From positions 62,001 through 126,000 of the IMG/VR virus record IMGVR_UViG_3300046791_000499: a stretch of DNA of 64,000 nucleotides. One strand, given 5' to 3'. The position numbers were made by a program, and so were the translations under genes. This DNA is from a virus. The notes below the pieces were generated by a model that worked only from the letters and a program-made list of their open reading frames with translations, did not search any database and had not been told where the DNA came from. Positions within the stretch are counted from its first letter, which is position 1, and the number at the start of each line of letters is the position of its first letter. This document shows, piece after piece, positions 1 through 64,000 of this stretch.

Positions 1-19
1 CACGTTCGAGATCGAGTAG
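1..19 (+). CDS. 3' end of a CDS entering the window (partial)
   Basis: The second frame reads five sense codons (Thr-Phe-Glu-Ile-Glu) and a TAG at 17-19. This would be the tail of a gene that begins before the window. Too little is visible to say more. Confidence 0.25.
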
Positions 20-57
20 GCCCGGAATGCGCCCGCGTTCACGCCGGTCTGGCGAGC

Positions 58-360
58 ATGGGCAAGCCTCCGACCCTCGCCGCGAACGAGCACCGCCGCG
101 TCAGCACCAACCTCGCAAGCCGACCTCGGTGGATCCGCATCGGCGAGAGGCTTGGCTATCTCCAACTGCTCGGCGTCGACAGCATGGAGGGCTTCGACTG
201 CGCGCTCGCGCGCGGCCTCGACTACATCGGGCACCCATGGTTCTGGTGGTTCGACACGATGGAGCACACGCATGGCCACCCCTGGCACGTCTCGTTCGTG
301 TGGGTTGGGGTTCGCCGGCCGAAGAAAGCCAGGCTGGCGGAGAAGAGCCGGAAGCGATGA
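58..360 (+). CDS. hypothetical protein, 100 aa
   Basis: A small basic protein with an aromatic- and His-rich centre (HPWFWWFD, HTHGHPWHV) and a Lys/Arg-rich C-terminus. I do not recognise a family. The ATG at 58 is the first start after the upstream stop at 17-19, although the frame itself is open to the window edge. The stop overlaps the start of the next gene as ATGA at 357-360, which supports the reading frame and suggests translational coupling with the HTH gene that follows. Confidence 0.5.
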   Translation: MGKPPTLAANEHRRVSTNLASRPRWIRIGERLGYLQLLGVDSMEGFDCALARGLDYIGHPWFWWFDTMEHTHGHPWHVSFVWVGVRRPKKARLAEKSRKR

Positions 361-875
361 AGGGCTTGGTGCCGCGTCCGTGCGAGACGATCTTCGGGCA
401 TCGCCTCGACGATGTCCGCCGGGCTCGAGCCTGGACGATCGAGTACTTCGCCCTTCACTGCCGGGTCAGCCTCCGCACCATGGAAGAGTGGCTCCACTGC
501 CGGGCCGAGCCGCTGATCGGCTACGCCTTCAAGACCGCGCTCGCGCTCGGGTACGACGTCGAGGATCTCGCAGACCCGAGCCTCGCCACGTTGCCGAAGC
601 AGCGGCGCGAGGATGCGCCAGGCGAGTGGACCTTCGAGCCCAAGGGCAGCGTCAACAAGACGCAGTTCGGCGCGACCGTGCGCGAGGCCATCTTCGCCAG
701 CGGCCGGACGATCAAGGACTTCGCCGAAGTCGTCGACGTGCATCGCAACGCGGTTGGAAAGTGGTGCACGAGCGCTGCCGAGCCACGGATCACGACAGCG
801 ATGCGAGCCGCTCACGTGCTCGGGCTGAGCCTCCATGGGCTGTGCGAAGGCCGGGCGATTCCGCGCTCGCGCTGA
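357..875 (+). CDS. tandem XRE-type helix-turn-helix protein, 172 aa
   Basis: Probable DNA-binding regulator. Two similar halves are visible. Residues about 8-75 have a helix-turn-helix pattern (TIEYFALHCRVSLRTMEEW) followed by ALALGYDVEDL. Residues about 100-165 repeat it (TIKDFAEVVDVHRNAVGKW) followed by AHVLGLSLHGL. Each half resembles a Cro/CI-type five-helix domain, so a single chain could bind a palindrome or a direct repeat. The ATG at 357 is chosen because it overlaps the upstream stop; longer open frames upstream are not protein-like. The targets are unknown. Confidence 0.65.
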   Translation: MKGLVPRPCETIFGHRLDDVRRARAWTIEYFALHCRVSLRTMEEWLHCRAEPLIGYAFKTALALGYDVEDLADPSLATLPKQRREDAPGEWTFEPKGSVNKTQFGATVREAIFASGRTIKDFAEVVDVHRNAVGKWCTSAAEPRITTAMRAAHVLGLSLHGLCEGRAIPRSR

Positions 876-913
876 CCCTGGAATCACGCACGGCCGGCGC
901 GGTTGGGGTCGGC

Positions 914-1426
914 ATGAGCAGCACGACCCTCTACGTGATCGAGAAAGACGGCACCCTCTCCGAGTGGACCGAGTACCGGAACGCACACGGCGTAGCACCG
1001 GCGATCTGGCATTCGCTCGCGGCGAAGTATGTGCCCGGTGTCCGACCGCTCGGGAGCAAGGATTACAGCGGGCGTGACTACCTGGACCGCGAAGTCAGTC
1101 GCGAACTCTACCGGCTGGCCAAGACGCCAGGGACCATGGCTGACTTCGAGCGCCGCGTGTACTGGACCACGCACGATCGCACGGCCGTCTCGATCGAGAA
1201 CCTGCCCTGCTACGCCGATGCCTTCGCCGAATTCGCCCGCGTCTACGGACCCGATCACGAGCGAGTCGGCTACGTCTTCCATCTCGGGCAGATGGCCGAG
1301 GACATGCGCAAGATCTACGACGAGCGAGGGGAGAAGGGCTGGCGCGGCGTCGCGTGGAACCAGACCAGCATCGAATCCACGTGGCATCAGCAAAAGCCAA
1401 CGCCGGAGATGAAACGCCGGAGATGA
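914..1426 (+). CDS. hypothetical phage protein, 170 aa
   Basis: The sequence is clearly protein-like (TTLYVIEKDGTL near the N-terminus; YVFHLGQMAEDMRKIYDERG near residues 118-138), with no motif I can assign. The ATG at 914 is the first good start after the HTH gene. The C-terminus (PTPEMKRRR) is read through a 14-bp tandem duplication (1400-1427), and its stop overlaps the next start as ATGA. This suggests that the end of the gene was rebuilt when the transposase fragment downstream arrived. Confidence 0.55.
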   Translation: MSSTTLYVIEKDGTLSEWTEYRNAHGVAPAIWHSLAAKYVPGVRPLGSKDYSGRDYLDREVSRELYRLAKTPGTMADFERRVYWTTHDRTAVSIENLPCYADAFAEFARVYGPDHERVGYVFHLGQMAEDMRKIYDERGEKGWRGVAWNQTSIESTWHQQKPTPEMKRRR

Positions 1427-1427
1427 A
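1400..1427 (+). repeat. 14-bp tandem duplication at a gene junction
   Basis: The unit ACGCCGGAGATGAA occurs twice without a gap. Because 14 is not a multiple of three, the two copies are read in different frames. They supply both the end of the upstream gene and the ATG of the downstream transposase-like fragment. It looks like a recombination scar. Confidence 0.8.
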
Positions 1428-1656
1428 ACGCGCTGCCGTGAAGGCCAGGTTGCTCACCGCCGTGCCCTCGCTCGACAGTCGCGACAAGTGCTTGGCACGG
1501 ACCGACGCGCCGTGCTTGCGCTTCACCGCGCAGCGCAACGAACTGCTCTGTCGCGTGCTCTGCCACAACCTGTGTGTGCTCGTGACCTCGATGTACGAGC
1601 TCGGCATCGCGGCCGAACTGGGCGGGAAGAAGGACGGGGGCGGCCATGTCCATTGA
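1423..1656 (+). CDS. DDE transposase C-terminal fragment, 77 aa
   Basis: The segment RNELLCRVLCHNLCVLVTSM followed by YELGI closely resembles the C-terminal helix of many IS5/IS1182-type DDE transposases, which typically read 'NE.LCK.LCHN.CVLIQ...ELGI'. Only this tail is present. The catalytic DDE core is absent, so it cannot transpose. It starts with an ATGA overlap at 1423 and ends in a short Gly/His-rich tail (KKDGGGHVH). It may be a dead remnant of an insertion or a fragment recruited into the operon. The family comes from remembered motifs. Confidence 0.5.
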   Translation: MKRAAVKARLLTAVPSLDSRDKCLARTDAPCLRFTAQRNELLCRVLCHNLCVLVTSMYELGIAAELGGKKDGGGHVH

Positions 1657-1697
1657 TCGCGGCCACCTTAAAGGTAAGCTCACGGGAGGCGACACCC

Positions 1698-1865
1698 ATG
1701 GGAGCGAAGAAGGAGAAGGTAACGATCACGGTCTACACGTGCGAGCGCTGCGGGGCGCGATGGTGTCCGAGGGATCCGTTCGGCCCGATCCCGGTCAAGC
1801 TCCCGGGGACGTGCGTGCGCTGCAAATCGAGGCTGTGGCAGGAGAAGCCCACCCCGGACGAGTAG
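1698..1865 (+). CDS. small zinc-ribbon protein, 55 aa
   Basis: Two CxxC knuckles (CERC near residue 15, CVRC near residue 42) separated by about 25 residues form a typical zinc ribbon. A GGGAGG Shine-Dalgarno sequence (1684-1689) lies 8 nt before the ATG at 1698, which decides the start. Small zinc proteins of this kind are common in phage accessory regions; the function is unknown. Confidence 0.65.
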   Translation: MGAKKEKVTITVYTCERCGARWCPRDPFGPIPVKLPGTCVRCKSRLWQEKPTPDE

Positions 1866-2017
1866 CGCGGCGCGACGATCACAAGCGGGTCACGTGCTCG
1901 CACTGCGGTGCGCGGGTGCTGACCCGAGGCAGCGGCGCCATGTGGGGGCACCCGGACGACGCGACCGGCGAAGCATGCCCAGGGTCCAAGACCTGGGACC
2001 GCCAACCGTGCCACTAG
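1760..2017 (+). CDS. second small zinc-binding protein, start uncertain
   Basis: The C-terminal part (CSHCGARVLTRGSG followed by MWGH, then CPGSKTW) resembles small phage proteins that carry one CxxC followed by a His and a Cys. No ATG, GTG or TTG lies directly before that conserved part. The nearest in-frame ATG (1760) overlaps the previous gene by about 100 nt in another frame. The true start may have been lost, or it lies at 1760 or 1646. The end at 2017 is firm if the gene is real. Confidence 0.35.
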   Translation: MVSEGSVRPDPGQAPGDVRALQIEAVAGEAHPGRVARRDDHKRVTCSHCGARVLTRGSGAMWGHPDDATGEACPGSKTWDRQPCH

Positions 2018-2046
2018 AGCGTATTTCGGCGGCTCCCGCGACAACC

Positions 2047-2066
2047 GTTCCGGGAACTGTTAGGCT
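2047..2066 (+). promoter_or_regulatory. palindrome and -10-like element before the Panacea gene
   Basis: GTTCC-G-GGAAC is a perfect inverted repeat at 2047-2057. TAGGCT at 2061-2066 sits 6 nt before the GTG at 2073, the position of a -10 box for a leaderless transcript. I see no convincing -35. The arrangement would suit an autoregulatory operator; this is inference. Confidence 0.35.
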
Positions 2067-2072
2067 GGCCGT

Positions 2073-2510
2073 GTGACCCGCGAAGATCTGGTTCTAGCCG
2101 CACTGGCACCCGCGCGAGGGCACCAGTTCACGCCCGTGCAGGTGCAGAAGTTGTTTTTCCTCATCGACAAACGCGCGGCGGCGGATGTTGGGGGGCCGCA
2201 CTTCGAGTTCAGGCCGTACGACTACGGGCCGTTCGACTCGAATGTCTACGTGGCCATCGAAGCCTTGGCAGCCCGAGGGCTCGCTGCCGTTCACCGTCCC
2301 CCAGAATTTCGGATGAAAAAGTTCCGTCTCACGCAGGATGGTCAAGCACGCGGCGACGAGGTGTTCCAGAGTCTGCCACCGGGCGTGCAGGACTTCATGA
2401 CGCGAGCCTGCGACTTCGTTCGGAACACGCCTTTCGCCGAACTCGTATCTGCTATCTACAAAGCATATCCTGAAATGCGCGAGCGGAGCGTGTTCCGCGA
2501 AATCGGATGA
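2073..2510 (+). CDS. Panacea/DUF4065-domain protein, 145 aa
   Basis: The N-terminal pattern FTPVQVQKLFFLID followed by FEFRPYDYGPF matches the Panacea (DUF4065, SocA/GepA-like) domain, here spanning nearly the whole protein. Panacea proteins are known as antitoxins that pair with many unrelated toxins, usually in two-gene operons. The start is GTG at 2073, nearly leaderless. The stop overlaps the next start as ATGA (2507-2510), as in a toxin-antitoxin pair. Here the partner is a damaged proteasome-like hydrolase gene, so the pair may no longer work as a pair. Confidence 0.8.
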   Translation: MTREDLVLAALAPARGHQFTPVQVQKLFFLIDKRAAADVGGPHFEFRPYDYGPFDSNVYVAIEALAARGLAAVHRPPEFRMKKFRLTQDGQARGDEVFQSLPPGVQDFMTRACDFVRNTPFAELVSAIYKAYPEMRERSVFREIG

Positions 2511-3174
2511 CCCTTCTCGTAGGCATTCGATGCCACGACGGCAGGTTGACGTCATCGGCGGTGCAATCATCATTGCCGGGACGGGTACAGTTGGACTCGG
2601 GCAGCGGTTCACCGCTGCCGCTCAGGATCTCTACGAGAGCAACGGATTCAAGGGCAAAAATCATCTTGAATGGGCAAAGACACTTTGCAGCGCAGGGATC
2701 AAGGACTTCGCAGAGACCCAGGCGCCGAAGGGGAGTTACGGAGCACTTGTCGCCTTTCGAACGAAGAAAGGCGAGCATCTTTGCGAATTCCCCGCGGAGG
2801 ATTTCCAGCCAGAACTCAAGGAAGACAAGTGCTGGTACGTGTCGATGGGGTCCGGTCAGTCGCTCGCCGACCCTTACCTTGCTTTGATGCGGCTCACGTT
2901 TTGGAAGAATGGGGCGCCGTCCCTCGTTGACGGCGTCTTCGCGGCGGCATGGGTCATGAAGCATGCCATCGAAGTCGCGCATGGGCTGATCGGGCCTCCA
3001 ATTCGCATAGCCACACTTACGAAAGACAGCGCTCGGTTGCTGTCTGATGACGAGTTGGAAGAGCATCTAAATCTCGTGGACGAGTCTCTGCGTCACTTCG
3101 CCAGCTTCGCAGAACGGCTGACTAAGTCAGCCGGGACACCTGAGCTTCCTGCGGGCCCACGATCCGGTACGTGA
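2507..3174 (+). pseudogene. proteasome/HslV-like Ntn-hydrolase with internal deletion and frameshift
   Basis: Translation from the coupled ATG at 2507 reads MTLLVGIRCHDG. Thr2 would be the N-terminal nucleophile expected of a proteasome-type hydrolase. After about 12 codons the frame leaves the family pattern. The body continues in another frame from about 2540 (QVDVIGGAIIIAGTGTVGLG, then to 3174), which matches the second beta strand and following core of HslV/proteasome-like subunits. About 25 residues that normally carry the conserved Asp and Lys of the active site are missing at the junction. A shorter protein could start at the ATG at 2530 but would lack the nucleophile. It is therefore probably inactive as a peptidase. 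Confidence 0.6.
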
Positions 3175-3179
3175 CCAAC

Positions 3180-3197
3180 TCACGCCGGCCACGTGCC
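3180..3197 (+). repeat. 18-bp direct repeat, copy 1
   Basis: TCACGCCGGCCACGTGCC occurs here, just after the hydrolase remnant, and again at 3537-3554. The two copies flank the minus-strand gene 3256-3498. Confidence 0.7.
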
Positions 3198-3255
3198 GCG
3201 TTCCCTGTGCATGCGGACCCACGCCTTGCTGGTCTGCTTGGCAACATTACGCCGG

Positions 3256-3498
3256 CTAGTCGGTCAGCTTGCGTCGCTTCTCGACCTCGTTCGGGCCGGT
3301 CACTCGAAATAACCACGCTCCGCGGGAGCAGGTCGCCTTCAAGAACCGCGCGCCTTCGTGGCGTCGCCCGGCGTCGCCCGGAGCCCCCTCGGTCACGGTC
3401 AGTCCTACGTCGTATCCCTCGATCGTCCAGGTCACGCCGTCGTACGGAAACGTGCTGCCCACGGGGTGGGCGGCCATGAATTTCTTTTCGTCTGACAT
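3256..3498 (-). CDS. hypothetical protein, 80 aa
   Basis: A small protein starting MSDEKKFMAAHPVGSTFPYDG with VTWTIEGYD following, a beta-rich pattern. I do not recognise a family. The ATG at 3498 is chosen over an ATG 18 nt upstream because the sequence after it is the more protein-like part. It lies alone, opposite to its neighbours, between two copies of an 18-bp direct repeat. Confidence 0.5.
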   Translation of the reverse strand: MSDEKKFMAAHPVGSTFPYDGVTWTIEGYDVGLTVTEGAPGDAGRRHEGARFLKATCSRGAWLFRVTGPNEVEKRRKLTD

Positions 3499-3536
3499 CC
3501 GCCGAAGCATAGCCACGCGTCAGGACACGGCTCAAG

Positions 3537-3554
3537 TCACGCCGGCCACGTGCC
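3537..3554 (+). repeat. 18-bp direct repeat, copy 2
   Basis: Second identical copy of the 18-bp sequence at 3180-3197, 357 bp downstream. It contains the palindrome CACGTG. Confidence 0.7.
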
Positions 3555-3828
3555 CCGCTGCCGATGGTTGAGCGCCCAAGCACCGAGCGGGGAGCGGGGA
3601 ACGTCGAGCAGATCGGGCCCGCCTGCATCGCTCGCATGTGCCCGTGGGCCAGTACGGCGCGAGCTGAACCGCTGTTTCTATGCCCTTGGTGGCGTCGAGC
3701 CGCGCCAGCTAGGCGCTCCCAATGAGCCGGTCGATTCCAATTCCAGCCTCTGGCAAGAGTACGCGACCGCAGCGGATGCGCACTTTGCCGCCAACGAGCA
3801 GTGGCGAAACTGGTGGTCGCGCGCCTGA
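3550..3828 (+). CDS. possible small protein, 92 aa
   Basis: The last 55 residues look genuinely coding (LNRCFYALGGVEPRQLG, then LWQEYATAADAHFAANEQW), with normal amino-acid balance and codon use. The first 35 residues are low-quality Arg/Ser/Pro sequence. The GTG at 3550 is the only start available; it lies inside the second copy of the 18-bp repeat. It may be the remains of a longer gene. Otherwise the stretch 3499-3832 holds nothing recognisable. Confidence 0.35.
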   Translation: MPRCRWLSAQAPSGERGTSSRSGPPASLACARGPVRRELNRCFYALGGVEPRQLGAPNEPVDSNSSLWQEYATAADAHFAANEQWRNWWSRA

Positions 3829-3832
3829 GCGA

Positions 3833-4306
3833 TCAGACCGGCCATGTTCCGCGCTCGCGGTGCTCGACCACCCACCGACCGAGCGTGCTGCGAGGGATCT
3901 CCAGGAGCCGAGCGGCCCTGCGGATCGAGCCGGCCGCACGGACGATCTGCGCGAGCAGGTCAGCCTCCATGTGGGCCCAGTCGCCGATCGCGATCACGAA
4001 CTCGTCCGGGATGCCGGGCGGATCGACACCCATCGCTCGCATGCCCGCGCCATAGGGCCCGTGAGCAAGCACGGCGCACGCCCCATCGAAGGCCATCCAC
4101 GCGGCTCGGCATGCGTCCTCGTGAGTTTTGAACCCCGCGCGAATGCACGAGCGCCGACCGACGCGGCCGATGTACAGCCAGTGATCCGGGCGCCCGTGCT
4201 CATCATCGAGATCGGCGCCCGTCATGACCTCGAATCCGTGCGGCGGTTCGATGCCGCGGCGATCCGGGAACGGCTTGGTCGCGGGCTTGGGCTTGGGCTT
4301 AGCCAC
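3833..4306 (-). CDS. Fis-type HTH protein, 157 aa
   Basis: The C-terminal 25 residues (AGSIRRAARLLEIPRSTLGRW) match the Fis/NtrC-type helix-turn-helix, so DNA binding is likely. The N-terminal part (DHWLYIGRVGRRSCIRAGF, then HEDACRAAWMAFDGA) is of unknown type. The start is GTG at 4306, overlapping the end of the XRE gene upstream (stop at 4299) by 8 nt, so the two regulators are probably co-translated. Confidence 0.6.
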   Translation of the reverse strand: MAKPKPKPATKPFPDRRGIEPPHGFEVMTGADLDDEHGRPDHWLYIGRVGRRSCIRAGFKTHEDACRAAWMAFDGACAVLAHGPYGAGMRAMGVDPPGIPDEFVIAIGDWAHMEADLLAQIVRAAGSIRRAARLLEIPRSTLGRWVVEHRERGTWPV

Positions 4307-4646
4307 GGCCAGACTCCACGGCCAGCTGCACGCGCAGGACCCCGACCACCGCGATGAGGATCAACTGCTCGCGCTCGGGCAGACCTCGCACGACCGTGGC
4401 CAGATCATCGGCGACACCATAGTCGTCGCAGAACAGCGCGGGCACAGGCACACCCAAGCCGCACGCGACCTTGACCATCGTGTCGAAGGACGGCGAGAAG
4501 GCCCCCTTCTCCAGCCTGCGCACCGTGTCGTGTGCCACACCGGCGAGGTCGGCTAGGGCTTCCTGCGTCAGCTTCCGATGCTTGCGCATCATGAGCAGGC
4601 GCGCGCCGAGTTGTTCATCTGTGAGGATCCGTTGGCGGTCGATCAT
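4299..4646 (-). CDS. XRE-family transcriptional regulator, 115 aa
   Basis: A standard Cro/CI helix-turn-helix near residues 12-68 (LGARLLMMRKHRKLTQEALA, then GVAHDTVRRLEKG, then SFDTMVKVACGLGVPV). The C-terminal helices (LPEREQLILIAVVGVLR) may dimerise. The ATG at 4646 is chosen because the codons upstream are not domain-like. It is the first gene of a two-gene minus-strand unit with the Fis-type HTH gene and is a candidate repressor for this region. No operator can be assigned. Confidence 0.8.
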   Translation of the reverse strand: MIDRQRILTDEQLGARLLMMRKHRKLTQEALADLAGVAHDTVRRLEKGAFSPSFDTMVKVACGLGVPVPALFCDDYGVADDLATVVRGLPEREQLILIAVVGVLRVQLAVESGRG

Positions 4647-4829
4647 GCCGACGTCTTGGGCGGCACATCTGCGGTTGGCCACGTCGGATCGGTGTCGTTG
4701 TCTGCCACAGACCATCTAGCCAAAAGTCCAAGCGCCGCGCCAATAGTCGCGCGAATTCATGACTTCTGTCCCAAAGCCACCTGGCATCGCCGAACTCATC
4801 GAGATCGATTCAGGCAAAGCGGCCGAGGC

Positions 4830-5246
4830 TCACTCGTAGCAGGTGATCGAGCCGTCGGTGTTGCTCTGGCCGTAGTTACAGATGACCACGTAATCGTCGG
4901 GGTCGCAGTCGCCAGCGAGGCCCACGTGCACGCAGATGCCGTCGCTGTTGCAACAATGGATGATCGACGATGCCTGGCTCGGAGGGCACGGCCCGGGAGG
5001 ACAAACCACGCAGCCCTGCGCCGTTCCTCGGAACACGTCGCACCAGTTGTATGGCTCGCGGCCGAGCTTCGCCAACTTCTTCTCGAAGTCGGTAAGCGGG
5101 GGGGCGGGCGCGACTGCTGGCACAGCCTCGACCGGCGGAGCCTCGACGGACTTGACCGCGACCTTCCGGGAGTCACACGCGGTAAAGGTGGCCAGGATCA
5201 GAAGCGCGGCGGTGATGATGCGGGTGTGCATGGTGGGGCGCATCAT
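4830..5246 (-). CDS. lipoprotein, possible outer spanin, 138 aa
   Basis: The N-terminus is a lipoprotein signal: MHTRIITAALLILATFTAC ends in a lipobox with Cys about 24 residues from the first Met. A Pro/Ala-rich stretch follows (EAPPVEAVPAVAPAPPL), then a Cys-rich C-terminal half with eight or more Cys. The upstream minus-strand gene (5268-6044) has a single membrane segment and a coiled coil, so the two could be the outer and inner spanins of host lysis. The Cys-rich domain is unusual for an o-spanin, so an ordinary envelope lipoprotein moron is the alternative. An ATG at 5231 is an equally good start. Confidence 0.55.
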   Translation of the reverse strand: MMRPTMHTRIITAALLILATFTACDSRKVAVKSVEAPPVEAVPAVAPAPPLTDFEKKLAKLGREPYNWCDVFRGTAQGCVVCPPGPCPPSQASSIIHCCNSDGICVHVGLAGDCDPDDYVVICNYGQSNTDGSITCYE

Positions 5247-5267
5247 CGCCCCACCTGGGCCCGCGGG

Positions 5268-6044
5268 CTACTGCTGATCGTACCGAGCTTCGGCGCGGAG
5301 ACCGTCTAGCTCTGGCGGGATCAGCACGGATGCGTCGCAGTTGATCTTGATCGGCTCGATCTCACCATCGCCAACCCGCTTGTCCCGGGAAAGCTCACGC
5401 TTGACCAGCCAGTTGAGTCCTTCCGCGATCGCTTCATTGTTCTTGCAGTGCCTGGTCTGCTCGTCGCCGAGCCACCGGATCGTCAGCCCGAGGTTGCGGC
5501 GCATCGCTCGCTCCTTGTCGGCCTCGGCCTTCTCGAGTTTCGCCTGTCGTTCCTCGAGTTCGCTAACGTCGACAGCGGTCTGGGCTGCCATGATCTTGGC
5601 CTCGGCGATGTCGTCCGCGGACGTCAGGCTGGGTCCACCGATCGTGATCCCCAGCGACGCAAGGACTGCAGCAACGACCGGGAGCCAACCATTGCGAGGT
5701 CCGCCACCTCCGCCACCGGAGGCTGCATCTAGAAGACGATCCCTGAGAACTCGGAAGACCAGGGCTCCATCGTTCATCCGTTTGAGCTGCTCCGATGTTG
5801 GGGTCTCGCCTCGATCAACGGCGCGCCCAATCTCGGCACTGGCCTTGAAGGCGTCCTCGATCAGCGCGGATGGCGATCGGATGGACTCGCCGGGATGCGG
5901 CGCATCTTCTTCGGGTGTGGTTACTGCGCGCTTGAACGAACGACGCCGGCCACTCGATAGATCGATTGGTGCGGTGTCGTCGTCACGTGGCACGCGGCCA
6001 GGGTAGCCCACAGGTGGGGTCGCCGTCACGTGTGAGTCTCCCAC
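5268..6044 (-). CDS. single-pass membrane protein with coiled coil, 258 aa
   Basis: Residues 1-110 are hydrophilic. A Gly-rich linker (GGGGGG) precedes one membrane segment (WLPVVAAVLASLGITIG, about 119-136). Then comes a charged coiled coil (VSELEERQAKLEKAEADKE) and a soluble C-terminal part. This layout could be an inner spanin paired with the lipoprotein downstream, but spanins usually have the membrane segment near the N-terminus. The end is 21 nt from the lipoprotein start, consistent with one transcript. Confidence 0.55.
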   Translation of the reverse strand: MGDSHVTATPPVGYPGRVPRDDDTAPIDLSSGRRRSFKRAVTTPEEDAPHPGESIRSPSALIEDAFKASAEIGRAVDRGETPTSEQLKRMNDGALVFRVLRDRLLDAASGGGGGGPRNGWLPVVAAVLASLGITIGGPSLTSADDIAEAKIMAAQTAVDVSELEERQAKLEKAEADKERAMRRNLGLTIRWLGDEQTRHCKNNEAIAEGLNWLVKRELSRDKRVGDGEIEPIKINCDASVLIPPELDGLRAEARYDQQ

Positions 6045-6102
6045 TGCCTGTCAAGCGATGATTATCCCGGCGAACGCGAAGGGCCACGCAAGGGGAGCCG
6101 GC

Positions 6103-6435
6103 TCACGGAGGAGGCACCCACGGCTTGGCGCTGCCGTCGTTGAACGTCTCGGGAGGCACGCGACGCGGAAGCACTGACCGCTCGGCTCCGCACTTGTGGC
6201 AGTCGGGTGTCGGCGCGGCTTCGGCCCAGTCTGGGATTGCGGCAACGTGCATGGCTTGGTACCCGCACGCCGTGCATTGCCCCGGGTAGGATAGCCATTC
6301 GGTCCCCGGCCACGGTCGGCGCTCCGCCATGTTGATGATGTCGGCGCCGCCGTGCCGGTTGGGATCGGTCCATTCGACCAGCACCGCAACACACTCGGCC
6401 AGCGCCTCGGCGTCTTCGTCGTCTTCGTCGATCAC
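6103..6435 (-). CDS. zinc-ribbon protein, 110 aa
   Basis: It begins with an acidic stretch (MIDEDDEDAEALAE). It then has two CxxC pairs, CTAC near residue 54 and CHKC near residue 79, which form a zinc ribbon. The C-terminus is Pro-rich. Function unknown. It lies directly downstream of the chimeric gene at 6448-6642, with 12 nt between them. Confidence 0.6.
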   Translation of the reverse strand: MIDEDDEDAEALAECVAVLVEWTDPNRHGGADIINMAERRPWPGTEWLSYPGQCTACGYQAMHVAAIPDWAEAAPTPDCHKCGAERSVLPRRVPPETFNDGSAKPWVPPP

Positions 6436-6447
6436 GGATCCCCAAGA

Positions 6448-6642
6448 CTAGTCGCCGGTGGAAGCATCGACGGCAGCAACCCCGAGTTCGACGTCACCAA
6501 CCGCGCCGCTCGCCGCCTCGGCCGTGAAGTCGCCTTTGCGAGCCCGCTTGCGTGTCTTGGCCACGCTACGCTCACAGAACTGTTCCCAGTGGGCACAATT
6601 CTCACCCTCACACCACAAAGTAATCTCGCGCGTATAGCTCAC
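6448..6642 (-). CDS. chimeric small protein: Cys motif plus copied tail-gene segment, 64 aa
   Basis: Residues 1-37 (YTREITLWCEGENCAHWEQF, then SVAKTRKRARKG) resemble small phage proteins with a C-x4-C...C motif. Residues 38-64 (FTAEAASGAVGDVELGVAAV and onward) are encoded by an 84-bp copy of the tail gene at 15173-16216, in the same reading frame. The copy ends at a TAG where the tail gene has a Tyr codon. The GTG at 6642 is favoured by AAGGA about 9 nt upstream; an ATG at 6708 is possible. The role of the added tail is unknown. Confidence 0.6.
   Translation of the reverse strand: MSYTREITLWCEGENCAHWEQFCERSVAKTRKRARKGDFTAEAASGAVGDVELGVAAVDASTGD
6449..6532. repeat. 84-bp duplication, copy A (of 16056-16139)
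   Basis: 82 of 84 bases match 16056-16139 in the same orientation. The two differences are synonymous in both genes. The copy covers the last 27 sense codons of the 6448-6642 gene plus two bases of its stop. Confidence 0.9.
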
Positions 6643-6715
6643 AGGTTCGTGTCCTTCAACATGAGTAGTTCGTGGGCTTGGACGCCGAGCACCGATCCAC
6701 GCATACATCGCGGGT

Positions 6716-7492
6716 TCATCGTCGGTTCCACGTACAGCCAGCCAGCGGGACCGGGAGCACAAGATCGGTGCGGAGGGTGGCGAGCTGAAAGCACGTGCGT
6801 GCTGTGTCCTCATAGGCGCGCAGCAAGTTCATGACCTTCGTCGAGGTCACCAGATTTTTCCGCTCGAGCAGGTACTCGAGCGTGCCGTACTCGGCGAGCA
6901 GCTTGGCCGCGGTCTTGGATCCGACCCCCGGGATCCCCGTGTAGTTGTCGGACGTGTCTCCGATCAGGGCGAGCAGGTCCGGGATCCGCTCAGGCGGCAC
7001 GCCGAACTTCTCGACCGATTCATCCGGTCCCCATGTGCGCTTGCGGATCTCGTCGATCATCCGAACCTGGACCGGCTCGTCTCGCACGAGCTGCACCAGA
7101 TCCTTGTCGCCGGAGACGATCGTGACGCGCATGCCCTCGGCTACGGCTGCCGCAACGTAGGTAGCGATCATGTCGTCGGCCTCGTGGTCAGAGGCCGGGA
7201 TGCTGAGCGCCATTTTCCAAAAGCTGCACTGCCTCCGGCAGCCGAGCAGGACTTCGTTGAGACCCTCGGGTCGCGGAGGTCGGTTGGCCTTGTACGTCGG
7301 CCAGATCGAGCGGCGCCAGTTCGAGGAGTTGTCGAAGGGGTCGAACACGGCGACCGCATGTGTGGGCTCGTACCGGATCCGGTAGCGCCCGAGCGCGGAG
7401 CTGAATGCCTCCTCTGGCGGACGGTCAGTCGCGACGTGGAAGTAGCGGCGAGCCGCGTTGTCGCCGTCGACGACGAGCAGGTGTCCGGTCAT
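6716..7492 (-). CDS. 5'-3' exonuclease / flap endonuclease (FEN), 258 aa
   Basis: A metal-dependent 5' nuclease of the Pol I N-domain/T5-FEN family, expected to remove RNA primers and flaps during phage replication. Visible motifs: D9 in LLVVDGDN; FDP near residue 51; EADDMIAT at 104-111; SGDKDL at 127-132; GDTSDN at 178-183; and the helix-hairpin-helix GIPGVGSKTA at 186-195. These are the metal ligands and DNA-binding loop in the usual order, and the length fits a stand-alone phage FEN. The ATG at 7492 overlaps the stop of the upstream gene (ATGA). Confidence 0.92.
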   Translation of the reverse strand: MTGHLLVVDGDNAARRYFHVATDRPPEEAFSSALGRYRIRYEPTHAVAVFDPFDNSSNWRRSIWPTYKANRPPRPEGLNEVLLGCRRQCSFWKMALSIPASDHEADDMIATYVAAAVAEGMRVTIVSGDKDLVQLVRDEPVQVRMIDEIRKRTWGPDESVEKFGVPPERIPDLLALIGDTSDNYTGIPGVGSKTAAKLLAEYGTLEYLLERKNLVTSTKVMNLLRAYEDTARTCFQLATLRTDLVLPVPLAGCTWNRR

Positions 7493-7824
7493 GGCAGATC
7501 CTTGGCTTCGCGGATCTGCGTGGGTGAAACGATACCGGCCGTGATCATCGCGGCGTAGAAGTCGAACCCCTGGCTCACGAGCCCAACCGTGAACGCAACG
7601 TCGGCCGGCGCGACGACCCATTCGCCGAGCGACTCGGTCTCGAACCGGAGCAGCGTCCACAGGTTGCCCTTGACCACCTTGACCTCGTGCACCTTGAACA
7701 ACCCGGTGAAGTGCCGGATCCGCTGGACCGCGCACGGGCCCGTATCGTGGATCGCCCACGTCCAGCACGCGGGCAGCGGCACGCGTTCGAGTTCGTCGAG
7801 GGTCCATTGTCTGGTGCTGGTCAC
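7489..7824 (-). CDS. hypothetical protein coupled to the exonuclease, 111 aa
   Basis: A beta-rich small protein (FKVHEVKVVKGNLWTLLRFE, then GEWVVAPADVAFTVGL) of no recognised family. The frame is open further upstream to an ATG at 7938, but that start is the complement of the tRNA anticodon and the sequence between is antisense to the tRNA. The GTG at 7824 is therefore preferred. The stop overlaps the FEN start by ATGA, so the two are probably co-translated. Confidence 0.55.
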   Translation of the reverse strand: MTSTRQWTLDELERVPLPACWTWAIHDTGPCAVQRIRHFTGLFKVHEVKVVKGNLWTLLRFETESLGEWVVAPADVAFTVGLVSQGFDFYAAMITAGIVSPTQIREAKDLP

Positions 7825-7901
7825 GGGCGTGCTGACCGGACCCAAGCCAGCGGCATTCCCCGACGGCTTGCCCGATGTCCTGGTGCGTGATACGACTTGC
7901 C

Positions 7902-7976
7902 CGTGGGGTAGAGCAGCTAGGTAGCTCGCTGGGCTCATAATCCAGAGGTCGCTCGGTTCAAATCCGGTCCCCGCAA
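7902..7976 (+). tRNA. initiator-type tRNA-Met (CAU)
   Basis: A cloverleaf can be drawn. The acceptor is 7902-7908 with 7969-7975. The D stem is GAGC/GCTC (7911-7914, 7923-7926). The anticodon arm is CTGGG-CTCATAA-TCCAG with the CAU anticodon at 7936-7938. The T loop is TTCAAAT with stem CTCGG/CCGGT. Position 1 is C and its partner at 72 is A, the mismatch diagnostic of bacterial initiator tRNA. The anticodon stem keeps G29 and G30 paired to C, but 31-39 is G-U. One T-stem pair is a C-U mismatch, and the 3' end reads A-TCA, so CCA would have to be added. It could be a decayed or divergent tRNA. Confidence 0.7.
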
Positions 7977-7982
7977 TCACCC

Positions 7983-8036
7983 AAAAATGAAAGACCCCGG
8001 TAGGCCCGCGAACGTGGCGGACAACCTACCGGGGTC
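7983..8036 (-). terminator. rho-independent terminator
   Basis: Read on the minus strand, the 12-bp perfect stem GACCCCGGTAGG/CCTACCGGGGTC (8036-8025 with 8004-7993) has a 20-nt loop and is followed by TTTCATTTTT (7992-7983). It lies 24 nt after the end of the gene at 8060-8782 and should end its transcript before the tRNA. Confidence 0.85.
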
Positions 8037-8059
8037 GATGTTTGTGGACGGTGTGGCGA

Positions 8060-8782
8060 TCACTTCGGCGGCTGGCAGAACGCCATCTCGGGCTTCGCCG
8101 GGAACGGGTTCGGCCCGCCATCGGCCGGGAGGATGCCGCGGGTGATCAGGTTCGCCACGGTGTCATAGTAGAGCACGTGGACCTCGGCGGGCGTCTCGGT
8201 GGCGCGGTCGAAATTGGTCGTGGTGACCTTGCTCTCGACCGTCTCGCCGAAGCCTGTCCCAGTCGAGCGGGTTGGGCTCGCGTCGAGGCTGGCGTGATCG
8301 ATGCCGCCTCCGCCAAAACTCTGGCCACGCACTCCACTGCCGCGAGGCATGCTTGCGCCCATTGGAAACGCCGCTGGAGTCGGGGTTGCCATCATCCTCA
8401 TGACGGGCTGCTTCTCCTCGAACACGGCGCATCCGACCACGCCGACGTTCGAGCCGTCGCCGGTCTTGGCCGCGTAGCTCTCGCCAACGTCGACAAGCCG
8501 AAAGGCCGCGACCTCGGACATGCTCGTGCGCCAGCCCTTGAAGGCGTAGTAGGAGTTGCCCTGGATGACCATCGCCTCGCCGTCGGGATCCCCAGGCTTC
8601 CCGTCGAGCACGTTCTTGCCGTCGATGGTCACCACGACCGCGATGCGCCGCCAACCGTTGTTGGTGACCACGAGGTTGTAGCGCTGGTCGAGTTTGCCAC
8701 CGAGGTAGGTTCGGCCGTGTTGGGTTCCGATACGAAGGGGCTCACCCTCCGCGGCTTCGAGTTTGATGCTGACGAGTGACAT
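8060..8782 (-). CDS. conserved protein of unknown function, 240 aa
   Basis: The N-terminal ~130 residues (YNLVVTNNGWRRIAVVVTID, GYxFKGWRTS-type strand and AAFRLVDVGESYAAKTGD, then VGVVGCAVFEE) match a conserved beta domain that I recall from many proteobacterial proteins without an assigned function. A Gly/Ser-rich linker follows (about 165-200), then a short C-terminal domain (VHVLYYDTVANLITRGIL). No signal peptide is evident. The ATG at 8782 begins the conserved part. It is a single-gene unit with its own terminator, typical of a moron. Confidence 0.6.
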   Translation of the reverse strand: MSLVSIKLEAAEGEPLRIGTQHGRTYLGGKLDQRYNLVVTNNGWRRIAVVVTIDGKNVLDGKPGDPDGEAMVIQGNSYYAFKGWRTSMSEVAAFRLVDVGESYAAKTGDGSNVGVVGCAVFEEKQPVMRMMATPTPAAFPMGASMPRGSGVRGQSFGGGGIDHASLDASPTRSTGTGFGETVESKVTTTNFDRATETPAEVHVLYYDTVANLITRGILPADGGPNPFPAKPEMAFCQPPK

Positions 8783-9035
8783 GGTGCCGGCGTGACCAGC
8801 GTGCGGGCTCGGACATTCCCACCGGAATACGGATCCGCGCGGGCCGGTCGGGCAGGTATGAGCACCCAAGACACAACCTGACGGGAATGCGCGGCGGCGC
8901 TGGCGGTTGACCGGTCTCCATCCCGGAGCACCAGCCCAAGGAGTCCGTCATGCGCAGCTAGTCACCAGCGGAGGTTCAACCCCAAAGCTCAGTACGCACC
9001 GACGGGCATGGTCGGCGAGCGCCTGAGCTTCGGGC

Positions 9036-9287
9036 GTGATGCGGATCCTCTACGAGCGACACCAGGACATCGGCCCCAACGAGGTGCGCGAATACAGCGT
9101 CGAGGAGATCGTGAACCTTGGCTGCAAGGACGGCCGCGACGTGGTGGCGACCGCCGAGATCCTCGCTCGCCTCGTCGACACGCTCACATCCCGCGGGCTG
9201 CTCACGGCTGACGACATCGACACCATCGCGTTCGGGTATTCGGGCTCGCCGGGGCGCGTCATCGGATTCGTGCCCGAGGATCGGTGA
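9036..9287 (+). CDS. hypothetical protein, 83 aa
   Basis: A compact mixed alpha/beta small protein (EVREYSVEEIVNLGCKDGRD, then LTSRGLLTADDIDTIAFGYS). No family recognised. It starts with GTG-ATG at 9036 and is followed 4 nt later by the chimeric gene. The 253 bp upstream, between it and the divergent gene at 8782, contain nothing else I can identify. Confidence 0.6.
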   Translation: MMRILYERHQDIGPNEVREYSVEEIVNLGCKDGRDVVATAEILARLVDTLTSRGLLTADDIDTIAFGYSGSPGRVIGFVPEDR

Positions 9288-9291
9288 CCGC

Positions 9292-10392
9292 ATGGCCGAG
9301 CCTCCGAGCAGCGTGTGGCGTTTTTCCGGCGGCTGGCTGCTGTGGCGCGTCGCCGACGAGATCGACAGACGACAAGCGACTATCGTCCCGGGCTCGCGGC
9401 CCTGCCGTGCGTGCGGAGGCCGTGGGACATTTGCGGAGTGGGGGCAACAGGAGGTTGGGTTCCTGTTGCCCGATGCCACGGGATTGCCCAGGAGCCTCGC
9501 CGACCGCGAGACGATCATCGGCCGAGAGATCCGGTGGGACCGGGTACTCGTGTGTGATTGCGTGTTTCCGTTTTCGTCGCCAGACATCCGCCCGGAATGC
9601 CCGACGCGTCCAGACACGGTCTCGCTCGCGTGGCTCGTGGGGTTCCTCGCCGAGCTGCCCAAGCCAGCATTCGATTGGCCGGCTCAGTGGCTCGTCGATC
9701 TCGACTGGCGCGAAGCCCAAGGCGATGACTCATGGCAGGCTGTTTGGTGGGCGGAGTTCATGGCCTGGACGCGCGGTGCGGCGATCGACGTCGACCGTCT
9801 CCAGCGTGCGCTCGATGATGCTTACCTCGCGGAGCGTTTGAAACTCGCTCACGCGAACCGGCAGCCGTCGATCGCCGCAGCCGTTCGAGCGGTCGTGGGC
9901 GTGACGAGTGTCTGCGTGCTCGAGAACCGGGTCAGCGGGGACCCGGCCGAACGCTCACTCGAAGTACTCGTTGAAGGCGGCGAGGACGAAGCCGTTGCCG
10001 CGGCGATCTACTCGTCGATGCATCGGGGCATTCCGCTCATCGGCACGGTCTCGGTGATCCTCGAAGGTTCCCCAGCGCTCGGGCTCTGGGATGACTCATG
10101 GGCGGAGGTCAGGTTTTCGCGGCCGTCGTTCTCGGTCGTGTCGCATGGTGGCCTGGACGTCACGTGGACCGCTCACAACGTGGCCGTGATCAAACCGATC
10201 GCGGCCCAGGGCTGGAACTACTGGGGCTACTCGCTGGCGATCGATGAAGAGGTTGTCACCGTCATGTCCACGCCTGGCATGGATGTGTGCGCGCTGCTGC
10301 GCGATGGCATCTACCAGAACCCGGTGCTGGCCAACCGGGTGACCGCGGTCGCGGACAGCAGGACCCTCACCCTGACCAGGGTCGACGGCTAG
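9292..10392 (+). CDS. chimeric accessory protein with baseplate J-like segment, 366 aa
   Basis: Residues 1-190 resemble the other Trp-rich zinc-knuckle accessory proteins of this genome: CRAC at 38-41 in CRACGGRG, CDC at 88-90, and many Trp residues. Residues 194-280 (IAAAVRAVVGVTSVCVLEN, EVLVEGGEDEAVAAAIYSS, EVRFSRPS) align with the baseplate J protein at 16219-17427 (AAVRAVAGVTSASLLEN, EVLVVGGDDDAVAAAIQAS, TIKFSRPE). Residues 281-366 match nothing I know. The ATG at 9292 follows the upstream stop closely. The J part is diverged, so this is an old fusion. Whether it joins the virion is unknown. Confidence 0.65.
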   Translation: MAEPPSSVWRFSGGWLLWRVADEIDRRQATIVPGSRPCRACGGRGTFAEWGQQEVGFLLPDATGLPRSLADRETIIGREIRWDRVLVCDCVFPFSSPDIRPECPTRPDTVSLAWLVGFLAELPKPAFDWPAQWLVDLDWREAQGDDSWQAVWWAEFMAWTRGAAIDVDRLQRALDDAYLAERLKLAHANRQPSIAAAVRAVVGVTSVCVLENRVSGDPAERSLEVLVEGGEDEAVAAAIYSSMHRGIPLIGTVSVILEGSPALGLWDDSWAEVRFSRPSFSVVSHGGLDVTWTAHNVAVIKPIAAQGWNYWGYSLAIDEEVVTVMSTPGMDVCALLRDGIYQNPVLANRVTAVADSRTLTLTRVDG

Positions 10393-10529
10393 TCCCGGAG
10401 CAGGTCGAGCAACCCGTTGAGCACCGCGCTCGCGATGTAGCTCAGCACCACCGCGATCGCACAGCAGGCCGCAGCGTCTCGCACCCGGTGACGGATGACC
10501 ATCTGCGGGGACATGCGCTCGGCCGGCAT
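10389..10529 (-). CDS. small membrane protein, 46 aa
   Basis: One hydrophobic helix (ACCAIAVVLSYIASAVLNGL) with basic residues before it, suggesting a single-pass inner-membrane protein. It has candidate ATG starts at 10529, 10514 and 10502. It converges with the plus-strand chimeric gene and their stops overlap. It could be a small lysis or exclusion protein; nothing decides this. Confidence 0.4.
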   Translation of the reverse strand: MPAERMSPQMVIRHRVRDAAACCAIAVVLSYIASAVLNGLLDLLRD

Positions 10530-10656
10530 CGATCGAGCATGGGCCAGCCGTACTGCTGAGTCCGACGAAAAGATGTCGGCACTCCAGATAGGTGACCCGG
10601 GGCGGACGAATCCACCCCGGGTCTTCGGGTCGATCGGACGGTCACCCGCCCGCACC

Positions 10657-11160
10657 TTAGAACGGGAGCCGATTGCTCGGCTGCTCCAATGTCGCAGGGA
10701 CACTGCCCGGATCAAGCGTAGCTTGATCCCCGGCGAAGCCGGCCTTGTCTGTGTTTGGTGGTTTCCGCTCGCGACGCAACGTCGCAAGCTGCTCGGTGAA
10801 GATCGAAAGGGCAGGCCCGAGCGCGTCGCCGCGGTTCTCGAGCCAGTCGCAAAACACGGGGAACTCATCGGTCCGCAAGCGTCGCTGCAGCTCGTCGAGC
10901 AGGTCGACCACGTGCACTCGCGCCAGGACCTCGCCGATTGGGAGCCGGCACATGGAGATGGTCTCGGCGCTGGAGATGGTGACCTTCAAGGTGGGCGAGC
11001 CCTCGTGATCGACACGGGCCTTGGCGCTCGCGCGGCGGTTGGGCTTACGGCCGCTGGGTCCCGTCAGGCCGGGCACGGTCATGCAGGCGTCCGCTCGCGG
11101 CCGGCCGAAGCCTTGTTGCCGCTGAGTTGCCAGCCGAGCGCGCTTGGCTTTCCGGGTCAT
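10657..11160 (-). CDS. hypothetical protein, 167 aa
   Basis: A basic N-terminus (TRKAKRARLATQRQQGFGRP) is followed by a helical centre (GEVLARVHVVDLLDELQRRL, then FCDWLENRGDALGPALSIF) and a disordered C-terminus. No family recognised. Composition and codon use look genuine. Confidence 0.5.
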   Translation of the reverse strand: MTRKAKRARLATQRQQGFGRPRADACMTVPGLTGPSGRKPNRRASAKARVDHEGSPTLKVTISSAETISMCRLPIGEVLARVHVVDLLDELQRRLRTDEFPVFCDWLENRGDALGPALSIFTEQLATLRRERKPPNTDKAGFAGDQATLDPGSVPATLEQPSNRLPF

Positions 11161-11278
11161 CGTGGTGTCGACCGCGGGAGAGCGGCGGCTATTCCGGCCA
11201 ACTGGAGATGAGAGAAAGCTCGCACGCTGATCGGCTACGAAAAGTGAACCGTCCAGCCCCTGCCGTCACTGGTGCTGC

Positions 11279-11452
11279 ATGGACCCCGTCGACCTCGCCC
11301 ATGACCATTGCTTTCAATCTATCCGATGCGCACTCGGCTTCGCATCATGGCACGAGCGGCTTGGCCTGTGGCTGGACGGCACGCTGACGCTGGCGGATCT
11401 GCGCAAGGCCCGGAGGTCTCGGCGCCAAACAGTGGTCAGGGGCGCCCGTTGA
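11279..11452 (+). CDS. small protein, 57 aa
   Basis: The frame reads DLAHDHCFQSIRCALGFASW, then ERLGLWLDGTLTLADLRKA and a basic tail, which is more protein-like than the overlapping frames. The ATG at 11279 has only a weak ribosome site. The end overlaps the convergent gene at 11436 by 17 nt. Function unknown. Confidence 0.35.
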   Translation: MDPVDLAHDHCFQSIRCALGFASWHERLGLWLDGTLTLADLRKARRSRRQTVVRGAR

Positions 11453-11780
11453 CCTTCTCGCCACCGTGGGGGAGCCCCCTCTCAACCGTAGGGTGGAGGC
11501 TCGCTAGCAGGGCCTCGGTCTTCGCGTCGGCTTTCGCCCTGCGCGCTCGAGCCTTGACGATCGCGGCATCGTGCCGGGCTTTCAGTTCGACGCCCAGTGC
11601 TTCCATGGCCACGCGCCGATCCTCGAACGCCTTGCGCTTGGCCGCGCGTGCCTCCTCTTTCTCCGGGGAGTTTCGCTCCGCGCGAAGTCGCTCTCGGGCC
11701 GCGCGCTGTTCGTCCTTGCGCTTGGCGATGGTGGCGGCCTGCTGGACTTCGACGGGGGAGGACTCTTGGCTCTGTGGCAC
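11436..11780 (-). CDS. highly charged coiled-coil protein, 114 aa
   Basis: Almost entirely Lys/Arg/Glu/Ala helix (TIAKRKDEQRAARERLRAER, then KEEARAAKRKAFEDRRVAME), as in nucleic-acid-associated or scaffold-like small proteins. The GTG at 11780 begins the clean coding part; an ATG at 11810 is the alternative. The last residues (ERGLPHGGEKVNGRP) are disordered. Confidence 0.5.
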   Translation of the reverse strand: MPQSQESSPVEVQQAATIAKRKDEQRAARERLRAERNSPEKEEARAAKRKAFEDRRVAMEALGVELKARHDAAIVKARARRAKADAKTEALLASLHPTVERGLPHGGEKVNGRP

Positions 11781-11810
11781 GAGCGCACAGTACCACGGCC
11801 GCAACACCAT

Positions 11811-12108
11811 TGCGCCAAACGGGACGCAGCGCCACTGCGGTAGTACTGAATCGAACCTTGAACCCCTAACATGTGAGTTGTTAGGTGAACTATGCATATC
11901 ACCAACGCGGTGTCCGCAGTCACTTTCCGCGCACCGCGATTCGCACGGATTGCGCTCGGCGGTGATATGGGGCGATAGTCGCACGGCGAAACCGCTACCC
12001 GGTGCCTCCGCCGTGGCGATCCAGGTTGGGAGATGGCCAGGCCGCGAGGTTGGAATCGAACATCCTGCGATCCGGTAGCGAGCGCGAACCCCAAGAACGA
12101 ACCACACC
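11811..12108. other. intergenic stretch between divergent genes
   Basis: No convincing gene. It contains the inverted repeat CCTAAC-N9-GTTAGG at 11865-11885 in a locally AT-richer segment, which may be an operator or part of the promoter for the lipoprotein at 12109. No clear -35/-10 pair can be chosen. Confidence 0.4.
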
Positions 12109-13065
12109 ATGAACATTCATACCATTGCAACTATCGTCACCCTGCTCACGACCTTGGCCTGCGTGCCACCGGCATCCGAGTGCATGGGTGAGTGTGCTGA
12201 ATCGATCGACACCGAGGGCACCGAGTCTTCCGGCGATGGAGATGGCGACCAAACCGGGCCAGGCGATGGCGACGGCGAGCCGACCACCGATACCACCGGC
12301 GATGGAGATGACACCGGCGACGGAGATGGGGACGGCGATGGCGAGCCCGAGTGCGGCAACGCGGTGCTCGAGCCGGGCGAGCAGTGCGACGACGGCAACC
12401 TGCTCACCGGCGATGGATGCTCACCCGTGTGTGTGCTCGAGCCGGATGCGATCCCATGCGGCGACTCCATCTACGAGTGCGGCGACGGAGTCGACAACGA
12501 CAACGACGGCAAGACCGACATGGCCGACTCGAACTGCACGAGCCCATGCGACGACGACGAGAACTCACTGCTGACCTTGCCCGGCCAGGATGGCGACTGC
12601 GAGAAGGACTGCTTTTGGAACAATGGAGCCGACGCTTGCAGTTGGAACCTGACATGCGATCCCGACAGTCCAGGTGCCGACATCGGGTGCGAGTACGATC
12701 CAGCCGGCGGCCAATGCAATTTCGAGCAGACCCAGGAGTGCGTCGACTCCTGCTTGCCGCTGGTGCCCAACGCCTGCGACTGCTTCGGGTGTTGCCAGGT
12801 CGACGGGCTGTTCATCTACCTCGACTCGAACCCCGAGTGCTCGATGGACAACCTCGGCGCGTGCAACACGTGCACGTACTTCTACGGGTGCACCAACGAC
12901 TGCATCAAGGACGACTGCGAGTTGTGCTTCGGCGAGACGATCGATGAACTGCCGATGGGCTGTGCCGAGCCGAGCTGCGATGTCGGCACGCCGTGCGGAG
13001 AGCAGAGCGACTGCAACGATGGCGACTTCTGCCAGACCGGGTGCTGCGTTCCGATCCAGGGCTGA
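12109..13065 (+). CDS. Nannocystaceae-type cysteine-rich Gly-Asp repeat lipoprotein, 318 aa
   Basis: A lipoprotein signal (MNIHTIATIVTLLTTLAC, Cys at residue 18) is followed by an acidic linker of GDGDGD-type repeats (about residues 40-78). Next comes CGNAVLEPGEQCDDGN (82-97) with DGCSPVC, which resembles the myxobacterial Cys-rich repeat (DUF4215-like). The C-terminal 200 residues carry more than 30 Cys. This style is what I know from surface lipoproteins of Nannocystaceae, so the gene probably came from the host and is exported to the envelope. As a phage moron it could alter the lysogen's surface. It has its own terminator. Confidence 0.8.
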   Translation: MNIHTIATIVTLLTTLACVPPASECMGECAESIDTEGTESSGDGDGDQTGPGDGDGEPTTDTTGDGDDTGDGDGDGDGEPECGNAVLEPGEQCDDGNLLTGDGCSPVCVLEPDAIPCGDSIYECGDGVDNDNDGKTDMADSNCTSPCDDDENSLLTLPGQDGDCEKDCFWNNGADACSWNLTCDPDSPGADIGCEYDPAGGQCNFEQTQECVDSCLPLVPNACDCFGCCQVDGLFIYLDSNPECSMDNLGACNTCTYFYGCTNDCIKDDCELCFGETIDELPMGCAEPSCDVGTPCGEQSDCNDGDFCQTGCCVPIQG

Positions 13066-13072
13066 ATCAAGC

Positions 13073-13108
13073 GAACGAGCCGGCCCATTGCAGCGGGCCG
13101 GCTCGTTC
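13073..13108. terminator. bidirectional terminator hairpin
   Basis: GAACGAGCCGGCCC and GGGCCGGCTCGTTC form a 14-bp stem with an 8-nt loop, between the stop of the lipoprotein gene (13065) and the convergent tail-fibre gene (13139). There is no T-run on either side, so efficiency is uncertain, but position and strength support termination. Confidence 0.7.
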
Positions 13109-13138
13109 AAGGAGGTTGGCGGTCGGGCTCTACCCGGC

Positions 13139-15163
13139 TTAGTAGACACCTTTGACGGTCAGAACGATGTCGTACCAATCGACGGTTGCCGAGAAGTCGA
13201 GCCGCACTCGGAACGTGCGCTGGGCTGCGGTCGGCAACGTGTACTTCTTCCGAAACGTGAACGGCATCATTCGGCCCGTCGTCCCAGCGCCGTCAATGTC
13301 CAGCGAGTTGAGCGGCTGAGAAGTAGCCACGGTGACCGACCCCGTGACGTCCTTGAGCAGAATGGTCATCGTCGTGGTGTCGGTTCGTCCGTTCCACATT
13401 CCGGTGACCTCGACAAGCACAACGCCGGTTACCTCCGGTGTGATCACGGCGTCCGCGACATCGCCAGTTGTGCCGACGTTGGAGCCGTCGGTTGTGGTGC
13501 CGTCGCCGTGCACCCAGCCCTTCGTAGAGCTGTGGATGCTCTCGTACGCTGCGCCGTTGTGCGTCCGCCACTTCACGCGGCTCGAGTTCAAGAACAGCGA
13601 GCCGGCCTGCGTCGTCGTTGGATCCGAATCCACAGGCACAACGACAAGCGGGGAACGCTTTGGTGCCGTTGCGTCCGTCTCTAGCTTCGCCGCATTGCCG
13701 TCCACGCTCAAGGCGTAGAGTGCGTTTGCATCTCCGAGTCCCAACGCGGCAATCCCAACGCCGCTCGAGGTAGCAGCAGCGGATGAAGTGCCCACGACAC
13801 CCACTGCACCAGTATTGACCGCGACGCCCTTGACTCCGTAGCTGGTCGCGTTGTTGAAGCCCGTCCCGAGAACGCCGTTGACGCCGGCGCCGGTGCCTAC
13901 ACCCACGAGACCGCCATTGCCTGTGAACGGCTCGCTGCAGGACATCGTGCCGATTACCGCGATGATGTCGCCAGCCGCGTTGCCGAGCGTCGACGATCCA
14001 TTCAGCGCCGTTGCCCCGGTGACGGTGAGGGCGGCAATCGTTGCCGCAGCCAAGCAGTCGAAAGTATCAGCCGTGCTCGTCCCGATCGTGCACGTGAAAG
14101 CGCCAGACCCAATGCAGAGCGAGACATCGTGGCCGGCAGTCAAATATCCATCGGTGGAAATGCCGACGGTGGAAATGACGTTGCCTCCGACGATGACGTT
14201 GTATCCGAATGATCCGCTGTATGTGACGTTGAGATAGGCGTCCGTGGAGATGTTCCCGGCCGCATGCACCACGGTGCTCGAGTAGACACCGTTGTAGCCA
14301 AGCACGCTGTTGGCGACCATCGCCTGATCGATGTTGACGTTCTCACCGAAGTGGACGTCGCCTCCGATGGTCTCGAGCACGATCCCGGGTCCACCGAAAT
14401 CGTTGTGGAAGGTGGCCGTGGTGTCGGTCGCCGAGTTGTTGGCCACGGACAACGCCGGCCCGCCGTTGGCCCCGATGAGAACCGAGGCAAGTTCCCCCAC
14501 GAGCGGAGCACCCGTGACGATGAGTGCAGCATCGGCCGGCACCGTGATGGTCACCAAGTCGGTGAAATTCGTTTGGCCTGAGACCGTCAGTTCCTCGGCG
14601 CCGATCGACTTGTGCGTTGGGATCTCGGGCACGAGCACCGTCGCAGCGGTGACGTTCGCGCCGTCGGTCTCGATTTTCCAGATGGCCACATAGCCCGCGG
14701 CAGGGACCGGCGCACCCGCTCCGTTGTTGACTTCCTGGTACGCGACCAGCCCCGCCTCGTTGAGATTGACGTAGGTGTCCTTGCTCGCCGTGAAGGCGTG
14801 CGGGCTGCCAATCGCGACCGTGAACTGCACGACCACGCCGCCGTCATCGTTGGCGTCGACCATCACCCACGACGCGGTGATCGAACTGCTCAATCCCGCG
14901 CCGGTGGTCCACGCGCCCGAGGTCGGGAAGACGAACGTACCGAACAGGCCAGCCGACGACGGGACCATCCGCGAGATGCCCATCGCCCGGATCCACCGCG
15001 CGAGATGCTGCCACTCGTAGTTGACCGTGCCCGACGGCAGAATCACGGAGCCGAGACCGGCAGCCTCCTCGGCAGGCACGGCGAAGGGTCCGCCAGATTC
15101 TCCCCACGTGGGCTCGTCGTAGGTGTCGTCCGGGTTGACTGGGATATCGGTGACGGCGGTCAT
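13139..15163 (-). CDS. tail fibre / tip protein, 674 aa
   Basis: A long beta-rich, Gly/Thr/Ser/Val-rich protein with repeated short strands (GNISTDAYLNVTYSG, GGNVISTVGISTDGYL, GVNGVLGTGFNNATSYG), typical of trimeric fibres. The N-terminal 100 residues probably attach to the baseplate. The C-terminal domain from about residue 560 (VADAVITPEVTGVVLVEVTG and onward) is a likely receptor-binding or trimerisation head. It is the last gene of the structural operon. Host range would be set here. Confidence 0.75.
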   Translation of the reverse strand: MTAVTDIPVNPDDTYDEPTWGESGGPFAVPAEEAAGLGSVILPSGTVNYEWQHLARWIRAMGISRMVPSSAGLFGTFVFPTSGAWTTGAGLSSSITASWVMVDANDDGGVVVQFTVAIGSPHAFTASKDTYVNLNEAGLVAYQEVNNGAGAPVPAAGYVAIWKIETDGANVTAATVLVPEIPTHKSIGAEELTVSGQTNFTDLVTITVPADAALIVTGAPLVGELASVLIGANGGPALSVANNSATDTTATFHNDFGGPGIVLETIGGDVHFGENVNIDQAMVANSVLGYNGVYSSTVVHAAGNISTDAYLNVTYSGSFGYNVIVGGNVISTVGISTDGYLTAGHDVSLCIGSGAFTCTIGTSTADTFDCLAAATIAALTVTGATALNGSSTLGNAAGDIIAVIGTMSCSEPFTGNGGLVGVGTGAGVNGVLGTGFNNATSYGVKGVAVNTGAVGVVGTSSAAATSSGVGIAALGLGDANALYALSVDGNAAKLETDATAPKRSPLVVVPVDSDPTTTQAGSLFLNSSRVKWRTHNGAAYESIHSSTKGWVHGDGTTTDGSNVGTTGDVADAVITPEVTGVVLVEVTGMWNGRTDTTTMTILLKDVTGSVTVATSQPLNSLDIDGAGTTGRMMPFTFRKKYTLPTAAQRTFRVRLDFSATVDWYDIVLTVKGVY

Positions 15164-15172
15164 GGTGATCGG

Positions 15173-16216
15173 CTATGGGTCGGTGGCGAGCGTGAACGCG
15201 AGGACATCGGGTCCGTCGAGTGCGCTTTCGTCGAGGGTGAAAACATCGGGTGCAGCTTCGGGCGAGAACACCAGCACCATGCGAACGCCGTGCGGGCGCC
15301 CGCGGTAGAGCACGTCGAAGTAGGTTAGCGCCTCGTTCTCGGTCAGCTCGAAGAAGTAGACGACGTAGGTCAGCGGGTCGGGGCGCTCGAGCAACCACGT
15401 CTGCGCTCCGTTCACCAACCCAGCGGCCAAGGCTTTGGTGACCGATGGCTGGCGGTTCGTGCCCACAGCCCCGTCGATCGGAACGAGCACGTTCTGATAC
15501 CTCTCGTCGCTCCAACCGTCCGGGCGGAGGAAACCGAGGTCGCGCCCGAGAGCGTCGAGATGCACTCCGATCGCAGTCAGGACCGAGCCCACCCGCCAGC
15601 GAACCTCCCACGATGATGCGAGCAGCTCGCCCACCGCTGCCGTGAGCACGGCCTGCCACACCTGGATCTCTGGGTCCTTGACCAGCGGCGGGCGCATGGT
15701 CTGGAACCACCGCGTATTCGGATCCACGGGGTTCTGTGCGTAGATCGGATCGCCGATGATCTCGATCGTCGTGGCCAGCGGAACGGTCGTAGTCGACCCC
15801 CACGGCGACCACAGGATCCGCATGTGGTACGCGGTGATGCCATCCTGTTCGTTCGTTTCCCAGTCCGTGGGCATCGACCAGCGGATCGAAACCACGCCCG
15901 TCTCGGTCAGCGCTGCGGTCGCGTCGACCAGGTTGGGCAGCTTCACCCATGCGCTGCCGTTCCAATACTGGTACGCCAACCCGCTGGTCCCGAGGAACGC
16001 GGTCGAGATGTCGATCTCGATCTCGACGAAGGGGTAGGTCCAGCCGACCACGAAATAGTCGCCGGTGGAAGCATCGACGGCAGCAACCCCGAGTTCGACG
16101 TCACCCACCGCACCGCTCGCCGCCTCGGCCGTGAAGTCGGTCCAGATGTCGCCGTCCTCCTGGAACAGCCGAGCGCTCACTGGGTAGTTGGTGAAGTTGT
16201 CGTAGGCGTCTGTCAT
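15173..16216 (-). CDS. DUF2612-like tail protein, 347 aa
   Basis: The C-terminal half (GSVLTAIGVHLDALGRDLGF, DGWSDERYQNVLV, GAVGTNRQPSVTKALA, YVVYFF) fits the P2 gpI/DUF2612 type of baseplate-to-fibre connector. The N-terminal 150 residues (AYQYWNGSAWVKLP, ITAYHMRILWSPWG) form a beta domain often seen at the front of such proteins. Residues about 27-53 are the source of the 84-bp duplication found at 6449-6532. It lies between baseplate J and the fibre, as expected. Confidence 0.75.
   Translation of the reverse strand: MTDAYDNFTNYPVSARLFQEDGDIWTDFTAEAASGAVGDVELGVAAVDASTGDYFVVGWTYPFVEIEIDISTAFLGTSGLAYQYWNGSAWVKLPNLVDATAALTETGVVSIRWSMPTDWETNEQDGITAYHMRILWSPWGSTTTVPLATTIEIIGDPIYAQNPVDPNTRWFQTMRPPLVKDPEIQVWQAVLTAAVGELLASSWEVRWRVGSVLTAIGVHLDALGRDLGFLRPDGWSDERYQNVLVPIDGAVGTNRQPSVTKALAAGLVNGAQTWLLERPDPLTYVVYFFELTENEALTYFDVLYRGRPHGVRMVLVFSPEAAPDVFTLDESALDGPDVLAFTLATDP
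16056..16139. repeat. 84-bp duplication, copy B (of 6449-6532)
   Basis: 82 of 84 bases match the copy at 6449-6532. Here it is internal to the DUF2612-like tail gene, so this is the likely parent copy. Confidence 0.9.
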
Positions 16217-16218
16217 TC

Positions 16219-17427
16219 CTACGCTCCGGTCACGGTGATATCGGTGAGTTCGTTGTCGATGGCGAACTGCTCACGAACCGCGGCCTCGAGTGTGCCCGTG
16301 TTCACCGGCGGGTCAACGATGTCGACCTCGACCACGATGTTGTCGATGCCGGGGATCCCCGCGTTGTTGTTCACGTAGGCGGCGATCTTGAAGCCGCTGG
16401 TGTTCTCGCCGGGAACGAGCGCCTCAACGTAGGTCACGACGGCTGCCCGGATCGCTGTCTCCCGAGCCGCAATGGCCTCGACGCTCATGTCGCCCGGATA
16501 GCCCTCGCCCTTGGTGATCGTGACCTCGATGTAGATCGCCACGAGTTCGGGGCGCGAGAACTTGATCGTGACCTGGCCGCCGACGTAGTCCGCGTCGATG
16601 ATCCCCACAATCGTGTTGCCGACCGTGTTGACGCCCTTCGCACGCGAGGCTTGGATCGCGGCGGCGACCGCATCGTCGTCGCCACCCACGACCAGGACTT
16701 CGACCCAATGCGTGAGGCCCCAGTAGGCGTCAGGGGTGTTGGTCGGGTTCTCGAGCAGCGAAGCCGAGGTCACCCCCGCGACCGCGCGCACGGCCGCGAT
16801 CATGTTGCTGAGCAGCGCGTCTCGCCACCGCTGCCGATACTCGGCGTCGGTCTCGTCGCTGCGGCCTGGGATCGCATCGGCGACGTTGGGCCCGACTGAA
16901 AGCCAGCCCGTGACCGGCGTCAGGATCGTCCAGTCGGACGCCGCGATCGCTGTCTTCGGTCCGGTCTCGAAGTACTCCCATGTCCCGTCGATCGTACCAC
17001 CGCCAGGGATCGTCACCGCGCCGACCAGCGCCCACGCGCCGGTCTCGTCAGCGAGCGCCACGGTCTGGCCAGCCGGCACGTTGACGTTGGGCCCCACCGC
17101 GGCGAACAGCGGCAGCACGACGGTGCTCCCCACGGCTGCCAGCTTCGGACCGATCCTCGGGGTCAGCAGCAGTTCGAGGCTTGAGCCCTCGGCGACGCCG
17201 TTGGTGCCGGGAGCCGCCGAAATGAACTTCGAGTTGTAGTTGCCCGCGCCATCATCCCACGCGTCCTTCATGACGTTAGCGAAGGTGCGCAGGAGGTCCG
17301 CTGCAGGGCCGTTCTCGACGTCGATGTTGGCGCTGGTCTCGGCCTTGTACTTGTTCTGCAGGTCGAGCAGGACCATGTCGTAGGTAGCCGGCAGCCAGCC
17401 GGTTGTCGTGTCATAGCCGAAGGACAT
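16219..17427 (-). CDS. baseplate J-like protein, 402 aa
   Basis: A Mu gp47/P2 J family baseplate wedge component. Visible features: an early NIDVENGPAADLLRTFANVM helix; a central SDETDAEYRQRWRDALLS near residue 195, the hallmark of the family; AAVRAVAGVTSASLLEN; and a beta-rich C-terminal part with VTYVEALVPGENTSGFKIA. Length is normal. It lies directly after the gp25-like gene. A diverged copy of its central part is found in the 9292-10392 gene. Confidence 0.88.
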   Translation of the reverse strand: MSFGYDTTTGWLPATYDMVLLDLQNKYKAETSANIDVENGPAADLLRTFANVMKDAWDDGAGNYNSKFISAAPGTNGVAEGSSLELLLTPRIGPKLAAVGSTVVLPLFAAVGPNVNVPAGQTVALADETGAWALVGAVTIPGGGTIDGTWEYFETGPKTAIAASDWTILTPVTGWLSVGPNVADAIPGRSDETDAEYRQRWRDALLSNMIAAVRAVAGVTSASLLENPTNTPDAYWGLTHWVEVLVVGGDDDAVAAAIQASRAKGVNTVGNTIVGIIDADYVGGQVTIKFSRPELVAIYIEVTITKGEGYPGDMSVEAIAARETAIRAAVVTYVEALVPGENTSGFKIAAYVNNNAGIPGIDNIVVEVDIVDPPVNTGTLEAAVREQFAIDNELTDITVTGA

Positions 17428-17430
17428 GAT

Positions 17431-17802
17431 CTACGTTCCGATCTCGATTGATGTACCAGTGATCGTCCGAAAGGTCACTTTGATCGTGACCCTTGGACCG
17501 TTCGCCGCTTCGTTGTCCACCGTCACGATGGGCCCCGCAACGACCGACTCGACTCGCGGATGAGCCAGTACGACGTCACGCACGAGCGCACCGCGTTCCT
17601 CATCGCTCGTGTTGGGATCCAGGATCCGGTCGTAGTCCAAGCCCTCATCGGTGTTGAACACGTACTTGCCGAACGGCGTGGCCAGTTGCAGGTAGACCTC
17701 GACCCGCGTGGCGTTGTCGTCGTCCGTCGTGTAGGCCAGCGGGCGGACGAGTTCACCAGCGTTGGCGCCGGTCGTGTACATGTCGAGCGTCATGCCGGCC
17801 AT
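17431..17802 (-). CDS. gp25/DUF2634-like baseplate wedge protein, 123 aa
   Basis: The sequence VYLQLATPFGKYVFNTDEGL with DYDRILDP and RDVVLAHPRVESV matches small lysozyme-like wedge proteins (gp25, DUF2634), which connect sheath and wedge. The length is typical. It lies between the hub and J genes, and its start overlaps the end of the upstream small gene by 13 nt. Confidence 0.75.
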   Translation of the reverse strand: MAGMTLDMYTTGANAGELVRPLAYTTDDDNATRVEVYLQLATPFGKYVFNTDEGLDYDRILDPNTSDEERGALVRDVVLAHPRVESVVAGPIVTVDNEAANGPRVTIKVTFRTITGTSIEIGT

Positions 17803-18038
17803 GGGTCATCTCCGATATCGGCCAAACACTGTGGTCGGCGATGGTGCGGGTGGCTGAAATACCGGTCCAACGCTGGCTTCGTGAGCGCAACAGGCGGGCC
17901 AAGATTTGGAAGCACCTCGCCGTCGATGCCCATCAAGAGTTCATGTGCGTGCCCCTCGTGCGTGACCCAAGCACACGAAAACCGGCCGGTGGTTCCGCGG
18001 CCAGCCAAATAGGCCATGAGTTGCGCTTCGTCCATCAA
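17790..18038 (-). CDS. hypothetical protein within the baseplate operon, 82 aa
   Basis: A small protein (LMAYLAGRGTTGRFSCAWVT, then HELLMGIDGEVLPNLGPPVA) that overlaps the hub gene (4 nt) and the gp25-like gene (13 nt). No family recognised. Its place suggests a small baseplate part or assembly factor. Confidence 0.6.
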   Translation of the reverse strand: MMDEAQLMAYLAGRGTTGRFSCAWVTHEGHAHELLMGIDGEVLPNLGPPVALTKPALDRYFSHPHHRRPQCLADIGDDPWPA

Positions 18039-19078
18039 AACACTCCCGGAATCGTCTGTAGTTCGTCGAGTTCGAGACGAGTCTCGCCGCCGCTATTCGT
18101 GTCCACCGTGGTCGTAGCGACCTCGATCCGGTAGTTCGCCGTGCGGGTGGGCGTGATCATCGTGACTGCTCGACCGGGCGCGGCGCCGGGCTGAGCCCAT
18201 GTACGGACCGCCATCTTGAACGCATCGACGGCCTCGGGCTCGCCGAAGATGTTGCCCGCTGCTGACGAGAGTTCGATCGGCGGGAAGCCGGTGAGCACGC
18301 TCGTCGAGTCGAGGAACAGCAACTCGCCGTTCTGCACCGACCATCGAAGCTGCAGCGCGTCCATGATCTGCTGGACCTGTGGCCGCGCCGGACCCGAGGC
18401 GTTGTAGCCACCGAGCAGTTTGAGATCGGCGGGCGGCAGGTTCTTGGCGATCATCGCAGCTTGAAGCTGTTGGAGAAGCCGAGCCCGATCCGCGGTCAGC
18501 CCACACGCGGCGATCAGATCCATGATGACGTCGACGACGTTGGTGCCGGGCTTGTAGCTCTTGCCCACGAAGGGCACGACGCCCGCGCCGGCAGATTGGA
18601 TCGCCTCGCCGGCTCCGAGCAGGTGAGCCCCATCCTGTACCTCGATCGTCAGGACTTGGTCCCGGCCATCGGGGGCGTAGCGCATCTTGCTCGACTGCCC
18701 GATGAACCCCACCGACAAGGCCGCGAGCATGTTGGGCGCTTCGCTGTCCGTGAATCCCCACGACAGTTCGACCGAGCCGAGTCCGTAGATCTCGCTGATC
18801 ATTTCGATCGTCGCCCCCGACTTCCCAAGCTCGAACAGTTGCGCTCGCTCGGTCGCAGTCCAGTCGGTTCGCGAGCGCACCACCCCGATGATCAAAGCCG
18901 CGGTGAGAGGCGCGGGGTTGTAGAACTGGATCTGCGCGGTGTTGGGCTCAGATCGCAGCGACCTCGTGACGGTGAAGCGGATGCGCGGCTGGACGCCAAG
19001 CGGGTCGGGGTTCAACGAATCGAAGTACCCCGCGGCGTTCGTGATCCGCAACCGTGCAACGCAGATCGGCGAGCCCAT
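18035..19078 (-). CDS. baseplate hub protein, 347 aa
   Basis: A gpD/gp27-like baseplate hub. The N-terminal beta region (RIRFTVTRSLRSEPNTAQIQ followed by FYNP) is typical of these proteins. It is followed by GYIGQ-type and DVIMDLIAACGLTADRARLL segments and a C-terminal LRWSVQNGELLFLDS. The hub caps the tube and carries the spike. Position between plug and gp25 genes agrees. Confidence 0.75.
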   Translation of the reverse strand: MGSPICVARLRITNAAGYFDSLNPDPLGVQPRIRFTVTRSLRSEPNTAQIQFYNPAPLTAALIIGVVRSRTDWTATERAQLFELGKSGATIEMISEIYGLGSVELSWGFTDSEAPNMLAALSVGFIGQSSKMRYAPDGRDQVLTIEVQDGAHLLGAGEAIQSAGAGVVPFVGKSYKPGTNVVDVIMDLIAACGLTADRARLLQQLQAAMIAKNLPPADLKLLGGYNASGPARPQVQQIMDALQLRWSVQNGELLFLDSTSVLTGFPPIELSSAAGNIFGEPEAVDAFKMAVRTWAQPGAAPGRAVTMITPTRTANYRIEVATTTVDTNSGGETRLELDELQTIPGVF

Positions 19079-19081
19079 GGG

Positions 19082-19432
19082 TCAAGTCCCCACGTCCGCT
19101 GCGGGGATGTAGACGAGCCGCACGCCAGATTCGCGCTTCAAGTCGTCGCGCCCGGGGTCAAGCTGGTTGCGGGTCGTGTCCCACACGCGGAGCTTTCCCG
19201 CGCCGTTGCCTGGGTACGCGCTGGTGTTGAGCGACTCCAGAACGTCCTCGCCGTGCCGAAGCACGAGACCAGCTCGGAGCAGGACCCGGTCGGCGTCGTA
19301 GATCGAGAGCGTCCAGAACTGCTCACCCTCGACCCAGAAAACCTCGAGCACGTAGAAGCGCCCGTCGAGTCGGGTCCGAACACGCGAACCGCCGCGGTCT
19401 CCGATGGCAAGATTGACGAACTGCTTGGCCAT
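19082..19432 (-). CDS. baseplate plug/hub-associated protein, 116 aa
   Basis: The pattern FVNLAIGDRGGSRVRTRLDG, FWTLSIYDAD, LLRAGLVLRHGEDVLE is characteristic of the cyanophage-type baseplate plug (DUF6983-like) family, which fills the hub opening. Length fits. It is separated from its neighbours by 3 nt on each side. Confidence 0.7.
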   Translation of the reverse strand: MAKQFVNLAIGDRGGSRVRTRLDGRFYVLEVFWVEGEQFWTLSIYDADRVLLRAGLVLRHGEDVLESLNTSAYPGNGAGKLRVWDTTRNQLDPGRDDLKRESGVRLVYIPAADVGT

Positions 19433-19435
19433 GGG

Positions 19436-20023
19436 TCACCCGGGGATCGTCGCGGCGAGGTCGGCGGGTACGGTTTCGGTGCTCTGCTGTCCGGCGTCAA
19501 CGATGCCATCAACGCTGTCCGTGATACCTGGGTCCGTTGCCGAGGGCACGGTCGTGAACGAGGTAGAGAAGCGCGAGACCTCCTTGAGCGTGATCACGCC
19601 GCGCCACGCCTGGACCGTGAAGCCGCCGTTCAATTCGACGGTCTTGCCATCTTCAATGTTGGAGATGACCCACACGCGAGCCCCCGTGGGTGCACGCCAG
19701 AGCTTCTTGCCGTCAAAGAAGGTGACCTCGGTGCCGAGTTCTTGCAGTAGATACAGTTGCTTGAGGATGACGTCGACGTGGCCTGGCGCGGGCTCCCACA
19801 GCCCGACGATCCCCGAGCCCGCGATCGGCTCCGCGTCGCTCAGCACGACCGTGACCTGGATCTGATACGGCACGCGCTGCCGATGGTTGGCGATCGGGGC
19901 TCCGCGCTCGAGCGCCGTGTTCGTCATGTCGAAGTCGCGAGGCGCTCGAATGTCCTCGATCACGTCGATGTGAACGACACCAATGCGTCCAGGGAGCCCG
20001 GTGCTGGCGTAAGCAAACGGCAT
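19436..20023 (-). CDS. Dit-like baseplate protein, 195 aa
   Basis: An N-terminal Dit-like beta domain is suggested by VVHIDVIEDIRAPRDFDMTN, QRVPYQIQVTVVLSD and VTFFDGKKLWRAPTGARVWV. Such proteins lie between the tape measure and plug genes in myophages of this type and build the tube-baseplate junction. The C-terminus is a disordered Thr/Asp-rich tail. Confidence 0.65.
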   Translation of the reverse strand: MPFAYASTGLPGRIGVVHIDVIEDIRAPRDFDMTNTALERGAPIANHRQRVPYQIQVTVVLSDAEPIAGSGIVGLWEPAPGHVDVILKQLYLLQELGTEVTFFDGKKLWRAPTGARVWVISNIEDGKTVELNGGFTVQAWRGVITLKEVSRFSTSFTTVPSATDPGITDSVDGIVDAGQQSTETVPADLAATIPG

Positions 20024-20026
20024 GGC

Positions 20027-20815
20027 CTACTCGCCCTTCGCTTTCAGAGTCTCAGGCGAATTCAGACCGATCGCGGTGTTCCATGCGGTCTGCGCTGTGG
20101 TGGCGCCCGTAAAGGCTGGTCCGGCGCCAGCGGCCACGAGAGCGTTGAGCATCGATGTCATCGCCGAACTCAACGCAGCCCAGTTGGTGAGCGACAGCGC
20201 AGCCGGACCGCCTATGGTCACCGATTGCCCCGTGGGAACATCGATCGCAACCGAGCCCGAGGCGCTCAGCGTTATGGTGGCCGAGACCACCCCAGCCTTG
20301 GTGAGCGTCAGGACCCCGTCCGGTCCCACTCGAAGCGCATCCCCGACCGGGCCTTGGAGCACCCAGTCTTCGTCTTCGTCGGTGACCGAGGCCGGTGGTT
20401 GCGGCGTCGGCGGGGTAATTCGGAAGGGCAGCACCACCGCGTCGGAGAGATCATGGTGCCGCTGGTCGAGCGAGTGCGCCTGGCCGACGAGTTTGGTCTG
20501 CCTCCATCGCTCGGAGTTGCGATCCGAGCAGACGGCGAGGCACTCGTCGCCGGCCGTCATCGGCCAACGCATGGAGAATCCTCCACCGCCTGGGAAGGCG
20601 ACTGGGGCGCTCGGAGCCTGTCCATCGCCTTTCTCTTCGCCGCCGCGCCGCGAGCCGATGCCAGCATCAAAGTCGACGTCCATCTCGCCGAGGGCCTGTC
20701 GCGCGATCGCTGCGATCTTGCCGAGCACGACGGTCCGCGCGTTGCGGATCTTCTCGTCGATGACGACGGCGATCGCCTCGATCAGCACGCCCGCGTCACC
20801 AGTCTTGGCCGTCAT
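20027..20815 (-). CDS. Gp138-family membrane-piercing spike, 262 aa
   Basis: The centre has the Gp138/gpV-type OB-fold pattern: GGGGFSMRWPMTAGDECLAV, RHHDLSDAVVLPFRI. It is followed by a repetitive beta C-terminus (LTKAGVVSATITLSASGSVA) expected of a trimeric needle. The N-terminal 40 residues form a helix. The spike punctures the outer membrane, which fits a Gram-negative host. The start overlaps the end of the tape-measure gene. Confidence 0.8.
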   Translation of the reverse strand: MTAKTGDAGVLIEAIAVVIDEKIRNARTVVLGKIAAIARQALGEMDVDFDAGIGSRRGGEEKGDGQAPSAPVAFPGGGGFSMRWPMTAGDECLAVCSDRNSERWRQTKLVGQAHSLDQRHHDLSDAVVLPFRITPPTPQPPASVTDEDEDWVLQGPVGDALRVGPDGVLTLTKAGVVSATITLSASGSVAIDVPTGQSVTIGGPAALSLTNWAALSSAMTSMLNALVAAGAGPAFTGATTAQTAWNTAIGLNSPETLKAKGE

Positions 20816-23616
20816 TGGACCCCCGGGATCGTCCGCCCACCGCCGTGCGCAGCGAGCAGCCTCTTGCCCTGCAGCTCGAACATCGCAGCCACGAGCGCGG
20901 GCAAGTCTTCCAACTTGGCGAGCATCGCGTCCCGAGCCTGATTCGCGGCATCCTGCATCGCATCGTTCTCCTCGACCGAACCCGCACCGTGGATGGTGAT
21001 CGTGAGGTTCTCGATCAGTTTGATGATCGGGGCGATTGTGATCAAGAGCGTTTGCGGTGGCGGCCTGCCTTCGAGCACCGAGCCTGGACCGCGAAGCCCG
21101 AGCATGTCGAGGATGTTCTTGGACGCCCCGTCGAAGATCCGGCCGGCCTGGCGAAAGCGCTCCTCGAGTTCCTTGGCCCGCGTGCGACCGGCCTCGCGTG
21201 CGAGCGCGACGGCTTGATCTGGATCGGTGCCGCCAGCGATCAGGCGTTCGAGTTCACGCTGAGCGAACTCCTCGGCCTGTTTCTCGGCCGCCTTTTTCAC
21301 GTCCTCCTCGAATTGGAAGAACGTGTCGCCCTTCCCCTTCTTTCCCTTCTTCCCCTTGGCTGCGCCCTTGACCTTGCCGATCTGGCCAACGGCTGCCTCG
21401 GCCGCGGCGTCGGCTGAACCAGTCGAGGCAAAGGTGGCGGTCGCGGTCTCGAACGCTTTCTGGCGCGTCGCTCGATTGCCCTCCAACACGGCCGCTCGCG
21501 CAGCTCGGCCAGCAGCGTCAGCATCCCCGCCGCGCTTTTTGGCCTCGGCTCGGGCTGTCTTCTCAGCTGAGTCCGCTCGGACCCGCTCCGCCTTCGCCAC
21601 AGCGTCGTATACCTGGCGGCCCTCGGCGGTGAACAACTTGGAGGCTCCCTGCTCGGCCTGCTCGGCTGTGCCCTTCGAGAGCTGATTGAGCCGGAAATTG
21701 GCCTCATTCACGTCAGTCTCGGCGAGAAGACCCGCGCCCAGCCCTCCAACCGCACCCTGCACACGAGCCTTTGTCGCCTTCTCGCGTTCCTGTTTCTGCT
21801 TGTCGTACGCCTGGTTGCGCTCAAACCTCGCTCGCTCCATCGCGTCGATGTTGGCGTTGGTCTGCCGGATCGATGCTTCGAGCGCCTTGATCTCCCGCTC
21901 GCTCTCCGAGATCGAATCGTTCAAACCCGTGATGTCGGCTACGGCACTTGCGGCCATGTTGCCGAGCGCGAGACCAACAGCACCAGCCGCCACGACCAGG
22001 CCAGCCGGCCCCATCATCGCCGTGGACATGCCGACGATCAGGAGCGTGGCGTTGATGAGAGCGTTCTCCATCCCGCCCGAGATCTCGATGAAGCTCTGGA
22101 TCGCATCGATGATCATGCCGACCGCCTCGGCCCCACCAACCACCGCATCGTAGAAGGCGTCTAGCGCCCCGCCGACATCCTCTGGCGAGACCGATCCGAT
22201 GAACTCGCGGACCGCTTCGATGGCCGTGACGAGTGCATCCGACAGCACTTGCGCAAAGCCGCCGCTCTCGGAGAACCGGCCATTCAGATCTGTGATCAGG
22301 CCCTTGAAGGCATCGAGCGCGCCGGCCTGTGAGACCTGGTCGAAGAACTGCGCGATGCCGTCCTTCAAGTTCGAGATCATGCCGGCAGCGGTCTCGGTTT
22401 GGTTCGCCATCGAGCCGGCGAACTCGGTCTCGCCAAGGCCCTTCAAATAGGCGCTGATCTCGTCAGAGCTTTTGCCGACCGTGGTGGTCAGGCCCTTGAA
22501 CGTGAAGGCGACCTTGTCTCCTTGGGTCGACGCCTTGATCCCGAATTCTTTGAGCCGCTCGAACTCGCCGGTACTGGCGTCGGCGACAGCCTCGACGAAC
22601 TCGATGATCGGCTTGCCCTGCGCCGCGGCGATGTTACCGAACGCGGTGAGCGATTCGGTCGACGCATCCAGGCCGATGTTTTTGAGCCGGATATAGGCGG
22701 TGGTGACCTCCTCAAGCTCGAATGGTGTGGTCTTGGCGAACTGCTGGATCAGACCGAACGCCGCGCTCGCACCCTCGGCCGAGCCCTCGACGGTCTTGAG
22801 TCGCGACCGGAGCGACTCGAAGTTGACTCCGGTCGAGAGCACGGCGGTGCCCAGGGCCGCGACCCCGATCGCACCAATGGAGGCGACGCGACCAACCGTT
22901 GCCGCGATCCCGCCGATGTCGCTCGCGGTGCTGCGCAGGATCTCTCGGCGACGATCCCGAGTCGATGCCTCATCGTTCAGATCGTCGAGCCGACGACGCT
23001 TGCGGTCCAGGAACAGCCGCGCGTCATCGTCGATCATCTTGTGATGCGACCGCTGACGATCCGAGGCGACCTGTTCGGAGTGCTTCCGGTTGTCCTCCGT
23101 TGCCCGCTCTCGGCTGACCCGTAGCTTGTCGAGCGCTCGCCCTTCCGAGGCCGCGATCCTCTGCGACGCTTTCTCCTCTGCCGCCGCCGCTCGCTCGGAT
23201 GCTCGGATGCGTGCGGCGATCTGCTTGTCCGACGCTGCGATAATCCGCTCGGACGCGCGCTCGTGGGCGGCGGCCTGCTTCGCGGCGAGAGAGTCCTCCT
23301 TGTCGGCGGCCTTCTCAGCGCTCGAGACCGCTTTCAAGAAGTCGGTCTCAGCCCGAACCGCAGCCTTCGCCCGGGTCGCCGCGGCTTTCTCGGCTGCCTT
23401 CGCAGCGCGCTCGGTCTCCTTGGCGAGCTGCCGTTCGGCGACCGCAGCCTTGGCCGCCGTGCGCTCTGACTCACCGAGTGAGCGGTCGAGATCGTCGGTT
23501 GCTCCGGCCGCTCGCTTCGATGTCCTGCTGAGCTTCTCCGCGTCGGCGTCGGCCTCCTTGAAGCCCTCGCCGTTGTACTTGGTGACGATGGAGATGATGA
23601 AGCGGCGCAGTTCCAT
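20812..23616 (-). CDS. tail tape-measure protein, 934 aa
   Basis: The longest purely tail gene. The N-terminal 220 residues are Ala/Lys/Glu/Arg coiled coil. Then comes a tape-measure core domain (SLRSRLKTVEGSAEGASAAF, FGLIQQFAKTTPFELEEVTT, AYIRLKNIGLDAS, TGEFERLKEFGIKAS), a hydrophobic segment (LIVGMSTAMMGPAGLVVAAG, about residues 480-520), and a charged C-terminal half. If length scales as in other phages, the tail would be roughly 140 nm. It follows the two chaperone genes as usual. Confidence 0.92.
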   Translation of the reverse strand: MELRRFIISIVTKYNGEGFKEADADAEKLSRTSKRAAGATDDLDRSLGESERTAAKAAVAERQLAKETERAAKAAEKAAATRAKAAVRAETDFLKAVSSAEKAADKEDSLAAKQAAAHERASERIIAASDKQIAARIRASERAAAAEEKASQRIAASEGRALDKLRVSRERATEDNRKHSEQVASDRQRSHHKMIDDDARLFLDRKRRRLDDLNDEASTRDRRREILRSTASDIGGIAATVGRVASIGAIGVAALGTAVLSTGVNFESLRSRLKTVEGSAEGASAAFGLIQQFAKTTPFELEEVTTAYIRLKNIGLDASTESLTAFGNIAAAQGKPIIEFVEAVADASTGEFERLKEFGIKASTQGDKVAFTFKGLTTTVGKSSDEISAYLKGLGETEFAGSMANQTETAAGMISNLKDGIAQFFDQVSQAGALDAFKGLITDLNGRFSESGGFAQVLSDALVTAIEAVREFIGSVSPEDVGGALDAFYDAVVGGAEAVGMIIDAIQSFIEISGGMENALINATLLIVGMSTAMMGPAGLVVAAGAVGLALGNMAASAVADITGLNDSISESEREIKALEASIRQTNANIDAMERARFERNQAYDKQKQEREKATKARVQGAVGGLGAGLLAETDVNEANFRLNQLSKGTAEQAEQGASKLFTAEGRQVYDAVAKAERVRADSAEKTARAEAKKRGGDADAAGRAARAAVLEGNRATRQKAFETATATFASTGSADAAAEAAVGQIGKVKGAAKGKKGKKGKGDTFFQFEEDVKKAAEKQAEEFAQRELERLIAGGTDPDQAVALAREAGRTRAKELEERFRQAGRIFDGASKNILDMLGLRGPGSVLEGRPPPQTLLITIAPIIKLIENLTITIHGAGSVEENDAMQDAANQARDAMLAKLEDLPALVAAMFELQGKRLLAAHGGGRTIPGVQ

Positions 23617-23628
23617 GGCTCGTCTCCA

Positions 23629-24351
23629 TCACTTCTTCGCCGTCGACGTTGCATCCATCGCCCGGCGCTCGACCTCGGCAGCGTGAGCCGCGATATCGAC
23701 CTGGTCCATGAGCGCGACCGGGGTCCAGTCGGTGAGCACTTCATGGCTGCTGGCGACGTAGCCCATCTTGGCGAGGTTGGCCGCCCACTGCACCGCGGTC
23801 GCTACCCCGGGAACCGGCACGCCGTAGTCTTTGGACTTGGGGCTGCGCAGCGAGTACGGCTTGCGGATCCACAGCGGTTGGAAGGTCTGCTCGATCTGAA
23901 ACGCCAAGACCTGCCAGCGGCCGAACGGGCCAAGCCCTGCCTGCGCCCACGTCGTCCAATCCTCGACCAGCACGTCGTCGACCTTGAGCCGGTCAAACAC
24001 CATGCGCTCGAACACCTGCGCAAGCCAACGGCCTTCCAGGTTCGCACTCACGGCGCAGGCGGTCAGCATTTCGACCGTGCGGCGGACACCATCGGCTGCG
24101 ATGTCGAGCCCTTGCTCGCGGTCGCGAACGGCGTCACCGATCGTGCCCGTGAACCCGTGGTCGGCCAGCACACCGCTCCACAGCGAGCCGACGACGTTGC
24201 CTCGGGCAGCGAGCAGCATGACGAGCGGCTCACCGAACCGATCGATCAACTCGGGCTCGAGTTCAAACGCGGTGATCGGGTCGAGAACCTGTAGCCGGCA
24301 GCGTCGGCCGGTCACAGTGAGACGGCCCCACGGCTGCCGGTAGTAGGTCAC
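23629..24351 (-). CDS. second tail-assembly chaperone-region protein, 240 aa
   Basis: Placed exactly where the second chaperone (GT/E' position) lies, before the tape measure. It contains WLAQVFERMVFDRLKVDDVL and VQWAANLAKMGYVASSHEVL; the family is not certain. The GTG at 24351 overlaps the stop of the first chaperone gene as GTGA. The frame stays open upstream into that gene, so a -1 frameshift fusion is possible as well as independent initiation. Confidence 0.6.
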   Translation of the reverse strand: MTYYRQPWGRLTVTGRRCRLQVLDPITAFELEPELIDRFGEPLVMLLAARGNVVGSLWSGVLADHGFTGTIGDAVRDREQGLDIAADGVRRTVEMLTACAVSANLEGRWLAQVFERMVFDRLKVDDVLVEDWTTWAQAGLGPFGRWQVLAFQIEQTFQPLWIRKPYSLRSPKSKDYGVPVPGVATAVQWAANLAKMGYVASSHEVLTDWTPVALMDQVDIAAHAAEVERRAMDATSTAKK

Positions 24352-24965
24352 CCGGATGCAGCCTCGCTTGGGGGCACGGCAGTCGGGGGATCGACAGGCT
24401 TGGAGGTCGCGGCGACTGGGCGCGCGAAGCTGATCTCGTCGGCGTAGTTGAACCGCAACGACTCCGCGAGCAGGCGCCACTTGGTGGCCGGCGACGAGCC
24501 CACGAGCACCGCGCCGAGCACCTTGTAGTCGGTGATCCTGATCTCGCCCCTACCGGTCTGGACCAGGGTCTTGTTGAACACGGCCAACTGCATGAGGCGA
24601 TGCAGGTCCTTGGGCTCGAGCCGGGCGAGCAGGACCGGGAACGCCTCGCCGAGAAGGCTGCCGGCCACGTCGGGGAGAACCTCGAGCAGCCGAGCCCACG
24701 CCCTGGCGATGCGACCGTCGGACGTGTCGAGGTCCCCGAGGTTGGCCAGGTCGAAGTCAGCCCCGGAGCCCGTGGTCTCGGCCAGGAACAGCGCGACCTC
24801 TTTGGCGAGCGCGTCGACGACGATGCCGACGCCTACGGCTGCCGCGGGACCGAGCACCCGAAGCAAGATGCACTCGATCTCGAACTGCTCTTCGGGACCC
24901 GTACGCGTGATGATCCACGTACGGTCGTCGAAGCTGAGCGTCTTCTTGGGGTCGATGCGATCCAT
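24348..24965 (-). CDS. tail assembly chaperone, 205 aa
   Basis: The pattern KKTLSFDDRTWIITRTGPEE, LLRVLGPAAAVGVGI, KVLGAVLVGSSPATKWRLLA resembles tail assembly chaperones of DUF3383/DUF3277-type myophages. It sits between the tube and tape-measure genes. A GCCCCCA run lies about 20 nt before its stop, where a -1 slip would enter the frame of the downstream gene. Confidence 0.7.
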   Translation of the reverse strand: MDRIDPKKTLSFDDRTWIITRTGPEEQFEIECILLRVLGPAAAVGVGIVVDALAKEVALFLAETTGSGADFDLANLGDLDTSDGRIARAWARLLEVLPDVAGSLLGEAFPVLLARLEPKDLHRLMQLAVFNKTLVQTGRGEIRITDYKVLGAVLVGSSPATKWRLLAESLRFNYADEISFARPVAATSKPVDPPTAVPPSEAASG

Positions 24966-24977
24966 GGATTACCTCGA

Positions 24978-25451
24978 TCACGGCATCAACGAGATGATCT
25001 CTTCTTGGGTCAACTGCGGCGGGTTCACCCACTTGCCGACCTGAGCGATCTGGAACACCCCGATCAGCGGCCAACTGACGACCTCGACGGTATCGGCGTT
25101 GAAGTTTCGCGTCGGCTGGGCCTCGATCGAGACCGAGCCGGAGACGAACTTCGTGGTCTCGTAGGTCAGCGAGACCCCGAGGATCTTTCCGAACTGCCGG
25201 ATCGCCTTGACCGCCGCGAAGATGAACGAGTCGTCCTCGCTCATCGGCATGACGTTGACCGTGAACCGATAGGCGTTGGACCCGTTGATGATGTGCGCCG
25301 CCGTATTGTGAAGGCCGCCAATGAGCGCCGACTCTGGAGACATCTTCTCCAGGATGGCGATCGTCCCGACATCGGGCAGCGCCGTGATGCGCTTGCCGCT
25401 GATGTTCAGGAACAGATTCGATTGTTGGATGATGACGGTCTCGTTGGACAT
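24978..25451 (-). CDS. tail tube protein (DUF3277-like), 157 aa
   Basis: The pattern RITALPDVGTIAILEK, ANVMPMSEDD-like region, and FGKILGVSLTYETTKF fits the tube protein of this phage type. Length and position directly after the sheath gene agree. Tube rings stack around the tape measure. Confidence 0.78.
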   Translation of the reverse strand: MSNETVIIQQSNLFLNISGKRITALPDVGTIAILEKMSPESALIGGLHNTAAHIINGSNAYRFTVNVMPMSEDDSFIFAAVKAIRQFGKILGVSLTYETTKFVSGSVSIEAQPTRNFNADTVEVVSWPLIGVFQIAQVGKWVNPPQLTQEEIISLMP

Positions 25452-25463
25452 GGCTCAGACCTC

Positions 25464-26840
25464 TCAGACGAGCGCGAACTCGGCTTCCACTCGCAGCGCC
25501 GCGAGCTTCGGGGTGATGGTGGCGGAGGCGAGGATGCGCCCGGTCGTCTTGAAGTCGCCGATCGAAAGTTCGGACGGCGGAAGCGTGGACAGATCGAGCG
25601 GCTCGTAGGTCACGGTGAAGTCGTCGCGGATGACACCAGCGGTGACCAGCGGGATCATGTCCTGGCTGATCTTGTCGCAGACGCTCTGCAGCCCGGCCTT
25701 GTCGAGATTGACGCCAGCGTTCGACTGCAAGATCAAGTCGACGGTCTGGCGGATCGTGTACCACCACCAATCCTCGGCGTGGACTTGGTAAATGAAATTG
25801 CCGCTGGAGACGTAGCCGCCGAGCGTGCGCAGGTCATCGGCCGGGCTGTAGAACCGCTCGGTGTATGACGTGAAGCGCTGGCGCATCGTCTGCGTCTGGC
25901 TGAGCGACCGAGCAGCGGTGATCGTCGTTTCGTCGCTGCCCTCCGTGACCAGGAAGTGCCAGGTCCGCGAGCCCGGGAACGCCCCGCCGACACGGCCAAC
26001 CCACGCGGCCGCCATGTAGTCGGTCGCCGTCGGGTGGCTCAGCAGGGCGGCACGCTTGTACTCGCCGTTGAACCAGTCCACCGCGATGTTGGTGGTGTCG
26101 CTGCCGTCGTAGACCCCGACGGTCGCGGTCTCGCCGATCATGACGTTGCGGCGGTTCACGACGTCGGCTCCCGCCCATCGGCGGCCTTCGTCGAGTTCGA
26201 CGTCGAGCGCACCTGGCATGAGAACGCCCCAGAAATTCGAGAGCGGGTAGGCGGCGTCGAGATCCTCGAACGCCCCGACGTTGGCCACCGTCTCCGTCAC
26301 GGTCGGAGCCGTACCGCCTGGTGCTGCCGACGTCGGCGTGAAGCCAACCCCTGGCACGTCGGCCGTGAGACTCAGCGTGTCGGTGTCTACGGAAGCAGCG
26401 GTGATCAGCGCGCCGTAGATGCCACCGTTGAAGGCGGCGACCAACCCGTCCTTGATCTGCGTCGTGGTCGAGCCGCTTGCGGCGAACGTCGCGGCGAGCG
26501 TCCCGTTGATGCTGACGGTGTGGTTGCCGTCGGTCGTGGAGATGATGTCCACGGTCCAGACGTTGGCGACCGGGTTCTCGCGCTTGATCAGGACGATCCG
26601 AGAAACGGCGGTGGCGGTCGGCTCCTGGCTGAATAGTTGGACCGCAGCGTTGAAGGCCGCGTCACCGGTGTCCCAGCCATCCTCCTCCATGAGCGCGGTC
26701 GACGAGTAGTCCGTCGTCTTCGCGGTGATGCCGGCAGGAACGGCGGGTGCCACAATCGCGAAGATCCGTGGGGTGTCCGGCGGTTCGGGTGGAACCTGAT
26801 TGAGCTGCGAATTGATTGCGATCCAGTCGATTGCGGGCAT
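25464..26840 (-). CDS. tail sheath protein (DUF3383-like), 458 aa
   Basis: A DUF3383-type contractile sheath. The N-terminal PAIDWIAINSQLNQVPPEPP, central FWGVLMPGALDVELDEGRRW, and C-terminal FIYQVHAEDWWWYTIRQTVD and DLSTLPPSELSIGDFKTTGR match the family. An Ig-like insertion at about residues 95-175 (NHTVSINGTLAATFAASGST, then TTQIKDGLVAAF) resembles a segment in the accessory gene at 51825-52898 and, more loosely, in the cement protein at 31475. Confidence 0.9.
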   Translation of the reverse strand: MPAIDWIAINSQLNQVPPEPPDTPRIFAIVAPAVPAGITAKTTDYSSTALMEEDGWDTGDAAFNAAVQLFSQEPTATAVSRIVLIKRENPVANVWTVDIISTTDGNHTVSINGTLAATFAASGSTTTQIKDGLVAAFNGGIYGALITAASVDTDTLSLTADVPGVGFTPTSAAPGGTAPTVTETVANVGAFEDLDAAYPLSNFWGVLMPGALDVELDEGRRWAGADVVNRRNVMIGETATVGVYDGSDTTNIAVDWFNGEYKRAALLSHPTATDYMAAAWVGRVGGAFPGSRTWHFLVTEGSDETTITAARSLSQTQTMRQRFTSYTERFYSPADDLRTLGGYVSSGNFIYQVHAEDWWWYTIRQTVDLILQSNAGVNLDKAGLQSVCDKISQDMIPLVTAGVIRDDFTVTYEPLDLSTLPPSELSIGDFKTTGRILASATITPKLAALRVEAEFALV

Positions 26841-26852
26841 GTCGGTCTCCTA

Positions 26853-27692
26853 CTAGGCGACGTTGAGGGCGTGCCCGATCCGGCGGGCGGCGGGGACTTG
26901 GTATGCAGCGGTGGCGTAGCCCAAGAGCGCGAAGTCGAGGGTGCCTTGCGTCTCGCTGCGATCGGCGAGTGTGGTGTTCTGAGCGAGAAGAATTCCGGCC
27001 AGGTTCCAACCGGCGGCCTGCAGCTTCGGCTTGAGCACGCGGTGCATGGCTTTGCGGGCGCGGGTCATGAGGTCGAACCCGGTGGCGAAACCTCGGACCT
27101 CGACGCCTCGGAAGGTCACTCGGCAGACCATGCGCGACCACTCGACCTCGAGTTCGGGGAAGCGCTCGACCAGCGGCGTGATCTCGACGAGATCGGCGTC
27201 GCTCGGAGCGAGAGCGAACAGGGGTTCGTCGGTCGAGCCGGTGACGATGATGCTGGTCGGATCATCGCCATCGATCGCGGCTGTGATCCCAGCGGGCAAC
27301 CCGGCGTCGATGATGGCGAACAGGGCAGCCGCGCTGATGTCGGGTGTCTCCTGTGGGTCCAGGCCCTGGTCGGGCGAGTCGTACGAGAACGTGAGCGGGG
27401 AATCGAAGTCGAACCCGACGTACAAGAGCACGGCGAAGGTCCCGGGCCCGTCCACGAGGATCGTGATCTGCTGCTTCACGATCGATGGGATCGTGCGGAC
27501 CTCTGGCTGACTCAGCGGCACGAGCGAGGTTGCGACCTGGATCAGCGCGGCCGGGAGCGCCACGTCGGGGGCTCCGTCGTCGCGCTTCTCGGGGAAGCAC
27601 ACGCGCTCACCGGGGATGCCGGTAGCCGCAACGACCCAGTCATGGATCGCGTTCTCGACCAGCTCGATGGCGATCGGGGCAGTCGCGGTCAT
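26853..27692 (-). CDS. LIC_12616-like neck/tail terminator protein, 279 aa
   Basis: The start (IELVENAIHDWVVAATGIPG), the QQITILVDGPGTFAVLLYVG strand and the C-terminal TQGTLDFALLGYATAAYQV fit the LIC_12616 family that lies just upstream of sheath genes and probably terminates the tail. It is longer than usual because of an extra Asp/Ser-rich domain at about residues 90-165 that looks similar in style to the sheath insertion. Confidence 0.65.
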   Translation of the reverse strand: MTATAPIAIELVENAIHDWVVAATGIPGERVCFPEKRDDGAPDVALPAALIQVATSLVPLSQPEVRTIPSIVKQQITILVDGPGTFAVLLYVGFDFDSPLTFSYDSPDQGLDPQETPDISAAALFAIIDAGLPAGITAAIDGDDPTSIIVTGSTDEPLFALAPSDADLVEITPLVERFPELEVEWSRMVCRVTFRGVEVRGFATGFDLMTRARKAMHRVLKPKLQAAGWNLAGILLAQNTTLADRSETQGTLDFALLGYATAAYQVPAARRIGHALNVA

Positions 27693-28129
27693 GCCGGCCC
27701 CCGTTCCGCCGCGCTGTAGAAGCGGTAGCGTGAATCAGCCACGAGCCCGGCATCGTCCCAAATCTCTTCGCCGGTGATCTCGTAGAGCCGGCCCTGCCAT
27801 TCGACCTGATCCCCCGGAGGACCGTCGGTGTTCTGCGTCGGCGCGATCTGGAGTCCGGTCCAGTTGAGCGCAATCTGGTCGATGTCGTCTTCCACGTAGG
27901 CTGCGGAGAGGAACGTCTTGGATGCCCAGATCTGCGTGCCGCCCGTGGTCGAATCGCCGGGAAGTTGGCGGTTCAATTGGGTGCTCGTCGGCTGGACGTA
28001 CAGCTTCACGAGCGCAACGACGTCATCGGCAGGCGTGAGGCGACCATCGGCCCCACGCGTGCCTGCTACTCGACGACGCACGCGCGTCAGCCGAGAGCCT
28101 TTTTTGACGGCGTTCTCGATCCCACCCAC
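27689..28129 (-). CDS. head-completion / stopper-like protein, 146 aa
   Basis: Beta-rich small protein (ALVKLYVQPTSTQLNRQLPG, DQIALNWTGLQIAPTQN, DQVEWQGRLYEITGEEIW). 'Something-Val-Glu-Trp-x-Gly-Arg-x-Tyr-x-Ile' near the C-terminus is typical of head-tail joining proteins. Its place between neck and tail-terminator genes supports this. It overlaps the next gene by 4 nt. Confidence 0.6.
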   Translation of the reverse strand: MGGIENAVKKGSRLTRVRRRVAGTRGADGRLTPADDVVALVKLYVQPTSTQLNRQLPGDSTTGGTQIWASKTFLSAAYVEDDIDQIALNWTGLQIAPTQNTDGPPGDQVEWQGRLYEITGEEIWDDAGLVADSRYRFYSAAERGPA

Positions 28130-28132
28130 GGC

Positions 28133-28681
28133 TCAGCCTGCTTTCTTGACGTCCTTGATCCGCGGGACCTTGGCGATCTTGCGGCTCAGCGCCTCGACCA
28201 GTTCCGGGTTGCGACGGTTCTTCGGGCCTGCGATGACCGGCTTCTTGTGCTCGATCTCCATCAACTGCTCGAGTGCGGCACGTCCAGAAGTCCGAGAGAT
28301 CAGCGCGGTGAATTCGTCCGGGGTGAGCCCGGCGAGGTTGACCTCGACCACCTGCTTGGCCTCGATCAGCTTGGCGATCTCTTTGTGAGCCGAAGCCGCG
28401 GACCACGTCTTGGCGTCCACGAGATTCAGACCAGGCGTGAACATGCCGATGCTGCCATCGGGAAGGCCGAACGCGACCGGGCTGGGCTCGGCGTAGCGAG
28501 TCGGCGCGGGCGGACGCTTCGGTGCGTTCTTCGGTCGCACAGCGGCCGGGAGTTTCACGAGTTCTGGCTTGTAGTCCACGGCGACCAGCCCGGGGCTTGT
28601 CGGTTGTGGTGCACTCGGCACGGGGCCAGACGCACTGCGGCCGCGGGGGCTTGGCTTCTCGGTCTTGTCTTCTTCGCTCAT
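28133..28681 (-). CDS. hypothetical head-tail region protein, 182 aa
   Basis: A Pro/Lys-rich disordered N-terminal 70 residues, then AFGLPDGSIGMFTPGLNLVD and a helical C-terminus (SAHKEIAKLIEAKQVVEVNL). No family recognised. It is in the neck gene block and may be a minor head or neck component. Its ATG overlaps the upstream stop. Confidence 0.5.
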   Translation of the reverse strand: MSEEDKTEKPSPRGRSASGPVPSAPQPTSPGLVAVDYKPELVKLPAAVRPKNAPKRPPAPTRYAEPSPVAFGLPDGSIGMFTPGLNLVDAKTWSAASAHKEIAKLIEAKQVVEVNLAGLTPDEFTALISRTSGRAALEQLMEIEHKKPVIAGPKNRRNPELVEALSRKIAKVPRIKDVKKAG

Positions 28682-29157
28682 ACGTCGTCTCCGTCTGTTC
28701 CGATCTCGAAATCGATGGCCTTGAGCATGTCGCCGCTGTCGACCAGCTTTTGATCGTGGCCCTTGCGATCGATGGTGCTCTGCGCGAGCGGGTCTCCGCC
28801 CACCTGTCGGGTCTCAATCACCGCCTTGGCCGACTTTTTCATGAGCCGGCCGAGCATGGTGAGAGCCTGGATGGGGGTGGCAACGCAGTCAGCGACCGCA
28901 CCGACATCGTCCTTGGCCTCCTCACCGAGTAGCGGTGCACTCTGGTCGGCCGCGATCGAGAGCCAGGGACGTGGCTTGACGTACGGCTCCCCGTTGTCTC
29001 GCTGGGCCTTGGAGCCTAGTTCGTTGATCGCACCCTTGAATGCTTGCTCAGGCTCGAGCAAGCCGGCCGACACGCGCATGCGATCCAGCCCAGCGAGGTT
29101 TCGCTGAGTCTTCCGCCAACCGAGGTCGACGTCTTGGATCTTGATCGTGGTGCCCAT
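28678..29157 (-). CDS. neck protein / HK97 gp10-like, 159 aa
   Basis: The region YVKPRPWLSIAADQS together with SPATIDRKGHDQ-like LAQSTIDRKGHDQKLVDSGD is a pattern of gp10-like or Mu gpG-like neck proteins, which end in 'TI..K....LVDTG.M..S/AI'. The length fits. It lies between the connector and completion genes. Confidence 0.65.
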   Translation of the reverse strand: MGTTIKIQDVDLGWRKTQRNLAGLDRMRVSAGLLEPEQAFKGAINELGSKAQRDNGEPYVKPRPWLSIAADQSAPLLGEEAKDDVGAVADCVATPIQALTMLGRLMKKSAKAVIETRQVGGDPLAQSTIDRKGHDQKLVDSGDMLKAIDFEIGTDGDDV

Positions 29158-29186
29158 CGGTCAGCCGTAGAGAATGGTTCTAGGAG

Positions 29187-29609
29187 TCATGAGTTTGTCG
29201 CTCGCGTGGACCCGATCGAACGGGGGAGAGTTCTGCGACGGGCTTGGCACTTCTCGAACTTGGCCAGCTCGAACGCGAAGAGAGTCCCGAAGGGCGAGCC
29301 AGCGAACAGGCCCGACGCCGAGGTCGCGGTCCCGTAGGTCACCGACACGCGCCCGACCGTCTCGCTCTCGACGGTCGAACCTGACTCAGCACCGGCACCC
29401 GGGGTCACCGTGAGTAGGTGCTGAGCCAGCAAAGTGATCATGTTGCAGGGGTCGACCCCGCAACCGATGTAGGCGAGTTCCTTGGTGGCCTGTCCGGCTG
29501 CGGGCCCGAGCACAATCAAGACCGCCTGTGCGATGAACAGCTCCGCCAGATCGGCGTCGACGTCAGCGAACAGGGGGCCAAGACTGTCCTGGGTGATCGT
29601 GCAGGTCAT
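29187..29609 (-). CDS. DUF4054-like head-tail connector, 140 aa
   Basis: The pattern VDADLAELFIAQAVLIVLG, CGVDPCNMITLLAQHLLTVT and GRVSVTYGTATSASGLFAGS matches DUF4054 proteins, adaptor-like connectors found two or three genes after the capsid gene. The ATG at 29609 is chosen; codons upstream of it are Arg/Ser-rich noise. Confidence 0.75.
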   Translation of the reverse strand: MTCTITQDSLGPLFADVDADLAELFIAQAVLIVLGPAAGQATKELAYIGCGVDPCNMITLLAQHLLTVTPGAGAESGSTVESETVGRVSVTYGTATSASGLFAGSPFGTLFAFELAKFEKCQARRRTLPRSIGSTRATNS

Positions 29610-29628
29610 GAAGGAATCCGCCTCGAGA

Positions 29629-30249
29629 TCAGCCCATCGCCAACGACGGCTGCGGTGCGTTGGTATCCTTGACCAAGGGCACCGCGCGCTGGAACGCGAT
29701 CGTCTTGAGCTTGACCGGCCGCGCCTTCGCCTGCCGGTCGGCAACCGCGTCGAGGATCTCGGGGCGGCCATCGCCGTGCCGCTCCTGATCCGCGATCCAC
29801 TGCAGGCCGGTTGGGTCGATCGACCGAGCGATCAGATCGAGTACGGCGCCGCTGTCATCGGGCAGAGCCGTCAACTCGCGGATCTGCTTGGCCTTGACCA
29901 ACTCCATCACCTGGGGATGACCTGGCTCGCCGGCCGCCGACTTGGCGGTCCTCGTGTAGAAGCGCCAGAGGTCGGCTGAGATGACGTTGACCCCGGGTTG
30001 CAGTTGCAGATCCGCCTGCCCGTTCTCCGGCCAGAAAGCCATCAACGGGGAGAGCCGGTGTGCAACTGCTCGGTCGTTCCGAACAGCGCCCTTGTCTACG
30101 GTGCCTCGGCCCACCATGCCGCGGTAGTCGAGGATGACGTGGGTCTTCTTGGGCGGCTTGGCGGCCGCCTCGTTGGGAACGGTAGTGGTTTCGCTGGACA
30201 TTGGGGTCTCGCTCTCGGGGTTCACGTCGTCTGCTTTGCGTCGGGCCAT
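29629..30249 (-). CDS. hypothetical capsid-region protein, 206 aa
   Basis: A disordered charged N-terminus is followed by KKTHVILDYRGMVGRGTVDK and DLQLQPGVNVISADLWRFYT. No family recognised with confidence; proteins at this position in related phages are minor head proteins. It begins 6 nt after the capsid gene ends. Confidence 0.55.
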   Translation of the reverse strand: MARRKADDVNPESETPMSSETTTVPNEAAAKPPKKTHVILDYRGMVGRGTVDKGAVRNDRAVAHRLSPLMAFWPENGQADLQLQPGVNVISADLWRFYTRTAKSAAGEPGHPQVMELVKAKQIRELTALPDDSGAVLDLIARSIDPTGLQWIADQERHGDGRPEILDAVADRQAKARPVKLKTIAFQRAVPLVKDTNAPQPSLAMG

Positions 30250-30254
30250 GACGA

Positions 30255-31457
30255 TCACGCGGTGAAGTCGGCGTACAGGACTTGCTCGGGCAGCTTGGCG
30301 ATGACGCCACCGTGGCGCCGGAGCAGCACGTACGTCTGGTTGAGGTAGTCCTCGAAGGGTCCGAAGACCATGGACTCCATGTGCTCCACGTACAGGTTCT
30401 TGCGATCGTCGGTGTAGACGATCCAGCGCGTGGCGGTGCCGGCTTGGTTGCCGAGCATGAGGTTGTCGGAGAACATCGCCGCGGCGATCCACGGGTACTG
30501 CTCGACCGCGCGCTTCCACACGGAGTCGCCTTCGCCGTTGGCACCGAAGTAGGTGTTCTGCATCGCCAGCCGGTCGGCGTGCGGAATCACCGAGTGGGTC
30601 GGACGTCGGCCCTGGTTGCCCAACATGTAGCGGGCTTCGATGGCCGCGAGACGCTGCATCATCTGCACCGCGGTCGGGACCATCGACGAGAACTGCTGAC
30701 CGACCAGGAGCACCATGGCGCCGCTGATCGTGGCGAAGCCTTCGATGTTCTTGTCGGTCGAGCCCCACCAAGAGACGCGCTCGCGGAAGTCGTCGGCAGC
30801 CTCGACCGCCGCGTACTGTCGCTCGCCCTGGAGATCATCGCCGACGATCGCTGCTTCCCAGTCGTCGGGGAGACCCCAGGTGTACTTGCTGGCGTAGTAG
30901 GCCGCGCCGCGGATCTCCTTCTCGTCGGAGTAGTCCGAGTTCGGGACCTCGCGCAGCGCGTTGGGGTCGGCCCAAACGGCCTGCCCGGTGTGCTCGCGGA
31001 TCTTGAACGAGTTCGTCCGGTAGCCGGGCTTGAGCACGTTGCGGGACTGCAACGCCATGACCCGACCAGGACCCGGAACGAACAGCGTCGGCGCTTGCGG
31101 GCGCGTGATGTTCTCGCCGGGGCCACCGACCAACTCGAGCGAACTCGAGGTGAAGTCGGTCACGCCGTCGAACCGAGGATCGATCAACGGCGCAATGTGG
31201 CGCTTGATGATCGCCTTGGCCGCGTCCTGGACCTTCTCCAGCGGGGCGTCCGGCCATTTGCGTCGGAGTGCGGGGACGATCCGCTTCAAGGCCGCATCGC
31301 TGCTGTGCCCGATCTCGAGCCCGAAGCCCGAGTTTGAGAACCCTTGGAACTTGCCCGCCGAGTCGAGTCGGACGTCGTCGAACATGGAATCGTCGAAGAC
31401 GACCGCACGTCCGCCTGCCGCATCGAGCCGAGTGATGAATGGTAGATTGGCGCTCAT
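30255..31457 (-). CDS. major capsid protein (DUF2184-like), 400 aa
   Basis: An HK97-fold coat protein of the DUF2184 type: YRTNSFKIREHTGQAVWADP, YYASKYTWGLPDDWEAA, GSTDKNIEGFATISGA and WIVYTDDRKNLYVEHMESMV are in the expected order. Length and place after the cement gene agree. An AGGAG ribosome site lies 7 nt before the ATG at 31457, consistent with high expression. Confidence 0.88.
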   Translation of the reverse strand: MSANLPFITRLDAAGGRAVVFDDSMFDDVRLDSAGKFQGFSNSGFGLEIGHSSDAALKRIVPALRRKWPDAPLEKVQDAAKAIIKRHIAPLIDPRFDGVTDFTSSSLELVGGPGENITRPQAPTLFVPGPGRVMALQSRNVLKPGYRTNSFKIREHTGQAVWADPNALREVPNSDYSDEKEIRGAAYYASKYTWGLPDDWEAAIVGDDLQGERQYAAVEAADDFRERVSWWGSTDKNIEGFATISGAMVLLVGQQFSSMVPTAVQMMQRLAAIEARYMLGNQGRRPTHSVIPHADRLAMQNTYFGANGEGDSVWKRAVEQYPWIAAAMFSDNLMLGNQAGTATRWIVYTDDRKNLYVEHMESMVFGPFEDYLNQTYVLLRRHGGVIAKLPEQVLYADFTA

Positions 31458-31474
31458 GAGGTGCTCCTGTGGGA

Positions 31475-32779
31475 TCAGACGTTGGGCGTGACCGGGACCG
31501 CGATACGAGCGCGACCGATGTGGGTGGAGGGGGCGATGAACATTTCACCGCGGGTGGTTCGGGTGTGGGTGCTGACCTCGGGGTTCGTCTCGACGAACGC
31601 GATGGTGCCGGGGCCCAGGTTGGTCACGGTCACGGCGCGGCCATCGGCGGGGCCGGTGAGCGTGATGGTCGAGGTGCCACCACCAGCAACGAGCCCCGTG
31701 AGCGTGGGCTTGAGTGCGAGGGCAGCTTTCAGGCCCGTGACGATCAGCGTGGCGGTCGTGCCGGCGCCGCTGGTGAAGCCAACGTGCTCGGTGACGGTGA
31801 CCCCCAGGTTGTTCACGACCGAGACCTGGAAGGCGTAGTCGGTTGCGTCGACCGCCGTTGGCGTTCCCGTCCACAGGTTCGCCGTGGCACCGACGGCGGC
31901 ACCAGCCGCATCCGTCACCATGCCGGCGAGGTAATCGCCCGCGTCGGTGTGTCGGACGTAGACGGCCTCGGGCCCGTTGCTCAGCGTGATCGCCTTCTCG
32001 CCGTAGGCCGAGATGTGCCCGTACTTGGCGTAGGGGATGTTCTGGCCGGACTTGTACTCGCGGTAGGCGAAGCCGGGCTCGACGGGCTGCGTGTCGGAGC
32101 CCCGGAAGATCGGACCGCGGAAGGTCGCGGCCGACATCGAAGACGTGATCTTGGTGAAGTAGGGGCGGCCCTCCTTGTCGTAGCCGGCGGTCCCCTTGCT
32201 CGTGTCGATCCCGTAGAAGAGACCAACCTTGATCGTGTCGGTGACCGGCGACGCGATGGAGGTCGCCGTGTAGCCATCGCCACCGACGGTGCTGGTGATC
32301 ACGGCCGAGAACGTCGCGCCTGGGACCCGAGCGGTGAGCCGCAACTTGGCCGCGCTCGCGCCGACCGAGGCGACCACGTAGGAGGCGATGTTGCCACCCG
32401 TGTAGGCCCCCGCGATGGTCGTGATCGCAGCGTTGATCGCCTCGATCAATCCGAGCACGGTGTCCGCGGCGGTGTCCGCCGTCGCTACGAACGAGGTGCT
32501 CGCGGGCGCCATCGCATGCGCCGCGGCCGAGGTCCCCGATTGAGTCGTCAGCATCGTGACCGTGACGGTCCACGTTGCCGAAGACGCGAAGGTCCCCGTC
32601 AGTTCGTAGTCGGTGACCTGAACGACCTGTGGGTAGTGGGCAGTCCCGACATCGTTGATCGAGGTGTCGAAGAAACACCCCGGCTCGATGATGGTCTCAT
32701 CCGGGTTGGTGACGCCGTCCGTCTTGAGGAACGGGATGTCGAGATTGTTGGTGAACGGGAACAGGGGTGGAAGTGACAT
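31475..32779 (-). CDS. structural cement protein (Gp24-like) with extra beta domains, 434 aa
   Basis: The central FYGIDTSKGTAGYDKEGRPYF, YREYKSGQNIPYAKYGHISA and EAVYVRHTDAG fit the Gp24-like cement proteins that decorate this type of capsid. Two beta-rich inserts (about 65-160 and 300-390, for example FVATADTAADTVLGLIEAIN) are unusual and make it more than twice the normal length. Similar Thr/Ala-rich beta segments occur in the sheath. Confidence 0.75.
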   Translation of the reverse strand: MSLPPLFPFTNNLDIPFLKTDGVTNPDETIIEPGCFFDTSINDVGTAHYPQVVQVTDYELTGTFASSATWTVTVTMLTTQSGTSAAAHAMAPASTSFVATADTAADTVLGLIEAINAAITTIAGAYTGGNIASYVVASVGASAAKLRLTARVPGATFSAVITSTVGGDGYTATSIASPVTDTIKVGLFYGIDTSKGTAGYDKEGRPYFTKITSSMSAATFRGPIFRGSDTQPVEPGFAYREYKSGQNIPYAKYGHISAYGEKAITLSNGPEAVYVRHTDAGDYLAGMVTDAAGAAVGATANLWTGTPTAVDATDYAFQVSVVNNLGVTVTEHVGFTSGAGTTATLIVTGLKAALALKPTLTGLVAGGGTSTITLTGPADGRAVTVTNLGPGTIAFVETNPEVSTHTRTTRGEMFIAPSTHIGRARIAVPVTPNV

Positions 32780-32782
32780 GGA

Positions 32783-33742
32783 TCAGGCCGCTCCGTGGGG
32801 CTGGGTTGGGGGCGCGCCGACGGGCAACGCCGTGTACTGGTTGCGAACTTGCTGGGCCTTGGCCAGCGGGTCGTCGTCCTGCCGGGTGGCATCGGTCACG
32901 GCATTCGCGGCGCGCAGGCGCTCGACGGATGCAAGGGCTTCGGTGCCCTTGTGGTCACGCCGGTCGAGCATCTCGCGTGCATCGGCCAGTCGCTCTCGCA
33001 CGGCGTAGGAACGGGCCTCGGGGGTCGGAGCCGCATCGATCCGCTTGATGATCGCCTCGGCCTTGTCGCCGTAGGCTTCTCGGATCGCCGCCATCTCCCA
33101 ATCCACGATCGAGAGCGGGAGAGGTTCGCCGGAGGCTGCATCCTTGCGGGGCTCGGGCGTGTACTCGTTGCCTCGGCAGCGAGCCACGAGAGCCATCGAC
33201 TCGGCGATGTGGAGAGCTTGGGCGTTGACCATCCCGAGCGCGTCGGCATGCGAGACCATCTTGGACATCGCGTCGGAGCGCTCGGTCAGCGTGGTCTTGG
33301 CGGCGGCCAATGCCTGCTCGGTCTTGGCGAGGTCGTGCTCGGCCTTATCGGCGCGCTTGCCTGCGCGGTCGGTCCGACCCTCGAGCATGGCTACGTACTC
33401 GGCGACGGCGAGCGGGACCTGGTACTCGGCCTCGCCGACCACCAACGTGGCGAGGTCGCCAGCAACAACGGGGACCTGGACCTCCTCGTTCGCAGCGACA
33501 ACGGCTGGTGCGCCTGCATCCGTCGTCGGCATTGCCGGAGGCACAGGGGGAGCAGCCGCGGCCGGAGCCTTGGGCGCGTCGGGGAACGCCATGCCGAGCG
33601 CGTTGATCTGGTCGGGCGTGAGATCCTCCTCCGACTCCATGAACTTCGCCATGTCTTCGGGCTTGATGCCGATCGCGGTGGCGATGACGTCTTCGGTCAG
33701 GCCGAGCGCCATCGCGGCGGGGATGAGTTTCTTCTTGAGCAT
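32783..33742 (-). CDS. possible nested scaffold protein by internal initiation, 319 aa
   Basis: Within the polyprotein, an in-frame ATG at 33742 (codon 812, MLKKKLIPAAMALGL) begins the scaffold-like part. AGGA lies 10 nt upstream. A separate scaffold made from an internal start inside the protease gene is known from lambda (C/Nu3). The content is a helix-rich Ala/Pro N-terminus, then a long coiled coil (ADKAEHDLAKTEQALAAAKT) as expected for a scaffold. Confidence 0.5.
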   Translation of the reverse strand: MLKKKLIPAAMALGLTEDVIATAIGIKPEDMAKFMESEEDLTPDQINALGMAFPDAPKAPAAAAPPVPPAMPTTDAGAPAVVAANEEVQVPVVAGDLATLVVGEAEYQVPLAVAEYVAMLEGRTDRAGKRADKAEHDLAKTEQALAAAKTTLTERSDAMSKMVSHADALGMVNAQALHIAESMALVARCRGNEYTPEPRKDAASGEPLPLSIVDWEMAAIREAYGDKAEAIIKRIDAAPTPEARSYAVRERLADAREMLDRRDHKGTEALASVERLRAANAVTDATRQDDDPLAKAQQVRNQYTALPVGAPPTQPHGAA

Positions 33743-36175
33743 GACGACAGAGTCCTGTTGTTGGGTGGGAGGGGCAGGCCGCTTGGCGCTGGCAGAGTCG
33801 AACCGGGTCCAAGAAGGAGGGTCGAAGAACACCGGTTGCACTGGCGGTCTCGCCGAGAGCGCGAGAGCAATGAGTTCGTCGGCGCTGTGCACCCGGATGC
33901 CGGCCGCGTCGGCGCGACCGGTCAGCACCTTGGCCGTGATGGCTGCGCCGTGCGGTTCGCTGGCGAGGCTGTTCCAGGTGATGTTGTCGATCCATTGATC
34001 GAAGGGCCGACCGTAGTCGTCGGTGCCTGGTCCGCGATGGACGCGGCAGCCGTAGGCGACGGAGACCTCGGGCGCCATCGGCTTCTGACCGTTGACCCCT
34101 TCGATCGCGTAACGCAGGGCGGCGTCCCATGCCTTGGCCCACCCGAAGGTGTGAAGTCCATCGTGGTACTCGTCGACCGTGAGCACGACCCCGCGCGCAG
34201 CTCCGAGAACCGTCGACGGGGTGAGCAGGTCGGAACTGTGCCGCAGTTCCCACGGCGAGCCGATGCCCGAGTCCATGGAGGCCCGGTCGAACACGGACTT
34301 GCGCGGCCGGAACTCGCGAATGCCGTTGTAGACCTGGATGTTGTCGGCACGCGAGTACAGCACCGGGTAGGTGACCCAGCCGTAGGGATGGATGATCGGC
34401 GTGCAGTCGGCCGCCATCTCGACGCGGTCGGCTCGGACGATGTCGAAGCTGTTGGTGCGGCTCTCGACGTGGATGGCCGGCGCGTTGCCGGTGGCCAGGA
34501 TCCCCGCGAGAGCACCAGCCATCCCGAGCGCCGAAGCACCGGCAGCGGTTCCGCCGAACTTGATCGCAGCACCGGGGCGCACGTCGATGGTGATGGCGCC
34601 CGCTGCATCCATGGAGATGCGGGTCTCAGCGCCGGGCTTGCCGATCAGCACGCTGCCGTCAGCGCCCACACCGAACAACGCCTGCTGCCCTGGCGCGGCA
34701 TCCTTCGCTGCCTTGGCAGCTTCGATCTGGCGGAGTCGCTCTCGAGCCTCGGCCTCGGTGTCGTAGGGGCCGAGTTCTTTGTACCCGTCCGCTGAGAGCA
34801 CGACCCACTTGCCGTTCCGTTCCTCGATCCGGTCGTAGTGCTCAGCACCGTCGAAGACGTACCGCTCGCCTGCGCGCCAGATCTCGATGGAATCGACCGG
34901 CCAGGATCCAGTCGGGACGGTGCCGGTCCAGTCGGTTCCGGGCTCGATGTAGCCGAGGGTGGCGTGGGGCTTCCATGACTCGCCGAGTCGAGAGACGTCG
35001 AGGCCAGCGGAGGCGAGCGCTTGGGCGAGCGCGCCTTGGGCAGCCACGCAGACGGGGGCAACGTCGACAGCGCAGTGAGCCACGCGCATGTCGTTGTCGA
35101 AGTAGGAGAGCGGTCCGAGGTTGACCTGCGAGCCCAGCATGGTCGGTGCCACAGCCCGGACGGCCTCCATGGCTGCGGCCAGTTGTTCCTCGCTGGTGTG
35201 CTTGACGTAGACGCAGGTGACGTGGGGAGCACCGACCTCGGCGTCCTCGGGGAATTGCGCAGCGATGGCGGCTGGGATCGGCAGAACGACGCAGAGCGAG
35301 TCGGCCGCGAAGTCTTGGCGTGCCATCGGCAGCACTTCGACCCGCATGACATCGACGGGGCCGAATACTACGACCTCGCGCTCGGTGGCGATCGCATTGC
35401 GCAGCGGCTCGTTCCAGATCGGGTGGACCTGGTCAGCGATGGCCGAGATCTTGGCGATGGCGTCAGCATCGAGCAGGAGCGCGTCCGGGGACACGCTGCC
35501 GTGCATGATTGCACCGACCTTGGCGTTGTTGATGTCGCCGGTCGGGATGTAGTCCCCGCTCGAGAACTTGGTCGCCTGCTCGAGCGACGTGGTCCAGGAC
35601 TTGTCGCGAGTCGCGTCTGACTCGCCAACGAGCTTCCCGGCGATGCTCGGCGAGATGTTCGACAGGCCGCGGTAGATGCGGTCGGTCTCGGGCGCGCGCA
35701 GGTATGGGTACTTATCGCGCAGCCCGAGCAGCACTTGGATGCGCGGCTGCGAGAGCTTTTGCCCGTGCGAGTAGTGCTCGACCAGCCACCCGTGGATCGT
35801 CGCTTCATCTGGCTCGCCGTCCTGCCGAGCGTTGAAGTCGTCGAGCAGCCCCTTGGCTGCCTTGGTCGCTCGCTCGCGAACATCGGCCGGCACGTCGAGC
35901 GGGGTGCCCTGACCAAGCCGGCTCAGCGCTGCACGCAGGGCAGCCGCGTTGATGACCATCTCGCCGTCGACGATGTCGCCAACCGGCATGTGGAGATCGC
36001 CCTTGAGCTTGGTCGACGGGTCCGCGATCAGGTAGGCGGCGGAGACCTTGTCGAAGTCGAGTTCGCCTGCAGCGTTGGATGCCCACGCGAACAGGCGCTT
36101 TTCGGCCGCGCCGCTGTCCCAAGGCTGGTCGATGATCTGGGCCTTGGTGTTGAGCGTGATGCGGAAGTCAGCCAC
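32783..36175 (-). CDS. ADP-ribosyltransferase / 2H phosphoesterase / prohead protease / scaffold polyprotein, 1130 aa
   Basis: One uninterrupted frame. The GTG at 36175 is set by a strong GGAGG five to six nt upstream. Domains in order: an unassigned N-terminus; a mono-ADP-ribosyltransferase domain at about 165-280 with Y168-R169-G170, a Ser-Thr-Ser-like SWTTS (193-197) and an ExE motif at E265/E267; a 2H phosphoesterase at about 290-440 with H318-V-T320 and H404-A-T406; a short WVVLSADG linker domain (456-490); a DUF2213-like prohead protease region at about 570-765 (EVSVAYGC, ITWNSLA); and a coiled-coil scaffold from about 810. The protease should release the parts during capsid maturation and may leave the enzymatic domains inside the head. 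Enzyme activities are inferred from motifs. Confidence 0.8.
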   Translation of the reverse strand: MADFRITLNTKAQIIDQPWDSGAAEKRLFAWASNAAGELDFDKVSAAYLIADPSTKLKGDLHMPVGDIVDGEMVINAAALRAALSRLGQGTPLDVPADVRERATKAAKGLLDDFNARQDGEPDEATIHGWLVEHYSHGQKLSQPRIQVLLGLRDKYPYLRAPETDRIYRGLSNISPSIAGKLVGESDATRDKSWTTSLEQATKFSSGDYIPTGDINNAKVGAIMHGSVSPDALLLDADAIAKISAIADQVHPIWNEPLRNAIATEREVVVFGPVDVMRVEVLPMARQDFAADSLCVVLPIPAAIAAQFPEDAEVGAPHVTCVYVKHTSEEQLAAAMEAVRAVAPTMLGSQVNLGPLSYFDNDMRVAHCAVDVAPVCVAAQGALAQALASAGLDVSRLGESWKPHATLGYIEPGTDWTGTVPTGSWPVDSIEIWRAGERYVFDGAEHYDRIEERNGKWVVLSADGYKELGPYDTEAEARERLRQIEAAKAAKDAAPGQQALFGVGADGSVLIGKPGAETRISMDAAGAITIDVRPGAAIKFGGTAAGASALGMAGALAGILATGNAPAIHVESRTNSFDIVRADRVEMAADCTPIIHPYGWVTYPVLYSRADNIQVYNGIREFRPRKSVFDRASMDSGIGSPWELRHSSDLLTPSTVLGAARGVVLTVDEYHDGLHTFGWAKAWDAALRYAIEGVNGQKPMAPEVSVAYGCRVHRGPGTDDYGRPFDQWIDNITWNSLASEPHGAAITAKVLTGRADAAGIRVHSADELIALALSARPPVQPVFFDPPSWTRFDSASAKRPAPPTQQQDSVVMLKKKLIPAAMALGLTEDVIATAIGIKPEDMAKFMESEEDLTPDQINALGMAFPDAPKAPAAAAPPVPPAMPTTDAGAPAVVAANEEVQVPVVAGDLATLVVGEAEYQVPLAVAEYVAMLEGRTDRAGKRADKAEHDLAKTEQALAAAKTTLTERSDAMSKMVSHADALGMVNAQALHIAESMALVARCRGNEYTPEPRKDAASGEPLPLSIVDWEMAAIREAYGDKAEAIIKRIDAAPTPEARSYAVRERLADAREMLDRRDHKGTEALASVERLRAANAVTDATRQDDDPLAKAQQVRNQYTALPVGAPPTQPHGAA

Positions 36176-36335
36176 GGCGGACCTCCGTCGCGGTGTTGCA
36201 CTTCGGGCATGCGTCGGCAGGGAAGTCGGGGTGCAGTTCGCAGCGGAGTGCGGGCGCAACAACACCGACGCGACCGCCACTATCTCGGCGCGTCTGCCAT
36301 TCGCCTGCGTTTTGCTGGGGACCCGAATCGACCAC
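36168..36335 (-). CDS. small zinc-binding protein before the polyprotein gene, 55 aa
   Basis: Reading from the GTG at 36335 gives a protein-like sequence ending RCELHPDFPADACPKCNTAT. It has Cys31, His34, Cys43 and Cys46, as in a zinc knuckle. It is short and ends 8 nt inside the polyprotein gene, so it probably couples to it; the ribosome site of the polyprotein lies within this gene. It would be the first gene of the structural operon. Confidence 0.5.
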   Translation of the reverse strand: MVDSGPQQNAGEWQTRRDSGGRVGVVAPALRCELHPDFPADACPKCNTATEVRRG

Positions 36336-36385
36336 TTAGGCAGGCAGCCTAGGGGCTACATTTACAGGACGGCAAACATGGCCCG

Positions 36386-36415
36386 TTGCGCGCCGCGGTA
36401 CGGCCGAGATAGAAT
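36386..36415 (+). promoter_or_regulatory. promoter TTGCGC-N18-TAGAAT
   Basis: A -35-like TTGCGC (36386-36391) and -10-like TAGAAT (36410-36415) with 18-bp spacing end 6 nt before the GTG at 36422. Transcription would begin at or next to the start codon, giving a leaderless message. Confidence 0.5.
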
Positions 36416-36421
36416 CCGCGA

Positions 36422-36757
36422 GTGACGGCCGGGACTCGACGGATGCTCGCAAACATCGTGGCCGACGATGACCTGCGAGGCAGTTCGAGCGGACGCCCGA
36501 TTCTCTACGGTTTCGGATACCGGTATCTGCTCCGAATTGGTCGGGTTGCCGGGCGGAAGACGTTGAGGCGGACCATCCTCCGCGGAGTGCCACTTCACGA
36601 CCCGATCATCGCGATCGCATGGGGGCTGGCCCGTCGAGGCAAGCGGGATCTCGCTGCTGCTGTGCTTCGGGAATTCGGCTACTCGAGCGAGTACCGGGTC
36701 TGCCGTCGGTCGATCTTCCAGGTCGCAATCGCTCGGGCGAAGCCGGTCACGCCCTGA
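36422..36757 (+). CDS. hypothetical protein, 111 aa
   Basis: A basic protein (RPILYGFGYRYLLRIGRVAG, then DPIIAIAWGLARRGKRDLAA) with normal codon use, the only plus-strand gene between 13 and 49 kb. No family recognised. The GTG at 36422 follows a promoter-like element with almost no leader. Its isolation, opposite orientation and private promoter suggest a regulated or early-expressed moron. Confidence 0.6.
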   Translation: MTAGTRRMLANIVADDDLRGSSSGRPILYGFGYRYLLRIGRVAGRKTLRRTILRGVPLHDPIIAIAWGLARRGKRDLAAAVLREFGYSSEYRVCRRSIFQVAIARAKPVTP

Positions 36758-36778
36758 CCGGCGGGGCGGCCTACCTGG

Positions 36779-38173
36779 TCATGGGTTCCGGCTCCGGGTG
36801 TGTTCGAGCGCAAACGCCTGGATGTTGGCCACGATGCGCTGGCGAAAGTCGCCGTCGCGCTCGTCTGGGTTTCGCGTCAGCCCGCGAACCTGCCCGATGC
36901 CGTCGAGCGCCTGGCCCGTGGCGCGAGGCACCACGATCACCTGGGTTCGACGTGTTCGGAATAGCCGAGCCTCGGCATGCTCGATCTCGCCGCGACGCCA
37001 GCGTGGAAGTTGCAGCCATTCGCGCCTCTCGTGCTCGCGATGAGGCCGTGCCGAGATGCGCTCATCCAGGCTCGGGCGGTCGGCCGCTGGCATCGTGACC
37101 AGGAACTCGGGTCCGCAGTACAGGCTATCGGCGTACTCGCGGTGCTTGCCTCGGTCGACCACCCGGGTCGCAGGGCCTCCGAAGCGGGCATGCTCGCCGG
37201 GGATTGGGATCGTGTCGACCAGGTCGGAGAGATCCCGATCTTCGTCGTACAGCCTCCGGGTCCACTCGCTGCGGCTGCGATCGTCTCGGGCACTCGGCGT
37301 TCGTTGCGAGTCGGCCACAACAACCGCCACGGCCGTCGACCATGTGATCTTCGGCAGCACTCCGGTGAGATTGTGCCCCGTACCTCGGCACGTCGGGCAC
37401 CGACCGCGGATCGATTCACCCACGGCAGCCTCGCGCGGCTGGCCGTCCTCACCGATGATCGTCAGCCCAGGAACCGCAACCACCGAGATGCGGGTGTGCG
37501 GTGTGATCGCCAGGCCCGGTCCCGTCTCGCCGATCCCATCGCATCCGAGGCAGTCGCTGGGCTGGCCCTCGAGCGCCTCGAGCAGCAGTCGGCCGAGATG
37601 GGCGATGGCCTTGCCATTGGCGACGCCGGGCGGGATGCCGTGCTTGCGGGTGAATCCGCGACCCTTGCAGGCGGTGCAACGCCGACTCCAGACCTCGGTC
37701 GGCTCCTCACCATCATCCGTCGGAAAAGTGCCGCCGGTTTGCTCCCAGCCTTCGAGGGCGAACGTAGCGTGGGCAATGGCACGAGTGACCCCGTGCTGCT
37801 TCTCTTCGTACCCATTCCCCTTGCACTCCTTGCATCGCTCCCACCCGTACTCGCTAGCGAGCGGACCTGGCCAACCACCTGCCTGTGGGAAGCGAAGGGG
37901 ATGCGGAGTCTCGAACGCGGCCCCGTCTTCGATGTACGACTGCGCCGCATCGAGGCATCCGCTCCGAGTCAGGTGCACCGTCGTGGCGACCACGGATCCG
38001 TACGTCGCGCCGATCTTCCACTTGGTCTGCCATCGCCTGCCAGCATCTCCGATCGTGACGTGCTCGAGCGTGATCGTAGCGCATGCCTCCGCGATCAGCC
38101 GAGCGACCTGCATCCGGTTGCGGCGCAGCCTCATGGTCTTGGATTGCTTCGCCTGTCCCACTACAACCAGCAC
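36779..38173 (-). CDS. DnaJ-type zinc-finger accessory protein with J-like C-terminal motif, 464 aa
   Basis: Four CxxCxGxG-type repeats as in the DnaJ cysteine-rich domain: CKECKGNG at 114, CTACKGRG at 166, CLGCDGIG at 208 and CPTCRGTG at 259. There is no J domain. The C-terminal segment (ATGQALDGIGQVRGLTRNPD, then ERDGDFRQRI, about 415-445) has the pattern seen in baseplate J and DUF2612 proteins. The function is unknown; zinc-mediated protein or nucleic-acid binding is likely. The ATG at 38173 overlaps the end of the upstream gene; one at 38134 is also possible. Confidence 0.6.
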   Translation of the reverse strand: MLVVVGQAKQSKTMRLRRNRMQVARLIAEACATITLEHVTIGDAGRRWQTKWKIGATYGSVVATTVHLTRSGCLDAAQSYIEDGAAFETPHPLRFPQAGGWPGPLASEYGWERCKECKGNGYEEKQHGVTRAIAHATFALEGWEQTGGTFPTDDGEEPTEVWSRRCTACKGRGFTRKHGIPPGVANGKAIAHLGRLLLEALEGQPSDCLGCDGIGETGPGLAITPHTRISVVAVPGLTIIGEDGQPREAAVGESIRGRCPTCRGTGHNLTGVLPKITWSTAVAVVVADSQRTPSARDDRSRSEWTRRLYDEDRDLSDLVDTIPIPGEHARFGGPATRVVDRGKHREYADSLYCGPEFLVTMPAADRPSLDERISARPHREHERREWLQLPRWRRGEIEHAEARLFRTRRTQVIVVPRATGQALDGIGQVRGLTRNPDERDGDFRQRIVANIQAFALEHTRSRNP

Positions 38174-38379
38174 TCCACGATCACGGGATCGTCAGTGGTG
38201 GAACGCGAAACACAGATGTGGCCGCTCGGGACTGCCAGTCGGGCCGCCTGGAGATCATCGACCACGGCGAGCGGTACTTGGTCGGGCTTCTCGCCAACCC
38301 AGCGCCTCACCACGAACTTGTCGGGGTAGTCCTTGGGGTTGTCGTAGATCGCGTAGAATTCACCAACCGTCACCGTCAT
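38161..38379 (-). CDS. hypothetical protein, 72 aa
   Basis: A small alpha/beta protein (VTVGEFYAIYDNPKDYPDKF, then DDLQAARLAVPSGHICV). The ATG at 38379 overlaps the upstream stop. No family recognised. Confidence 0.6.
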   Translation of the reverse strand: MTVTVGEFYAIYDNPKDYPDKFVVRRWVGEKPDQVPLAVVDDLQAARLAVPSGHICVSRSTTDDPVIVECWL

Positions 38380-39137
38380 GGGCTTGTGCTCTCCTCGGCC
38401 TTGGCCGGCGTAATCATGTCGAGCGTCGGGCTGACCTCGTGGAAGCCGTGGAACGAGACGATGTCGAGCACCACGTACTCGGACGACCGCTCGCCCAAGC
38501 GGTTCCACGTCGCACACCGCTCATCCCATTCGAGATCGCTGATCTGGTCGGGTTTGTCCGTATTGTTCCAATAGCCGTACTCCTCGAGCCCGGTGTACTC
38601 ACGGAGGAAGTCGAGCACGCCGCCCATGAGGCTGGCGCCGTCGCAGTAGGGGATCAGGTAGTACCGGCCACCGAGTTCGCGGATGGCGACCGAGACGCCG
38701 AGGTTCCACTTGCTGCGCTGGAAACTGCTCAACTGCGCGCCGTACTTCTGCGTGACCCAGGGGTCGACATCGAGCACGTCCAGCGGGCGAGCATCGTAGC
38801 CATCGCCGTGGAGGTCAGCGAGGATCTGCGCGTTGACGACCGACACCCGCGAGACCGGCTTGACCCCGATGCGCTTCTCAGCGGACCGCATGTACATGCT
38901 CACCGATACGACCCGATCGCTCGTGTCCTTGGTCTCCTCACGCCAGACCTCGAAGTCAGCATTTGCTCGCATGAACCATGTGGACAGCGCCTCTGCTCGC
39001 CCTTCGATGATGTCGCGGTAGACCTCGGCTAGCCGAGCACGAGCAGCGGTTTGGCCCTCGCGCTTGATCGTGAACAGGATCGGCCAGAGCGGGAAGCCCT
39101 CGCGGACGCGGTACGCCTCGTAGATTTTGGTGCTCAT
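38376..39137 (-). CDS. conserved phage protein of unknown function, 253 aa
   Basis: The protein begins MSTKIYEAYRVREG and contains VSVAIRELGGRYYLIPYCDG and EYGYWNNTDKPDQISDLEWD, patterns I recall from uncharacterised phage and myxobacterial proteins. No catalytic motif can be named. The ATG at 39137 overlaps the upstream stop by 4 nt. Confidence 0.6.
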   Translation of the reverse strand: MSTKIYEAYRVREGFPLWPILFTIKREGQTAARARLAEVYRDIIEGRAEALSTWFMRANADFEVWREETKDTSDRVVSVSMYMRSAEKRIGVKPVSRVSVVNAQILADLHGDGYDARPLDVLDVDPWVTQKYGAQLSSFQRSKWNLGVSVAIRELGGRYYLIPYCDGASLMGGVLDFLREYTGLEEYGYWNNTDKPDQISDLEWDERCATWNRLGERSSEYVVLDIVSFHGFHEVSPTLDMITPAKAEESTSP

Positions 39138-39409
39138 CGTGTCTTTCGTTTCTTGCGAACGCTGCCGTAGGTCATGCGGAACCCATCGTCGGTCAGGTTG
39201 AAGGCCCGCGGATTTCCGGGCTCGACCACGGCCAACCCCATGCCGACCAGTTCGGTCCACTCGGTGAAGTCGTCCGAGTCCGTCTCTGCGCAGTAGTAGT
39301 TGCGGTGGCCTCGGAGCATGCCGCCGGTGGCGTAGCGCATCATGTCGAGATGTCGTTGCGTGACCTTCGGCGTGTACCGGATCGGATCAGGTGGGGCGTG
39401 GTTGGTCAC
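39134..39409 (-). CDS. small conserved phage protein, 91 aa
   Basis: The pattern HLDMMRYATGGMLRGHRNYY followed by TEWTELVGMGLAVVEPG and FNLTDDGFRM resembles a small winged-helix-like phage protein: 'new helix, then hairpin with strand-strand'. DNA binding is possible. The C-terminus is basic (SVRKKRKTR). Confidence 0.55.
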   Translation of the reverse strand: MTNHAPPDPIRYTPKVTQRHLDMMRYATGGMLRGHRNYYCAETDSDDFTEWTELVGMGLAVVEPGNPRAFNLTDDGFRMTYGSVRKKRKTR

Positions 39410-39424
39410 GATGCATCCGACCGC

Positions 39425-39748
39425 TCAGGAAGTTGGCGGATTCCTGGCGGCCACATGAGCATCCAGGTCACGAATGCGGCGTCGGATCTCGTCGCGCCCA
39501 TCGTATGCGTGGACCGTCTCCCGCCCATTGGCGATGGACCACGAGATGTTGTCAGTGGCTTGCTGCTCGAGCGCGACAAGCCGCTCGCGCTCGCGGATCT
39601 CGACCGGTACAACCACCGCCAGCCGAGTTGCTCGGCGCTCGGCGATCCTCCGCGCACGCTGCCGAGCCCGACGCCACCGGCGAAGGTCTGGGTCGACGAG
39701 CAGCCAGACGAGTAGGCCCGCGGCGAGGATGACCAACTGCTCGAGCAT
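39425..39748 (-). CDS. membrane-anchored protein, 107 aa
   Basis: One N-terminal membrane segment (LEQLVILAAGLLVWLLVD) followed by a strongly basic helix (RRWRRARQRARRIAERRATR) and an acidic/basic coiled coil. The ATG at 39748 overlaps the upstream small gene's stop by one base (TGATG). Possible holin-like or spanin-like role cannot be decided. Confidence 0.5.
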   Translation of the reverse strand: MLEQLVILAAGLLVWLLVDPDLRRWRRARQRARRIAERRATRLAVVVPVEIRERERLVALEQQATDNISWSIANGRETVHAYDGRDEIRRRIRDLDAHVAARNPPTS

Positions 39749-39840
39749 CAATACGGCTCCCACCAGAGATGGCCCCACAGCCACGCGATGTCACTGCTGA
39801 CGTGCACGGGCTCTCGCTGGAGTAGCTGGTACGGCGTCAT
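39748..39840 (-). CDS. very small protein, 30 aa
   Basis: The frame MTPYQLLQREPVHVSSDIAW followed by LWGHLWWEPY fits exactly between its neighbours: its ATG overlaps the upstream stop (ATGA) and its stop overlaps the downstream ATG. The coupling supports a real gene despite the length. Trp-rich C-terminus; function unknown. Confidence 0.5.
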   Translation of the reverse strand: MTPYQLLQREPVHVSSDIAWLWGHLWWEPY

Positions 39841-40085
39841 GCTCGTGCTCGTCGGCTCGCGTGCGCGATGATCCCATCGTAGGTCTCGCGCATCTCGTCT
39901 TCGGTGTAGTTGCGAGAGTCCCACTCGTTGGTGCCACCCTCGCGGGCGTACCTCTCGTGTGAAGCCCGGAACATGTCGCGCCACTTCTCGAACCCGAGCC
40001 CGCGCAATTCCTTCACACAGTCTGGTCCGTCGTCGATCTCGCGCAGGTACCTGGCGATGGCCTCGTGAACGGTCAGCCTGCTCAT
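39837..40085 (-). CDS. hypothetical protein, 82 aa
   Basis: Helical acidic protein (TVHEAIARYLREIDDGPDCV, then YTEDEMRETYDGIIAHASRR). The ATG at 40085 overlaps the upstream stop. No family recognised. Confidence 0.55.
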   Translation of the reverse strand: MSRLTVHEAIARYLREIDDGPDCVKELRGLGFEKWRDMFRASHERYAREGGTNEWDSRNYTEDEMRETYDGIIAHASRRARA

Positions 40086-40348
40086 GGTTCGATCTCCCGT
40101 GCTCGGCAGCCATGCCACTTCCCACCCGGCTGCTCCAAGAACAGGCTCTCGCCCGACTTGGCTGCGACGGTCCACTCCTCGCCCTTGCATCGCACGACCT
40201 CACCGACCTCATAGGTCCGAGCAGCGCGGTTGTCGATCCACTGCTGGACCTTCCGGGCTTGCGGTGGGATCCGCCAGAGGCACAGCATCCAGCCGAGTGC
40301 GTAGTCGGTAACCTTCGCCGCGGTGGTGAGCACACGCCTGCCGATCAT
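40082..40348 (-). CDS. hypothetical protein with SH3-like strand region, 88 aa
   Basis: A hydrophobic N-terminal helix (KVTDYALGWMLCLWRI) is followed by a beta region (TYEVGEVVRCKGEEWTVAAK, then GESLFLEQPGGKW) that looks like a small SH3-type barrel. The ATG at 40348 overlaps the upstream stop. Confidence 0.55.
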   Translation of the reverse strand: MIGRRVLTTAAKVTDYALGWMLCLWRIPPQARKVQQWIDNRAARTYEVGEVVRCKGEEWTVAAKSGESLFLEQPGGKWHGCRAREIEP

Positions 40349-40746
40349 GACCCGACCTCCATTGCCGCCATGGCCTCGAGCACGTCGAGTTCGCTGGGTG
40401 CGTAGCCTCGGACATGTGCGACGCGGATCATAGCGATGATCACCCGCATCATTCCGCGGCCGTTGTCGTCTTGGGCGTCTTGCTCGGCCCACTCCGGGGT
40501 CTCGGTCTCGTGGCTGGGGACCCCGCCGACGGACCTTGCCCACGCTTGCACGTGCGCCCACGTCACGCCGGCCTGGCTTACGTCTGCAGGTTCGACCTTG
40601 ACGCGACGACGGTGCCACTCGCGATCGGCGAGCAGGGCTGCGATGGCGTCAGCGGCAAGGCTTCCCCACGGTGGAGGCAGGTCGCCGCGCACGTAGATGC
40701 GCAATTGATCCACGTCGTGAAGCGTCATCTTCTCGGGCTCGATCAT
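40345..40746 (-). CDS. hypothetical protein, paralogue of next gene, 133 aa
   Basis: It shares its C-terminal pattern (LDVLEAMAAMEV) and a central RVKVEP segment with the gene at 40743-41195 (LDVLDAMAGAEI; RVKVEP), pointing to a tandem duplication. Most of the protein is helical. Function unknown. Confidence 0.55.
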   Translation of the reverse strand: MIEPEKMTLHDVDQLRIYVRGDLPPPWGSLAADAIAALLADREWHRRRVKVEPADVSQAGVTWAHVQAWARSVGGVPSHETETPEWAEQDAQDDNGRGMMRVIIAMIRVAHVRGYAPSELDVLEAMAAMEVGS

Positions 40747-41195
40747 GGCTGGATCTCCGCTCCGGCCATGGCATCGAGTACGTCGAGCGGCGGCTGGCCT
40801 TCCACCTTGGCGACTGCATTCACGAGCGTGGCCATGATGCCGGCGAAGTCAGGCGCATCGGTGAGCTGCGGGATCCGAACATCTCGGCCGCGCTTCTCCA
40901 AGAGCACCATGGTGGTCAGGTCACCGCGACGGGCTTCGATTCGGTTTCCCCAACCAATTTCAAGTAGGTGCGCTTCGACGCGGTGAGGGTCCAGCCATGC
41001 GGCATCGTCTGGCTCCACCTTGACACGAGCGCGGAGCCGCGTGATCAAGGCCGCCTGAGCGTCGACGAGCGAGAGCAGTTCGCGGGTCTCGACGTCAGCG
41101 AAACATCCTGGAACGGCTATCTCGCACAACCGTCGGATGACATCGAGCCGCTCGGCGTTCGGGACGGGCAGCGGAACCTTGGGCTTGCGCGTCAT
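40743..41195 (-). CDS. hypothetical protein, paralogue of previous gene, 150 aa
   Basis: N-terminal PVPNAERLDVIRRLCEIAVP and a C-terminal LVNAVAKVEGQPPLDVLDAM. The C-terminal part repeats that of the adjacent 40345-40746 gene. The ATG at 41195 overlaps the upstream stop; upstream codons are not protein-like. Confidence 0.55.
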   Translation of the reverse strand: MTRKPKVPLPVPNAERLDVIRRLCEIAVPGCFADVETRELLSLVDAQAALITRLRARVKVEPDDAAWLDPHRVEAHLLEIGWGNRIEARRGDLTTMVLLEKRGRDVRIPQLTDAPDFAGIMATLVNAVAKVEGQPPLDVLDAMAGAEIQP

Positions 41196-41440
41196 GGATA
41201 CGCCGCCTGGTCGATCTCGACGTGGCCAAGGTAGCGCGCCTGGTACTCCTGGCTGACCATGAGCGTATCCGGCCTTCCGGTCCAAGTAGCGACGACCTTG
41301 GGGTAGATGCCCTGCTCTCCGATCGGGTGCGTCACGAGCAACACAGCGCCAGCGAACTCGATGAGATCACCACGGGTCAGCCACGATGCGGCGCGTGCGT
41401 GACTGGTTTCGATCTTCGCGGTTGGCATTGGTTCGGCCAT
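41192..41440 (-). CDS. hypothetical protein, 82 aa
   Basis: Small beta-rich protein (GDLIEFAGAVLLVTHPIGEQ, then PKVVATWTGRPDTLMVSQEY). No family recognised. It is followed by the 40743 gene with a 4-nt overlap. Confidence 0.55.
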   Translation of the reverse strand: MAEPMPTAKIETSHARAASWLTRGDLIEFAGAVLLVTHPIGEQGIYPKVVATWTGRPDTLMVSQEYQARYLGHVEIDQAAYP

Positions 41441-41480
41441 GTTGGGCCAACCGCTTCGAGCGCGGCTTATTCCTGGCCGC

Positions 41481-41948
41481 TCAGTCGAAGCGCTTCCCGA
41501 TCTTCATGCCGGTTCGCGTGCGGTCGATCGACGTCACAGCCGCAGCCAACGCGCGGACATCGGACCGACGCTTCACCCGGCCGCCGCGGGGCTGATGGTG
41601 CGTGACGATTGCTGCTTCGATGACCTCATCGTCCGAGCAGCCGAGGCCGCGCATCTTGGCGATGACCTCCCCGAACGTGTCCGCCTCGAGCGAGTCGTCG
41701 CCAACGAGGATCTGAAATCGCGGCTCGGGTCCAAGGCTGCGGTAGGGATCAGTCTGCGCCTTGCGGATCCGCGCTCGGGCTCGCCTGCGAGACCACGCCA
41801 GCCACAGCCGTTGACGCAGCACTTGGATCGCCAGCCATGCCGCGCCGAACAACTCGGCCAGATCAGCGCCATCGCTTGTGCACCGGCACCGGCCGGTCGG
41901 CTCACCCGTCTTCCACCCCTGGCCGCAGCCCTCGCAGCGGACGCTCAT
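41481..41948 (-). CDS. zinc-knuckle protein, 155 aa
   Basis: A CEGCGQGWK...CRC motif at the N-terminus (residues 5-23) suggests zinc binding, followed by an amphipathic Arg-rich helix and a C-terminal part with DSLEADTFGEVIAKMRGLGC. Function unknown. Confidence 0.55.
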   Translation of the reverse strand: MSVRCEGCGQGWKTGEPTGRCRCTSDGADLAELFGAAWLAIQVLRQRLWLAWSRRRARARIRKAQTDPYRSLGPEPRFQILVGDDSLEADTFGEVIAKMRGLGCSDDEVIEAAIVTHHQPRGGRVKRRSDVRALAAAVTSIDRTRTGMKIGKRFD

Positions 41949-42295
41949 TTCGGTGGCAGCCCCTGCGCCGCACGCTTCGCGGGGTTCGGCGAGACCGGGC
42001 TGATGGTCCCGTTGCGCAGTCCGGCGCCGAGCGCATCGATCACCACGGACAGGCAGAAACTACCGTCGATACGGAAGGCGCGTTCGTCCGCACCCCACGT
42101 TCGGTCCGAGTCGCCGCTCGCCGTGGTCCAGTCTGCGAAGGTGTAGGGCCCCGCGCCGAGATGCGCTTTCATCCCGATCACGAGGAACGTCACCACCTGG
42201 TTCCCACATACAAATACCGCATGCTGGGAGAAGCCTTGCGCATCCTCTTTGCGGGCCGTCTCGACCCTGGCGAGCGTCCAACTTGGCGTGGTCAT
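41945..42295 (-). CDS. hypothetical protein, 116 aa
   Basis: Beta-rich sequence (HAVFVCGNQVVTFLVIGMKA, then GSFCLSVVIDALGAGL). Overlaps the upstream end of the 41481 gene. No family recognised. Confidence 0.5.
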   Translation of the reverse strand: MTTPSWTLARVETARKEDAQGFSQHAVFVCGNQVVTFLVIGMKAHLGAGPYTFADWTTASGDSDRTWGADERAFRIDGSFCLSVVIDALGAGLRNGTISPVSPNPAKRAAQGLPPK

Positions 42296-42322
42296 GCGGT
42301 CACGACCGGCCAGGCCAGCCGC

Positions 42323-42583
42323 TCATTCCCGGAACCGAGGCCGACCCAGGCCACCGCTCTCGAGCACCACGTGGGAGTGCGGACGGCCATGCTCGTGGGC
42401 GATGACGTTGGGCGGTAGCACGAACGGGATCGGCCCAGCGAGTTCGATGGTGAACGAGTACGTCTTCCCGTAGTGCACGTCGGGCTTGGGCGACGAGCCG
42501 AGCCAGGGGCTCGAGGTCACGGGAGCGCCGTCGATGAAGATCTCCACGCGTGCCGGGTCGACGGCGATCACCTGGGTCCCCAT
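42323..42583 (-). CDS. hypothetical protein, 86 aa
   Basis: A small beta protein (VIAVDPARVEIFIDGAPVTS, then TYSFTIELAGPIPFVLPPNV) with a His-rich C-terminus (HEHGRPHSHVV). The ATG at 42583 is 3 nt from the upstream stop. Confidence 0.5.
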   Translation of the reverse strand: MGTQVIAVDPARVEIFIDGAPVTSSPWLGSSPKPDVHYGKTYSFTIELAGPIPFVLPPNVIAHEHGRPHSHVVLESGGLGRPRFRE

Positions 42584-42585
42584 GG

Positions 42586-43113
42586 CTACGGCGTCAGCTT
42601 CGTCAGGTCGCGAGCCCGAGACTTGGTCAGCGACGCGATGACCGGCGTCACACCTATGTTGAGCGCGGCGGCCATCTGCTCCGGGGTCTTGGCCTCGCGG
42701 ATCAACGGGATACACCGGGCGAGGGTCAGGCACAGGATGATCCCCTCGGGGGTGCCGAGCGCCAGTTTGGACGTGGCCTTCGTTTTCATCTCAGGGTCCA
42801 ACGTGATCGTGGTCTCGATCATGTTGGAGATGAACGAGGCGAGCGCGACCTCCTCTGGTTCGCACTCGACCCCGCGTTTGCGCAACTCCTCGGCCATGCG
42901 CTCGGCGACATCGAGCATGTCGCCCGTGATCTCGAACGGGGGCACGCGGGACTCGGCCCAGTGCTTGGCCTCTGCTTCCATCGCCGCGAGCAGGTCCCAT
43001 TGCGTGACGACCTCCTGGTAGGTGGGTTCGCCTTCACCCTCGCAGCCGAGGTATCCGCGAGCCCACGCGAGGCGGCGGTCCTTTTCGATGTCCATGGTCA
43101 TGTCGGAGACCAT
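42586..43113 (-). CDS. hypothetical helical protein, 175 aa
   Basis: Helix-rich throughout (WDLLAAMEAEAKHWAESRVP, then DVAERMAEELRKRGVECEPE, then TPEQMAAALNIGVTPVIASL). The last part has a helix-turn-helix-like shape. Starts at 43113 with alternatives at 43101 and 43095. Confidence 0.55.
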   Translation of the reverse strand: MVSDMTMDIEKDRRLAWARGYLGCEGEGEPTYQEVVTQWDLLAAMEAEAKHWAESRVPPFEITGDMLDVAERMAEELRKRGVECEPEEVALASFISNMIETTITLDPEMKTKATSKLALGTPEGIILCLTLARCIPLIREAKTPEQMAAALNIGVTPVIASLTKSRARDLTKLTP

Positions 43114-43114
43114 G

Positions 43115-43621
43115 CTATTCGACCGGCGTGAGCTTGTCGCGGCCGATGAACTGCGAGCGTTTCCCGTCGATGCCGATGTAGTCACCTTGCAGCTTTCCAC
43201 CGCCGCCGATCCGCGTTGAACCGAGGGGAACCAGGACGATCTCGCCGAGCAAGTGTTCGTACACGAGATCGTAGCGACACTCGAATTCGTAGTGGCCGAA
43301 GTGACCCTCGTGCATCGACATCTGCAGACGCGGCACGGGCAGGCCGTGTGGGTCCACGTCCAGGCTCGTGTGCCCGGTCCAATGCCTGGCGTTTTCGAGT
43401 TCGTCGATCCGGTCGCGCGCCTCCGCCAGCCGTTCCTCGGCTTCTCCGAGCTGGTCGTTCAGACGCTCGTATAGCTTGACCCGATCCCCGCCAGCCCGAT
43501 CGAATTGAATGCCGATCTGGGCCAGTACACAGATATCGTCGTCGTCCACACCCAGGCTGGTGAAAATGGTGGCGTCGGCGGTCAGGGCCCGCATGATGGC
43601 GTCGAGGCGCTCGGTGTCCAT
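43115..43621 (-). CDS. hypothetical protein with coiled coil, 168 aa
   Basis: A central coiled coil (LNDQLGEAEERLAEARDRID) followed by a beta C-terminal domain (FECRYDLVYEHLLGEIVLVP, then GDYIGIDGKRSQFIG). The ATG at 43621 is the first after a run of non-coding-like codons. Confidence 0.55.
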   Translation of the reverse strand: MDTERLDAIMRALTADATIFTSLGVDDDDICVLAQIGIQFDRAGGDRVKLYERLNDQLGEAEERLAEARDRIDELENARHWTGHTSLDVDPHGLPVPRLQMSMHEGHFGHYEFECRYDLVYEHLLGEIVLVPLGSTRIGGGGKLQGDYIGIDGKRSQFIGRDKLTPVE

Positions 43622-43640
43622 GTGTCGGCCAACCGCGAAG

Positions 43641-43862
43641 CTACTTGCCAGATTCCCTCGCCAGGCTATCCCAGTAGTCGACTTGGCCGTCAACGATGGC
43701 CGGCTCGCACCTTGCCCACTCCCCTGGTCGCGGAGGTCGTGGCCCGCCCGGGAGCGCGGTGCGAGCCAGGTTGCTGAGGTCGGTGAAGTCGATCCCGCCA
43801 CGGCGCAGACGCAGCGCGGGATACGGGTGAGCGTCCATGCAGGTTTGTTCAGAAACACTCAT
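43641..43862 (-). CDS. hypothetical protein, 73 aa
   Basis: Small protein (MDAHPYPALRLRRGGIDFTD near the start; CEPAIVDGQVDYWDSLARES at the end). The ATG at 43862 overlaps the upstream stop. No family recognised. Confidence 0.5.
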   Translation of the reverse strand: MSVSEQTCMDAHPYPALRLRRGGIDFTDLSNLARTALPGGPRPPRPGEWARCEPAIVDGQVDYWDSLARESGK

Positions 43863-44074
43863 GATCGTCCACCCCTCTTCGGCTGTGCGCGGTTCTGGTC
43901 ACGGAGCGCCAGCATGCCGAGCAGCACCCACGTCGCCGCGCCGATCCCCTCGAGCAGCGAGTATGTGTAGCCGTCTTGCACGAGCGGTCCAAAGAGGTAG
44001 CCGAGCCCCATCTGGTGCCCGAGGATCGTGATCCACGGGACGCCGCGAAAGCCCTTGGATCGGGGTTCGGTCAT
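43859..44074 (-). CDS. small membrane protein, 71 aa
   Basis: Two hydrophobic stretches (ITILGHQMGLGYLFGPLV and LEGIGAATWVLLGMLAL) with a basic C-terminus, suggesting two membrane passes. It lies in the operon upstream of... and reads towards the same direction as the endolysin unit, so a holin role is possible but unproven. The ATG at 44074 overlaps the upstream stop. Confidence 0.5.
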   Translation of the reverse strand: MTEPRSKGFRGVPWITILGHQMGLGYLFGPLVQDGYTYSLLEGIGAATWVLLGMLALRDQNRAQPKRGGRS

Positions 44075-44367
44075 CGGTGCCGTCCTCCGCCCATGCCGAG
44101 AGCGAGCGGCAGCAAGTAGAGCAGAGGGCTCATCCGAAGCTTGGTTCGCCGTGGCCGCCGAGCGCGAACCGGTGCCGGTGTCTGCCGCACGTCGGCGAGG
44201 ATCTTCCGCTCGAGCGCGACGATCTCGATGCACTGCGGGCAGCACCACGACGGCGCCACGCCACGCTTGACCGAGCGCGTCTTCCACCCGGCGACGACGG
44301 CAGCGGGACCGCGCCGGGGTCCGACGCGCCCACACGTGCACACGGCCGATCGGTTCGACTGTCCCAT
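44071..44367 (-). CDS. zinc-binding protein with hydrophobic C-terminus, 98 aa
   Basis: CTC at residues 10-12 and CCPQC near residue 42 suggest zinc coordination. The C-terminus (SPLLYLLPLALGMGGGRHR) is short and hydrophobic. Function unknown. The stop overlaps the downstream ATG. Confidence 0.5.
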   Translation of the reverse strand: MGQSNRSAVCTCGRVGPRRGPAAVVAGWKTRSVKRGVAPSWCCPQCIEIVALERKILADVRQTPAPVRARRPRRTKLRMSPLLYLLPLALGMGGGRHR

Positions 44368-44582
44368 TACCGCCCGGCACCCGCAGCCATGGGCACCATG
44401 CGAGGCTCGGGCTTGACGCTCGCGGGCCGCGGCTTGCCGGCCTGCGCGATCCAGTAGGACCTCGGCGCGGGCGAAAGCGCGCTCGCGAGCAGGCGGTGGA
44501 CGAAGACTTCGTTGGTGAGGGTGATCGGTTGGAGTGCCATGTCGCGCCCTACCCAAGAGCCCCGCGGGTTCTTCCCGGTCAT
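44367..44582 (-). CDS. hypothetical protein, 71 aa
   Basis: Contains LQPITLTNEVFVHRLLASAL. The ATG at 44582 overlaps the endolysin stop as ATGA; a second ATG at 44540 is possible. No family recognised. Confidence 0.45.
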   Translation of the reverse strand: MTGKNPRGSWVGRDMALQPITLTNEVFVHRLLASALSPAPRSYWIAQAGKPRPASVKPEPRMVPMAAGAGR

Positions 44583-45598
44583 TCGCCCAACATGGCGACC
44601 CAGGTGTTCCCGTCGACCACACCGGTCTCGGGCAGCGCCATCTCGCGCTGGAACGCCTTCACCGCGTCGAGCGTCTTGGGGCCCGGGAGCCCATCCGGGA
44701 AGCCTTCGTCGTCCACGAGCCCATCGGGACCGAAGCCCCAGGCGAGCAGCAAACCTTGGATCTCTTTGAGATGCTGGTCGACGGTGCCCTTGGTCAAGGT
44801 CGCGACCGACACGACGTGGAAGATCCCGCCGGTCCGTCGGGGCACGGGCGGCAGGACCGGGTGAGACGTGGCCAGGCAGGCGAGGAACTCGATCACGTCA
44901 TCATCCTCCATGACCGAATTGATGGTCCAGTAGCAGACGCGCTTGATGCCGGCTGCGACCACGTCATCGATGCATGGCTGCATCGTGGAGACCGCGTCGT
45001 CGGCCTGCTTGTACCCGGCCAAGCCCATGATCCACCCCTCGACCGGCTCGCCGTACCGTTCCCGCCATTCACCGAGGCTGTAGGTGACGACCTTGTCGGG
45101 GCTCGACTGGCTCTCCTCGGTTGCGTAGGACTGGGGCGACCAGACGACGCAGACCTTGGCGAGTTCGACCAGCTCGGTGAGCGCGGCCCCGATGCCCGAC
45201 AGCCCCAGCCGCGGGAACACGCGCTCGGCCTTCGCTGCCGCCGCCGCGTAATCGAAGCACCCGGTGGCGTCGCACCACGGCCCCTCGGCGTCCCACATGA
45301 GCAGGGTGGCGCCCGTGCTGGCGATCAAGCCGGGCAGCACGGCGAGGGCCCCGTCCATGAACAAGTCGTGGGGCATGATCCACGACGTCAGGTGGACCTC
45401 GATACCGGCGTCGCGGCACGCCTTGGCCATCGCGTTGATCTTGTCAACCGGAAACGTCGAAAACGCCGTAGGCCCACGAGCTTTCAAGAAGTCGTTGAGC
45501 ATCAAGTTGGCCACCTTTACCTTGGCGGCCTGCAGATTTCGGATCGTCTCCGCTGGGTCAGAGAAGCAGGATGATGGTAGCCAGGCGTGTACTCGCAC
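44579..45598 (-). CDS. endolysin: glycoside-hydrolase-like domain plus peptidoglycan-binding domain, 339 aa
   Basis: Residues 1-250 look like a (beta/alpha)-barrel of the GH25/DUF1906 type: KVANLMLNDFLKARG, GIEVHLTSWIMPH, LLMWDAEGPW with an acidic pair, CVVWSPQSYATEE, RVCYWTINSVMEDDD. Residues 270-339 form a PG_binding_1 domain (HLKEIQGLLLAWGFGPDGLV, GPKTLDAVKAFQREMALPET). It should cleave host peptidoglycan at lysis. The start is GTG at 45598. No signal peptide is seen, so a holin or spanin system would be needed. Confidence 0.8.
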   Translation of the reverse strand: MRVHAWLPSSCFSDPAETIRNLQAAKVKVANLMLNDFLKARGPTAFSTFPVDKINAMAKACRDAGIEVHLTSWIMPHDLFMDGALAVLPGLIASTGATLLMWDAEGPWCDATGCFDYAAAAAKAERVFPRLGLSGIGAALTELVELAKVCVVWSPQSYATEESQSSPDKVVTYSLGEWRERYGEPVEGWIMGLAGYKQADDAVSTMQPCIDDVVAAGIKRVCYWTINSVMEDDDVIEFLACLATSHPVLPPVPRRTGGIFHVVSVATLTKGTVDQHLKEIQGLLLAWGFGPDGLVDDEGFPDGLPGPKTLDAVKAFQREMALPETGVVDGNTWVAMLGE

Positions 45599-45617
45599 GC
45601 GCGGAAGGTATCACCGC

Positions 45618-45770
45618 TCACTCGCCGTGCGGAGGTCTATCTCGCAGGGCCTCGCACCGATCGCCGTCACCGAGCCTCGCGTGGACGAACCTGAACCCCG
45701 TCCACGCGAGAGGCTGACCGCATCGTGGGCATGTACGCATCAATCTGCCGTCTTCGGATCCGCTGGTCAC
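45618..45770 (-). CDS. very small zinc-binding protein, 50 aa
   Basis: From the GTG at 45770 the frame reads a CPRCGQPLAWTGFRFVHARL segment with further Cys and Asp residues (GDGDRCEALRD). One CxxC plus a later His and Cys suggest a zinc knuckle. It fills the gap between the endolysin and the next small gene. Confidence 0.5.
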   Translation of the reverse strand: MTSGSEDGRLMRTCPRCGQPLAWTGFRFVHARLGDGDRCEALRDRPPHGE

Positions 45771-45774
45771 CGCG

Positions 45775-45891
45775 CTACCACGGTTCCTCATGGGGCTTGC
45801 GCATGATCTTGTGCATGACCGAGCCTCCGACCACGGCGGCCTCGAAATCGCTGACGCCGTGATCGCACCAACTGCACTTTGCCCTGTTCAT
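45775..45891 (-). CDS. very small CxxC protein, 38 aa
   Basis: MNRAKCSWCDHGVSDFEAAV followed by VGGSVMHKIM and a short basic tail. CSWCDH is a zinc-knuckle-like motif. Its ATG overlaps the stop of the RNase gene as ATGA, which supports it. Confidence 0.5.
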   Translation of the reverse strand: MNRAKCSWCDHGVSDFEAAVVGGSVMHKIMRKPHEEPW

Positions 45892-47720
45892 GGCTGGTCC
45901 TCTCCATCGTCCGCTGGCGACGCGAGCCCACACCCGAGCGCGAGCACGCGGACACACGCACGCTGCTTGGCTACCTTCGCCGAAGAGGCGACGACCCATT
46001 TGGTGGCGAACGTCTCCCCGTTGGCTCGGACCGCGGCCTTGACCGCATGGACCAGCGCATGCTCGGGCCCGCGGCGGTCGGTCTCGTAGTCGATGCCGCT
46101 CCATCCCGCCATCTGCCGACAGAGCATCGCCACCGACACAGCCAGGTGCGGGTTCTCGGCAAGGTAGCTGACGACGGCCTGGCGAAGTCCGGCCCAGGCC
46201 GCGACCTCGGGCGTTTGCATCGGCTCGATCAAGACCGTGAACAGGTCGAGGATCGGCGCGGAGCCGGTCCCCATGCGGCGCTTGAACTCGCGGGCGAACG
46301 CGTCGTTGTAGGAGCCAGACCGCGCGAGCACCTTGGCCACGCGCTCGAACGCCTTCACCGGCAGCGCTGCATAGTCCTCCGTCCGAATGTTCTCCTCCGC
46401 GCGCGCCGTCGCCTGCGTTCGGCCGACATGACTGGCGCGCTCTCGAAGGGCCTCCGTCCGCGCGTTGATGTGGTCGCAGATCCGCGCGATATCCTCGTGG
46501 CTGTAGGGGAGCGCATCGCCTCGGATCCACGCGGTCAACTGCCGCTGGGTCACGAGGTCCGCGAGGCGTCGGATCGGTGACGTGCAATGTAGGTACCCCG
46601 GCAGGTTCAGGCCGAAGTGTCCACGCAGCCGCGACCCGTACTCGGCGCGGTTCATGGACATGTGGGCGTGCAGCCGTAGCAATTCCACGCCCGCGAGCGG
46701 CGTGGCGAGAGCAGCGTTGATCTGGCTCATGAGATCGGCGCGGTCGGGCGCGTGGATCTTGGCCGTGTGGTTGCGCCACGGCACCGGGATCTCGTGCTCG
46801 GCGCACAGCCTGGCGACCTCGGCGTTGGCCAGGATCATCATCTCCTGCACGATGATGTGGCCGATCGTCTCGCGGGTGTCTTTGAGGCGATGCAGCGCGC
46901 CGTCCTCGGTCGTGACCCAGCCAGTGTTCAAGTCGTAGAACACGAGCGCTCCCCGAGCCCGCCGCTTGTCCATGAGCGCGGAGGCCAAGACGGACATCGT
47001 CTCCATCGGCTGGTGAAACTCATGCGCCATGTCGGCGAGCACGGCGGGGATCTCCGTGTAGGCGAAGCGCTTGCGGCTGGTGAACACCACGCGCTTGACC
47101 TCGGGCAACGCCAGCGGCTCGAGCCCATGATCGAGCAGCATGACGATCCGCATGCCCTGCCGGCGCTCGCCCTCGAGCAGCGACGCCTTGGCCTCGACCT
47201 CCCGGCTGAGCATGGGATGGGTCATGCCATTGGGGAGGTAGCGCGTCTCGACTCGCTCGACCGCGGCGTCGTCCATGCGTGTGCCGATGCCGACGCGGTA
47301 CGCGACGTCGGCGATCGTGACCGTGATCTTCCAGCGTCCGTCCGCGTGCTCGGCCCACACAGCGTCGTCGAGATCCTGCGAATGGCTTGCGTCGATCGTA
47401 ACGCCTTTGTCCGTCTTCGTCATGGCTGGTCCTCTTTGATCCTCGGGGAAGGTCATCGCGCACGGGCTCGAGCACGCGGGGCACATGTCTCCATCGACCT
47501 CGCTCTTGATCACGTGCCGAGAGACGTGGCCTTGCGTGCACCGAACCGTGAACTGGTCGTACCAACGGTCGGGCATCCCCATGAACATGCGGCCCCCTGC
47601 CTCGCGCTCGCGAGCGGCAGCGGCATCCCGGCGAGCCACGAGGGCGGCGATCTCCGCGTCGATCGATGAAGCCGCCGGAGGCTCGAACGCCTTGGGGTCG
47701 ATCGGATCGAAGGTGATCAC
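45888..47720 (-). CDS. RNase II/R-like exoribonuclease with N-terminal zinc domain and C-terminal dsRBD-like domain, 610 aa
   Basis: Residues 100-500 are an RNB catalytic domain: the acidic metal site is seen in DASHSQDLDDAVW (about 111-123) and the conserved CTSPIRRLADLVTQRQLTAW near residues 385-405. The enzyme should degrade RNA 3' to 5'. Residues about 555-605 (PEHALVHAVKAAV, TKWVVASSAKVAKQRACVRV) resemble a double-stranded RNA-binding domain. Residues 1-99 carry VRCTQGHVSRH and CPACSSPC, normally a separate small zinc protein. The frame is continuous; a strong AGAGGA before the ATG at 47423 may give the 511-residue RNase alone. The outer start is GTG at 47720, overlapping the upstream stop. 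Confidence 0.78.
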   Translation of the reverse strand: MITFDPIDPKAFEPPAASSIDAEIAALVARRDAAAAREREAGGRMFMGMPDRWYDQFTVRCTQGHVSRHVIKSEVDGDMCPACSSPCAMTFPEDQRGPAMTKTDKGVTIDASHSQDLDDAVWAEHADGRWKITVTIADVAYRVGIGTRMDDAAVERVETRYLPNGMTHPMLSREVEAKASLLEGERRQGMRIVMLLDHGLEPLALPEVKRVVFTSRKRFAYTEIPAVLADMAHEFHQPMETMSVLASALMDKRRARGALVFYDLNTGWVTTEDGALHRLKDTRETIGHIIVQEMMILANAEVARLCAEHEIPVPWRNHTAKIHAPDRADLMSQINAALATPLAGVELLRLHAHMSMNRAEYGSRLRGHFGLNLPGYLHCTSPIRRLADLVTQRQLTAWIRGDALPYSHEDIARICDHINARTEALRERASHVGRTQATARAEENIRTEDYAALPVKAFERVAKVLARSGSYNDAFAREFKRRMGTGSAPILDLFTVLIEPMQTPEVAAWAGLRQAVVSYLAENPHLAVSVAMLCRQMAGWSGIDYETDRRGPEHALVHAVKAAVRANGETFATKWVVASSAKVAKQRACVRVLALGCGLASPADDGEDQP

Positions 47721-48091
47721 AGGGTCAACTCCATGTGCTCGACTGCGCGCTTGGTGATCTGGACGCCGAGCTGCCCGTCGATGTCGACCCACTCGAGCCA
47801 GTTGCTGCGGATCGTCTCGAGCAGCCGACTGCCCCGGGAGGTCTCCTTGAACACGACCATGCGGGTGCTGTGCGGCGCGCTCGCGGAGACGTCGTCGAGG
47901 TTCCACCCGTCCATGACGATCTCGCCAGTACGGACAGGACGCCAGGTCTCGCCGCATGCCTTGGCCACGGCGAGTAGGACCATCTCGGTGTCGCGGTGGC
48001 CGGTGAGGCTGTGGGCTCCCGAGCGGATGAGCCGGGCTGGGGTGATGGTGCAGGTGTTCGTATCCATGGGGTTTAGTTGTTGCTCGCTCAT
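47717..48091 (-). CDS. hypothetical protein, 124 aa
   Basis: Contains RTGEIVMDGWNLDDVSASAP and MVVFKETSRGSRLLETIRSN. No family recognised. ATG starts at 48091 and 48067 are both possible. The stop overlaps the GTG of the RNase fusion gene. Confidence 0.55.
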   Translation of the reverse strand: MSEQQLNPMDTNTCTITPARLIRSGAHSLTGHRDTEMVLLAVAKACGETWRPVRTGEIVMDGWNLDDVSASAPHSTRMVVFKETSRGSRLLETIRSNWLEWVDIDGQLGVQITKRAVEHMELTL

Positions 48092-48093
48092 GG

Positions 48094-48525
48094 TCACCCA
48101 AACAGCCAATCCGAGATCACGGCGGTCGCTACGAGAGCGAAGATGAGCGTCCCGAACGGACCCCAACCCCACACGCCAGCGCCGAGCACCCCGAAGGTCA
48201 TGAACGTGACGAGACGGAGACCGCTGCGAGCGGGGCTGGACCTCTTGGCGACGGCCGTGGTCGCGGTGGCACGCATTTCGGTACGCTGCCCGTTGGAGAC
48301 CGAGACGACCTCGGCCTCGATCGTGCCCGGCGGTTCGGGCTCGCGGGTGTTGGTCGGCACGTACGGCGAGCGCGGATCTGGTCGGAACACTGGGACCTGC
48401 GTGATCGTGTAGCCATCGTTCGGAGCGCGACCGCGCTGCAGGCGTTCTTTGAGTTCGGTCAGATCCGGGGGCGCGGGCCGACGCGGATCTCGTGGGGTTC
48501 GTGGCGGACGGTCAGACCTGGCCAT
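48094..48525 (-). CDS. membrane protein with Pro-rich N-terminus, 143 aa
   Basis: Residues 1-95 are Pro/Arg-rich and probably disordered. The C-terminal 40 residues form two close hydrophobic stretches (LRLVTFMTFGVLGAGVWGWG and FGTLIFALVATAVISDWLFG). The ATG at 48525 overlaps the end of the next upstream gene by 14 nt. Confidence 0.55.
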   Translation of the reverse strand: MARSDRPPRTPRDPRRPAPPDLTELKERLQRGRAPNDGYTITQVPVFRPDPRSPYVPTNTREPEPPGTIEAEVVSVSNGQRTEMRATATTAVAKRSSPARSGLRLVTFMTFGVLGAGVWGWGPFGTLIFALVATAVISDWLFG

Positions 48526-49009
48526 GCTCGCCTCCGGTCTCGGGCTGGGGCCGCGTGTGGATGACGACCGGGGTCTCGTGGAACAGGTCCATCGTGTGCC
48601 GGCCGTAGGATTTGGGCGCGAAGATACTCGCTTGCACCAATCCGACCTTGCCCTTGGCTGTGTCGTAGACCCTGACCTCATCGATGATCCAGATGGGCAC
48701 CGGTGGCTGGCGGACGGAGCCGAGGCTTGATGCTGTCCCCTCGCCGGATGCACCCTTCACGAGCACGTCGCCAGGTCGAAGCTCATCGGCACGAACGACC
48801 ACGATGTCCGGCTTGGGCGGCGGCCTCTCGGGCTCGGGGTCCAGCCGCTTCGGGCTCGTCTCGTACCAGATCAGGAACGGAGCGAGGAAGGCCATCGCCA
48901 GCGCGATGAACGGGCTGACCAACGCGAGCCCCAGCCGCGCGATCGTCCGCCCAACCGGGCTTTCGATCTGCTGGATCCGTTCGATGGTGATGGGACGTCG
49001 CTTGCTCAT
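48512..49009 (-). CDS. membrane protein, 165 aa
   Basis: A hydrophobic segment (GLALVSPFIALAMAFLAPFL, about residues 26-48) precedes a soluble part with PDIVVVRADELRPGDVLVKG and a beta-rich end. ATG at 49009. It diverges from the portal gene across a 226-bp gap. Confidence 0.55.
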   Translation of the reverse strand: MSKRRPITIERIQQIESPVGRTIARLGLALVSPFIALAMAFLAPFLIWYETSPKRLDPEPERPPPKPDIVVVRADELRPGDVLVKGASGEGTASSLGSVRQPPVPIWIIDEVRVYDTAKGKVGLVQASIFAPKSYGRHTMDLFHETPVVIHTRPQPETGGEHGQV

Positions 49010-49038
49010 GCCGGCCTCGACCGCGCTCGCGCCCCGCT

Positions 49039-49065
49039 CATTCCCGCCGCGCCCTTGCGGGAATG
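49039..49065. promoter_or_regulatory. 9-bp inverted repeat in the divergent portal promoter region
   Basis: CATTCCCGC-N9-GCGGGAATG is a perfect palindrome between the minus-strand gene (start 49009) and the portal gene. An operator or a weak hairpin are the obvious options. Confidence 0.45.
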
Positions 49066-49200
49066 CCAGCGATGCTGGATGGTTGAACCTTCGCACCGCA
49101 GCCGGCGGCATGCTGCTCAGGGAGAGCCTGAGAGGACTTCTCGGTTGGTTCATCTGGTTCATGAAACACCGTCGGCTGCGGTAGCCTTGCGTGCTCAGCT

Positions 49201-49228
49201 TTCAGAGCAGACGCCAATGCGGTAGGCT
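49201..49228 (+). promoter_or_regulatory. promoter-like TTCAGA-N16-TAGGCT before the portal gene
   Basis: A weak -35-like TTCAGA (49201-49206) and -10-like TAGGCT (49223-49228) end 7 nt before the GTG at 49236. The same TAGGCT appears at the same place before the Panacea gene. It would give a nearly leaderless portal transcript. Confidence 0.35.
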
Positions 49229-49235
49229 ATCCCGC

Positions 49236-51494
49236 GTGCGCGACGCTCGGCAGGATGGACTCGTCAATGCGGTCACCGGTCTCGGGGACGACGAGATCGA
49301 CCTCCGGCTGCACACCCACCGGATCCCGTCGTATCAGCGATCGGTCTACGAGTACGAGTCGGAGTGGCGCGACAACGCCTACGCCCAACGCGAGGTCAGC
49401 CAGGTTTCTGGCGACATCTTCCGCGAGGGGCTCGACCTCATCAACGTCAAACCCGAAGCGATCGACATCGGCGCTCTCAAGAGCTGGCTCGAGGGGGACA
49501 CTACTCCCAACCCCGACGGATCGATCAACCGCACGGAGGGCCTGCTCAATTACGCAGAAAAGCTCATCGAGCAGGGTGACAAGGTCGGCGGGGCTGCCCT
49601 CTACGTGATCGTCGACGACGGCTTGGATCCCGTCCACCCGCTCGACTGGCGCCGGATCCAGCGGGTCGTCGCCTGGGTCGTCCTCGATCGGTCCGAGATC
49701 GTGCCCTACATCTCCGAGGGCATGGGCATGGAGCCCGAGTATTGGATGCTTTCCGACGTGCTCTCGACCGCGAAGGTCCAGGGCGGCAAACGGCAAGCGC
49801 TGCGGCCCGGTCAGGTCATCCATCACACCCGGCTTTGGCGACACAAGGGGATCCCGCTGAGCGCCCGCGAGGAACGACTCCGGCAGTTCTGGGGCGGGTC
49901 CGTGCTCGAGGTCAACTGGGATGCCCGCCGCGCGATCGAGGAGGGGACCACCTACGCGAACACCTACCTCCATCGCGCCAGCATGATCCACGTGTCGCTC
50001 GCCGAACTGAACGAGATCTACGGGGCCAAGGATCCAGAGACTGGACAGGAGATCGGGACCGAAGTCATCGACCGGCGCATGCGGCAGTTCCGGCGCATTG
50101 CCTCGACCTTGGACATCATGCTGACCGATGGCGGCCGGCAGGGGTCGAAGTCGTCTGACGGGCTCACGGAAATCCAAGGCCGCAACCCGGACAAGGTCGA
50201 GAGCGTCGTCGAACGCACCGGTGATCTGATCCCGATCGTCGAGTTGAACCGGACCCAATGGCAGAGCGGCTGGGGGGCCCCGCGCGAGATCGCATTCGGC
50301 GAGCAAACGAGCGCCCTGCGTGGTGGCGACAGCAAAGGGGCTTGGCAGTCCTGGCAAGGTACGATCGATCTCAAGCGCAAGAAGAAGCGCGTCATCGGCT
50401 TGGTCAACTGGATGCTGACGATCACGTTCGCCTCCCGCGAGGGCCCGACGCACGGCTTGATTCCCACGCAATGGGAGCAGCAATGGCGCCCGCTTCATGT
50501 CCCGTCGGCGATGGAGAAGGCCACGATCGACAAGGCCCGTGCCGACGCCGACAACGCCAGGATCGGGACGCAGGTGGTCACGGCCGAAGAGGTCCGGCAG
50601 CAGCGGATCGTCAACGGCGACGTCGAAGGTCAGCTCACCGTCACCGAAGTGCCGAACTCCGAGAAGGTCACGATCGTCCCGCCAGCTCATGTCGGTATCG
50701 CCAAGGCGATGCTCGACGGTGCGATGGCCGTTGCGACTGGCCAGATCACCAAGGAGTTCTACGCCCGGTACCTGCTGGCGATCGACGGCGCGCGGTTCAC
50801 CGAAGAGGAGGCCAATCGCATCGCCGATCAGGCGGCGGCTGGGATCGTTCCGGGAGCGGCGGCGGCCGAGGTCACCACCGACTCGGCGTCTCCCGTTACC
50901 GCGGCCACCGTCATGGCTTCGGGGGGCCAGGTTGCGCAGGGCAAGATGGCCCCGGAGTTCTTCGAAGAGGCGCTGCAGACCCTCGACCCCGAGCAGTTCG
51001 ATCCCGAGACGGCAGCTCGGCTGCGCGCGGCAGCGGAAGGGAACGATCCTGACGCGCCCGCGCTCCCGCCCGACGCCCCGCTGGTCGCCCCAGTTGGAGC
51101 AGCCACGGCAGTCGCACCAGCCCTGCCGACGACCGACGCCGCGACGCCCGAGGGTCAGCCATCGCCCGCCCCAGCCGCGCCCATCGAGCCCAAGGCCAAC
51201 CCCTTCGCCGTACTCGCCGAGATCCCCGACGATCTCATGACACCCGAGCAGATCGTGGCGGAGATCAAGCTACGCACGCCGCTCCCGATCACCACTCGCC
51301 ACGTCCATGCGATCGCCAAGAAGCACGCGGTCAGGCGCGGGAAGATCAGCGGGGTCACGGGGTACTCGGCCGGCGACGTCGCCACCGCGCTCGCTCGCGA
51401 CAACGGGCTACTCCCGCCGGCTGCCGAAGTCGACGAACCCGTGGTCGATGAGTCGCTGGTCGATGGTGGCGAGCCAGAGCCCCTGGTCGAGTAG
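49236..51494 (+). CDS. portal protein (DUF1073-like), 752 aa
   Basis: The N-terminal RQDGLVNAVTGLG, GLDLINVKPEAIDIGALKSW, AALYVIVDDG and the central FWGGSVLEVNWDARRAIEEG, KGAWQSWQGTIDLKRKKKRV fit DUF1073 phage portals. The dodecameric portal forms the DNA entry vertex. After an Ala/Pro-rich linker (about 590-665) there is an extra C-terminal domain (MTPEQIVAEIKLRTPLPITT, then GKISGVTGYSAGDVATALAR) that looks like a small helical DNA- or protein-binding module. It lies on the opposite strand to the capsid genes, which is unusual. GTG at 49191 is an alternative start. Confidence 0.85.
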   Translation: MRDARQDGLVNAVTGLGDDEIDLRLHTHRIPSYQRSVYEYESEWRDNAYAQREVSQVSGDIFREGLDLINVKPEAIDIGALKSWLEGDTTPNPDGSINRTEGLLNYAEKLIEQGDKVGGAALYVIVDDGLDPVHPLDWRRIQRVVAWVVLDRSEIVPYISEGMGMEPEYWMLSDVLSTAKVQGGKRQALRPGQVIHHTRLWRHKGIPLSAREERLRQFWGGSVLEVNWDARRAIEEGTTYANTYLHRASMIHVSLAELNEIYGAKDPETGQEIGTEVIDRRMRQFRRIASTLDIMLTDGGRQGSKSSDGLTEIQGRNPDKVESVVERTGDLIPIVELNRTQWQSGWGAPREIAFGEQTSALRGGDSKGAWQSWQGTIDLKRKKKRVIGLVNWMLTITFASREGPTHGLIPTQWEQQWRPLHVPSAMEKATIDKARADADNARIGTQVVTAEEVRQQRIVNGDVEGQLTVTEVPNSEKVTIVPPAHVGIAKAMLDGAMAVATGQITKEFYARYLLAIDGARFTEEEANRIADQAAAGIVPGAAAAEVTTDSASPVTAATVMASGGQVAQGKMAPEFFEEALQTLDPEQFDPETAARLRAAAEGNDPDAPALPPDAPLVAPVGAATAVAPALPTTDAATPEGQPSPAPAAPIEPKANPFAVLAEIPDDLMTPEQIVAEIKLRTPLPITTRHVHAIAKKHAVRRGKISGVTGYSAGDVATALARDNGLLPPAAEVDEPVVDESLVDGGEPEPLVE

Positions 51495-51529
51495 GGGAAT
51501 CCGCCCGCGCATCGGACGGTCACCGCCGC

Positions 51530-51823
51530 GTGCGTCAGATGAAGGCCCACCGGTGCTCCGAGTGCAACGCCGTCTCCTACACGGGGCGCCCCGGCCTGTA
51601 CCCGGATCAGTGCATTCCCCACAAGGAGACCTGCTCGGTCTATCCGAGCGCCGGCCAGCGCCAAGTTCTGGCCGAGGCCGACCGGCAGCGACGGGTCGAT
51701 TTGGCGCGCACGACCACCGCTCGCCTGATCGAGCGTGGGTTCCTCTCGGCCGAGGTCCAGTTCGACGCGGTGAAGCTGAGCGCCAGCGATGCCGCGCGGC
51801 TGCTCGTCGACATCGGCGGCTGA
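51530..51823 (+). CDS. small zinc-binding protein, 97 aa
   Basis: CSECNAVSYTG at the N-terminus, then CIPHKETCSVY, together give a C-x2-C...C-x2-H...C pattern. A helical C-terminal half follows (LAEADRQRRVDLARTTTARL). The start is GTG at 51530, 35 nt after the portal stop, so it is probably co-transcribed with it. Confidence 0.6.
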   Translation: MRQMKAHRCSECNAVSYTGRPGLYPDQCIPHKETCSVYPSAGQRQVLAEADRQRRVDLARTTTARLIERGFLSAEVQFDAVKLSASDAARLLVDIGG

Positions 51824-51824
51824 C

Positions 51825-52898
51825 CTACCTCGCGCCCTGCCGGATGCCCAAGCGCCGGCCAAGCTGCTGGCCCACATGTCGAGCGTGCTGGCGCCGTCGT
51901 GGGTCCCGGGCTCGCTCGGCTTCGGCCATGGCTTCGAGAGCCTCGCCAACGATCTCGGCCGTTGGGCGGTGGCCGATCTCGAACGTGACGGGTTCGGCCC
52001 CGCCAAACGCGACGGTGTAGGTTCCGGCGGTTGCAGCACTGGCCACGACGGTCGTCACGGGACCGCGCGGCTCGTTGAACATGCGCTCGAGTTCGTCGCG
52101 TATCTGCGTGGTCGTCCGGCCCTCGCCGGCCTCGGGGACCGAGTACTCGTGCTCGCGCCCGTTGATCGAGATCGTGTAGATGCCGGGCTCGAGGTAGGCC
52201 GCCTTCGCTCGAGCAGCCTCCAACCAGTGCAAGAGCAAGACGACCTCGCCGGTGCCGTCTTGGATCTCATCGTCCTCGGACCAGCGGATGCCCCACGCGA
52301 GCGCGAGCCCGGCCGGGCAGCCGCTCGCGAGCCGACGATCAGCCTCGACCTGCAGGTTGGCCATCGCGGCGCCGAAGTCGACGGCCGTCAGGAACGCTTG
52401 CGCGAGCGTCACGTGCTCGCGGCCGGTGCCGTCACACGCCTGGCATGGCCGCGATGCTCGGACCACGACGTGTGCTTGCCGTCGTGGTTGGCGCGTGCGT
52501 GGGCGCTTCTCCAGTACGGTGGTCCACCCGCGGCGCCCGTAGGACTGAACGCTCCCACGCGCACGGATCAAGCAGCCCTGGCCCTCCCATTCATCCTGCG
52601 CCCACTCGATCGCTACCAGCTTCCTGGAGCCGCTCCGAGCGAGGCAAGCCGGGCACGGTCCGACGTCGAGCGTCCCGACGTCGAGTTCGACGAGCAGCGC
52701 CCACGCGAGCGCGATCGGTGGCGGCATCGTCCACGTGGCTGGCCCTGCTCCGAGCAGCATGACGCGGATCCCCTCGCGCACCGAGAAGACCTGCCAGCGG
52801 CTCTTGGTCTCCCTCACGTCGAGCGCGAGCCAGCACCCGCGACCACGAGCCCATCGCTCGAGCACGTCCTGCTGCGCCTCGTGTGTGGCGATCGTCAC
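51825..52898 (-). CDS. chimeric accessory protein with sheath-like Ig segment, 357 aa
   Basis: Residues 1-230 belong to the Trp/zinc-knuckle accessory family: ALAWALLVELDVGTLDVGPC, C82/C85, CQACDGTG at 152-159. Residues 235-310 (YTISINGREHEYSVPEAGEG, RTTTQIRDELERMF, TYTVAFGGAEPVTFEI) align with the Ig-like insertion of the sheath at 25464-26840 (HTVSINGTLAATFA, TTTQIKDGLVAAF). The C-terminus is a charged helix. The start is GTG at 52898, overlapping the upstream stop as GTGA. Another example of a tail-protein piece attached to an accessory protein. Confidence 0.6.
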   Translation of the reverse strand: MTIATHEAQQDVLERWARGRGCWLALDVRETKSRWQVFSVREGIRVMLLGAGPATWTMPPPIALAWALLVELDVGTLDVGPCPACLARSGSRKLVAIEWAQDEWEGQGCLIRARGSVQSYGRRGWTTVLEKRPRTRQPRRQAHVVVRASRPCQACDGTGREHVTLAQAFLTAVDFGAAMANLQVEADRRLASGCPAGLALAWGIRWSEDDEIQDGTGEVVLLLHWLEAARAKAAYLEPGIYTISINGREHEYSVPEAGEGRTTTQIRDELERMFNEPRGPVTTVVASAATAGTYTVAFGGAEPVTFEIGHRPTAEIVGEALEAMAEAERARDPRRRQHARHVGQQLGRRLGIRQGAR

Positions 52899-53587
52899 TC
52901 GGTCTGCTCCTGCGCCGCTTTGGCTGCTCGCAGCAGCGCAATCACGGCCACCTTTCGCCATTCCGTGATCGGTGGAAGCCCTGCGATCTCGAGGCGTGGC
53001 GTCGCCAGCCAACACGCGAGACCGTCACCGAGCGGATCGCCGAGCCAGAGCCGTGCGTCTGCGAAGACGGAGAGCGCTTCCCTGGCCACGCTCATGTTCT
53101 GCCAGGTCTCCAGCACGAGCCGCGCGACCTCGCTGGTGATCCCGCCCTCGCCGTCGCACTGCGGACACGGCCTCCTTCGCTTCGCAGGATCGTCAGGGTC
53201 TCGCTCCCACCCGAGCCCCGCTGCCTCGCCGAGCAGCGGCACGTCGGCCGGCATTCGCTTCCACTTCGAGCCCGCGCATGTGCGGCACCCCATGGTGACC
53301 TTCGCGTTCGTCTCCAGCGCCCAGGCCCACAGGAGCAGAACGTCAGCGTCGCCGCATGGCCAGCACTTGCCGAGCCCGAAGATGATCAGGGGTGGCGGGG
53401 CTGAGCTTGGTCCTGGATCTTGGACGTGCCAGCCTCGTGGGCGCGAGCGTTCATGGGCTCCGACGGCGAAGCGACGGCCTGACGTTGCTGCCCACGAGAC
53501 CACCGCAAGGGCGGCCATCTCGTCGTCGGGCTCGCGCTCGCCAGCGCCCAGGCTCTCGATCAGCTCGTCGATGGTGAGGCTAGTCAT
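52895..53587 (-). CDS. Trp/zinc-knuckle accessory protein, 230 aa
   Basis: Same family style as its neighbours: GKCWPCG, LLLWAWALETNAKVTMGCRT with CAGSKW, and CPQCDGEGG, giving three CxxC pairs. The remainder is helical (AREALSVFADARLWLGDPLG, DGLACWLATPRLEIAGLP). Function unknown. The ATG at 53587 overlaps the end of the upstream gene by 8 nt. Confidence 0.6.
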   Translation of the reverse strand: MTSLTIDELIESLGAGEREPDDEMAALAVVSWAATSGRRFAVGAHERSRPRGWHVQDPGPSSAPPPLIIFGLGKCWPCGDADVLLLWAWALETNAKVTMGCRTCAGSKWKRMPADVPLLGEAAGLGWERDPDDPAKRRRPCPQCDGEGGITSEVARLVLETWQNMSVAREALSVFADARLWLGDPLGDGLACWLATPRLEIAGLPPITEWRKVAVIALLRAAKAAQEQTE

Positions 53588-54344
53588 CGGTGCCCGGGTA
53601 GAGCGGCTCGCCGCGCGCTCGTGCCGAAGCCTGTCGGGCCGCGAGCTGATCGCCCTGGTAGCCGGCGCCGCTGTAGGGGCTCAGGCCGGCTCGGTCTTGC
53701 GGCGTCTGGTCCTTCGTGCGCTCGCCTTTCGGCAGACCCGCGGCCGACTTTCGAAGTTTGGCCTTGCCCGATGGACGCACGCGGACCTGCTTGCGCTTGT
53801 TCTCCCTGTCCACCCAGTGGCTCCCCTCGACCACGTACGCGCGGCCGTCGACGTCGAGCCAGTCGCCGTCCTTGGTCTTGCGTGGCGCCCACACGATCCC
53901 TCCACGCTTCTCGAACACGAGCCGATCGGTCAGCGCTTCCAAGGCAGCCGCGGCCGCTGGGGCTTCGAGCCCTTCGCCCATGAGCCAATCCACGATGTAG
54001 ATTCCGAGCGGGTCGCCATTGAACTGGAGAGCATCCGCGCGAACGAGCAAGGAGGCGCGCTCGCGGCTGTAGTCACGCGAGTAGTCGCCGGCTCGGAGCA
54101 TGGCGAGGTTGATGTCGATGACCTCGCGCCCGGATGCGACCTGTGAGATCTGCGGCGTGTCCCGGGTGTAGCAGGCCGCGCAGCCACCGAGCAGCACGCG
54201 GACGTTGCTGCGGTTCGCCCACACGTCGACGTAGCGTAGGTTGCGTTGTCGAGCACGAGCGATGAACACGGGATCGATGAACGTGCCTTCGTCGAGAGCA
54301 TGCGTCGAGCCATTGCAGAACGTGCACTTGCCGACATCGATCAT
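53580..54344 (-). CDS. Trp/zinc-knuckle accessory protein, N-terminus displaced, 254 aa
   Basis: CTFCNGS and CAACYT knuckles near residues 7-13 and 61-66, then INLAMLRAGDYSRDYSRERA, a WVDRENKRKQVRVRPSGKAK basic region and a disordered tail. The family-like sequence WREPDPHARVLWALVNGAQL reads on in the same frame upstream to about 54436, but no start codon exists there. The first usable ATG is 54344, overlapping the upstream stop (ATGA). The gene therefore seems to have lost its original beginning through a frameshift. Confidence 0.5.
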   Translation of the reverse strand: MIDVGKCTFCNGSTHALDEGTFIDPVFIARARQRNLRYVDVWANRSNVRVLLGGCAACYTRDTPQISQVASGREVIDINLAMLRAGDYSRDYSRERASLLVRADALQFNGDPLGIYIVDWLMGEGLEAPAAAAALEALTDRLVFEKRGGIVWAPRKTKDGDWLDVDGRAYVVEGSHWVDRENKRKQVRVRPSGKAKLRKSAAGLPKGERTKDQTPQDRAGLSPYSGAGYQGDQLAARQASARARGEPLYPGTDD

Positions 54345-54904
54345 CCCGAGCTGCGCGCCATTGACCAGCGCCCACAGGACCCGAGCGTGTGGATCCGGCT
54401 CTCGCCAGATCGCGGTCCCCTCGGAGGAGACGAACTCAGCGGGTGAAGGCGTTGCGCAAGGCGAGTTCGGTGGCGTCGTGGCCAGGCAGGTTGGAGCGCC
54501 ATCCGATCCTCCTTGCGGCGGTGCGCGATCACTTCGTCCATAACCTCGCCAAGAACCCGCGCACCCTCGGCGATGAAGGCCGCGTCGAACGATGCCGGGA
54601 GCATGGCTGCGAGCCTCTCGTCGAGCAGCCGGCGGACCTCGTCGGCGTCTGCCTCGGTGGCGGCGAGACCCTCGGCCGAGAACCGCTTCTCGAGCGGCGA
54701 CATGAAGGGGTCCGGCAGCACCGCCCAAGCCACGAACAGCCCACCGGTGGTCAGGATCTCGAGCAAGCAGCCTCGCGCCTCCGGGCTGTCGACCCCGTGT
54801 GCACGCTCGGCAACCCGCCACCGTCGCTCCATCCCGACGCGAGCGCCGTGCCGGGCGAGCCACGTCAGGATGCGGGCACGTAGTTCGTCGGCGCTGGCCG
54901 CCAT
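54341..54904 (-). CDS. hypothetical protein, probably frameshifted near its C-terminus, 187 aa
   Basis: Residues 1-128 are clearly protein-like (ADELRARILTWLARHGARVG, AEADADEVRRLLDERLAAML, ARVLGEVMDEVIAHRR). After about 54520 the frame turns to noise, while the +1 frame gives GWRSNLPGHDATELALRNAF and a stop at about 54437. One base too many near the AAGGAGG at about 54515-54521 would explain this. The displaced frame then runs into the ATG of the next gene. Either a real mutation or an assembly error. Confidence 0.5.
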   Translation of the reverse strand: MAASADELRARILTWLARHGARVGMERRWRVAERAHGVDSPEARGCLLEILTTGGLFVAWAVLPDPFMSPLEKRFSAEGLAATEADADEVRRLLDERLAAMLPASFDAAFIAEGARVLGEVMDEVIAHRRKEDRMALQPAWPRRHRTRLAQRLHPLSSSPPRGPRSGESRIHTLGSCGRWSMARSSG

Positions 54905-56577
54905 CAATCCCACCGATCCAGGTTGTAGGCCGCGACCATCCCCGTGGTCGTGGTCACGCGAAAGGACGCGGCCGACCAGGACGATGCGCTACCAGAGAGG
55001 CTCAGCCCGCACGCGGTGGACTCGCTCTTGCCGGTGATCTCCGACCGCTGCATGTACTCCTCCAACGTGCTGCGGATCGAGTGGTACTCCGAGCGCAGGA
55101 TCTCGACAAAGAAACCGCCGCCCGCGAGGTGGCCGACGTCGCGAGCCCCGTCGAGGATGGCGATCACGCCGTTGCCGTCCTGGGTCCGACTGTTCCCGTA
55201 CCACTGAGCAGGCTGCAGCGTGAACGCATTGACCTTCACCCAGCCGGGCTTGAGGTTCCACTTCGCCGGCATCGAGCCGTCCCTGTAGACGTACGCCGAC
55301 GCCGGGTTGCGCTTGTCCTCGCGGTCCCACTGGATGATCGGTGGGGCCTCTGGATTGGTCGCCGTCACGATCGCGCAGTAGCTGTTGGCCATCGTGGTGA
55401 CCTGGTACTCGACGTGCGCAGCTTCGGGCAGCACGGTGGCCGCGAACTTCGTCCACGTCATCCTGACGGCGGGCAGCGTCATGGCTCGGGCGACCCGGCC
55501 TTCGTGCTGCTGAGCCGCTTCGAGCAGATGCCCGAACACCGGCGCGTGCGGGTTCGGCTTGGGCTCTCGCGTCGGTGGAAGCTGCGGGCGCCACAGCGCG
55601 TCGACCTCCTCGAGTTTGGCGAAGCGGCGCTCGAGCGAGCCGGCCGTGCGCAGAACCTCGATGATCTTCTCGGCCTGCTTGATGTTGCCGACGCTCGGCG
55701 GTGCTTGGGGGCGCAGATACAGCGACGGATCCATCTTCGCGTCGAACCGCTTCTTGATCGCGTCGAAGCCCAGGCCGGTCTCGATGTCTTCGAGCAGCGT
55801 CCCGATCATGCCCGAGCGCACGTGGCAGAACCCAGCCGGTGCATCAGCGACGGCGAGCCAGGTCACGGTGTTGGACGCGGGAGTGACCCACTGCGGTTTG
55901 CCAACCTCAACCCGTTCGGTAGCCCGCGCCTCGTACAGATCGAGCAGCCACTTGGCCACGCCGACGCACTTCTCCGCGCGGTAGAGCCGGCCCGATGCGA
56001 GCAGTTCGTTCGCCGTGCGGACGGTCGAGAGCGAGAAGTCTCCGAACGATCGACTGAGCATCTCGTAGTCCTTGCGCTTTTCGGCCATGACCTGGTCGGC
56101 GTTCTTGGTCTCCGAGCGGTTGGCGTGCCTCGACGCTGCCTGCACGGAGAAGTGCGACCAGTTGCCCGTGACCGCGGTGCCGAGGTTCAACTGCTTGGTC
56201 AGGAACACGCCGGTGATCTTGGAGCGTGCAACCGCGCGGGTGAGCTGCGCGAAGGCTTCTCCGAGGCCATCGACGTAGAGGCCAGGCACCGACCACAGCG
56301 CGGAGCGAACCCGTCCGTCCACGATCACGGCGAGCCCGCCGAAACGCTCGACGAATTGCTGGCAGGCGCGGCATTTGTAGTGCTGGCGCCGGTCGGGCTC
56401 GAGGCTCGCGAGGAACAGGTTCCACAGGCTTGGGCCGGACGCGTCCGTGGTGAACAGCGGCACGTCCTGGGTGAGCACGGCGAAGTGCTCTTGCACCCGA
56501 ACGAGCGCGTGGTCGTAGTCTTGAAGGTGGTCGCCAGGAGCGGTTGGAGTGACAGGTTGGCCAGATAGATGGGTCAT
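54904..56577 (-). CDS. large conserved hypothetical protein, 557 aa
   Basis: The N-terminal part has a knuckle (YKCRACQQFVERFGGLAVIV) and DGLGEAFAQLTRAVARSKIT. The middle is helical (AEKRKDYEMLSRSFGDFSLS, IKQAEKIIEVLRTAGSLERR). The C-terminal 200 residues are beta-rich (FAATVLPEAAHVEYQVTTMA, YVYRDGSMPAKWNLKPGWVK). I recall similar proteins in other phages without a function. It is the largest gene of this operon after the HerA-like ATPase. The stop and the downstream ATG form TGATG. Confidence 0.6.
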   Translation of the reverse strand: MTHLSGQPVTPTAPGDHLQDYDHALVRVQEHFAVLTQDVPLFTTDASGPSLWNLFLASLEPDRRQHYKCRACQQFVERFGGLAVIVDGRVRSALWSVPGLYVDGLGEAFAQLTRAVARSKITGVFLTKQLNLGTAVTGNWSHFSVQAASRHANRSETKNADQVMAEKRKDYEMLSRSFGDFSLSTVRTANELLASGRLYRAEKCVGVAKWLLDLYEARATERVEVGKPQWVTPASNTVTWLAVADAPAGFCHVRSGMIGTLLEDIETGLGFDAIKKRFDAKMDPSLYLRPQAPPSVGNIKQAEKIIEVLRTAGSLERRFAKLEEVDALWRPQLPPTREPKPNPHAPVFGHLLEAAQQHEGRVARAMTLPAVRMTWTKFAATVLPEAAHVEYQVTTMANSYCAIVTATNPEAPPIIQWDREDKRNPASAYVYRDGSMPAKWNLKPGWVKVNAFTLQPAQWYGNSRTQDGNGVIAILDGARDVGHLAGGGFFVEILRSEYHSIRSTLEEYMQRSEITGKSESTACGLSLSGSASSWSAASFRVTTTTGMVAAYNLDRWD

Positions 56578-57065
56578 CGTTCGTTCTCTCGATTGGTTTG
56601 ATTCTCGGGCTTGGGCACGACGCCGGACCGTGCGTCACGAAGGCGCTGCGCCATCTCGTGCCGGCCCTCGACAACGAGGCCACCGAACAGTCCAGCTCGA
56701 ACGACCTTCGCCGCGTCTCGCTGCTCATACTCGGGGCCCGAGTACGGGCGTGGCTCGATCATGCTCGGCAGCACCGCGAGCACGACGCGCTCCCACAGGC
56801 GAAGATCGTCGAGGTCCGTCAGCAGGTCGCGCGTGCTCGGCTCGTGAGCGCTGCGATCCTGGACCTTGGCGGCCACGCTGGCAGCGACGCTCGGGTCCAG
56901 GCCGTAGATGAACTCGCACCACGTCGCGTACGTGAAGCGCGTTTCGTCCTTGCTATAGAGCGAATGCCACACATTCCACGCGGGCTTGTTGTAGCCCGGT
57001 TGCTCCTTGGCGCGGTCCCACGCTGACAGGAATGTGAGCAGCTCGGGATCTGCTTTGGCGGTCAT
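56574..57065 (-). CDS. hypothetical protein, 163 aa
   Basis: Helical protein with Trp residues (ELLTFLSAWDRAKEQPGYNK, WHSLYSKDETRFTYATWCEF, LRLWERVVLAVLPSMIEPRP). No family recognised. The ATG at 57065 overlaps the upstream stop. Confidence 0.55.
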   Translation of the reverse strand: MTAKADPELLTFLSAWDRAKEQPGYNKPAWNVWHSLYSKDETRFTYATWCEFIYGLDPSVAASVAAKVQDRSAHEPSTRDLLTDLDDLRLWERVVLAVLPSMIEPRPYSGPEYEQRDAAKVVRAGLFGGLVVEGRHEMAQRLRDARSGVVPKPENQTNRENER

Positions 57066-57277
57066 AACCACCCCTGCTTGGTTGCGCACCAGTACGCGAC
57101 CACCAAGGCGGCGCAGACGAACGCAAACCGAGCGACGGCGCTGGGGAAAGGCTGCGAGAGCCGTACCGTTCGACCGGCGAACAGCTCCGGCTTGCCGAAG
57201 ATGCGAAAGTTCCACGCCTGCCACAGCGCGAGGCAGATGACGAAGAACGAGGCGAGAGCGATCCATGGGTGGGTCAT
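57062..57277 (-). CDS. two-pass membrane protein, 71 aa
   Basis: Two hydrophobic helices (WIALASFFVICLALWQAW near 5-22 and ARFAFVCAALVVAYWC near 48-64) with short loops; the layout of a small inner-membrane protein such as a holin or exclusion protein. The ATG at 57277 is preceded by a modest AGGACCAAACCTA ribosome site. Confidence 0.55.
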   Translation of the reverse strand: MTHPWIALASFFVICLALWQAWNFRIFGKPELFAGRTVRLSQPFPSAVARFAFVCAALVVAYWCATKQGWL

Positions 57278-57305
57278 TAGGTTTGGTCCTTTCGTGGCCA
57301 GGTGT

Positions 57306-58298
57306 TCATCGATCCGGCCAGTAGGCTGCCGGGCTCTCGTGGTCGGGGCGGTTCGCGGCAAGCCACGCCTTGCACTCGGCGACCGCTTGATCTTTCAGCT
57401 CGTCGTGGCGGTCCCACCATGCACGATGGGCCTTCGTCTGCTCGGGATCCGAAGGCCGCTCGCTCGGGATGGGCAGGTCGACACGGTGCTCGGCCGTGAA
57501 CAGGACCGCGTCGAGCATCCGGGCTTGGATGGCCGCCACCGCGTCCTTGCACTGGTCCTCCTTCCACTGACCGCGGGCTCGGCCTTGGGCTTCGAGCGCC
57601 TCGTTCAAGTCATCTTCGAGCCGTACCGCCCGCACCCGATCGACCACGCAAAAGCGCACGACCGTGTTGCGCTCGTACACGTCGCGAGAGTCGATGCTGT
57701 ACTCCTCGATCCGATACCGGCGCACCGCGTTGTATAAGATGGCGTCCCGATCCCAAAAGCCGGACTTGTAGAAGAACGACCCGCGCCGGTTCCCCAAGGC
57801 GTCGAGGATGTTGCTGTGCATGCCGTGGCTCGTGCGCTGTTTGGTCCAGCCGGCCGGCATCGTCACGGGGCAGAACAGCTTGTCGTCGGCGAACTGCTCG
57901 CCGAACACGAAGCCCAGCGCCTCGTAGTCCGCTCGGACCTTGGAGTCACGCGGGTACGGCAGCGTCTCGCTCGCGACGGCTTCGCTCTGGCCTTGGGCGA
58001 TCTGGACGTCGAAGGCGTCGGGGCCGATGGCCATCGCCATCATGGTGAAGGTCCCGATCGCGCCCGGGGTTTGAGTGTTGGTTGGTCGACTGGTCTCGGT
58101 CATGCCGGTCCCAACAGCCGAGCCGTCGTCGCATTCCCCGAAGCGCTTGAACGCGCGGTGCTCGAGCGCGCAGGCGAGGCATTGCCCAACGTGAGCGGCG
58201 ATCGGCGATGTGAGCGGGCGCCCGAGCAGCCGGCTGGCCTCGCCACCCAGCGCAGGATCCGTGCACCCGATCGGTGCGTCGGCGGAGCCCACGGTCAT
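57306..58298 (-). CDS. fusion of zinc-finger domain and conserved phage protein, 330 aa
   Basis: Residues 1-65 have a Cys...H-x3-C-x2-C pattern (AAHVGQCLACALEHRAFKRF), like the zf-HC2 anti-sigma zinc finger. Residues 66-330 are a different protein that would naturally begin at the internal ATG at 58103 (TMMAMAIGPDAFDVQIAQGQ, ADYEALGFVFGEQFADDKLF, RRGSFFYKSGFWDRDAILYN). There is no stop between them. The start at 58298 overlaps the upstream stop. The same kind of in-frame join is seen in the RNase gene. Confidence 0.55.
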   Translation of the reverse strand: MTVGSADAPIGCTDPALGGEASRLLGRPLTSPIAAHVGQCLACALEHRAFKRFGECDDGSAVGTGMTETSRPTNTQTPGAIGTFTMMAMAIGPDAFDVQIAQGQSEAVASETLPYPRDSKVRADYEALGFVFGEQFADDKLFCPVTMPAGWTKQRTSHGMHSNILDALGNRRGSFFYKSGFWDRDAILYNAVRRYRIEEYSIDSRDVYERNTVVRFCVVDRVRAVRLEDDLNEALEAQGRARGQWKEDQCKDAVAAIQARMLDAVLFTAEHRVDLPIPSERPSDPEQTKAHRAWWDRHDELKDQAVAECKAWLAANRPDHESPAAYWPDR

Positions 58299-58549
58299 GG
58301 CGTCTCGACCTCCCGGAACAACTCGCTCCGAGGCACACCGAGCGCTTTCGCCATGGCGTCGAGCCGCTCGGGCTTCGGCCACCTTGGGTGTTCGCCGAGG
58401 TACTCGAACCGCAGCTTGGTCGCCGCCTTGTAGGACGCCCCGCCCAAGCCGATCGCCTTGGCGAAGGCGGCCTCGGTCATCTCGCTTTTGGCGAGCAGCC
58501 GGCGGACGTTGTAGGAGAGCAGGCCCGCGGCGGAGAGCGTCGCGGTCAT
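58295..58549 (-). CDS. XRE-type HTH protein, 84 aa
   Basis: A helix-turn-helix pattern in VRRLLAKSEMTEAAFAKAIG and GGASYKAATKLRFEYLGEHP, ending ERLDAMAKALGVPRSELF, as in small Cro-like proteins. It lies in the middle of the accessory operon and may regulate it. ATG at 58549 overlaps the upstream stop. Confidence 0.65.
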   Translation of the reverse strand: MTATLSAAGLLSYNVRRLLAKSEMTEAAFAKAIGLGGASYKAATKLRFEYLGEHPRWPKPERLDAMAKALGVPRSELFREVETP

Positions 58550-58836
58550 GGCTCACCCGCCTTCGCCCGCAGTTCGGCGAGGTCCTGTTCTGCCTGCTCG
58601 AGCCGGAGTTTGAGCATGTGGTCGGCCGAAGCCTGCGCCAGTTTGGCGATGTCGGTCGCGAGCACGCGGCCAGACGGGCCGTTGTACCTGCCGTGCTGGT
58701 CGATCCACGCGACCTCGTAGCCGCTGCGATCGGTGTCCACCCACAGGCAAGGCCGGCCGTCATCGTCCACATGCCAGGTGCACGAGAACATGCTGCCCTC
58801 GAGCGGGTACTTGGCGTTCAGTTCGGCGACGGTCAT
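58546..58836 (-). CDS. hypothetical protein, 96 aa
   Basis: N-terminal beta part (GSMFSCTWHVDDDGRPCLWV, EVAWIDQHGRYNGPSG) and a C-terminal coiled coil (MLKLRLEQAEQDLAELRAKA). No family recognised. The ATG at 58836 overlaps the upstream stop. Confidence 0.55.
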   Translation of the reverse strand: MTVAELNAKYPLEGSMFSCTWHVDDDGRPCLWVDTDRSGYEVAWIDQHGRYNGPSGRVLATDIAKLAQASADHMLKLRLEQAEQDLAELRAKAGEP

Positions 58837-59315
58837 CGTGCTGCCTCGATTCCAGCCAACAGCATGCTGAGTGCGCGCTCCGGGCCTGGCCCCTCGCCCG
58901 CCGCCGCGAACCTGTCTGCGGCTTCGCGGGCCGACTCGTCGGGCAACATCTTCAACTCGAGCAAGGTCTCGCCGCTGCTCGCCAGCACCAGCCACCCTGC
59001 CCCGTCGGCATCCAGGTCGTTGATGAGGCCGCCCATCCGGCGCTTGGGGTTCGGCTCCCGACGCAGACGCACGTCCACCATCGCAGCCTTGGCCTTCACC
59101 AACTCGTCGCGCTTGCGGGATCGCTCGTATACGGCGTCGGTCACTGCCCGGGGAACCAGAGCGGTGGCGGAGCCATTGCACGCCAGACCGCAACTGTCGG
59201 CACAGATGTCGAACGCGTCGGCGGCTGCGTCGAACGTCACCTCCACGCCGCGCATCACGGCGGTGTCGGGGCTGTTCGGATCCCAGGTCCAAGGCTCGGG
59301 GAGTTCGGCGCTCAT
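58833..59315 (-). CDS. hypothetical protein, paralogue of next gene, 160 aa
   Basis: The C-terminal domain (LVLASSGETLLELKMLPDES, GPGPERALSMLLAGIEAA) repeats that of the adjacent 59312-60133 gene (LVIAADGKYVLELEMLPGES, TPGPERAAEIL). The N-terminal half is different and holds a C...C pair (ICADSCGLACNGSA). A tandem domain duplication is likely. Confidence 0.6.
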   Translation of the reverse strand: MSAELPEPWTWDPNSPDTAVMRGVEVTFDAAADAFDICADSCGLACNGSATALVPRAVTDAVYERSRKRDELVKAKAAMVDVRLRREPNPKRRMGGLINDLDADGAGWLVLASSGETLLELKMLPDESAREAADRFAAAGEGPGPERALSMLLAGIEAAR

Positions 59316-60133
59316 GACCGCATCTCCGCTACGTACTGGCGGAGGATCTCAGCGGCGCGCTCGGGCCCTGGCGTGTCTTCGGCTGCATCGAAGCGTGCCT
59401 CGGCCACGGCCGCCGACTCGCCGGGCAGCATCTCCAGTTCGAGCACGTACTTGCCATCGGCCGCGATCACCAGCCAGTCGGTCGAGTTGATCTCGTTGAT
59501 CGAACCGAGCGCCGCAGCCTCGTGGCTGTACTCGCTACGTGCGTGGGTGCGTGGCAGCTTTTGGATCCCATACAGGGTCTCGAACGCGTACTTGCCCTCG
59601 TACCGAAGTTCGACCCCGGTGATCCGCTCGCCGACGGTGCCGAAGTGACGCGACGCATCGCGACGTGCTTGCTGCGCGGCCTCGCGGTCGGCGACGATCT
59701 TCTCGGCCAGTTCGTTGTCGGTCAGAGATCCGTGCCCGAGCAGGAAGTTGGCGGCACGCTCGCCGTCCTCCCGTTCCTCGCGGGTGCGTCGCTCGGCGGC
59801 CATCCGCTCGCGGCGCTCGCCATCGCGCAGGTTCGCGATGCGCTCGCGCTTGCCGTCGCGCACGGCCTGACCCTCGCCGGCTTTCTCGGCGCAGTCGCAG
59901 CCGACCTTGAACTTTCGGTCGTCTGCCGTGGCGAAGGTGAACACGTTCCAGATCGCCTGACCGCACAGGTCACATGAGCCCCCGCACATGTTGGTCGTGT
60001 ACGGGAGGCCAGCAGCCGAAGCCGCGGCGTTCGTGGCTTGGCGATCCTCGGTGGTCTCGAGCCCGACGAACCGATAGGGGCCCGCGCCGAAGATGGCGAA
60101 GGGATGTTCGGGGAGTTTGGCGGCGGCGCTCAT
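59312..60133 (-). CDS. zinc-binding hypothetical protein, 273 aa
   Basis: The N-terminal domain has CGGSCDLCGQAIWNVFTFAT and KFKVGCDCAEKAGEG, a multi-Cys zinc site. It continues as a charged helix (RERMAAERRTREEREDGERA) and ends in the domain shared with the 58833-59315 gene. I recall related 'CDLCG...IKN.F.I...G..F.VG.DC..K' proteins in many phages, function unknown. The ATG at 60133 is used. Confidence 0.65.
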   Translation of the reverse strand: MSAAAKLPEHPFAIFGAGPYRFVGLETTEDRQATNAAASAAGLPYTTNMCGGSCDLCGQAIWNVFTFATADDRKFKVGCDCAEKAGEGQAVRDGKRERIANLRDGERRERMAAERRTREEREDGERAANFLLGHGSLTDNELAEKIVADREAAQQARRDASRHFGTVGERITGVELRYEGKYAFETLYGIQKLPRTHARSEYSHEAAALGSINEINSTDWLVIAADGKYVLELEMLPGESAAVAEARFDAAEDTPGPERAAEILRQYVAEMRS

Positions 60134-60135
60134 GG

Positions 60136-60417
60136 TCAGATGACCTCCGCTGCCATGACGGCGAAAGTTGTCCCGCGGTGGCCGCTCATCTGGATGAAGA
60201 AGCCGACCCCCGTGTTGATGTTGCGCATGATCGTACGGTTCGCCTTGCGCTTGCCGACGAGGTCGGCGCCCATCTCGCTCATCTTGGTGATCTCGCCTTC
60301 CCACGCGTGCTCGTTCGAGCCGGTGGAGCGCAGGGTCAGCCTGACGCGGGTGCCCACGGGCATGGCGAACAGTTGCGCGGCGGCGGCTTGGGCGATCTCG
60401 GTGGCGTCGATCATCAT
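60136..60417 (-). CDS. small conserved phage protein, 93 aa
   Basis: Beta-rich (GTRVRLTLRSTGSNEHAWEG, EITKMSEMGADLVGKRKANR, GVGFFIQMSGHRGTTFAVMA), probably a small barrel. The ATG at 60417 is only about 10 nt from a -10-like box, so the message may be almost leaderless. Confidence 0.55.
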   Translation of the reverse strand: MMIDATEIAQAAAAQLFAMPVGTRVRLTLRSTGSNEHAWEGEITKMSEMGADLVGKRKANRTIMRNINTGVGFFIQMSGHRGTTFAVMAAEVI

Positions 60418-60426
60418 TGCCCGGCT

Positions 60427-60454
60427 ATTATGTACCGCCGCGCAGGATATACAA
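60427..60454 (-). promoter_or_regulatory. promoter TTGTAT-N16-CATAAT
   Basis: On the minus strand TTGTAT (60454-60449) and CATAAT (60432-60427) are 16 bp apart in a short AT-rich patch between two genes. They point to the gene at 60136-60417 and the genes after it. Confidence 0.5.
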
Positions 60455-60501
60455 TAGTCCGACGCTGATTTATTTGCGCGCGAATACGCCCGGCTGGCGC
60501 G

Positions 60502-62244
60502 TCACTTCCGCAGCTCTCGCCCGAGCACGACCTGCTTGTCGGCCACGTCGTCCATGAGCCCGAGCCCGCGTAGCTTGGTCATGGCGTTCCTGAACGTGCC
60601 CGAAGTCGCACTCAGGCCGGCGCGGAATGCTGCCGTCTCCCGGGTGACCGGTTCGCTCGTGGCAGCCAGGACCTCGAACAGCCGGCGGTGCGCGCCTCCG
60701 AGCTTGCCTGCCCAGAACTCGAGCAGTTTCGCGCCGGTGGGCAGGGGCGTGAAGGTGCCCGCGTACTTGCGCTTGGCCTCCGCGCTGGCCTCGAGCATGC
60801 CGGTCGAGACGTCCACGAGCAGGGGCGGTGTGGCACCACGCAGCGTGGTCATCGCATTGCGGAAGGTGCCCGACTTTGGGGAGAGGCCGGCGAGCAGAGC
60901 GGCTCGGGTCCTGGTGACGGGCTTGCCGACTTGGAGCAGTACGGTCAGCACACGGCTTGGAGCGCCGCCAAGATCGCCGGGCGTGGTCTTGACCGGCTTC
61001 TCGTCGGGCGCGGCGTTGCGTGCCCGCGACGCGCCGACGCTCACCTGCACGATCGGAGTCACCGTCGGCGGAGGCGCGATGATGCGTGGCCTCGTCGTGG
61101 CCTCGGCCATCCAGTCCGGGATCCAAGGATCCGCGATCGCTGGGCTCACATGGCGAGGCTCCGCTGGGGTGACGGCCACGGCCTGACCACCGTTGGCTCG
61201 AGTCCAGCCCTGCGCACGCTGCAGTCCGTCGACTGCCTTGGAGATGGCCTCGCTCAGCCGGGCGTTCTCCCCTCGGACCGCAAGCAGTTCGGCCTCGAGT
61301 TCGGCGACGCGCTCTTGGGCTGCGGTGTCGACCACGATGCGCACCGCTGCTGCTTCCGACTCTGGCTCTGGCACGCCGAGGTCGCCGAGCTGCGCGACAA
61401 GTTCGGCCACTCGCTTGTTCGACGCTGGGACCTGCACGAGATGCCGCGCTCCCGGTCGCACGTGCTGCGTGAGCGTCGTGTGGTTCGTCCTGAACCTGGC
61501 CACGCCATCGAAATTGAAGGCCGAGCCGCTCGCCATGAACTCGCCGGGCAGCAGCCCTTGGAGCGTCGACCACTTGCTCTTGCCCTCGAACCCGAGGATC
61601 GCCGACGCGCGGGTGAGGTCGAGGTCCTGCGCGAACCTGCCGACCATGAGGTTGTTGGCCTCGGCGGCGGCGTCCTTCGCCAGCTTGGAGAACCGCTGGG
61701 TCGCGAGGATGCCTCCGAACCCGCGCTTGCGCCCCGAGTCCATGAGGTCGATGACGGCCTGCCTGCTCTCCGCCTTGCCCGACTCTGGCGCGAACCGGTG
61801 GGCTTCGTCGATCACGATCAGCCGAGGTCGCCACAGAGCACGCGGTGCGGCGAGCAGCCCTTCGATGAACAGCCGCAAGTAGAGCCGCTTGGCGTCCAGG
61901 GTGAGGTCGCTCAGATCCAAGATGGCCGAGCAGTTGAGTTCGAGCAGGCGCAGGGCGAGCCGCATGGCCGTGCTCGGGTCCGCGACGATGTCACCCTCGC
62001 GCTTGCCTCCGACGAGCACCGCGTTGACGTGCGTGCGCAGGCTGGCGTACTCGCCCTCGGGGTCGACGATGGCGACGGGGATCCGGTTGGCCAGGCCCTC
62101 GATCAGCAGGCGCAACGCTTGGCTCTTGCCGCCGCCCGAGTTCGCGCACAGCAGCAAGCGGGAGACGGTCAGCTCCAAGGGGTCGACGGTGACGATCGTC
62201 TCGGCGCCGGGCGGGGTCAGGACGATGGGCTCGCGGGTGATCAT
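60502..62244 (-). CDS. HerA-like ATPase with tandem winged-helix C-terminus, 580 aa
   Basis: A HerA/VirB4-type P-loop ATPase: Walker A NSGGGKS at 35-41, VAIVDPEGEY at 57-66, Walker B RLIVIDEAHRF at 141-151, and GGILATQRFSKLAKDAAAEA as sensor region. A coiled coil follows (about 290-330), then two similar winged-helix-like repeats near 440-510 and 525-575 (PKSGTFRNAMTTLRG; ATSGTFRNAMTKLRG). Likely a DNA- or nucleoprotein-translocating enzyme. Similar proteins occur in many phages and prophages without a proven role. The ATG at 62244 overlaps the upstream stop. Confidence 0.78.
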   Translation of the reverse strand: MITREPIVLTPPGAETIVTVDPLELTVSRLLLCANSGGGKSQALRLLIEGLANRIPVAIVDPEGEYASLRTHVNAVLVGGKREGDIVADPSTAMRLALRLLELNCSAILDLSDLTLDAKRLYLRLFIEGLLAAPRALWRPRLIVIDEAHRFAPESGKAESRQAVIDLMDSGRKRGFGGILATQRFSKLAKDAAAEANNLMVGRFAQDLDLTRASAILGFEGKSKWSTLQGLLPGEFMASGSAFNFDGVARFRTNHTTLTQHVRPGARHLVQVPASNKRVAELVAQLGDLGVPEPESEAAAVRIVVDTAAQERVAELEAELLAVRGENARLSEAISKAVDGLQRAQGWTRANGGQAVAVTPAEPRHVSPAIADPWIPDWMAEATTRPRIIAPPPTVTPIVQVSVGASRARNAAPDEKPVKTTPGDLGGAPSRVLTVLLQVGKPVTRTRAALLAGLSPKSGTFRNAMTTLRGATPPLLVDVSTGMLEASAEAKRKYAGTFTPLPTGAKLLEFWAGKLGGAHRRLFEVLAATSEPVTRETAAFRAGLSATSGTFRNAMTKLRGLGLMDDVADKQVVLGRELRK

Positions 62245-62666
62245 GTTGTGGGATCCTTCACAGGCCCAAGCTTCTTGGATGCCACGCACTGGGAGCAGAT
62301 CGGTTCATACGACTGGCCTTCATCGATCGCAGCGGCGCCGGCTGGGATGTCGCCGATCCTCACCACCTGCTCGCGTTCGATCCAGCGCGAGCTCACATCT
62401 GGCGTCTCGCGCAGACGATAGAGTCCGGGAAGATCATCATCGAACTCGCCGAGCCCGACTGCCAGCCACGCCGTGCCCTCGTTGACCGACCACCGTTTGA
62501 CCACGATGACCCCGGGTACGAACACCATAGCAAGCGCGACCGGCTCTCCAAGGCGCGACGTCCTCGAGCGCACGAGTGCTCCACTGGGGACTTGCATGGC
62601 CTCGTCCTCGTGACTCGCGGTGATGCGATGCCAGGCATGCAGCCCTTTGGGGTTCTCGATCCTCAT
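62241..62666 (-). CDS. hypothetical protein, 141 aa
   Basis: Beta-rich sequence (PVALAMVFVPGVIVVKRWSV, GTAWLAVGLGEFDDDLPGLY) ending in a CSQC knuckle. No family recognised. The ATG at 62666 overlaps the upstream stop (ATGA). Confidence 0.55.
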   Translation of the reverse strand: MRIENPKGLHAWHRITASHEDEAMQVPSGALVRSRTSRLGEPVALAMVFVPGVIVVKRWSVNEGTAWLAVGLGEFDDDLPGLYRLRETPDVSSRWIEREQVVRIGDIPAGAAAIDEGQSYEPICSQCVASKKLGPVKDPTT

Positions 62667-63214
62667 GACGCCACCTGCCCAGACAGCCACTTGCGGACAT
62701 GCGCGAGAGCAGCGGTCCGGGCTTCATCCTCGGTGTCCATGGGGCCCTTGTCCAAGCTGTTGTACTCGCAGCCGTAGAAGTACCAGCCGGCCATGCTGGG
62801 CACCGTCGTCTGGCTGTAGCGGACACTGGCGAGAACCTTGCCGCCTTTGACCAGGTCGGCTCCGCGAGCTCGCGGTTCCCGAAGGCTGGTCTCGGTCGAC
62901 ACGCGCCACCGGAGCGGGGACTTGCGGCCGTCGACCTTGACCGCGGCCAGCGCGAGCTCGACGTGCGTGAGAGCAACAAACCCTGCGCCCTCGATGTAGA
63001 CCCCGGCCGTGTGGCCTCCGAGGATGCAGGCTTGGGTCGATGTCACGCCCGTCCTGCCCTCGCCGTCGCGGGTGCCCGTCCAATAGCGGACCGCGGTCTC
63101 GGCCGGATGCTGCCATGCGTCGACCTGCTGTTGGAGTTGCTTCGGGGTGGGCGGCTTGCGGGTGGCCATGCGAGCCCGTACCGCGACCGAGCGTGCCGTC
63201 TTCCCGCTGGCCAC
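62663..63214 (-). CDS. hypothetical protein, first gene of the minus-strand operon, 183 aa
   Basis: A basic N-terminus (RKPPTPKQLQQQVDAWQHPA) is followed by a beta-rich body (CILGGHTAGVYIEGAGFVAL, KVLASVRYSQTTVPSMAGWY). ATG at 63214, or 63169. It diverges from the terminase small-subunit gene, and the shared 55-bp gap carries an operator-like repeat array. Confidence 0.55.
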   Translation of the reverse strand: MASGKTARSVAVRARMATRKPPTPKQLQQQVDAWQHPAETAVRYWTGTRDGEGRTGVTSTQACILGGHTAGVYIEGAGFVALTHVELALAAVKVDGRKSPLRWRVSTETSLREPRARGADLVKGGKVLASVRYSQTTVPSMAGWYFYGCEYNSLDKGPMDTEDEARTAALAHVRKWLSGQVAS

Positions 63215-63232
63215 GCGAAGTTTGCCGGGGTA

Positions 63233-63265
63233 TCGTTACACTGATAACGAAACCCATAACGAAAC
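63233..63265. promoter_or_regulatory. operator-like repeats of ATAACGAAAC
   Basis: ATAACGAAAC occurs at 63244-63253 and 63256-63265, exactly 12 bp apart. TCGTTA at 63233-63238 is the inverted form of the TAACGA core, 6 bp from the first copy. They lie between the divergent genes starting at 63214 and 63270, so a regulator could control both directions. Confidence 0.6.
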
Positions 63266-63269
63266 GTAC

Positions 63270-63938
63270 ATGCCACGCCACTCCATATTGGACAGCCGTA
63301 CAAAGCGTAATCGTGTAATCCGCGCCGTCGCCGATGGGATGACTTTGAAGGCGGCAGCGGAAGAAGTTGGGATGACGACCATGTCGCTCAGTCGGTATTG
63401 CCGCGCGCATCCCGAGTTCGCAGAGTCGCTGGCTCGAACCCGGGCGGCTGCGGCTGCCGGCCACAATGCCCCCGAACTCGAGCCGCCCGAGCCCATTGTC
63501 GACGAGCCCGATCCCACGCGCGACGCCAAACTGGTCGCCGAGGTTCTCGGGGTTCCGGCGGAGATCGCCATGGACGTCGACCGGCTGGTGCAGTCCGAGA
63601 CCGAACTGGCGGTGGGCGAGGCTGTCCCTCGACTCACCCTGCGCTCGTACACGGACCTGTGTTGGAAGCGAGCGAGCGACGGGAAGCGGAAGGACGCGTC
63701 GGCTTGGGCGAGGCTCCTGGCGCCTGTCATGTTCGGGCCGGTGCTCGATGCCCAAGGCCGGCGAGCCGCAGCGCTTGGCGTGCTCGAGTCTGCGTCCACG
63801 GCTGGCGAGCCCAGCGACACCGACGAAGACGAGAAGCCCTCGCGCGCTGGAATGACCGTGCTCGAAGTCCCAAGGAACGCAGCTCGGCCGCACCTGCATC
63901 GCGACCGGGAGATCCTGGACGCCGAGGTCGTAGACTGA
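63270..63938 (+). CDS. terminase small subunit-like protein, 222 aa
   Basis: The N-terminal 60 residues have a helix-turn-helix (RVIRAVADGMTLKAAAEEVG, MTTMSLSRYCRAHPEFAESL) typical of the DNA-recognition domain of terminase small subunits. A helical oligomerisation part follows (AVPRLTLRSYTDLCWKRASD, SAWARLLAPVMFGPVLD), then an acidic tail. It would bind the packaging site and feed the large subunit. The ATG at 63270 lies just after the repeat array. Expected partner: the next gene, which begins at the window edge. Confidence 0.7.
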   Translation: MPRHSILDSRTKRNRVIRAVADGMTLKAAAEEVGMTTMSLSRYCRAHPEFAESLARTRAAAAAGHNAPELEPPEPIVDEPDPTRDAKLVAEVLGVPAEIAMDVDRLVQSETELAVGEAVPRLTLRSYTDLCWKRASDGKRKDASAWARLLAPVMFGPVLDAQGRRAAALGVLESASTAGEPSDTDEDEKPSRAGMTVLEVPRNAARPHLHRDREILDAEVVD

Positions 63939-63980
63939 GCCGGCTGGAATCGGGCCCGCGGCACGGCGGTCTTGGTCAGC

Positions 63981-64000
63981 ATGAGCAGCGTCGACGCCAT
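63981..64000 (+). CDS. start of next gene, probably terminase large subunit (partial)
   Basis: An ATG at 63981 opens a frame to the window edge (Met-Ser-Ser-Val-Asp-Ala). Position after the small terminase gene is the only reason to expect the large terminase. No ribosome site is obvious. Confidence 0.3.

Follow-up and report, generated by a model that had tools for sequence, protein, structure and literature searches.

In an uncultured phage, an 84-bp piece of a tail gene has been copied into the end of a small gene of a presumed zinc-knuckle family, and the small gene was most likely broken by this accidental capture of a fragment. The capture is real in the sequence as assembled. We consider it probable that a single non-homologous templated event replaced the second half of the small gene, which would have left the gene damaged but tolerated. 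The window, as the analysed stretch is called here, comprises 64,000 nucleotides (positions 62,001 to 126,000) of an IMG/VR virus record of 143,093 bp (IMGVR_UViG_3300046791_000499), and the whole record was screened for further copies. Its source is a metagenomic phage without close relatives. The features of the two loci are collected in Table 1.

Table 1. Features of the recipient and donor loci (positions in the window).
Feature	Positions	Strand	Basis or description
Downstream ORF, 110 aa, CxxC...CxxC	6103..6435	-	same frame as small gene
Chimeric small gene	6448..6642	-	GTG start, 64 aa: 36 native, 1 junction-spanning and 27 tail-derived residues, TAG
84-bp tail-gene copy (82/84)	6449..6532	-	repeat search and codon comparison
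Native part, residues 1-36, first knuckle (C11, C16; also C23)	6535..6642	-	matched by IndiRoo gp32 and Sucha gp29, with no match beyond residue 36; family alignment
Upstream neighbour, 5'-3' exonuclease	6716..7807	-	PF02739 and PF01367
Tail/baseplate protein, 347 aa, QYWNGSAW module at residues ~16-154	15173..16216	-	weak baseplate match; module alignment
Donor segment, tail protein residues 27-54	16056..16139	-	repeat search; segment present in module relatives

The two copies form a direct repeat pair with a spacing of 9607 nucleotides, and a repeat search of the window finds them identical at 82 of 84 bases (98%). They occupy the same codon phase within their respective minus-strand genes and differ at copy positions 51 (A at 6499, C at 16106) and 57 (G at 6505, A at 16112), where the minus-strand codons read GTT/GTG for valine and GGC/GGT for glycine; both differences are synonymous. 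Chance falls far short of such a repeat: exact direct repeats in the window extend to 50 bp at most, as compared with 15-19 bp in 20 order-2 Markov simulations. Repeat search and codon comparison bear out the preliminary description on the extent of the match, on the common strand and frame, on the silence of both differences, and on a small gene with a cysteine motif having captured, in frame, a piece of the tail gene. It had also read the restriction to silent change as the mark either of a very recent event or of selection on the peptide. Recency fits a pair of copies with two differences in 84 bases; for selection the two silent differences are weak evidence, both being silent by chance in about 8% of cases (P about 0.08). 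A shared strand and phase is likewise expected by chance in 1/6 of cases, and selection therefore need not be invoked. Only these two copies were found in the whole record, and on that count a mobile element was rejected as the identity of the repeat.

The gene at the donor locus adjoins a baseplate wedge gene (phrog_6), with genes for tape measure, sheath and capsid further along. Its product contains a module around a conserved QYWNGSAW core, which no Pfam or PHROG model covers in this protein. Modules with the same core are present in tail-type proteins of other viral contigs (L003, L005, L009 and L014), and occur two to three times within single large tail proteins (L003:3864-6032 and 9857-11347). 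Residues 27-54 of the window's tail protein are aligned in many of these relatives, for example in both module copies of L003:3864-6032, with gaps of at most two residues. Because the copied segment is an aligned part of the module in many relatives, the tail copy is the original, and the direction of copying, from tail gene to small gene, is clear from this alignment. The whole module is found in the donor gene, whereas the small protein holds only 27 residues from the module's beginning, about one fifth of its length and without the conserved core.

The remainder of the small protein belongs elsewhere. In tblastn searches of phage genomes with the 64-aa product, residues 1-36 alone gave matches, to proteins of 58 aa in the Microbacterium phages IndiRoo and Sucha, the IndiRoo protein terminating in GWKVGLRGGRDYCRECVQEHGL. 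Cinna gp87 is a further relative, and a profile search adds five viral contigs with four distinct proteins, so that the family set consists of seven distinct proteins from eight records, all of them stand-alone and about 56-83 aa long. The window product carries at its start the motif [ST]RE[VI]T.WC....C..WE, and an R/K-rich stretch is also common to its first 36 residues and the IndiRoo-like family. Past the junction point, every one of the seven relatives has a second knuckle, W...D[YL]C..; three positions after its cysteine, the partner residue is C or H in six of them and D in the other (L038). This second knuckle, W...D[YL]C..[CH], is absent from the window protein and from the three frames downstream, where no remnant of it was found. 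Native similarity ends at residue 36, which is the junction, and the tail copy begins exactly where the second half should; in the relatives the missing part comprises about 21-45 codons, about the size of the copy. The small gene had been described as unrelated, but since residues 1-36 match the family, it is, judged by this alignment, a truncated relative of the IndiRoo gp32-like zinc-knuckle proteins and not an intact member, the family's D[YL]C.. half having been replaced by tail sequence. Zinc binding by the family is presumed from its cysteine pattern; as the second half is present in all relatives and missing here, the copy has replaced half of this presumed metal site. No Pfam model reaches its cut-off for the small protein, and while the IndiRoo and Sucha proteins match phrog_926 weakly, the window protein matches no PHROG. 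A match to viral contig L020 was rejected as the chance occurrence of KRARKGDF within a protein of 424 aa; the small protein also matches record positions 104177-104254 at 14.6 bits.

The copied 27 residues form the C-terminus of the small protein, as had been proposed. The TAG stop of the small gene is created at the junction, with TA common to the donor and G coming from the recipient side. The GTG start at 6642 is backed by the relatives; a longer ORF (6448-6813) overlaps the exonuclease gene. The cysteines that remain in the product are those of the native part, the tail-derived part containing neither Cys nor His. A GTG start of its own, with a GGGGATCC leader, opens the downstream ORF 12 nt beyond the stop of the small gene, and no relatives of this ORF were found. 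On the other side of the locus, immediately upstream of the exonuclease gene, the plus strand carries at 7902-7976 a tRNA-Met gene (CAT), the sole tRNA gene found in the window.

We infer that the copy arose by recombination, and that the DNA as assembled exists in phage particles. Template switching in phage replication, or the capture of a short phage DNA fragment in end-joining repair, would bring an 84-bp stretch of tail gene into the zinc-knuckle gene, with removal of the second half to about its stop. The resulting product would retain C11, C16 and C23 without the second knuckle, and would thus probably have lost its metal-binding fold and with it its function. A phage repair outcome of comparable kind, non-homologous and removing part of a gene, is the minihomology-mediated end joining documented in phage T4 (PMC8262927). 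However, the T4 events in the part of that paper drawn on here are deletions and tiny insertions, with no distant 84-bp copy among them. Templated insertions, known mainly from eukaryotic break repair, likewise place a short distant copy at a new site with flanking loss (PMC8421209, PMC11724301); the present case differs in its phage context. Word searches of the phage literature, incomplete in their coverage, found no description of such a short ectopic gene copy. Searches of viral records found no close relative with an uninterrupted insertion site from which the ancestral sequence and any microhomology at the junctions could be read; no IMG/VR relative sharing the repeat or the native junction was found either, in a search from which the records nearest to the window's own were perhaps left out.

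A second short copy occurs in the same record. Outside the window (L026, L027 and L030), positions 1-127 of the record reappear without a mismatch at 22862-22988, and its last 119 bases (142975-143093) are the same sequence. The ends of the record therefore overlap, and an end-repeat call for the record may be misleading given this 119-bp overlap; an open reading frame of about 347 codons spans the closure. The fragment at 22862 stands directly after the ATG of a gene whose protein we take to be dpdA-like. With 126 bp taken as an insert, the flanks read MKFFLPDSRDSVDTTFDF..., and the protein start joined in this way is 40% identical, across 195 aa, to the closest relative found, an ORF of 443 aa from an uncultured phage (MT835580). 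Only about 195 of the 443 aa are present, and searches with Pfam and PHROG models gave no match. A tnpB gene (IS605 OrfB; L027:1936-3891, record 21936-23891) is interrupted by some 0.8 kb in which one gene ends and the dpdA-like gene runs through its first 195 codons; the PF01385 part at the front of tnpB and the PF07282 part at its back lie on either side of this stretch. A length of 127 bp is a common assembler word size, and assembly may thus have produced the second copy. Given the second copy, both an artefact and a habit of capture have to be kept under consideration for the record as a whole. The latter would mean that the phage lineage repeatedly captures short pieces of distant genes via a specific repair or copying activity, its traces being the 84-bp copy, the 126/127-bp copy at the dpdA-like start and the gene fragment in tnpB, and we regard this as quite improbable.

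An artefact of the library or of amplification would consist in a chimeric molecule, as formed for instance in multiple displacement amplification (MDA), or in a minor variant in the metagenome consensus. It is unlikely to account for the 84-bp copy, although the source is an IMG/VR metagenomic record without close relatives, and the second odd short copy is of exactly the word-size length given above. Gene-fragment translocations have been reported in MDA-amplified metagenomes (PMC3642703), and the spacing of 9.6 kb may be set beside the distances of up to about 10 kb between chimera partners for which that paper cites earlier studies. Two junctions would, however, need to be wrong in the consensus simultaneously. 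The copies also carry two mismatches, and graphs with words of at least 55 would not collapse an exact match of 50 bp, the longest that the two share; misassembly by graph collapse is unlikely. If the 84 bp were instead a pure insertion that had split a longer gene, 6103-6642 minus the copy would encode one protein of 151 aa. The small gene and the downstream ORF do share a frame, the joined flanks contain no stop, and the record's second case, with its 126 bp after the ATG, resembles such an insertion. A shared frame is, on the other hand, expected in 1/3 of cases, and the downstream ORF has a start and leader of its own. The relatives of the first half are moreover all stand-alone, with their own second knuckle, which is absent from the joined reading, and a pure insertion is accordingly held to be improbable.

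As one of its two readings, the preliminary description had offered selection on the tail-derived end, perhaps as a tag by which the small protein docks to the tail. An open frame and a stop exactly at the junction would equally be given by a selected fusion, with the frame kept, both differences silent and the stop placed at the very end of the copy. The silent pair is, as noted, not far from chance expectation. The copied peptide comes from within the tail module and is not a known self-standing unit, and where it now sits the small protein has lost its second zinc knuckle. Damage to the gene by a non-homologous templated event fits these findings better, and the tag is very improbable. A small gene whose 3' end is a short, near-identical repeat also recalls a diversity-generating retroelement or another programmed copying system. 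No reverse transcriptase (PF00078) was found in the record, and from neither copy do the two differences show an A-to-N pattern, A standing in each copy in turn; the retroelement was rejected on both grounds, and programmed copying has a negligible probability.

If the broken gene is real, it offers a snapshot of how phage genes are broken, or of how chimeric orphan genes are born, through the capture of short pieces, in a single case in which the donor, the direction and the lost part would all be identifiable. It would also serve as a warning that one half of a small 'novel' phage protein may belong to a family and the other half be scrap.

As a baseline, 19 other viral stretches (284 kb) yielded one other long-distance copy, of 69 bp (L014:7803-7871 and 16503-16571). 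One of these near-identical copies lies where there is no listed ORF of at least 40 aa, and the other within a 60-aa ORF just before a 531-aa ORF. With these ORF surroundings, the pair was left uncounted as a capture of a known-gene fragment; its cores are palindrome-like (GGATCGTTCGGGGAACGATCC), and it is perhaps a small mobile repeat. Near its end, the record with the 84-bp copy also contains the promoter-like sequence CCGCGCGGGGTATATAATGCAG in a 76-bp inverted pair (88%; L030:12135-12210 and 14183-14258), part of which is matched at 86% by window positions 60419-60455.

What the first reader, a model, noticed from the sequence alone, without database searches (positions are those of the whole stretch)
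32783..36175. Virion-type polyprotein joining ADP-ribosyltransferase, 2H phosphoesterase, prohead protease and scaffold
Seen: one open frame of 1130 codons with a strong ribosome site, an ART-like YRG / SWTTS / ExE set (residues 168-170, 193-197, 265-267), two HxT motifs (318-320, 404-406), a DUF2213-like region and a coiled-coil end. Known: phages deliver ART enzymes in capsids (T4 Alt), and Acb1, a 2H-fold enzyme, cleaves the cyclic nucleotides of CBASS. Inference: the protease may cut the two enzymes free inside the prohead so that they are injected with the DNA, giving host modification plus a possible anti-defence or ADP-ribose-processing activity. I do not know of this exact fusion.
Basis: partly seen in the sequence, partly recalled or inferred. 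Interest (0 to 1): 0.82.

Follow-up and report, generated by a model that had tools for sequence, protein, structure and literature searches.

The report
Phage head-protease polyprotein carrying two enzymes
One large late protein of an uncharacterised contractile-tailed phage joins a real RNA/nucleotide-cleaving enzyme and a probable protein-modifying enzyme to the phage's own capsid-maturation protease and scaffold; this is an unusual combination, but of a kind (enzymes built into capsid proteins for delivery with the DNA) that is already described.

Summary
The frame is real. It lies on the minus strand (GTG at 36175, stop at 32783; 1130 codons, good ribosome site, one coding frame throughout), upstream of the major capsid gene of a 143-kb contractile-tailed phage. 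The 2H phosphoesterase domain is firm (Pfam above cut-off; AlphaFold model pLDDT 87.5 matching LigT/2'-5' phosphodiesterases), but it is not an Acb1: the Acb1 profile does not match and the fold is nearer LigT and viral 2'-5' phosphodiesterases. The DUF2213 head-maturation protease is supported, with catalytic His and Ser kept and a third conserved His changed to Ser. The ADP-ribosyltransferase rests on its motif triad alone: no profile, tblastn or profile-profile support, and its structure prediction failed. A ~40-residue module that precedes DUF2213 in other phages sits between 2H and protease, so the enzymes look grafted onto a protease-scaffold gene. Enzymes fused to phage head proteins, and polyvalent proteins ending in an assemblin-like peptidase, are published. 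I found an ART-2H tandem in a Gordonia phage structural protein, and 2H inside a Microbacterium capsid morphogenesis polyprotein. No relative with this exact order was found. Verdict: a new variant of a known kind, moderate interest.

The parts
32783..36175 (-). whole polyprotein gene, 1130 aa, GTG start, stop at 32783-32785
36181..36186 (-). Shine-Dalgarno-like GGAGGT, 5 nt before the GTG
   Evidence: sequence
35819..36121 (-). residues 19-119: N-terminal module shared with the MuF-type head polyprotein PIS_022 of Saccharomonospora phage PIS 136
   Evidence: tblastn 31% E=0.04, phmmer E=9e-10 in the small local set; PIS_022 head assignments
35306..35713 (-). residues 155-290: putative ADP-ribosyltransferase domain (YRG168, SWTTS193, E265xE267); motif evidence only
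   Evidence: no profile support
34856..35290 (-). residues 296-440: 2H phosphoesterase domain (HVT 318, HAT 404)
   Evidence: PF13563; alignment A5 invariant columns all kept; AlphaFold + Foldseek
34706..34834 (-). residues 448-490: small 'GKWVVLS...LRQIE' module found before DUF2213 proteases, after a portal and after some Acb1 proteins
34451..34705 (-). residues 491-575: Gly/Ala-rich linker with short beta-like repeats and a hydrophobic stretch; possible site of processing (inference)
   Evidence: sequence
33947..34441 (-). residues 579-743: DUF2213 head-maturation protease; His646 and Ser705 conserved, third conserved His replaced by Ser (NSLAS, 735-736)
   Evidence: phrog_530 1.9e-9, PF09979, alignment A4, positions
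32786..33463 (-). residues 905-1130: scaffold-like C-terminal part, coiled-coil periodicity about 936-978, after a Pro/Ala-rich linker
31475..32779 (-). next gene, 434 aa, in the decoration-protein position (no family match)
30255..31457 (-). major capsid protein gene (phrog_264, E=4e-15)
49191..51494 (+). portal protein gene (PF06381, the DUF1073 type that accompanies a DUF2213 protease in Jedunavirus), opposite strand
   Evidence: Jedunavirus order
25464..26840 (-). tail sheath gene (contractile tail)

Best explanation
A prohead-protease polyprotein with effector enzymes grafted onto its N-terminal side: a polyvalent head protein. SHOWN: one coding frame holding, in order, a head-protein module, an ART-like motif set, a 2H phosphoesterase, the small 'GKWVV' module, a DUF2213 protease and a scaffold-like coiled coil, in the capsid gene block of a contractile-tailed phage. 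INFERRED: it is made late and enters the prohead through its protease-scaffold end; the protease matures the head and cuts between the modules (probably in the 491-575 linker and the Pro/Ala linker near 870-900); the enzyme part stays inside with the DNA and is ejected on infection. There the 2H enzyme, most like LigT/2'-5' phosphodiesterases, would hydrolyse a 2'-5' or 2',3'-cyclic phosphate substrate (an RNA end or a defence nucleotide), and the ART, if real, would modify host protein by the arginine-type R-S-E mechanism.
For: Single frame, start and coding pattern. 2H profile and fold. Protease family, His646/Ser705, and no S78, ClpP or second phrog_530 protease in the record. In L019 and in Skatevirus L059 the same small module stands directly before DUF2213, so residues 448-1130 look like an ordinary protease-scaffold gene with the enzymes added in front. 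Capsid, sheath and portal neighbours; no MuF protein found in the record that would otherwise carry effectors. Parallels: Gordonia phage GMA2 gp10, a structural protein, has ART (hhalign 90%, E=1.4e-6) followed by 2H; Microbacterium phage OneinaGillian gp22 has MuF and 2H inside a capsid morphogenesis protein, and that cluster fuses MuF to the maturation protease (PMC7302621); virus contig L047 has 2H and ART-PolyVal in one chain. Published kind: 2H and ART fused to MuF/portal, assemblin-like peptidase at the C-terminus of polyvalent proteins (PMC5512222, PMC9503650).
Against: The ART has no support beyond motifs, and fails against the phage VIP2-like ART profile. The third conserved His of the DUF2213 relatives is Ser here, so protease activity is not certain. 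No relative with the same order was found, so conservation of the fusion could not be tested. Packaging, cleavage and injection are untested. Scaffold and protease fragments commonly leave the head at maturation, so the enzymes might be lost rather than injected.
Confidence: 0.55

Rival explanations
1. The 2H domain is an RNA-end or tRNA-repair enzyme (2',3'-cyclic phosphodiesterase, LigT/ThpR-like) that restores RNAs cut by host anticodon nucleases, not an anti-signalling enzyme.
For: Nearest solved relatives by profile and fold are archaeal and bacterial 2',3'-CPDases and E. coli LigT. Sister 2H domains from virus contigs are fused to the poly(A) polymerase/CCA-adding head domain in L033, L038, L042, L044.
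Against: PMC5512222 reports that 2H domains of polyvalent proteins are never seen with RNA ligases and favours RNase or 2'-5' oligonucleotide hydrolysis. Other sisters sit with topoisomerase IB, pyrophosphatase or ART domains.
Confidence: 0.35
2. Anti-CBASS (Acb1-like) function: the 2H domain cleaves cyclic di- or trinucleotides of CBASS on entry.
For: Full-length tblastn best hits are T4-type Acb1 (57B) proteins of RB43/KP27-like phages; two HxT motifs; Foldseek does reach Acb1 (7t27, E=4e-3) and the poxvirus cGAMP phosphodiesterase (E=8e-5).
Against: That sequence match covers only residues 399-488 and is carried largely by the small module plus the second HxT; with the 2H region alone there is no match. 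PF23474 (Acb1) does not match while the control does at 3.6e-47. Profile E for Acb1 0.33 against 5e-8 for LigT-type.
Confidence: 0.15
3. Residues 155-290 are not an ART; the motifs are chance or belong to another fold, so only the 2H enzyme is carried.
For: No profile, structure or homolog support; AlphaFold failed.
Against: Triad in R-S-E order, ExE followed by a hydrophobic strand-like stretch, 5 in 200,000 shuffles; GMA2 gp10 has the same ART-then-2H order with a profile-supported ART; ARTs are a very divergent superfamily, so failure of a single-sequence search is weak evidence.
Confidence: 0.3
4. The enzyme part is a passive or assembly-stage piece: degraded or expelled with the scaffold, with no role after injection.
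For: Scaffold-protease products normally leave the maturing head (general knowledge of tailed-phage assembly).
Against: The 2H catalytic residues and all 11 invariant columns of its family are kept, as expected of a selected enzyme; enzymes on head proteins recur widely (PMC9503650).
Confidence: 0.2

Closest known systems
Polyvalent proteins with a C-terminal assemblin-like peptidase (Iyer et al. 2017, PMC5512222)
   Same: Effector enzymes and a capsid-type serine peptidase in one phage chain, peptidase after the effectors, head gene context
   Different: Here the peptidase is the DUF2213 type, is followed by a scaffold-like tail and lies in the capsid block; the ART+2H pair with it is not described in what I read
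2H or ART fused to MuF/portal (PMC9503650; Percival gp4 ART-MuF, PMC7302621)
   Same: Same enzyme classes on head proteins, proposed to be packaged and injected
   Different: No MuF found in this phage; the carrier is the maturation protease. The ART does not match Percival-type ARTs
Gordonia phage GMA2 gp10
   Same: ART followed by 2H in one structural protein
   Different: No protease or scaffold recognised in it; no detectable sequence similarity to this protein
Microbacterium phage OneinaGillian gp22
   Same: 2H inside a capsid morphogenesis polyprotein of the MuF + maturation-protease type (PMC7302621)
   Different: MuF present, no ART seen, different order
T4-type Acb1 (gene 57B) of RB43/KP27-like phages
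   Same: 2H superfamily; shares the 'GKWVV' module at its C-terminus
   Different: Stand-alone protein, different 2H family
T4 Alt
   Same: Idea of a head-packaged ART (PMC5512222)
   Different: Separate protein; no sequence relation shown here

Membership tests
2H phosphoesterase superfamily (PF13563) | Profile match, two HxT motifs, 2H fold | tested here: met
Acb1 anti-CBASS family (PF23474) | Match to the Acb1 profile | tested here: not met
   no match; control (KMI7 57B) 3.6e-47
Acb1 anti-CBASS family (PF23474) | Cleavage of CBASS cyclic oligonucleotides | not testable with these tools
   needs a biochemical assay
ADP-ribosyltransferase superfamily (R-S-E class) | Aromatic-R-G, S-x-T, ExE triad in order | tested here: met
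ADP-ribosyltransferase superfamily (R-S-E class) | Match to an ART profile | tested here: not met
ADP-ribosyltransferase superfamily (R-S-E class) | ART fold | tested here: inconclusive
   AlphaFold single sequence pLDDT 31.5
DUF2213 head-maturation protease (phrog_530/PF09979) | Profile match | tested here: met
   phrog_530 1.9e-9; PF09979 21.1 bits against cut-off 22
DUF2213 head-maturation protease (phrog_530/PF09979) | Conserved His, Ser and second His | tested here: inconclusive
   His646 and Ser705 kept; the N-H or D-H of four relatives is N-S here
Polyvalent head protein with capsid-type peptidase | Several effector domains plus peptidase in one chain in head gene context | tested here: met
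   (the second effector, the ART, on motifs only)
Polyvalent head protein with capsid-type peptidase | Packaged in the virion and injected | not testable with these tools
   needs virion proteomics

The most novel reading that the evidence does not exclude
A self-processing delivery cassette: the phage's maturation protease itself carries an ART and a 2H phosphodiesterase and releases them inside the prohead at maturation, so that dose, timing and packaging of two host-takeover enzymes are tied to capsid assembly. ART and 2H travel together repeatedly (here, GMA2 gp10, L047) because their activities are coupled, for example modification by ADP-ribose plus removal of a nucleotide alarm.
Probability: 0.3. 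Interest if true: 0.65.

Novelty: new variant of a known kind. Interest (0 to 1): 0.42.

Why it matters
If true, it shows capsid maturation proteases, not only MuF and portal proteins, used as carriers for injected enzymes, gives a simple test (virion proteomics and cleavage mapping), and adds a LigT/2'-5'-phosphodiesterase-like 2H enzyme, different from Acb1, to the set of possible virion-borne counter-defence enzymes. The recurring ART-2H pairing on phage proteins is itself worth a survey.

Tried and rejected
(1) Close relatives of the polyprotein, its ART, its protease and the capsid protein in IMG/VR: none; genome-contig scans with the 2H alignments A3 and A5 found none, and A4 was too divergent to search with. 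(2) ART by Pfam, PHROGs, PDB and tblastn at E up to 10: nothing; PF03496 absent from the record and from 28 other records. (3) AlphaFold of the ART from one sequence: useless model, not searched. (4) A5 against A1 by hhalign shares the query itself, so its high score is ignored. (5) Frameshift or two-gene artefact: rejected by codon-position GC. (6) Acb1 membership: rejected. (7) Arthrobacter phages annotated 'capsid maturation protease and VIP2-like ART' looked like an exact precedent; YesChef gp4 is a full-length relative of Percival gp4, whose N-terminal part is the MuF-like VG15 family, so I do not count them as shown protease fusions. (8) Window 38376-39260 and 36779-38173, just upstream, show no head-protein family that would explain the N-terminal part. 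(9) I did not make altered ART sequences to widen the pattern search.
Full report
WHAT IS THERE. The window is bases 62001-126000 of a 143,093-base virus record. The finding lies on the minus strand: GTG at 36175, stop at 32783, 1130 residues, with GGAGGT five bases before the start. GC content by codon position keeps the same coding pattern (third position 0.77-0.89, second 0.41-0.59) in every 90-codon window from end to end, so there is no sign that a sequencing error joined two genes.

SURROUNDINGS. Downstream on the same strand follow a 434-aa gene in the decoration-protein position, the major capsid protein (phrog_264), neck and connector proteins, a tail sheath and a tape measure, so this is a contractile-tailed phage. 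The portal (PF06381) is at 49191-51494 on the other strand and the terminase lies about 50 kb away in the record. No MuF protein, no S78 or ClpP protease and no second phrog_530 protease were found in the record.

DOMAINS. Residues 19-119 resemble a stretch of the MuF-type head polyprotein PIS_022 of Saccharomonospora phage PIS 136 (tblastn E=0.04; E=9e-10 in the small local set). Residues 296-440 are a 2H phosphoesterase: PF13563 above its cut-off, and all 11 invariant columns of an 18-member family from virus contigs are kept. An AlphaFold model from that alignment (mean pLDDT 87.5) matches drCPDase, E. coli LigT, viral RNase L antagonists, rotavirus VP3, poxvirus cGAMP phosphodiesterase and, lower, Acb1. 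Profile search of the PDB gives the same order: archaeal 2'-5' RNA ligase-like proteins at 5e-8 and a 2',3'-cyclic phosphodiesterase at 3e-7, Acb1 at 0.33. Residues 579-743 are a DUF2213 head-maturation protease; His646 and Ser705 align with invariant residues, while the N-H or D-H pair of the four relatives aligned is N-S here. Residues 905-1010 show heptad periodicity.

THE SMALL MODULE. Residues 448-490 (IEERNGKWVVLS...LRQIE) form a roving module: at the N-terminal side of DUF2213 proteins in L019 and Skatevirus PJN025, at the C-terminus of a portal-like protein (L015), inside a prohead-protease-like protein (L017), at the C-terminus of Acb1 (57B) proteins of RB43/KP27-like phages, and as 54-66 aa stand-alone genes. 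It explains why whole-protein tblastn pointed to Acb1: the 2H region alone has no such match. Because the module stands directly before DUF2213 in other phages, residues 448-1130 look like an ordinary protease-scaffold gene, and the enzymes look like an addition in front.

THE ART. The triad is in the right order and rare by chance (5 of 200,000 shuffles), and the ExE is followed by a hydrophobic strand-like segment. Nothing else supports it: no profile, PDB or tblastn match, a failed single-sequence model, and no hhalign match to a profile of six phage ARTs, although that profile does recognise the ART of Gordonia phage GMA2 gp10 (90%, 1.4e-6). I put about 0.65-0.7 on the ART being real, mostly on motif grounds and on the GMA2 parallel.

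HOW IT PROBABLY WORKS. See Best explanation: the chain is delivered to the prohead by its scaffold-protease end, cut there, and the enzymes go in with the DNA. Shown: architecture, gene context, 2H fold, protease family. Inferred: packaging, cleavage, injection, substrates. The 2H enzyme is more likely a 2'-5' or 2',3'-cyclic phosphodiesterase than an Acb1-type nuclease; sisters fused to CCA-adding/poly(A) polymerase domains keep an RNA-repair role open.

PRIOR ART. PMC5512222 defines polyvalent proteins, reports 2H fused to MuF or portal, and states that assemblin-like peptidases occur at the C-terminus of such proteins with a likely role in virion processing. PMC9503650 reports ART and 2H fusions to MuF/portal and Nudix fusions to the capsid serine peptidase. 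PMC7302621 reports a MuF-VIP2 fusion and a MuF-maturation protease fusion in Microbacterium phages. From data here: GMA2 gp10 carries ART then 2H; OneinaGillian gp22 carries MuF and 2H; L047 carries 2H and ART-PolyVal. The exact order module-ART-2H-module-DUF2213-scaffold was not found elsewhere, within searches that see close relatives only.

VERDICT. Real, well observed, partly over-read (Acb1) and partly unproven (ART, cleavage, injection). A new variant of a known kind.

Noticed in passing
residues 448-490 (window 34706-34834); L003, L015, L017, L019, L058, L059, L060: A ~40-aa module (GKWVVLS...LRQIE) recurs on portals, head proteases and, unexpectedly, at the C-terminus of Acb1 of RB43/KP27-like phages, and as tiny stand-alone genes; it could be a head- or assembly-targeting tag, which would make those Acb1 proteins candidate virion proteins.
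   Followed up: partly
L068:7981-10632 (Gordonia phage GMA2 gp10): Structural protein with a profile-supported ART followed by a 2H domain; annotated only as putative structural protein.
   Followed up: partly
L033, L038, L042, L044 (2H ORFs): 2H domains fused to the poly(A) polymerase/CCA-adding head domain in large virus proteins, in L042 also with topoisomerase IB and PAP2.
   Followed up: partly
L038:5164-9057 and L010:4735-9111: Inteins inserted in the poly(A) polymerase-like domain of the 2H-containing proteins (Pfam intein match in L038; seen by eye in L010).
   Followed up: no
window 45888-48101 (-): Phage-encoded RNase II/R-like exoribonuclease (phrog_13933 nuclease, 8e-45), 737 aa.
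   Followed up: no
window 36779-38173 (-): Gene just upstream of the polyprotein with paired CxxCxGxG-type motifs (DnaJ zinc-finger-like, below cut-off).
   Followed up: no
window 60502-62289 (-): HerA/FtsK-like ATPase (PF01935) with a weak terminase-family match, separate from the real terminase.
   Followed up: no
L071 (Arthrobacter phage YesChef gp4) and relatives: Annotated 'capsid maturation protease and VIP2-like ADP-ribosyltransferase', but it is a full-length relative of the MuF/VG15-like Percival gp4; the protease label looks doubtful.
   Followed up: partly
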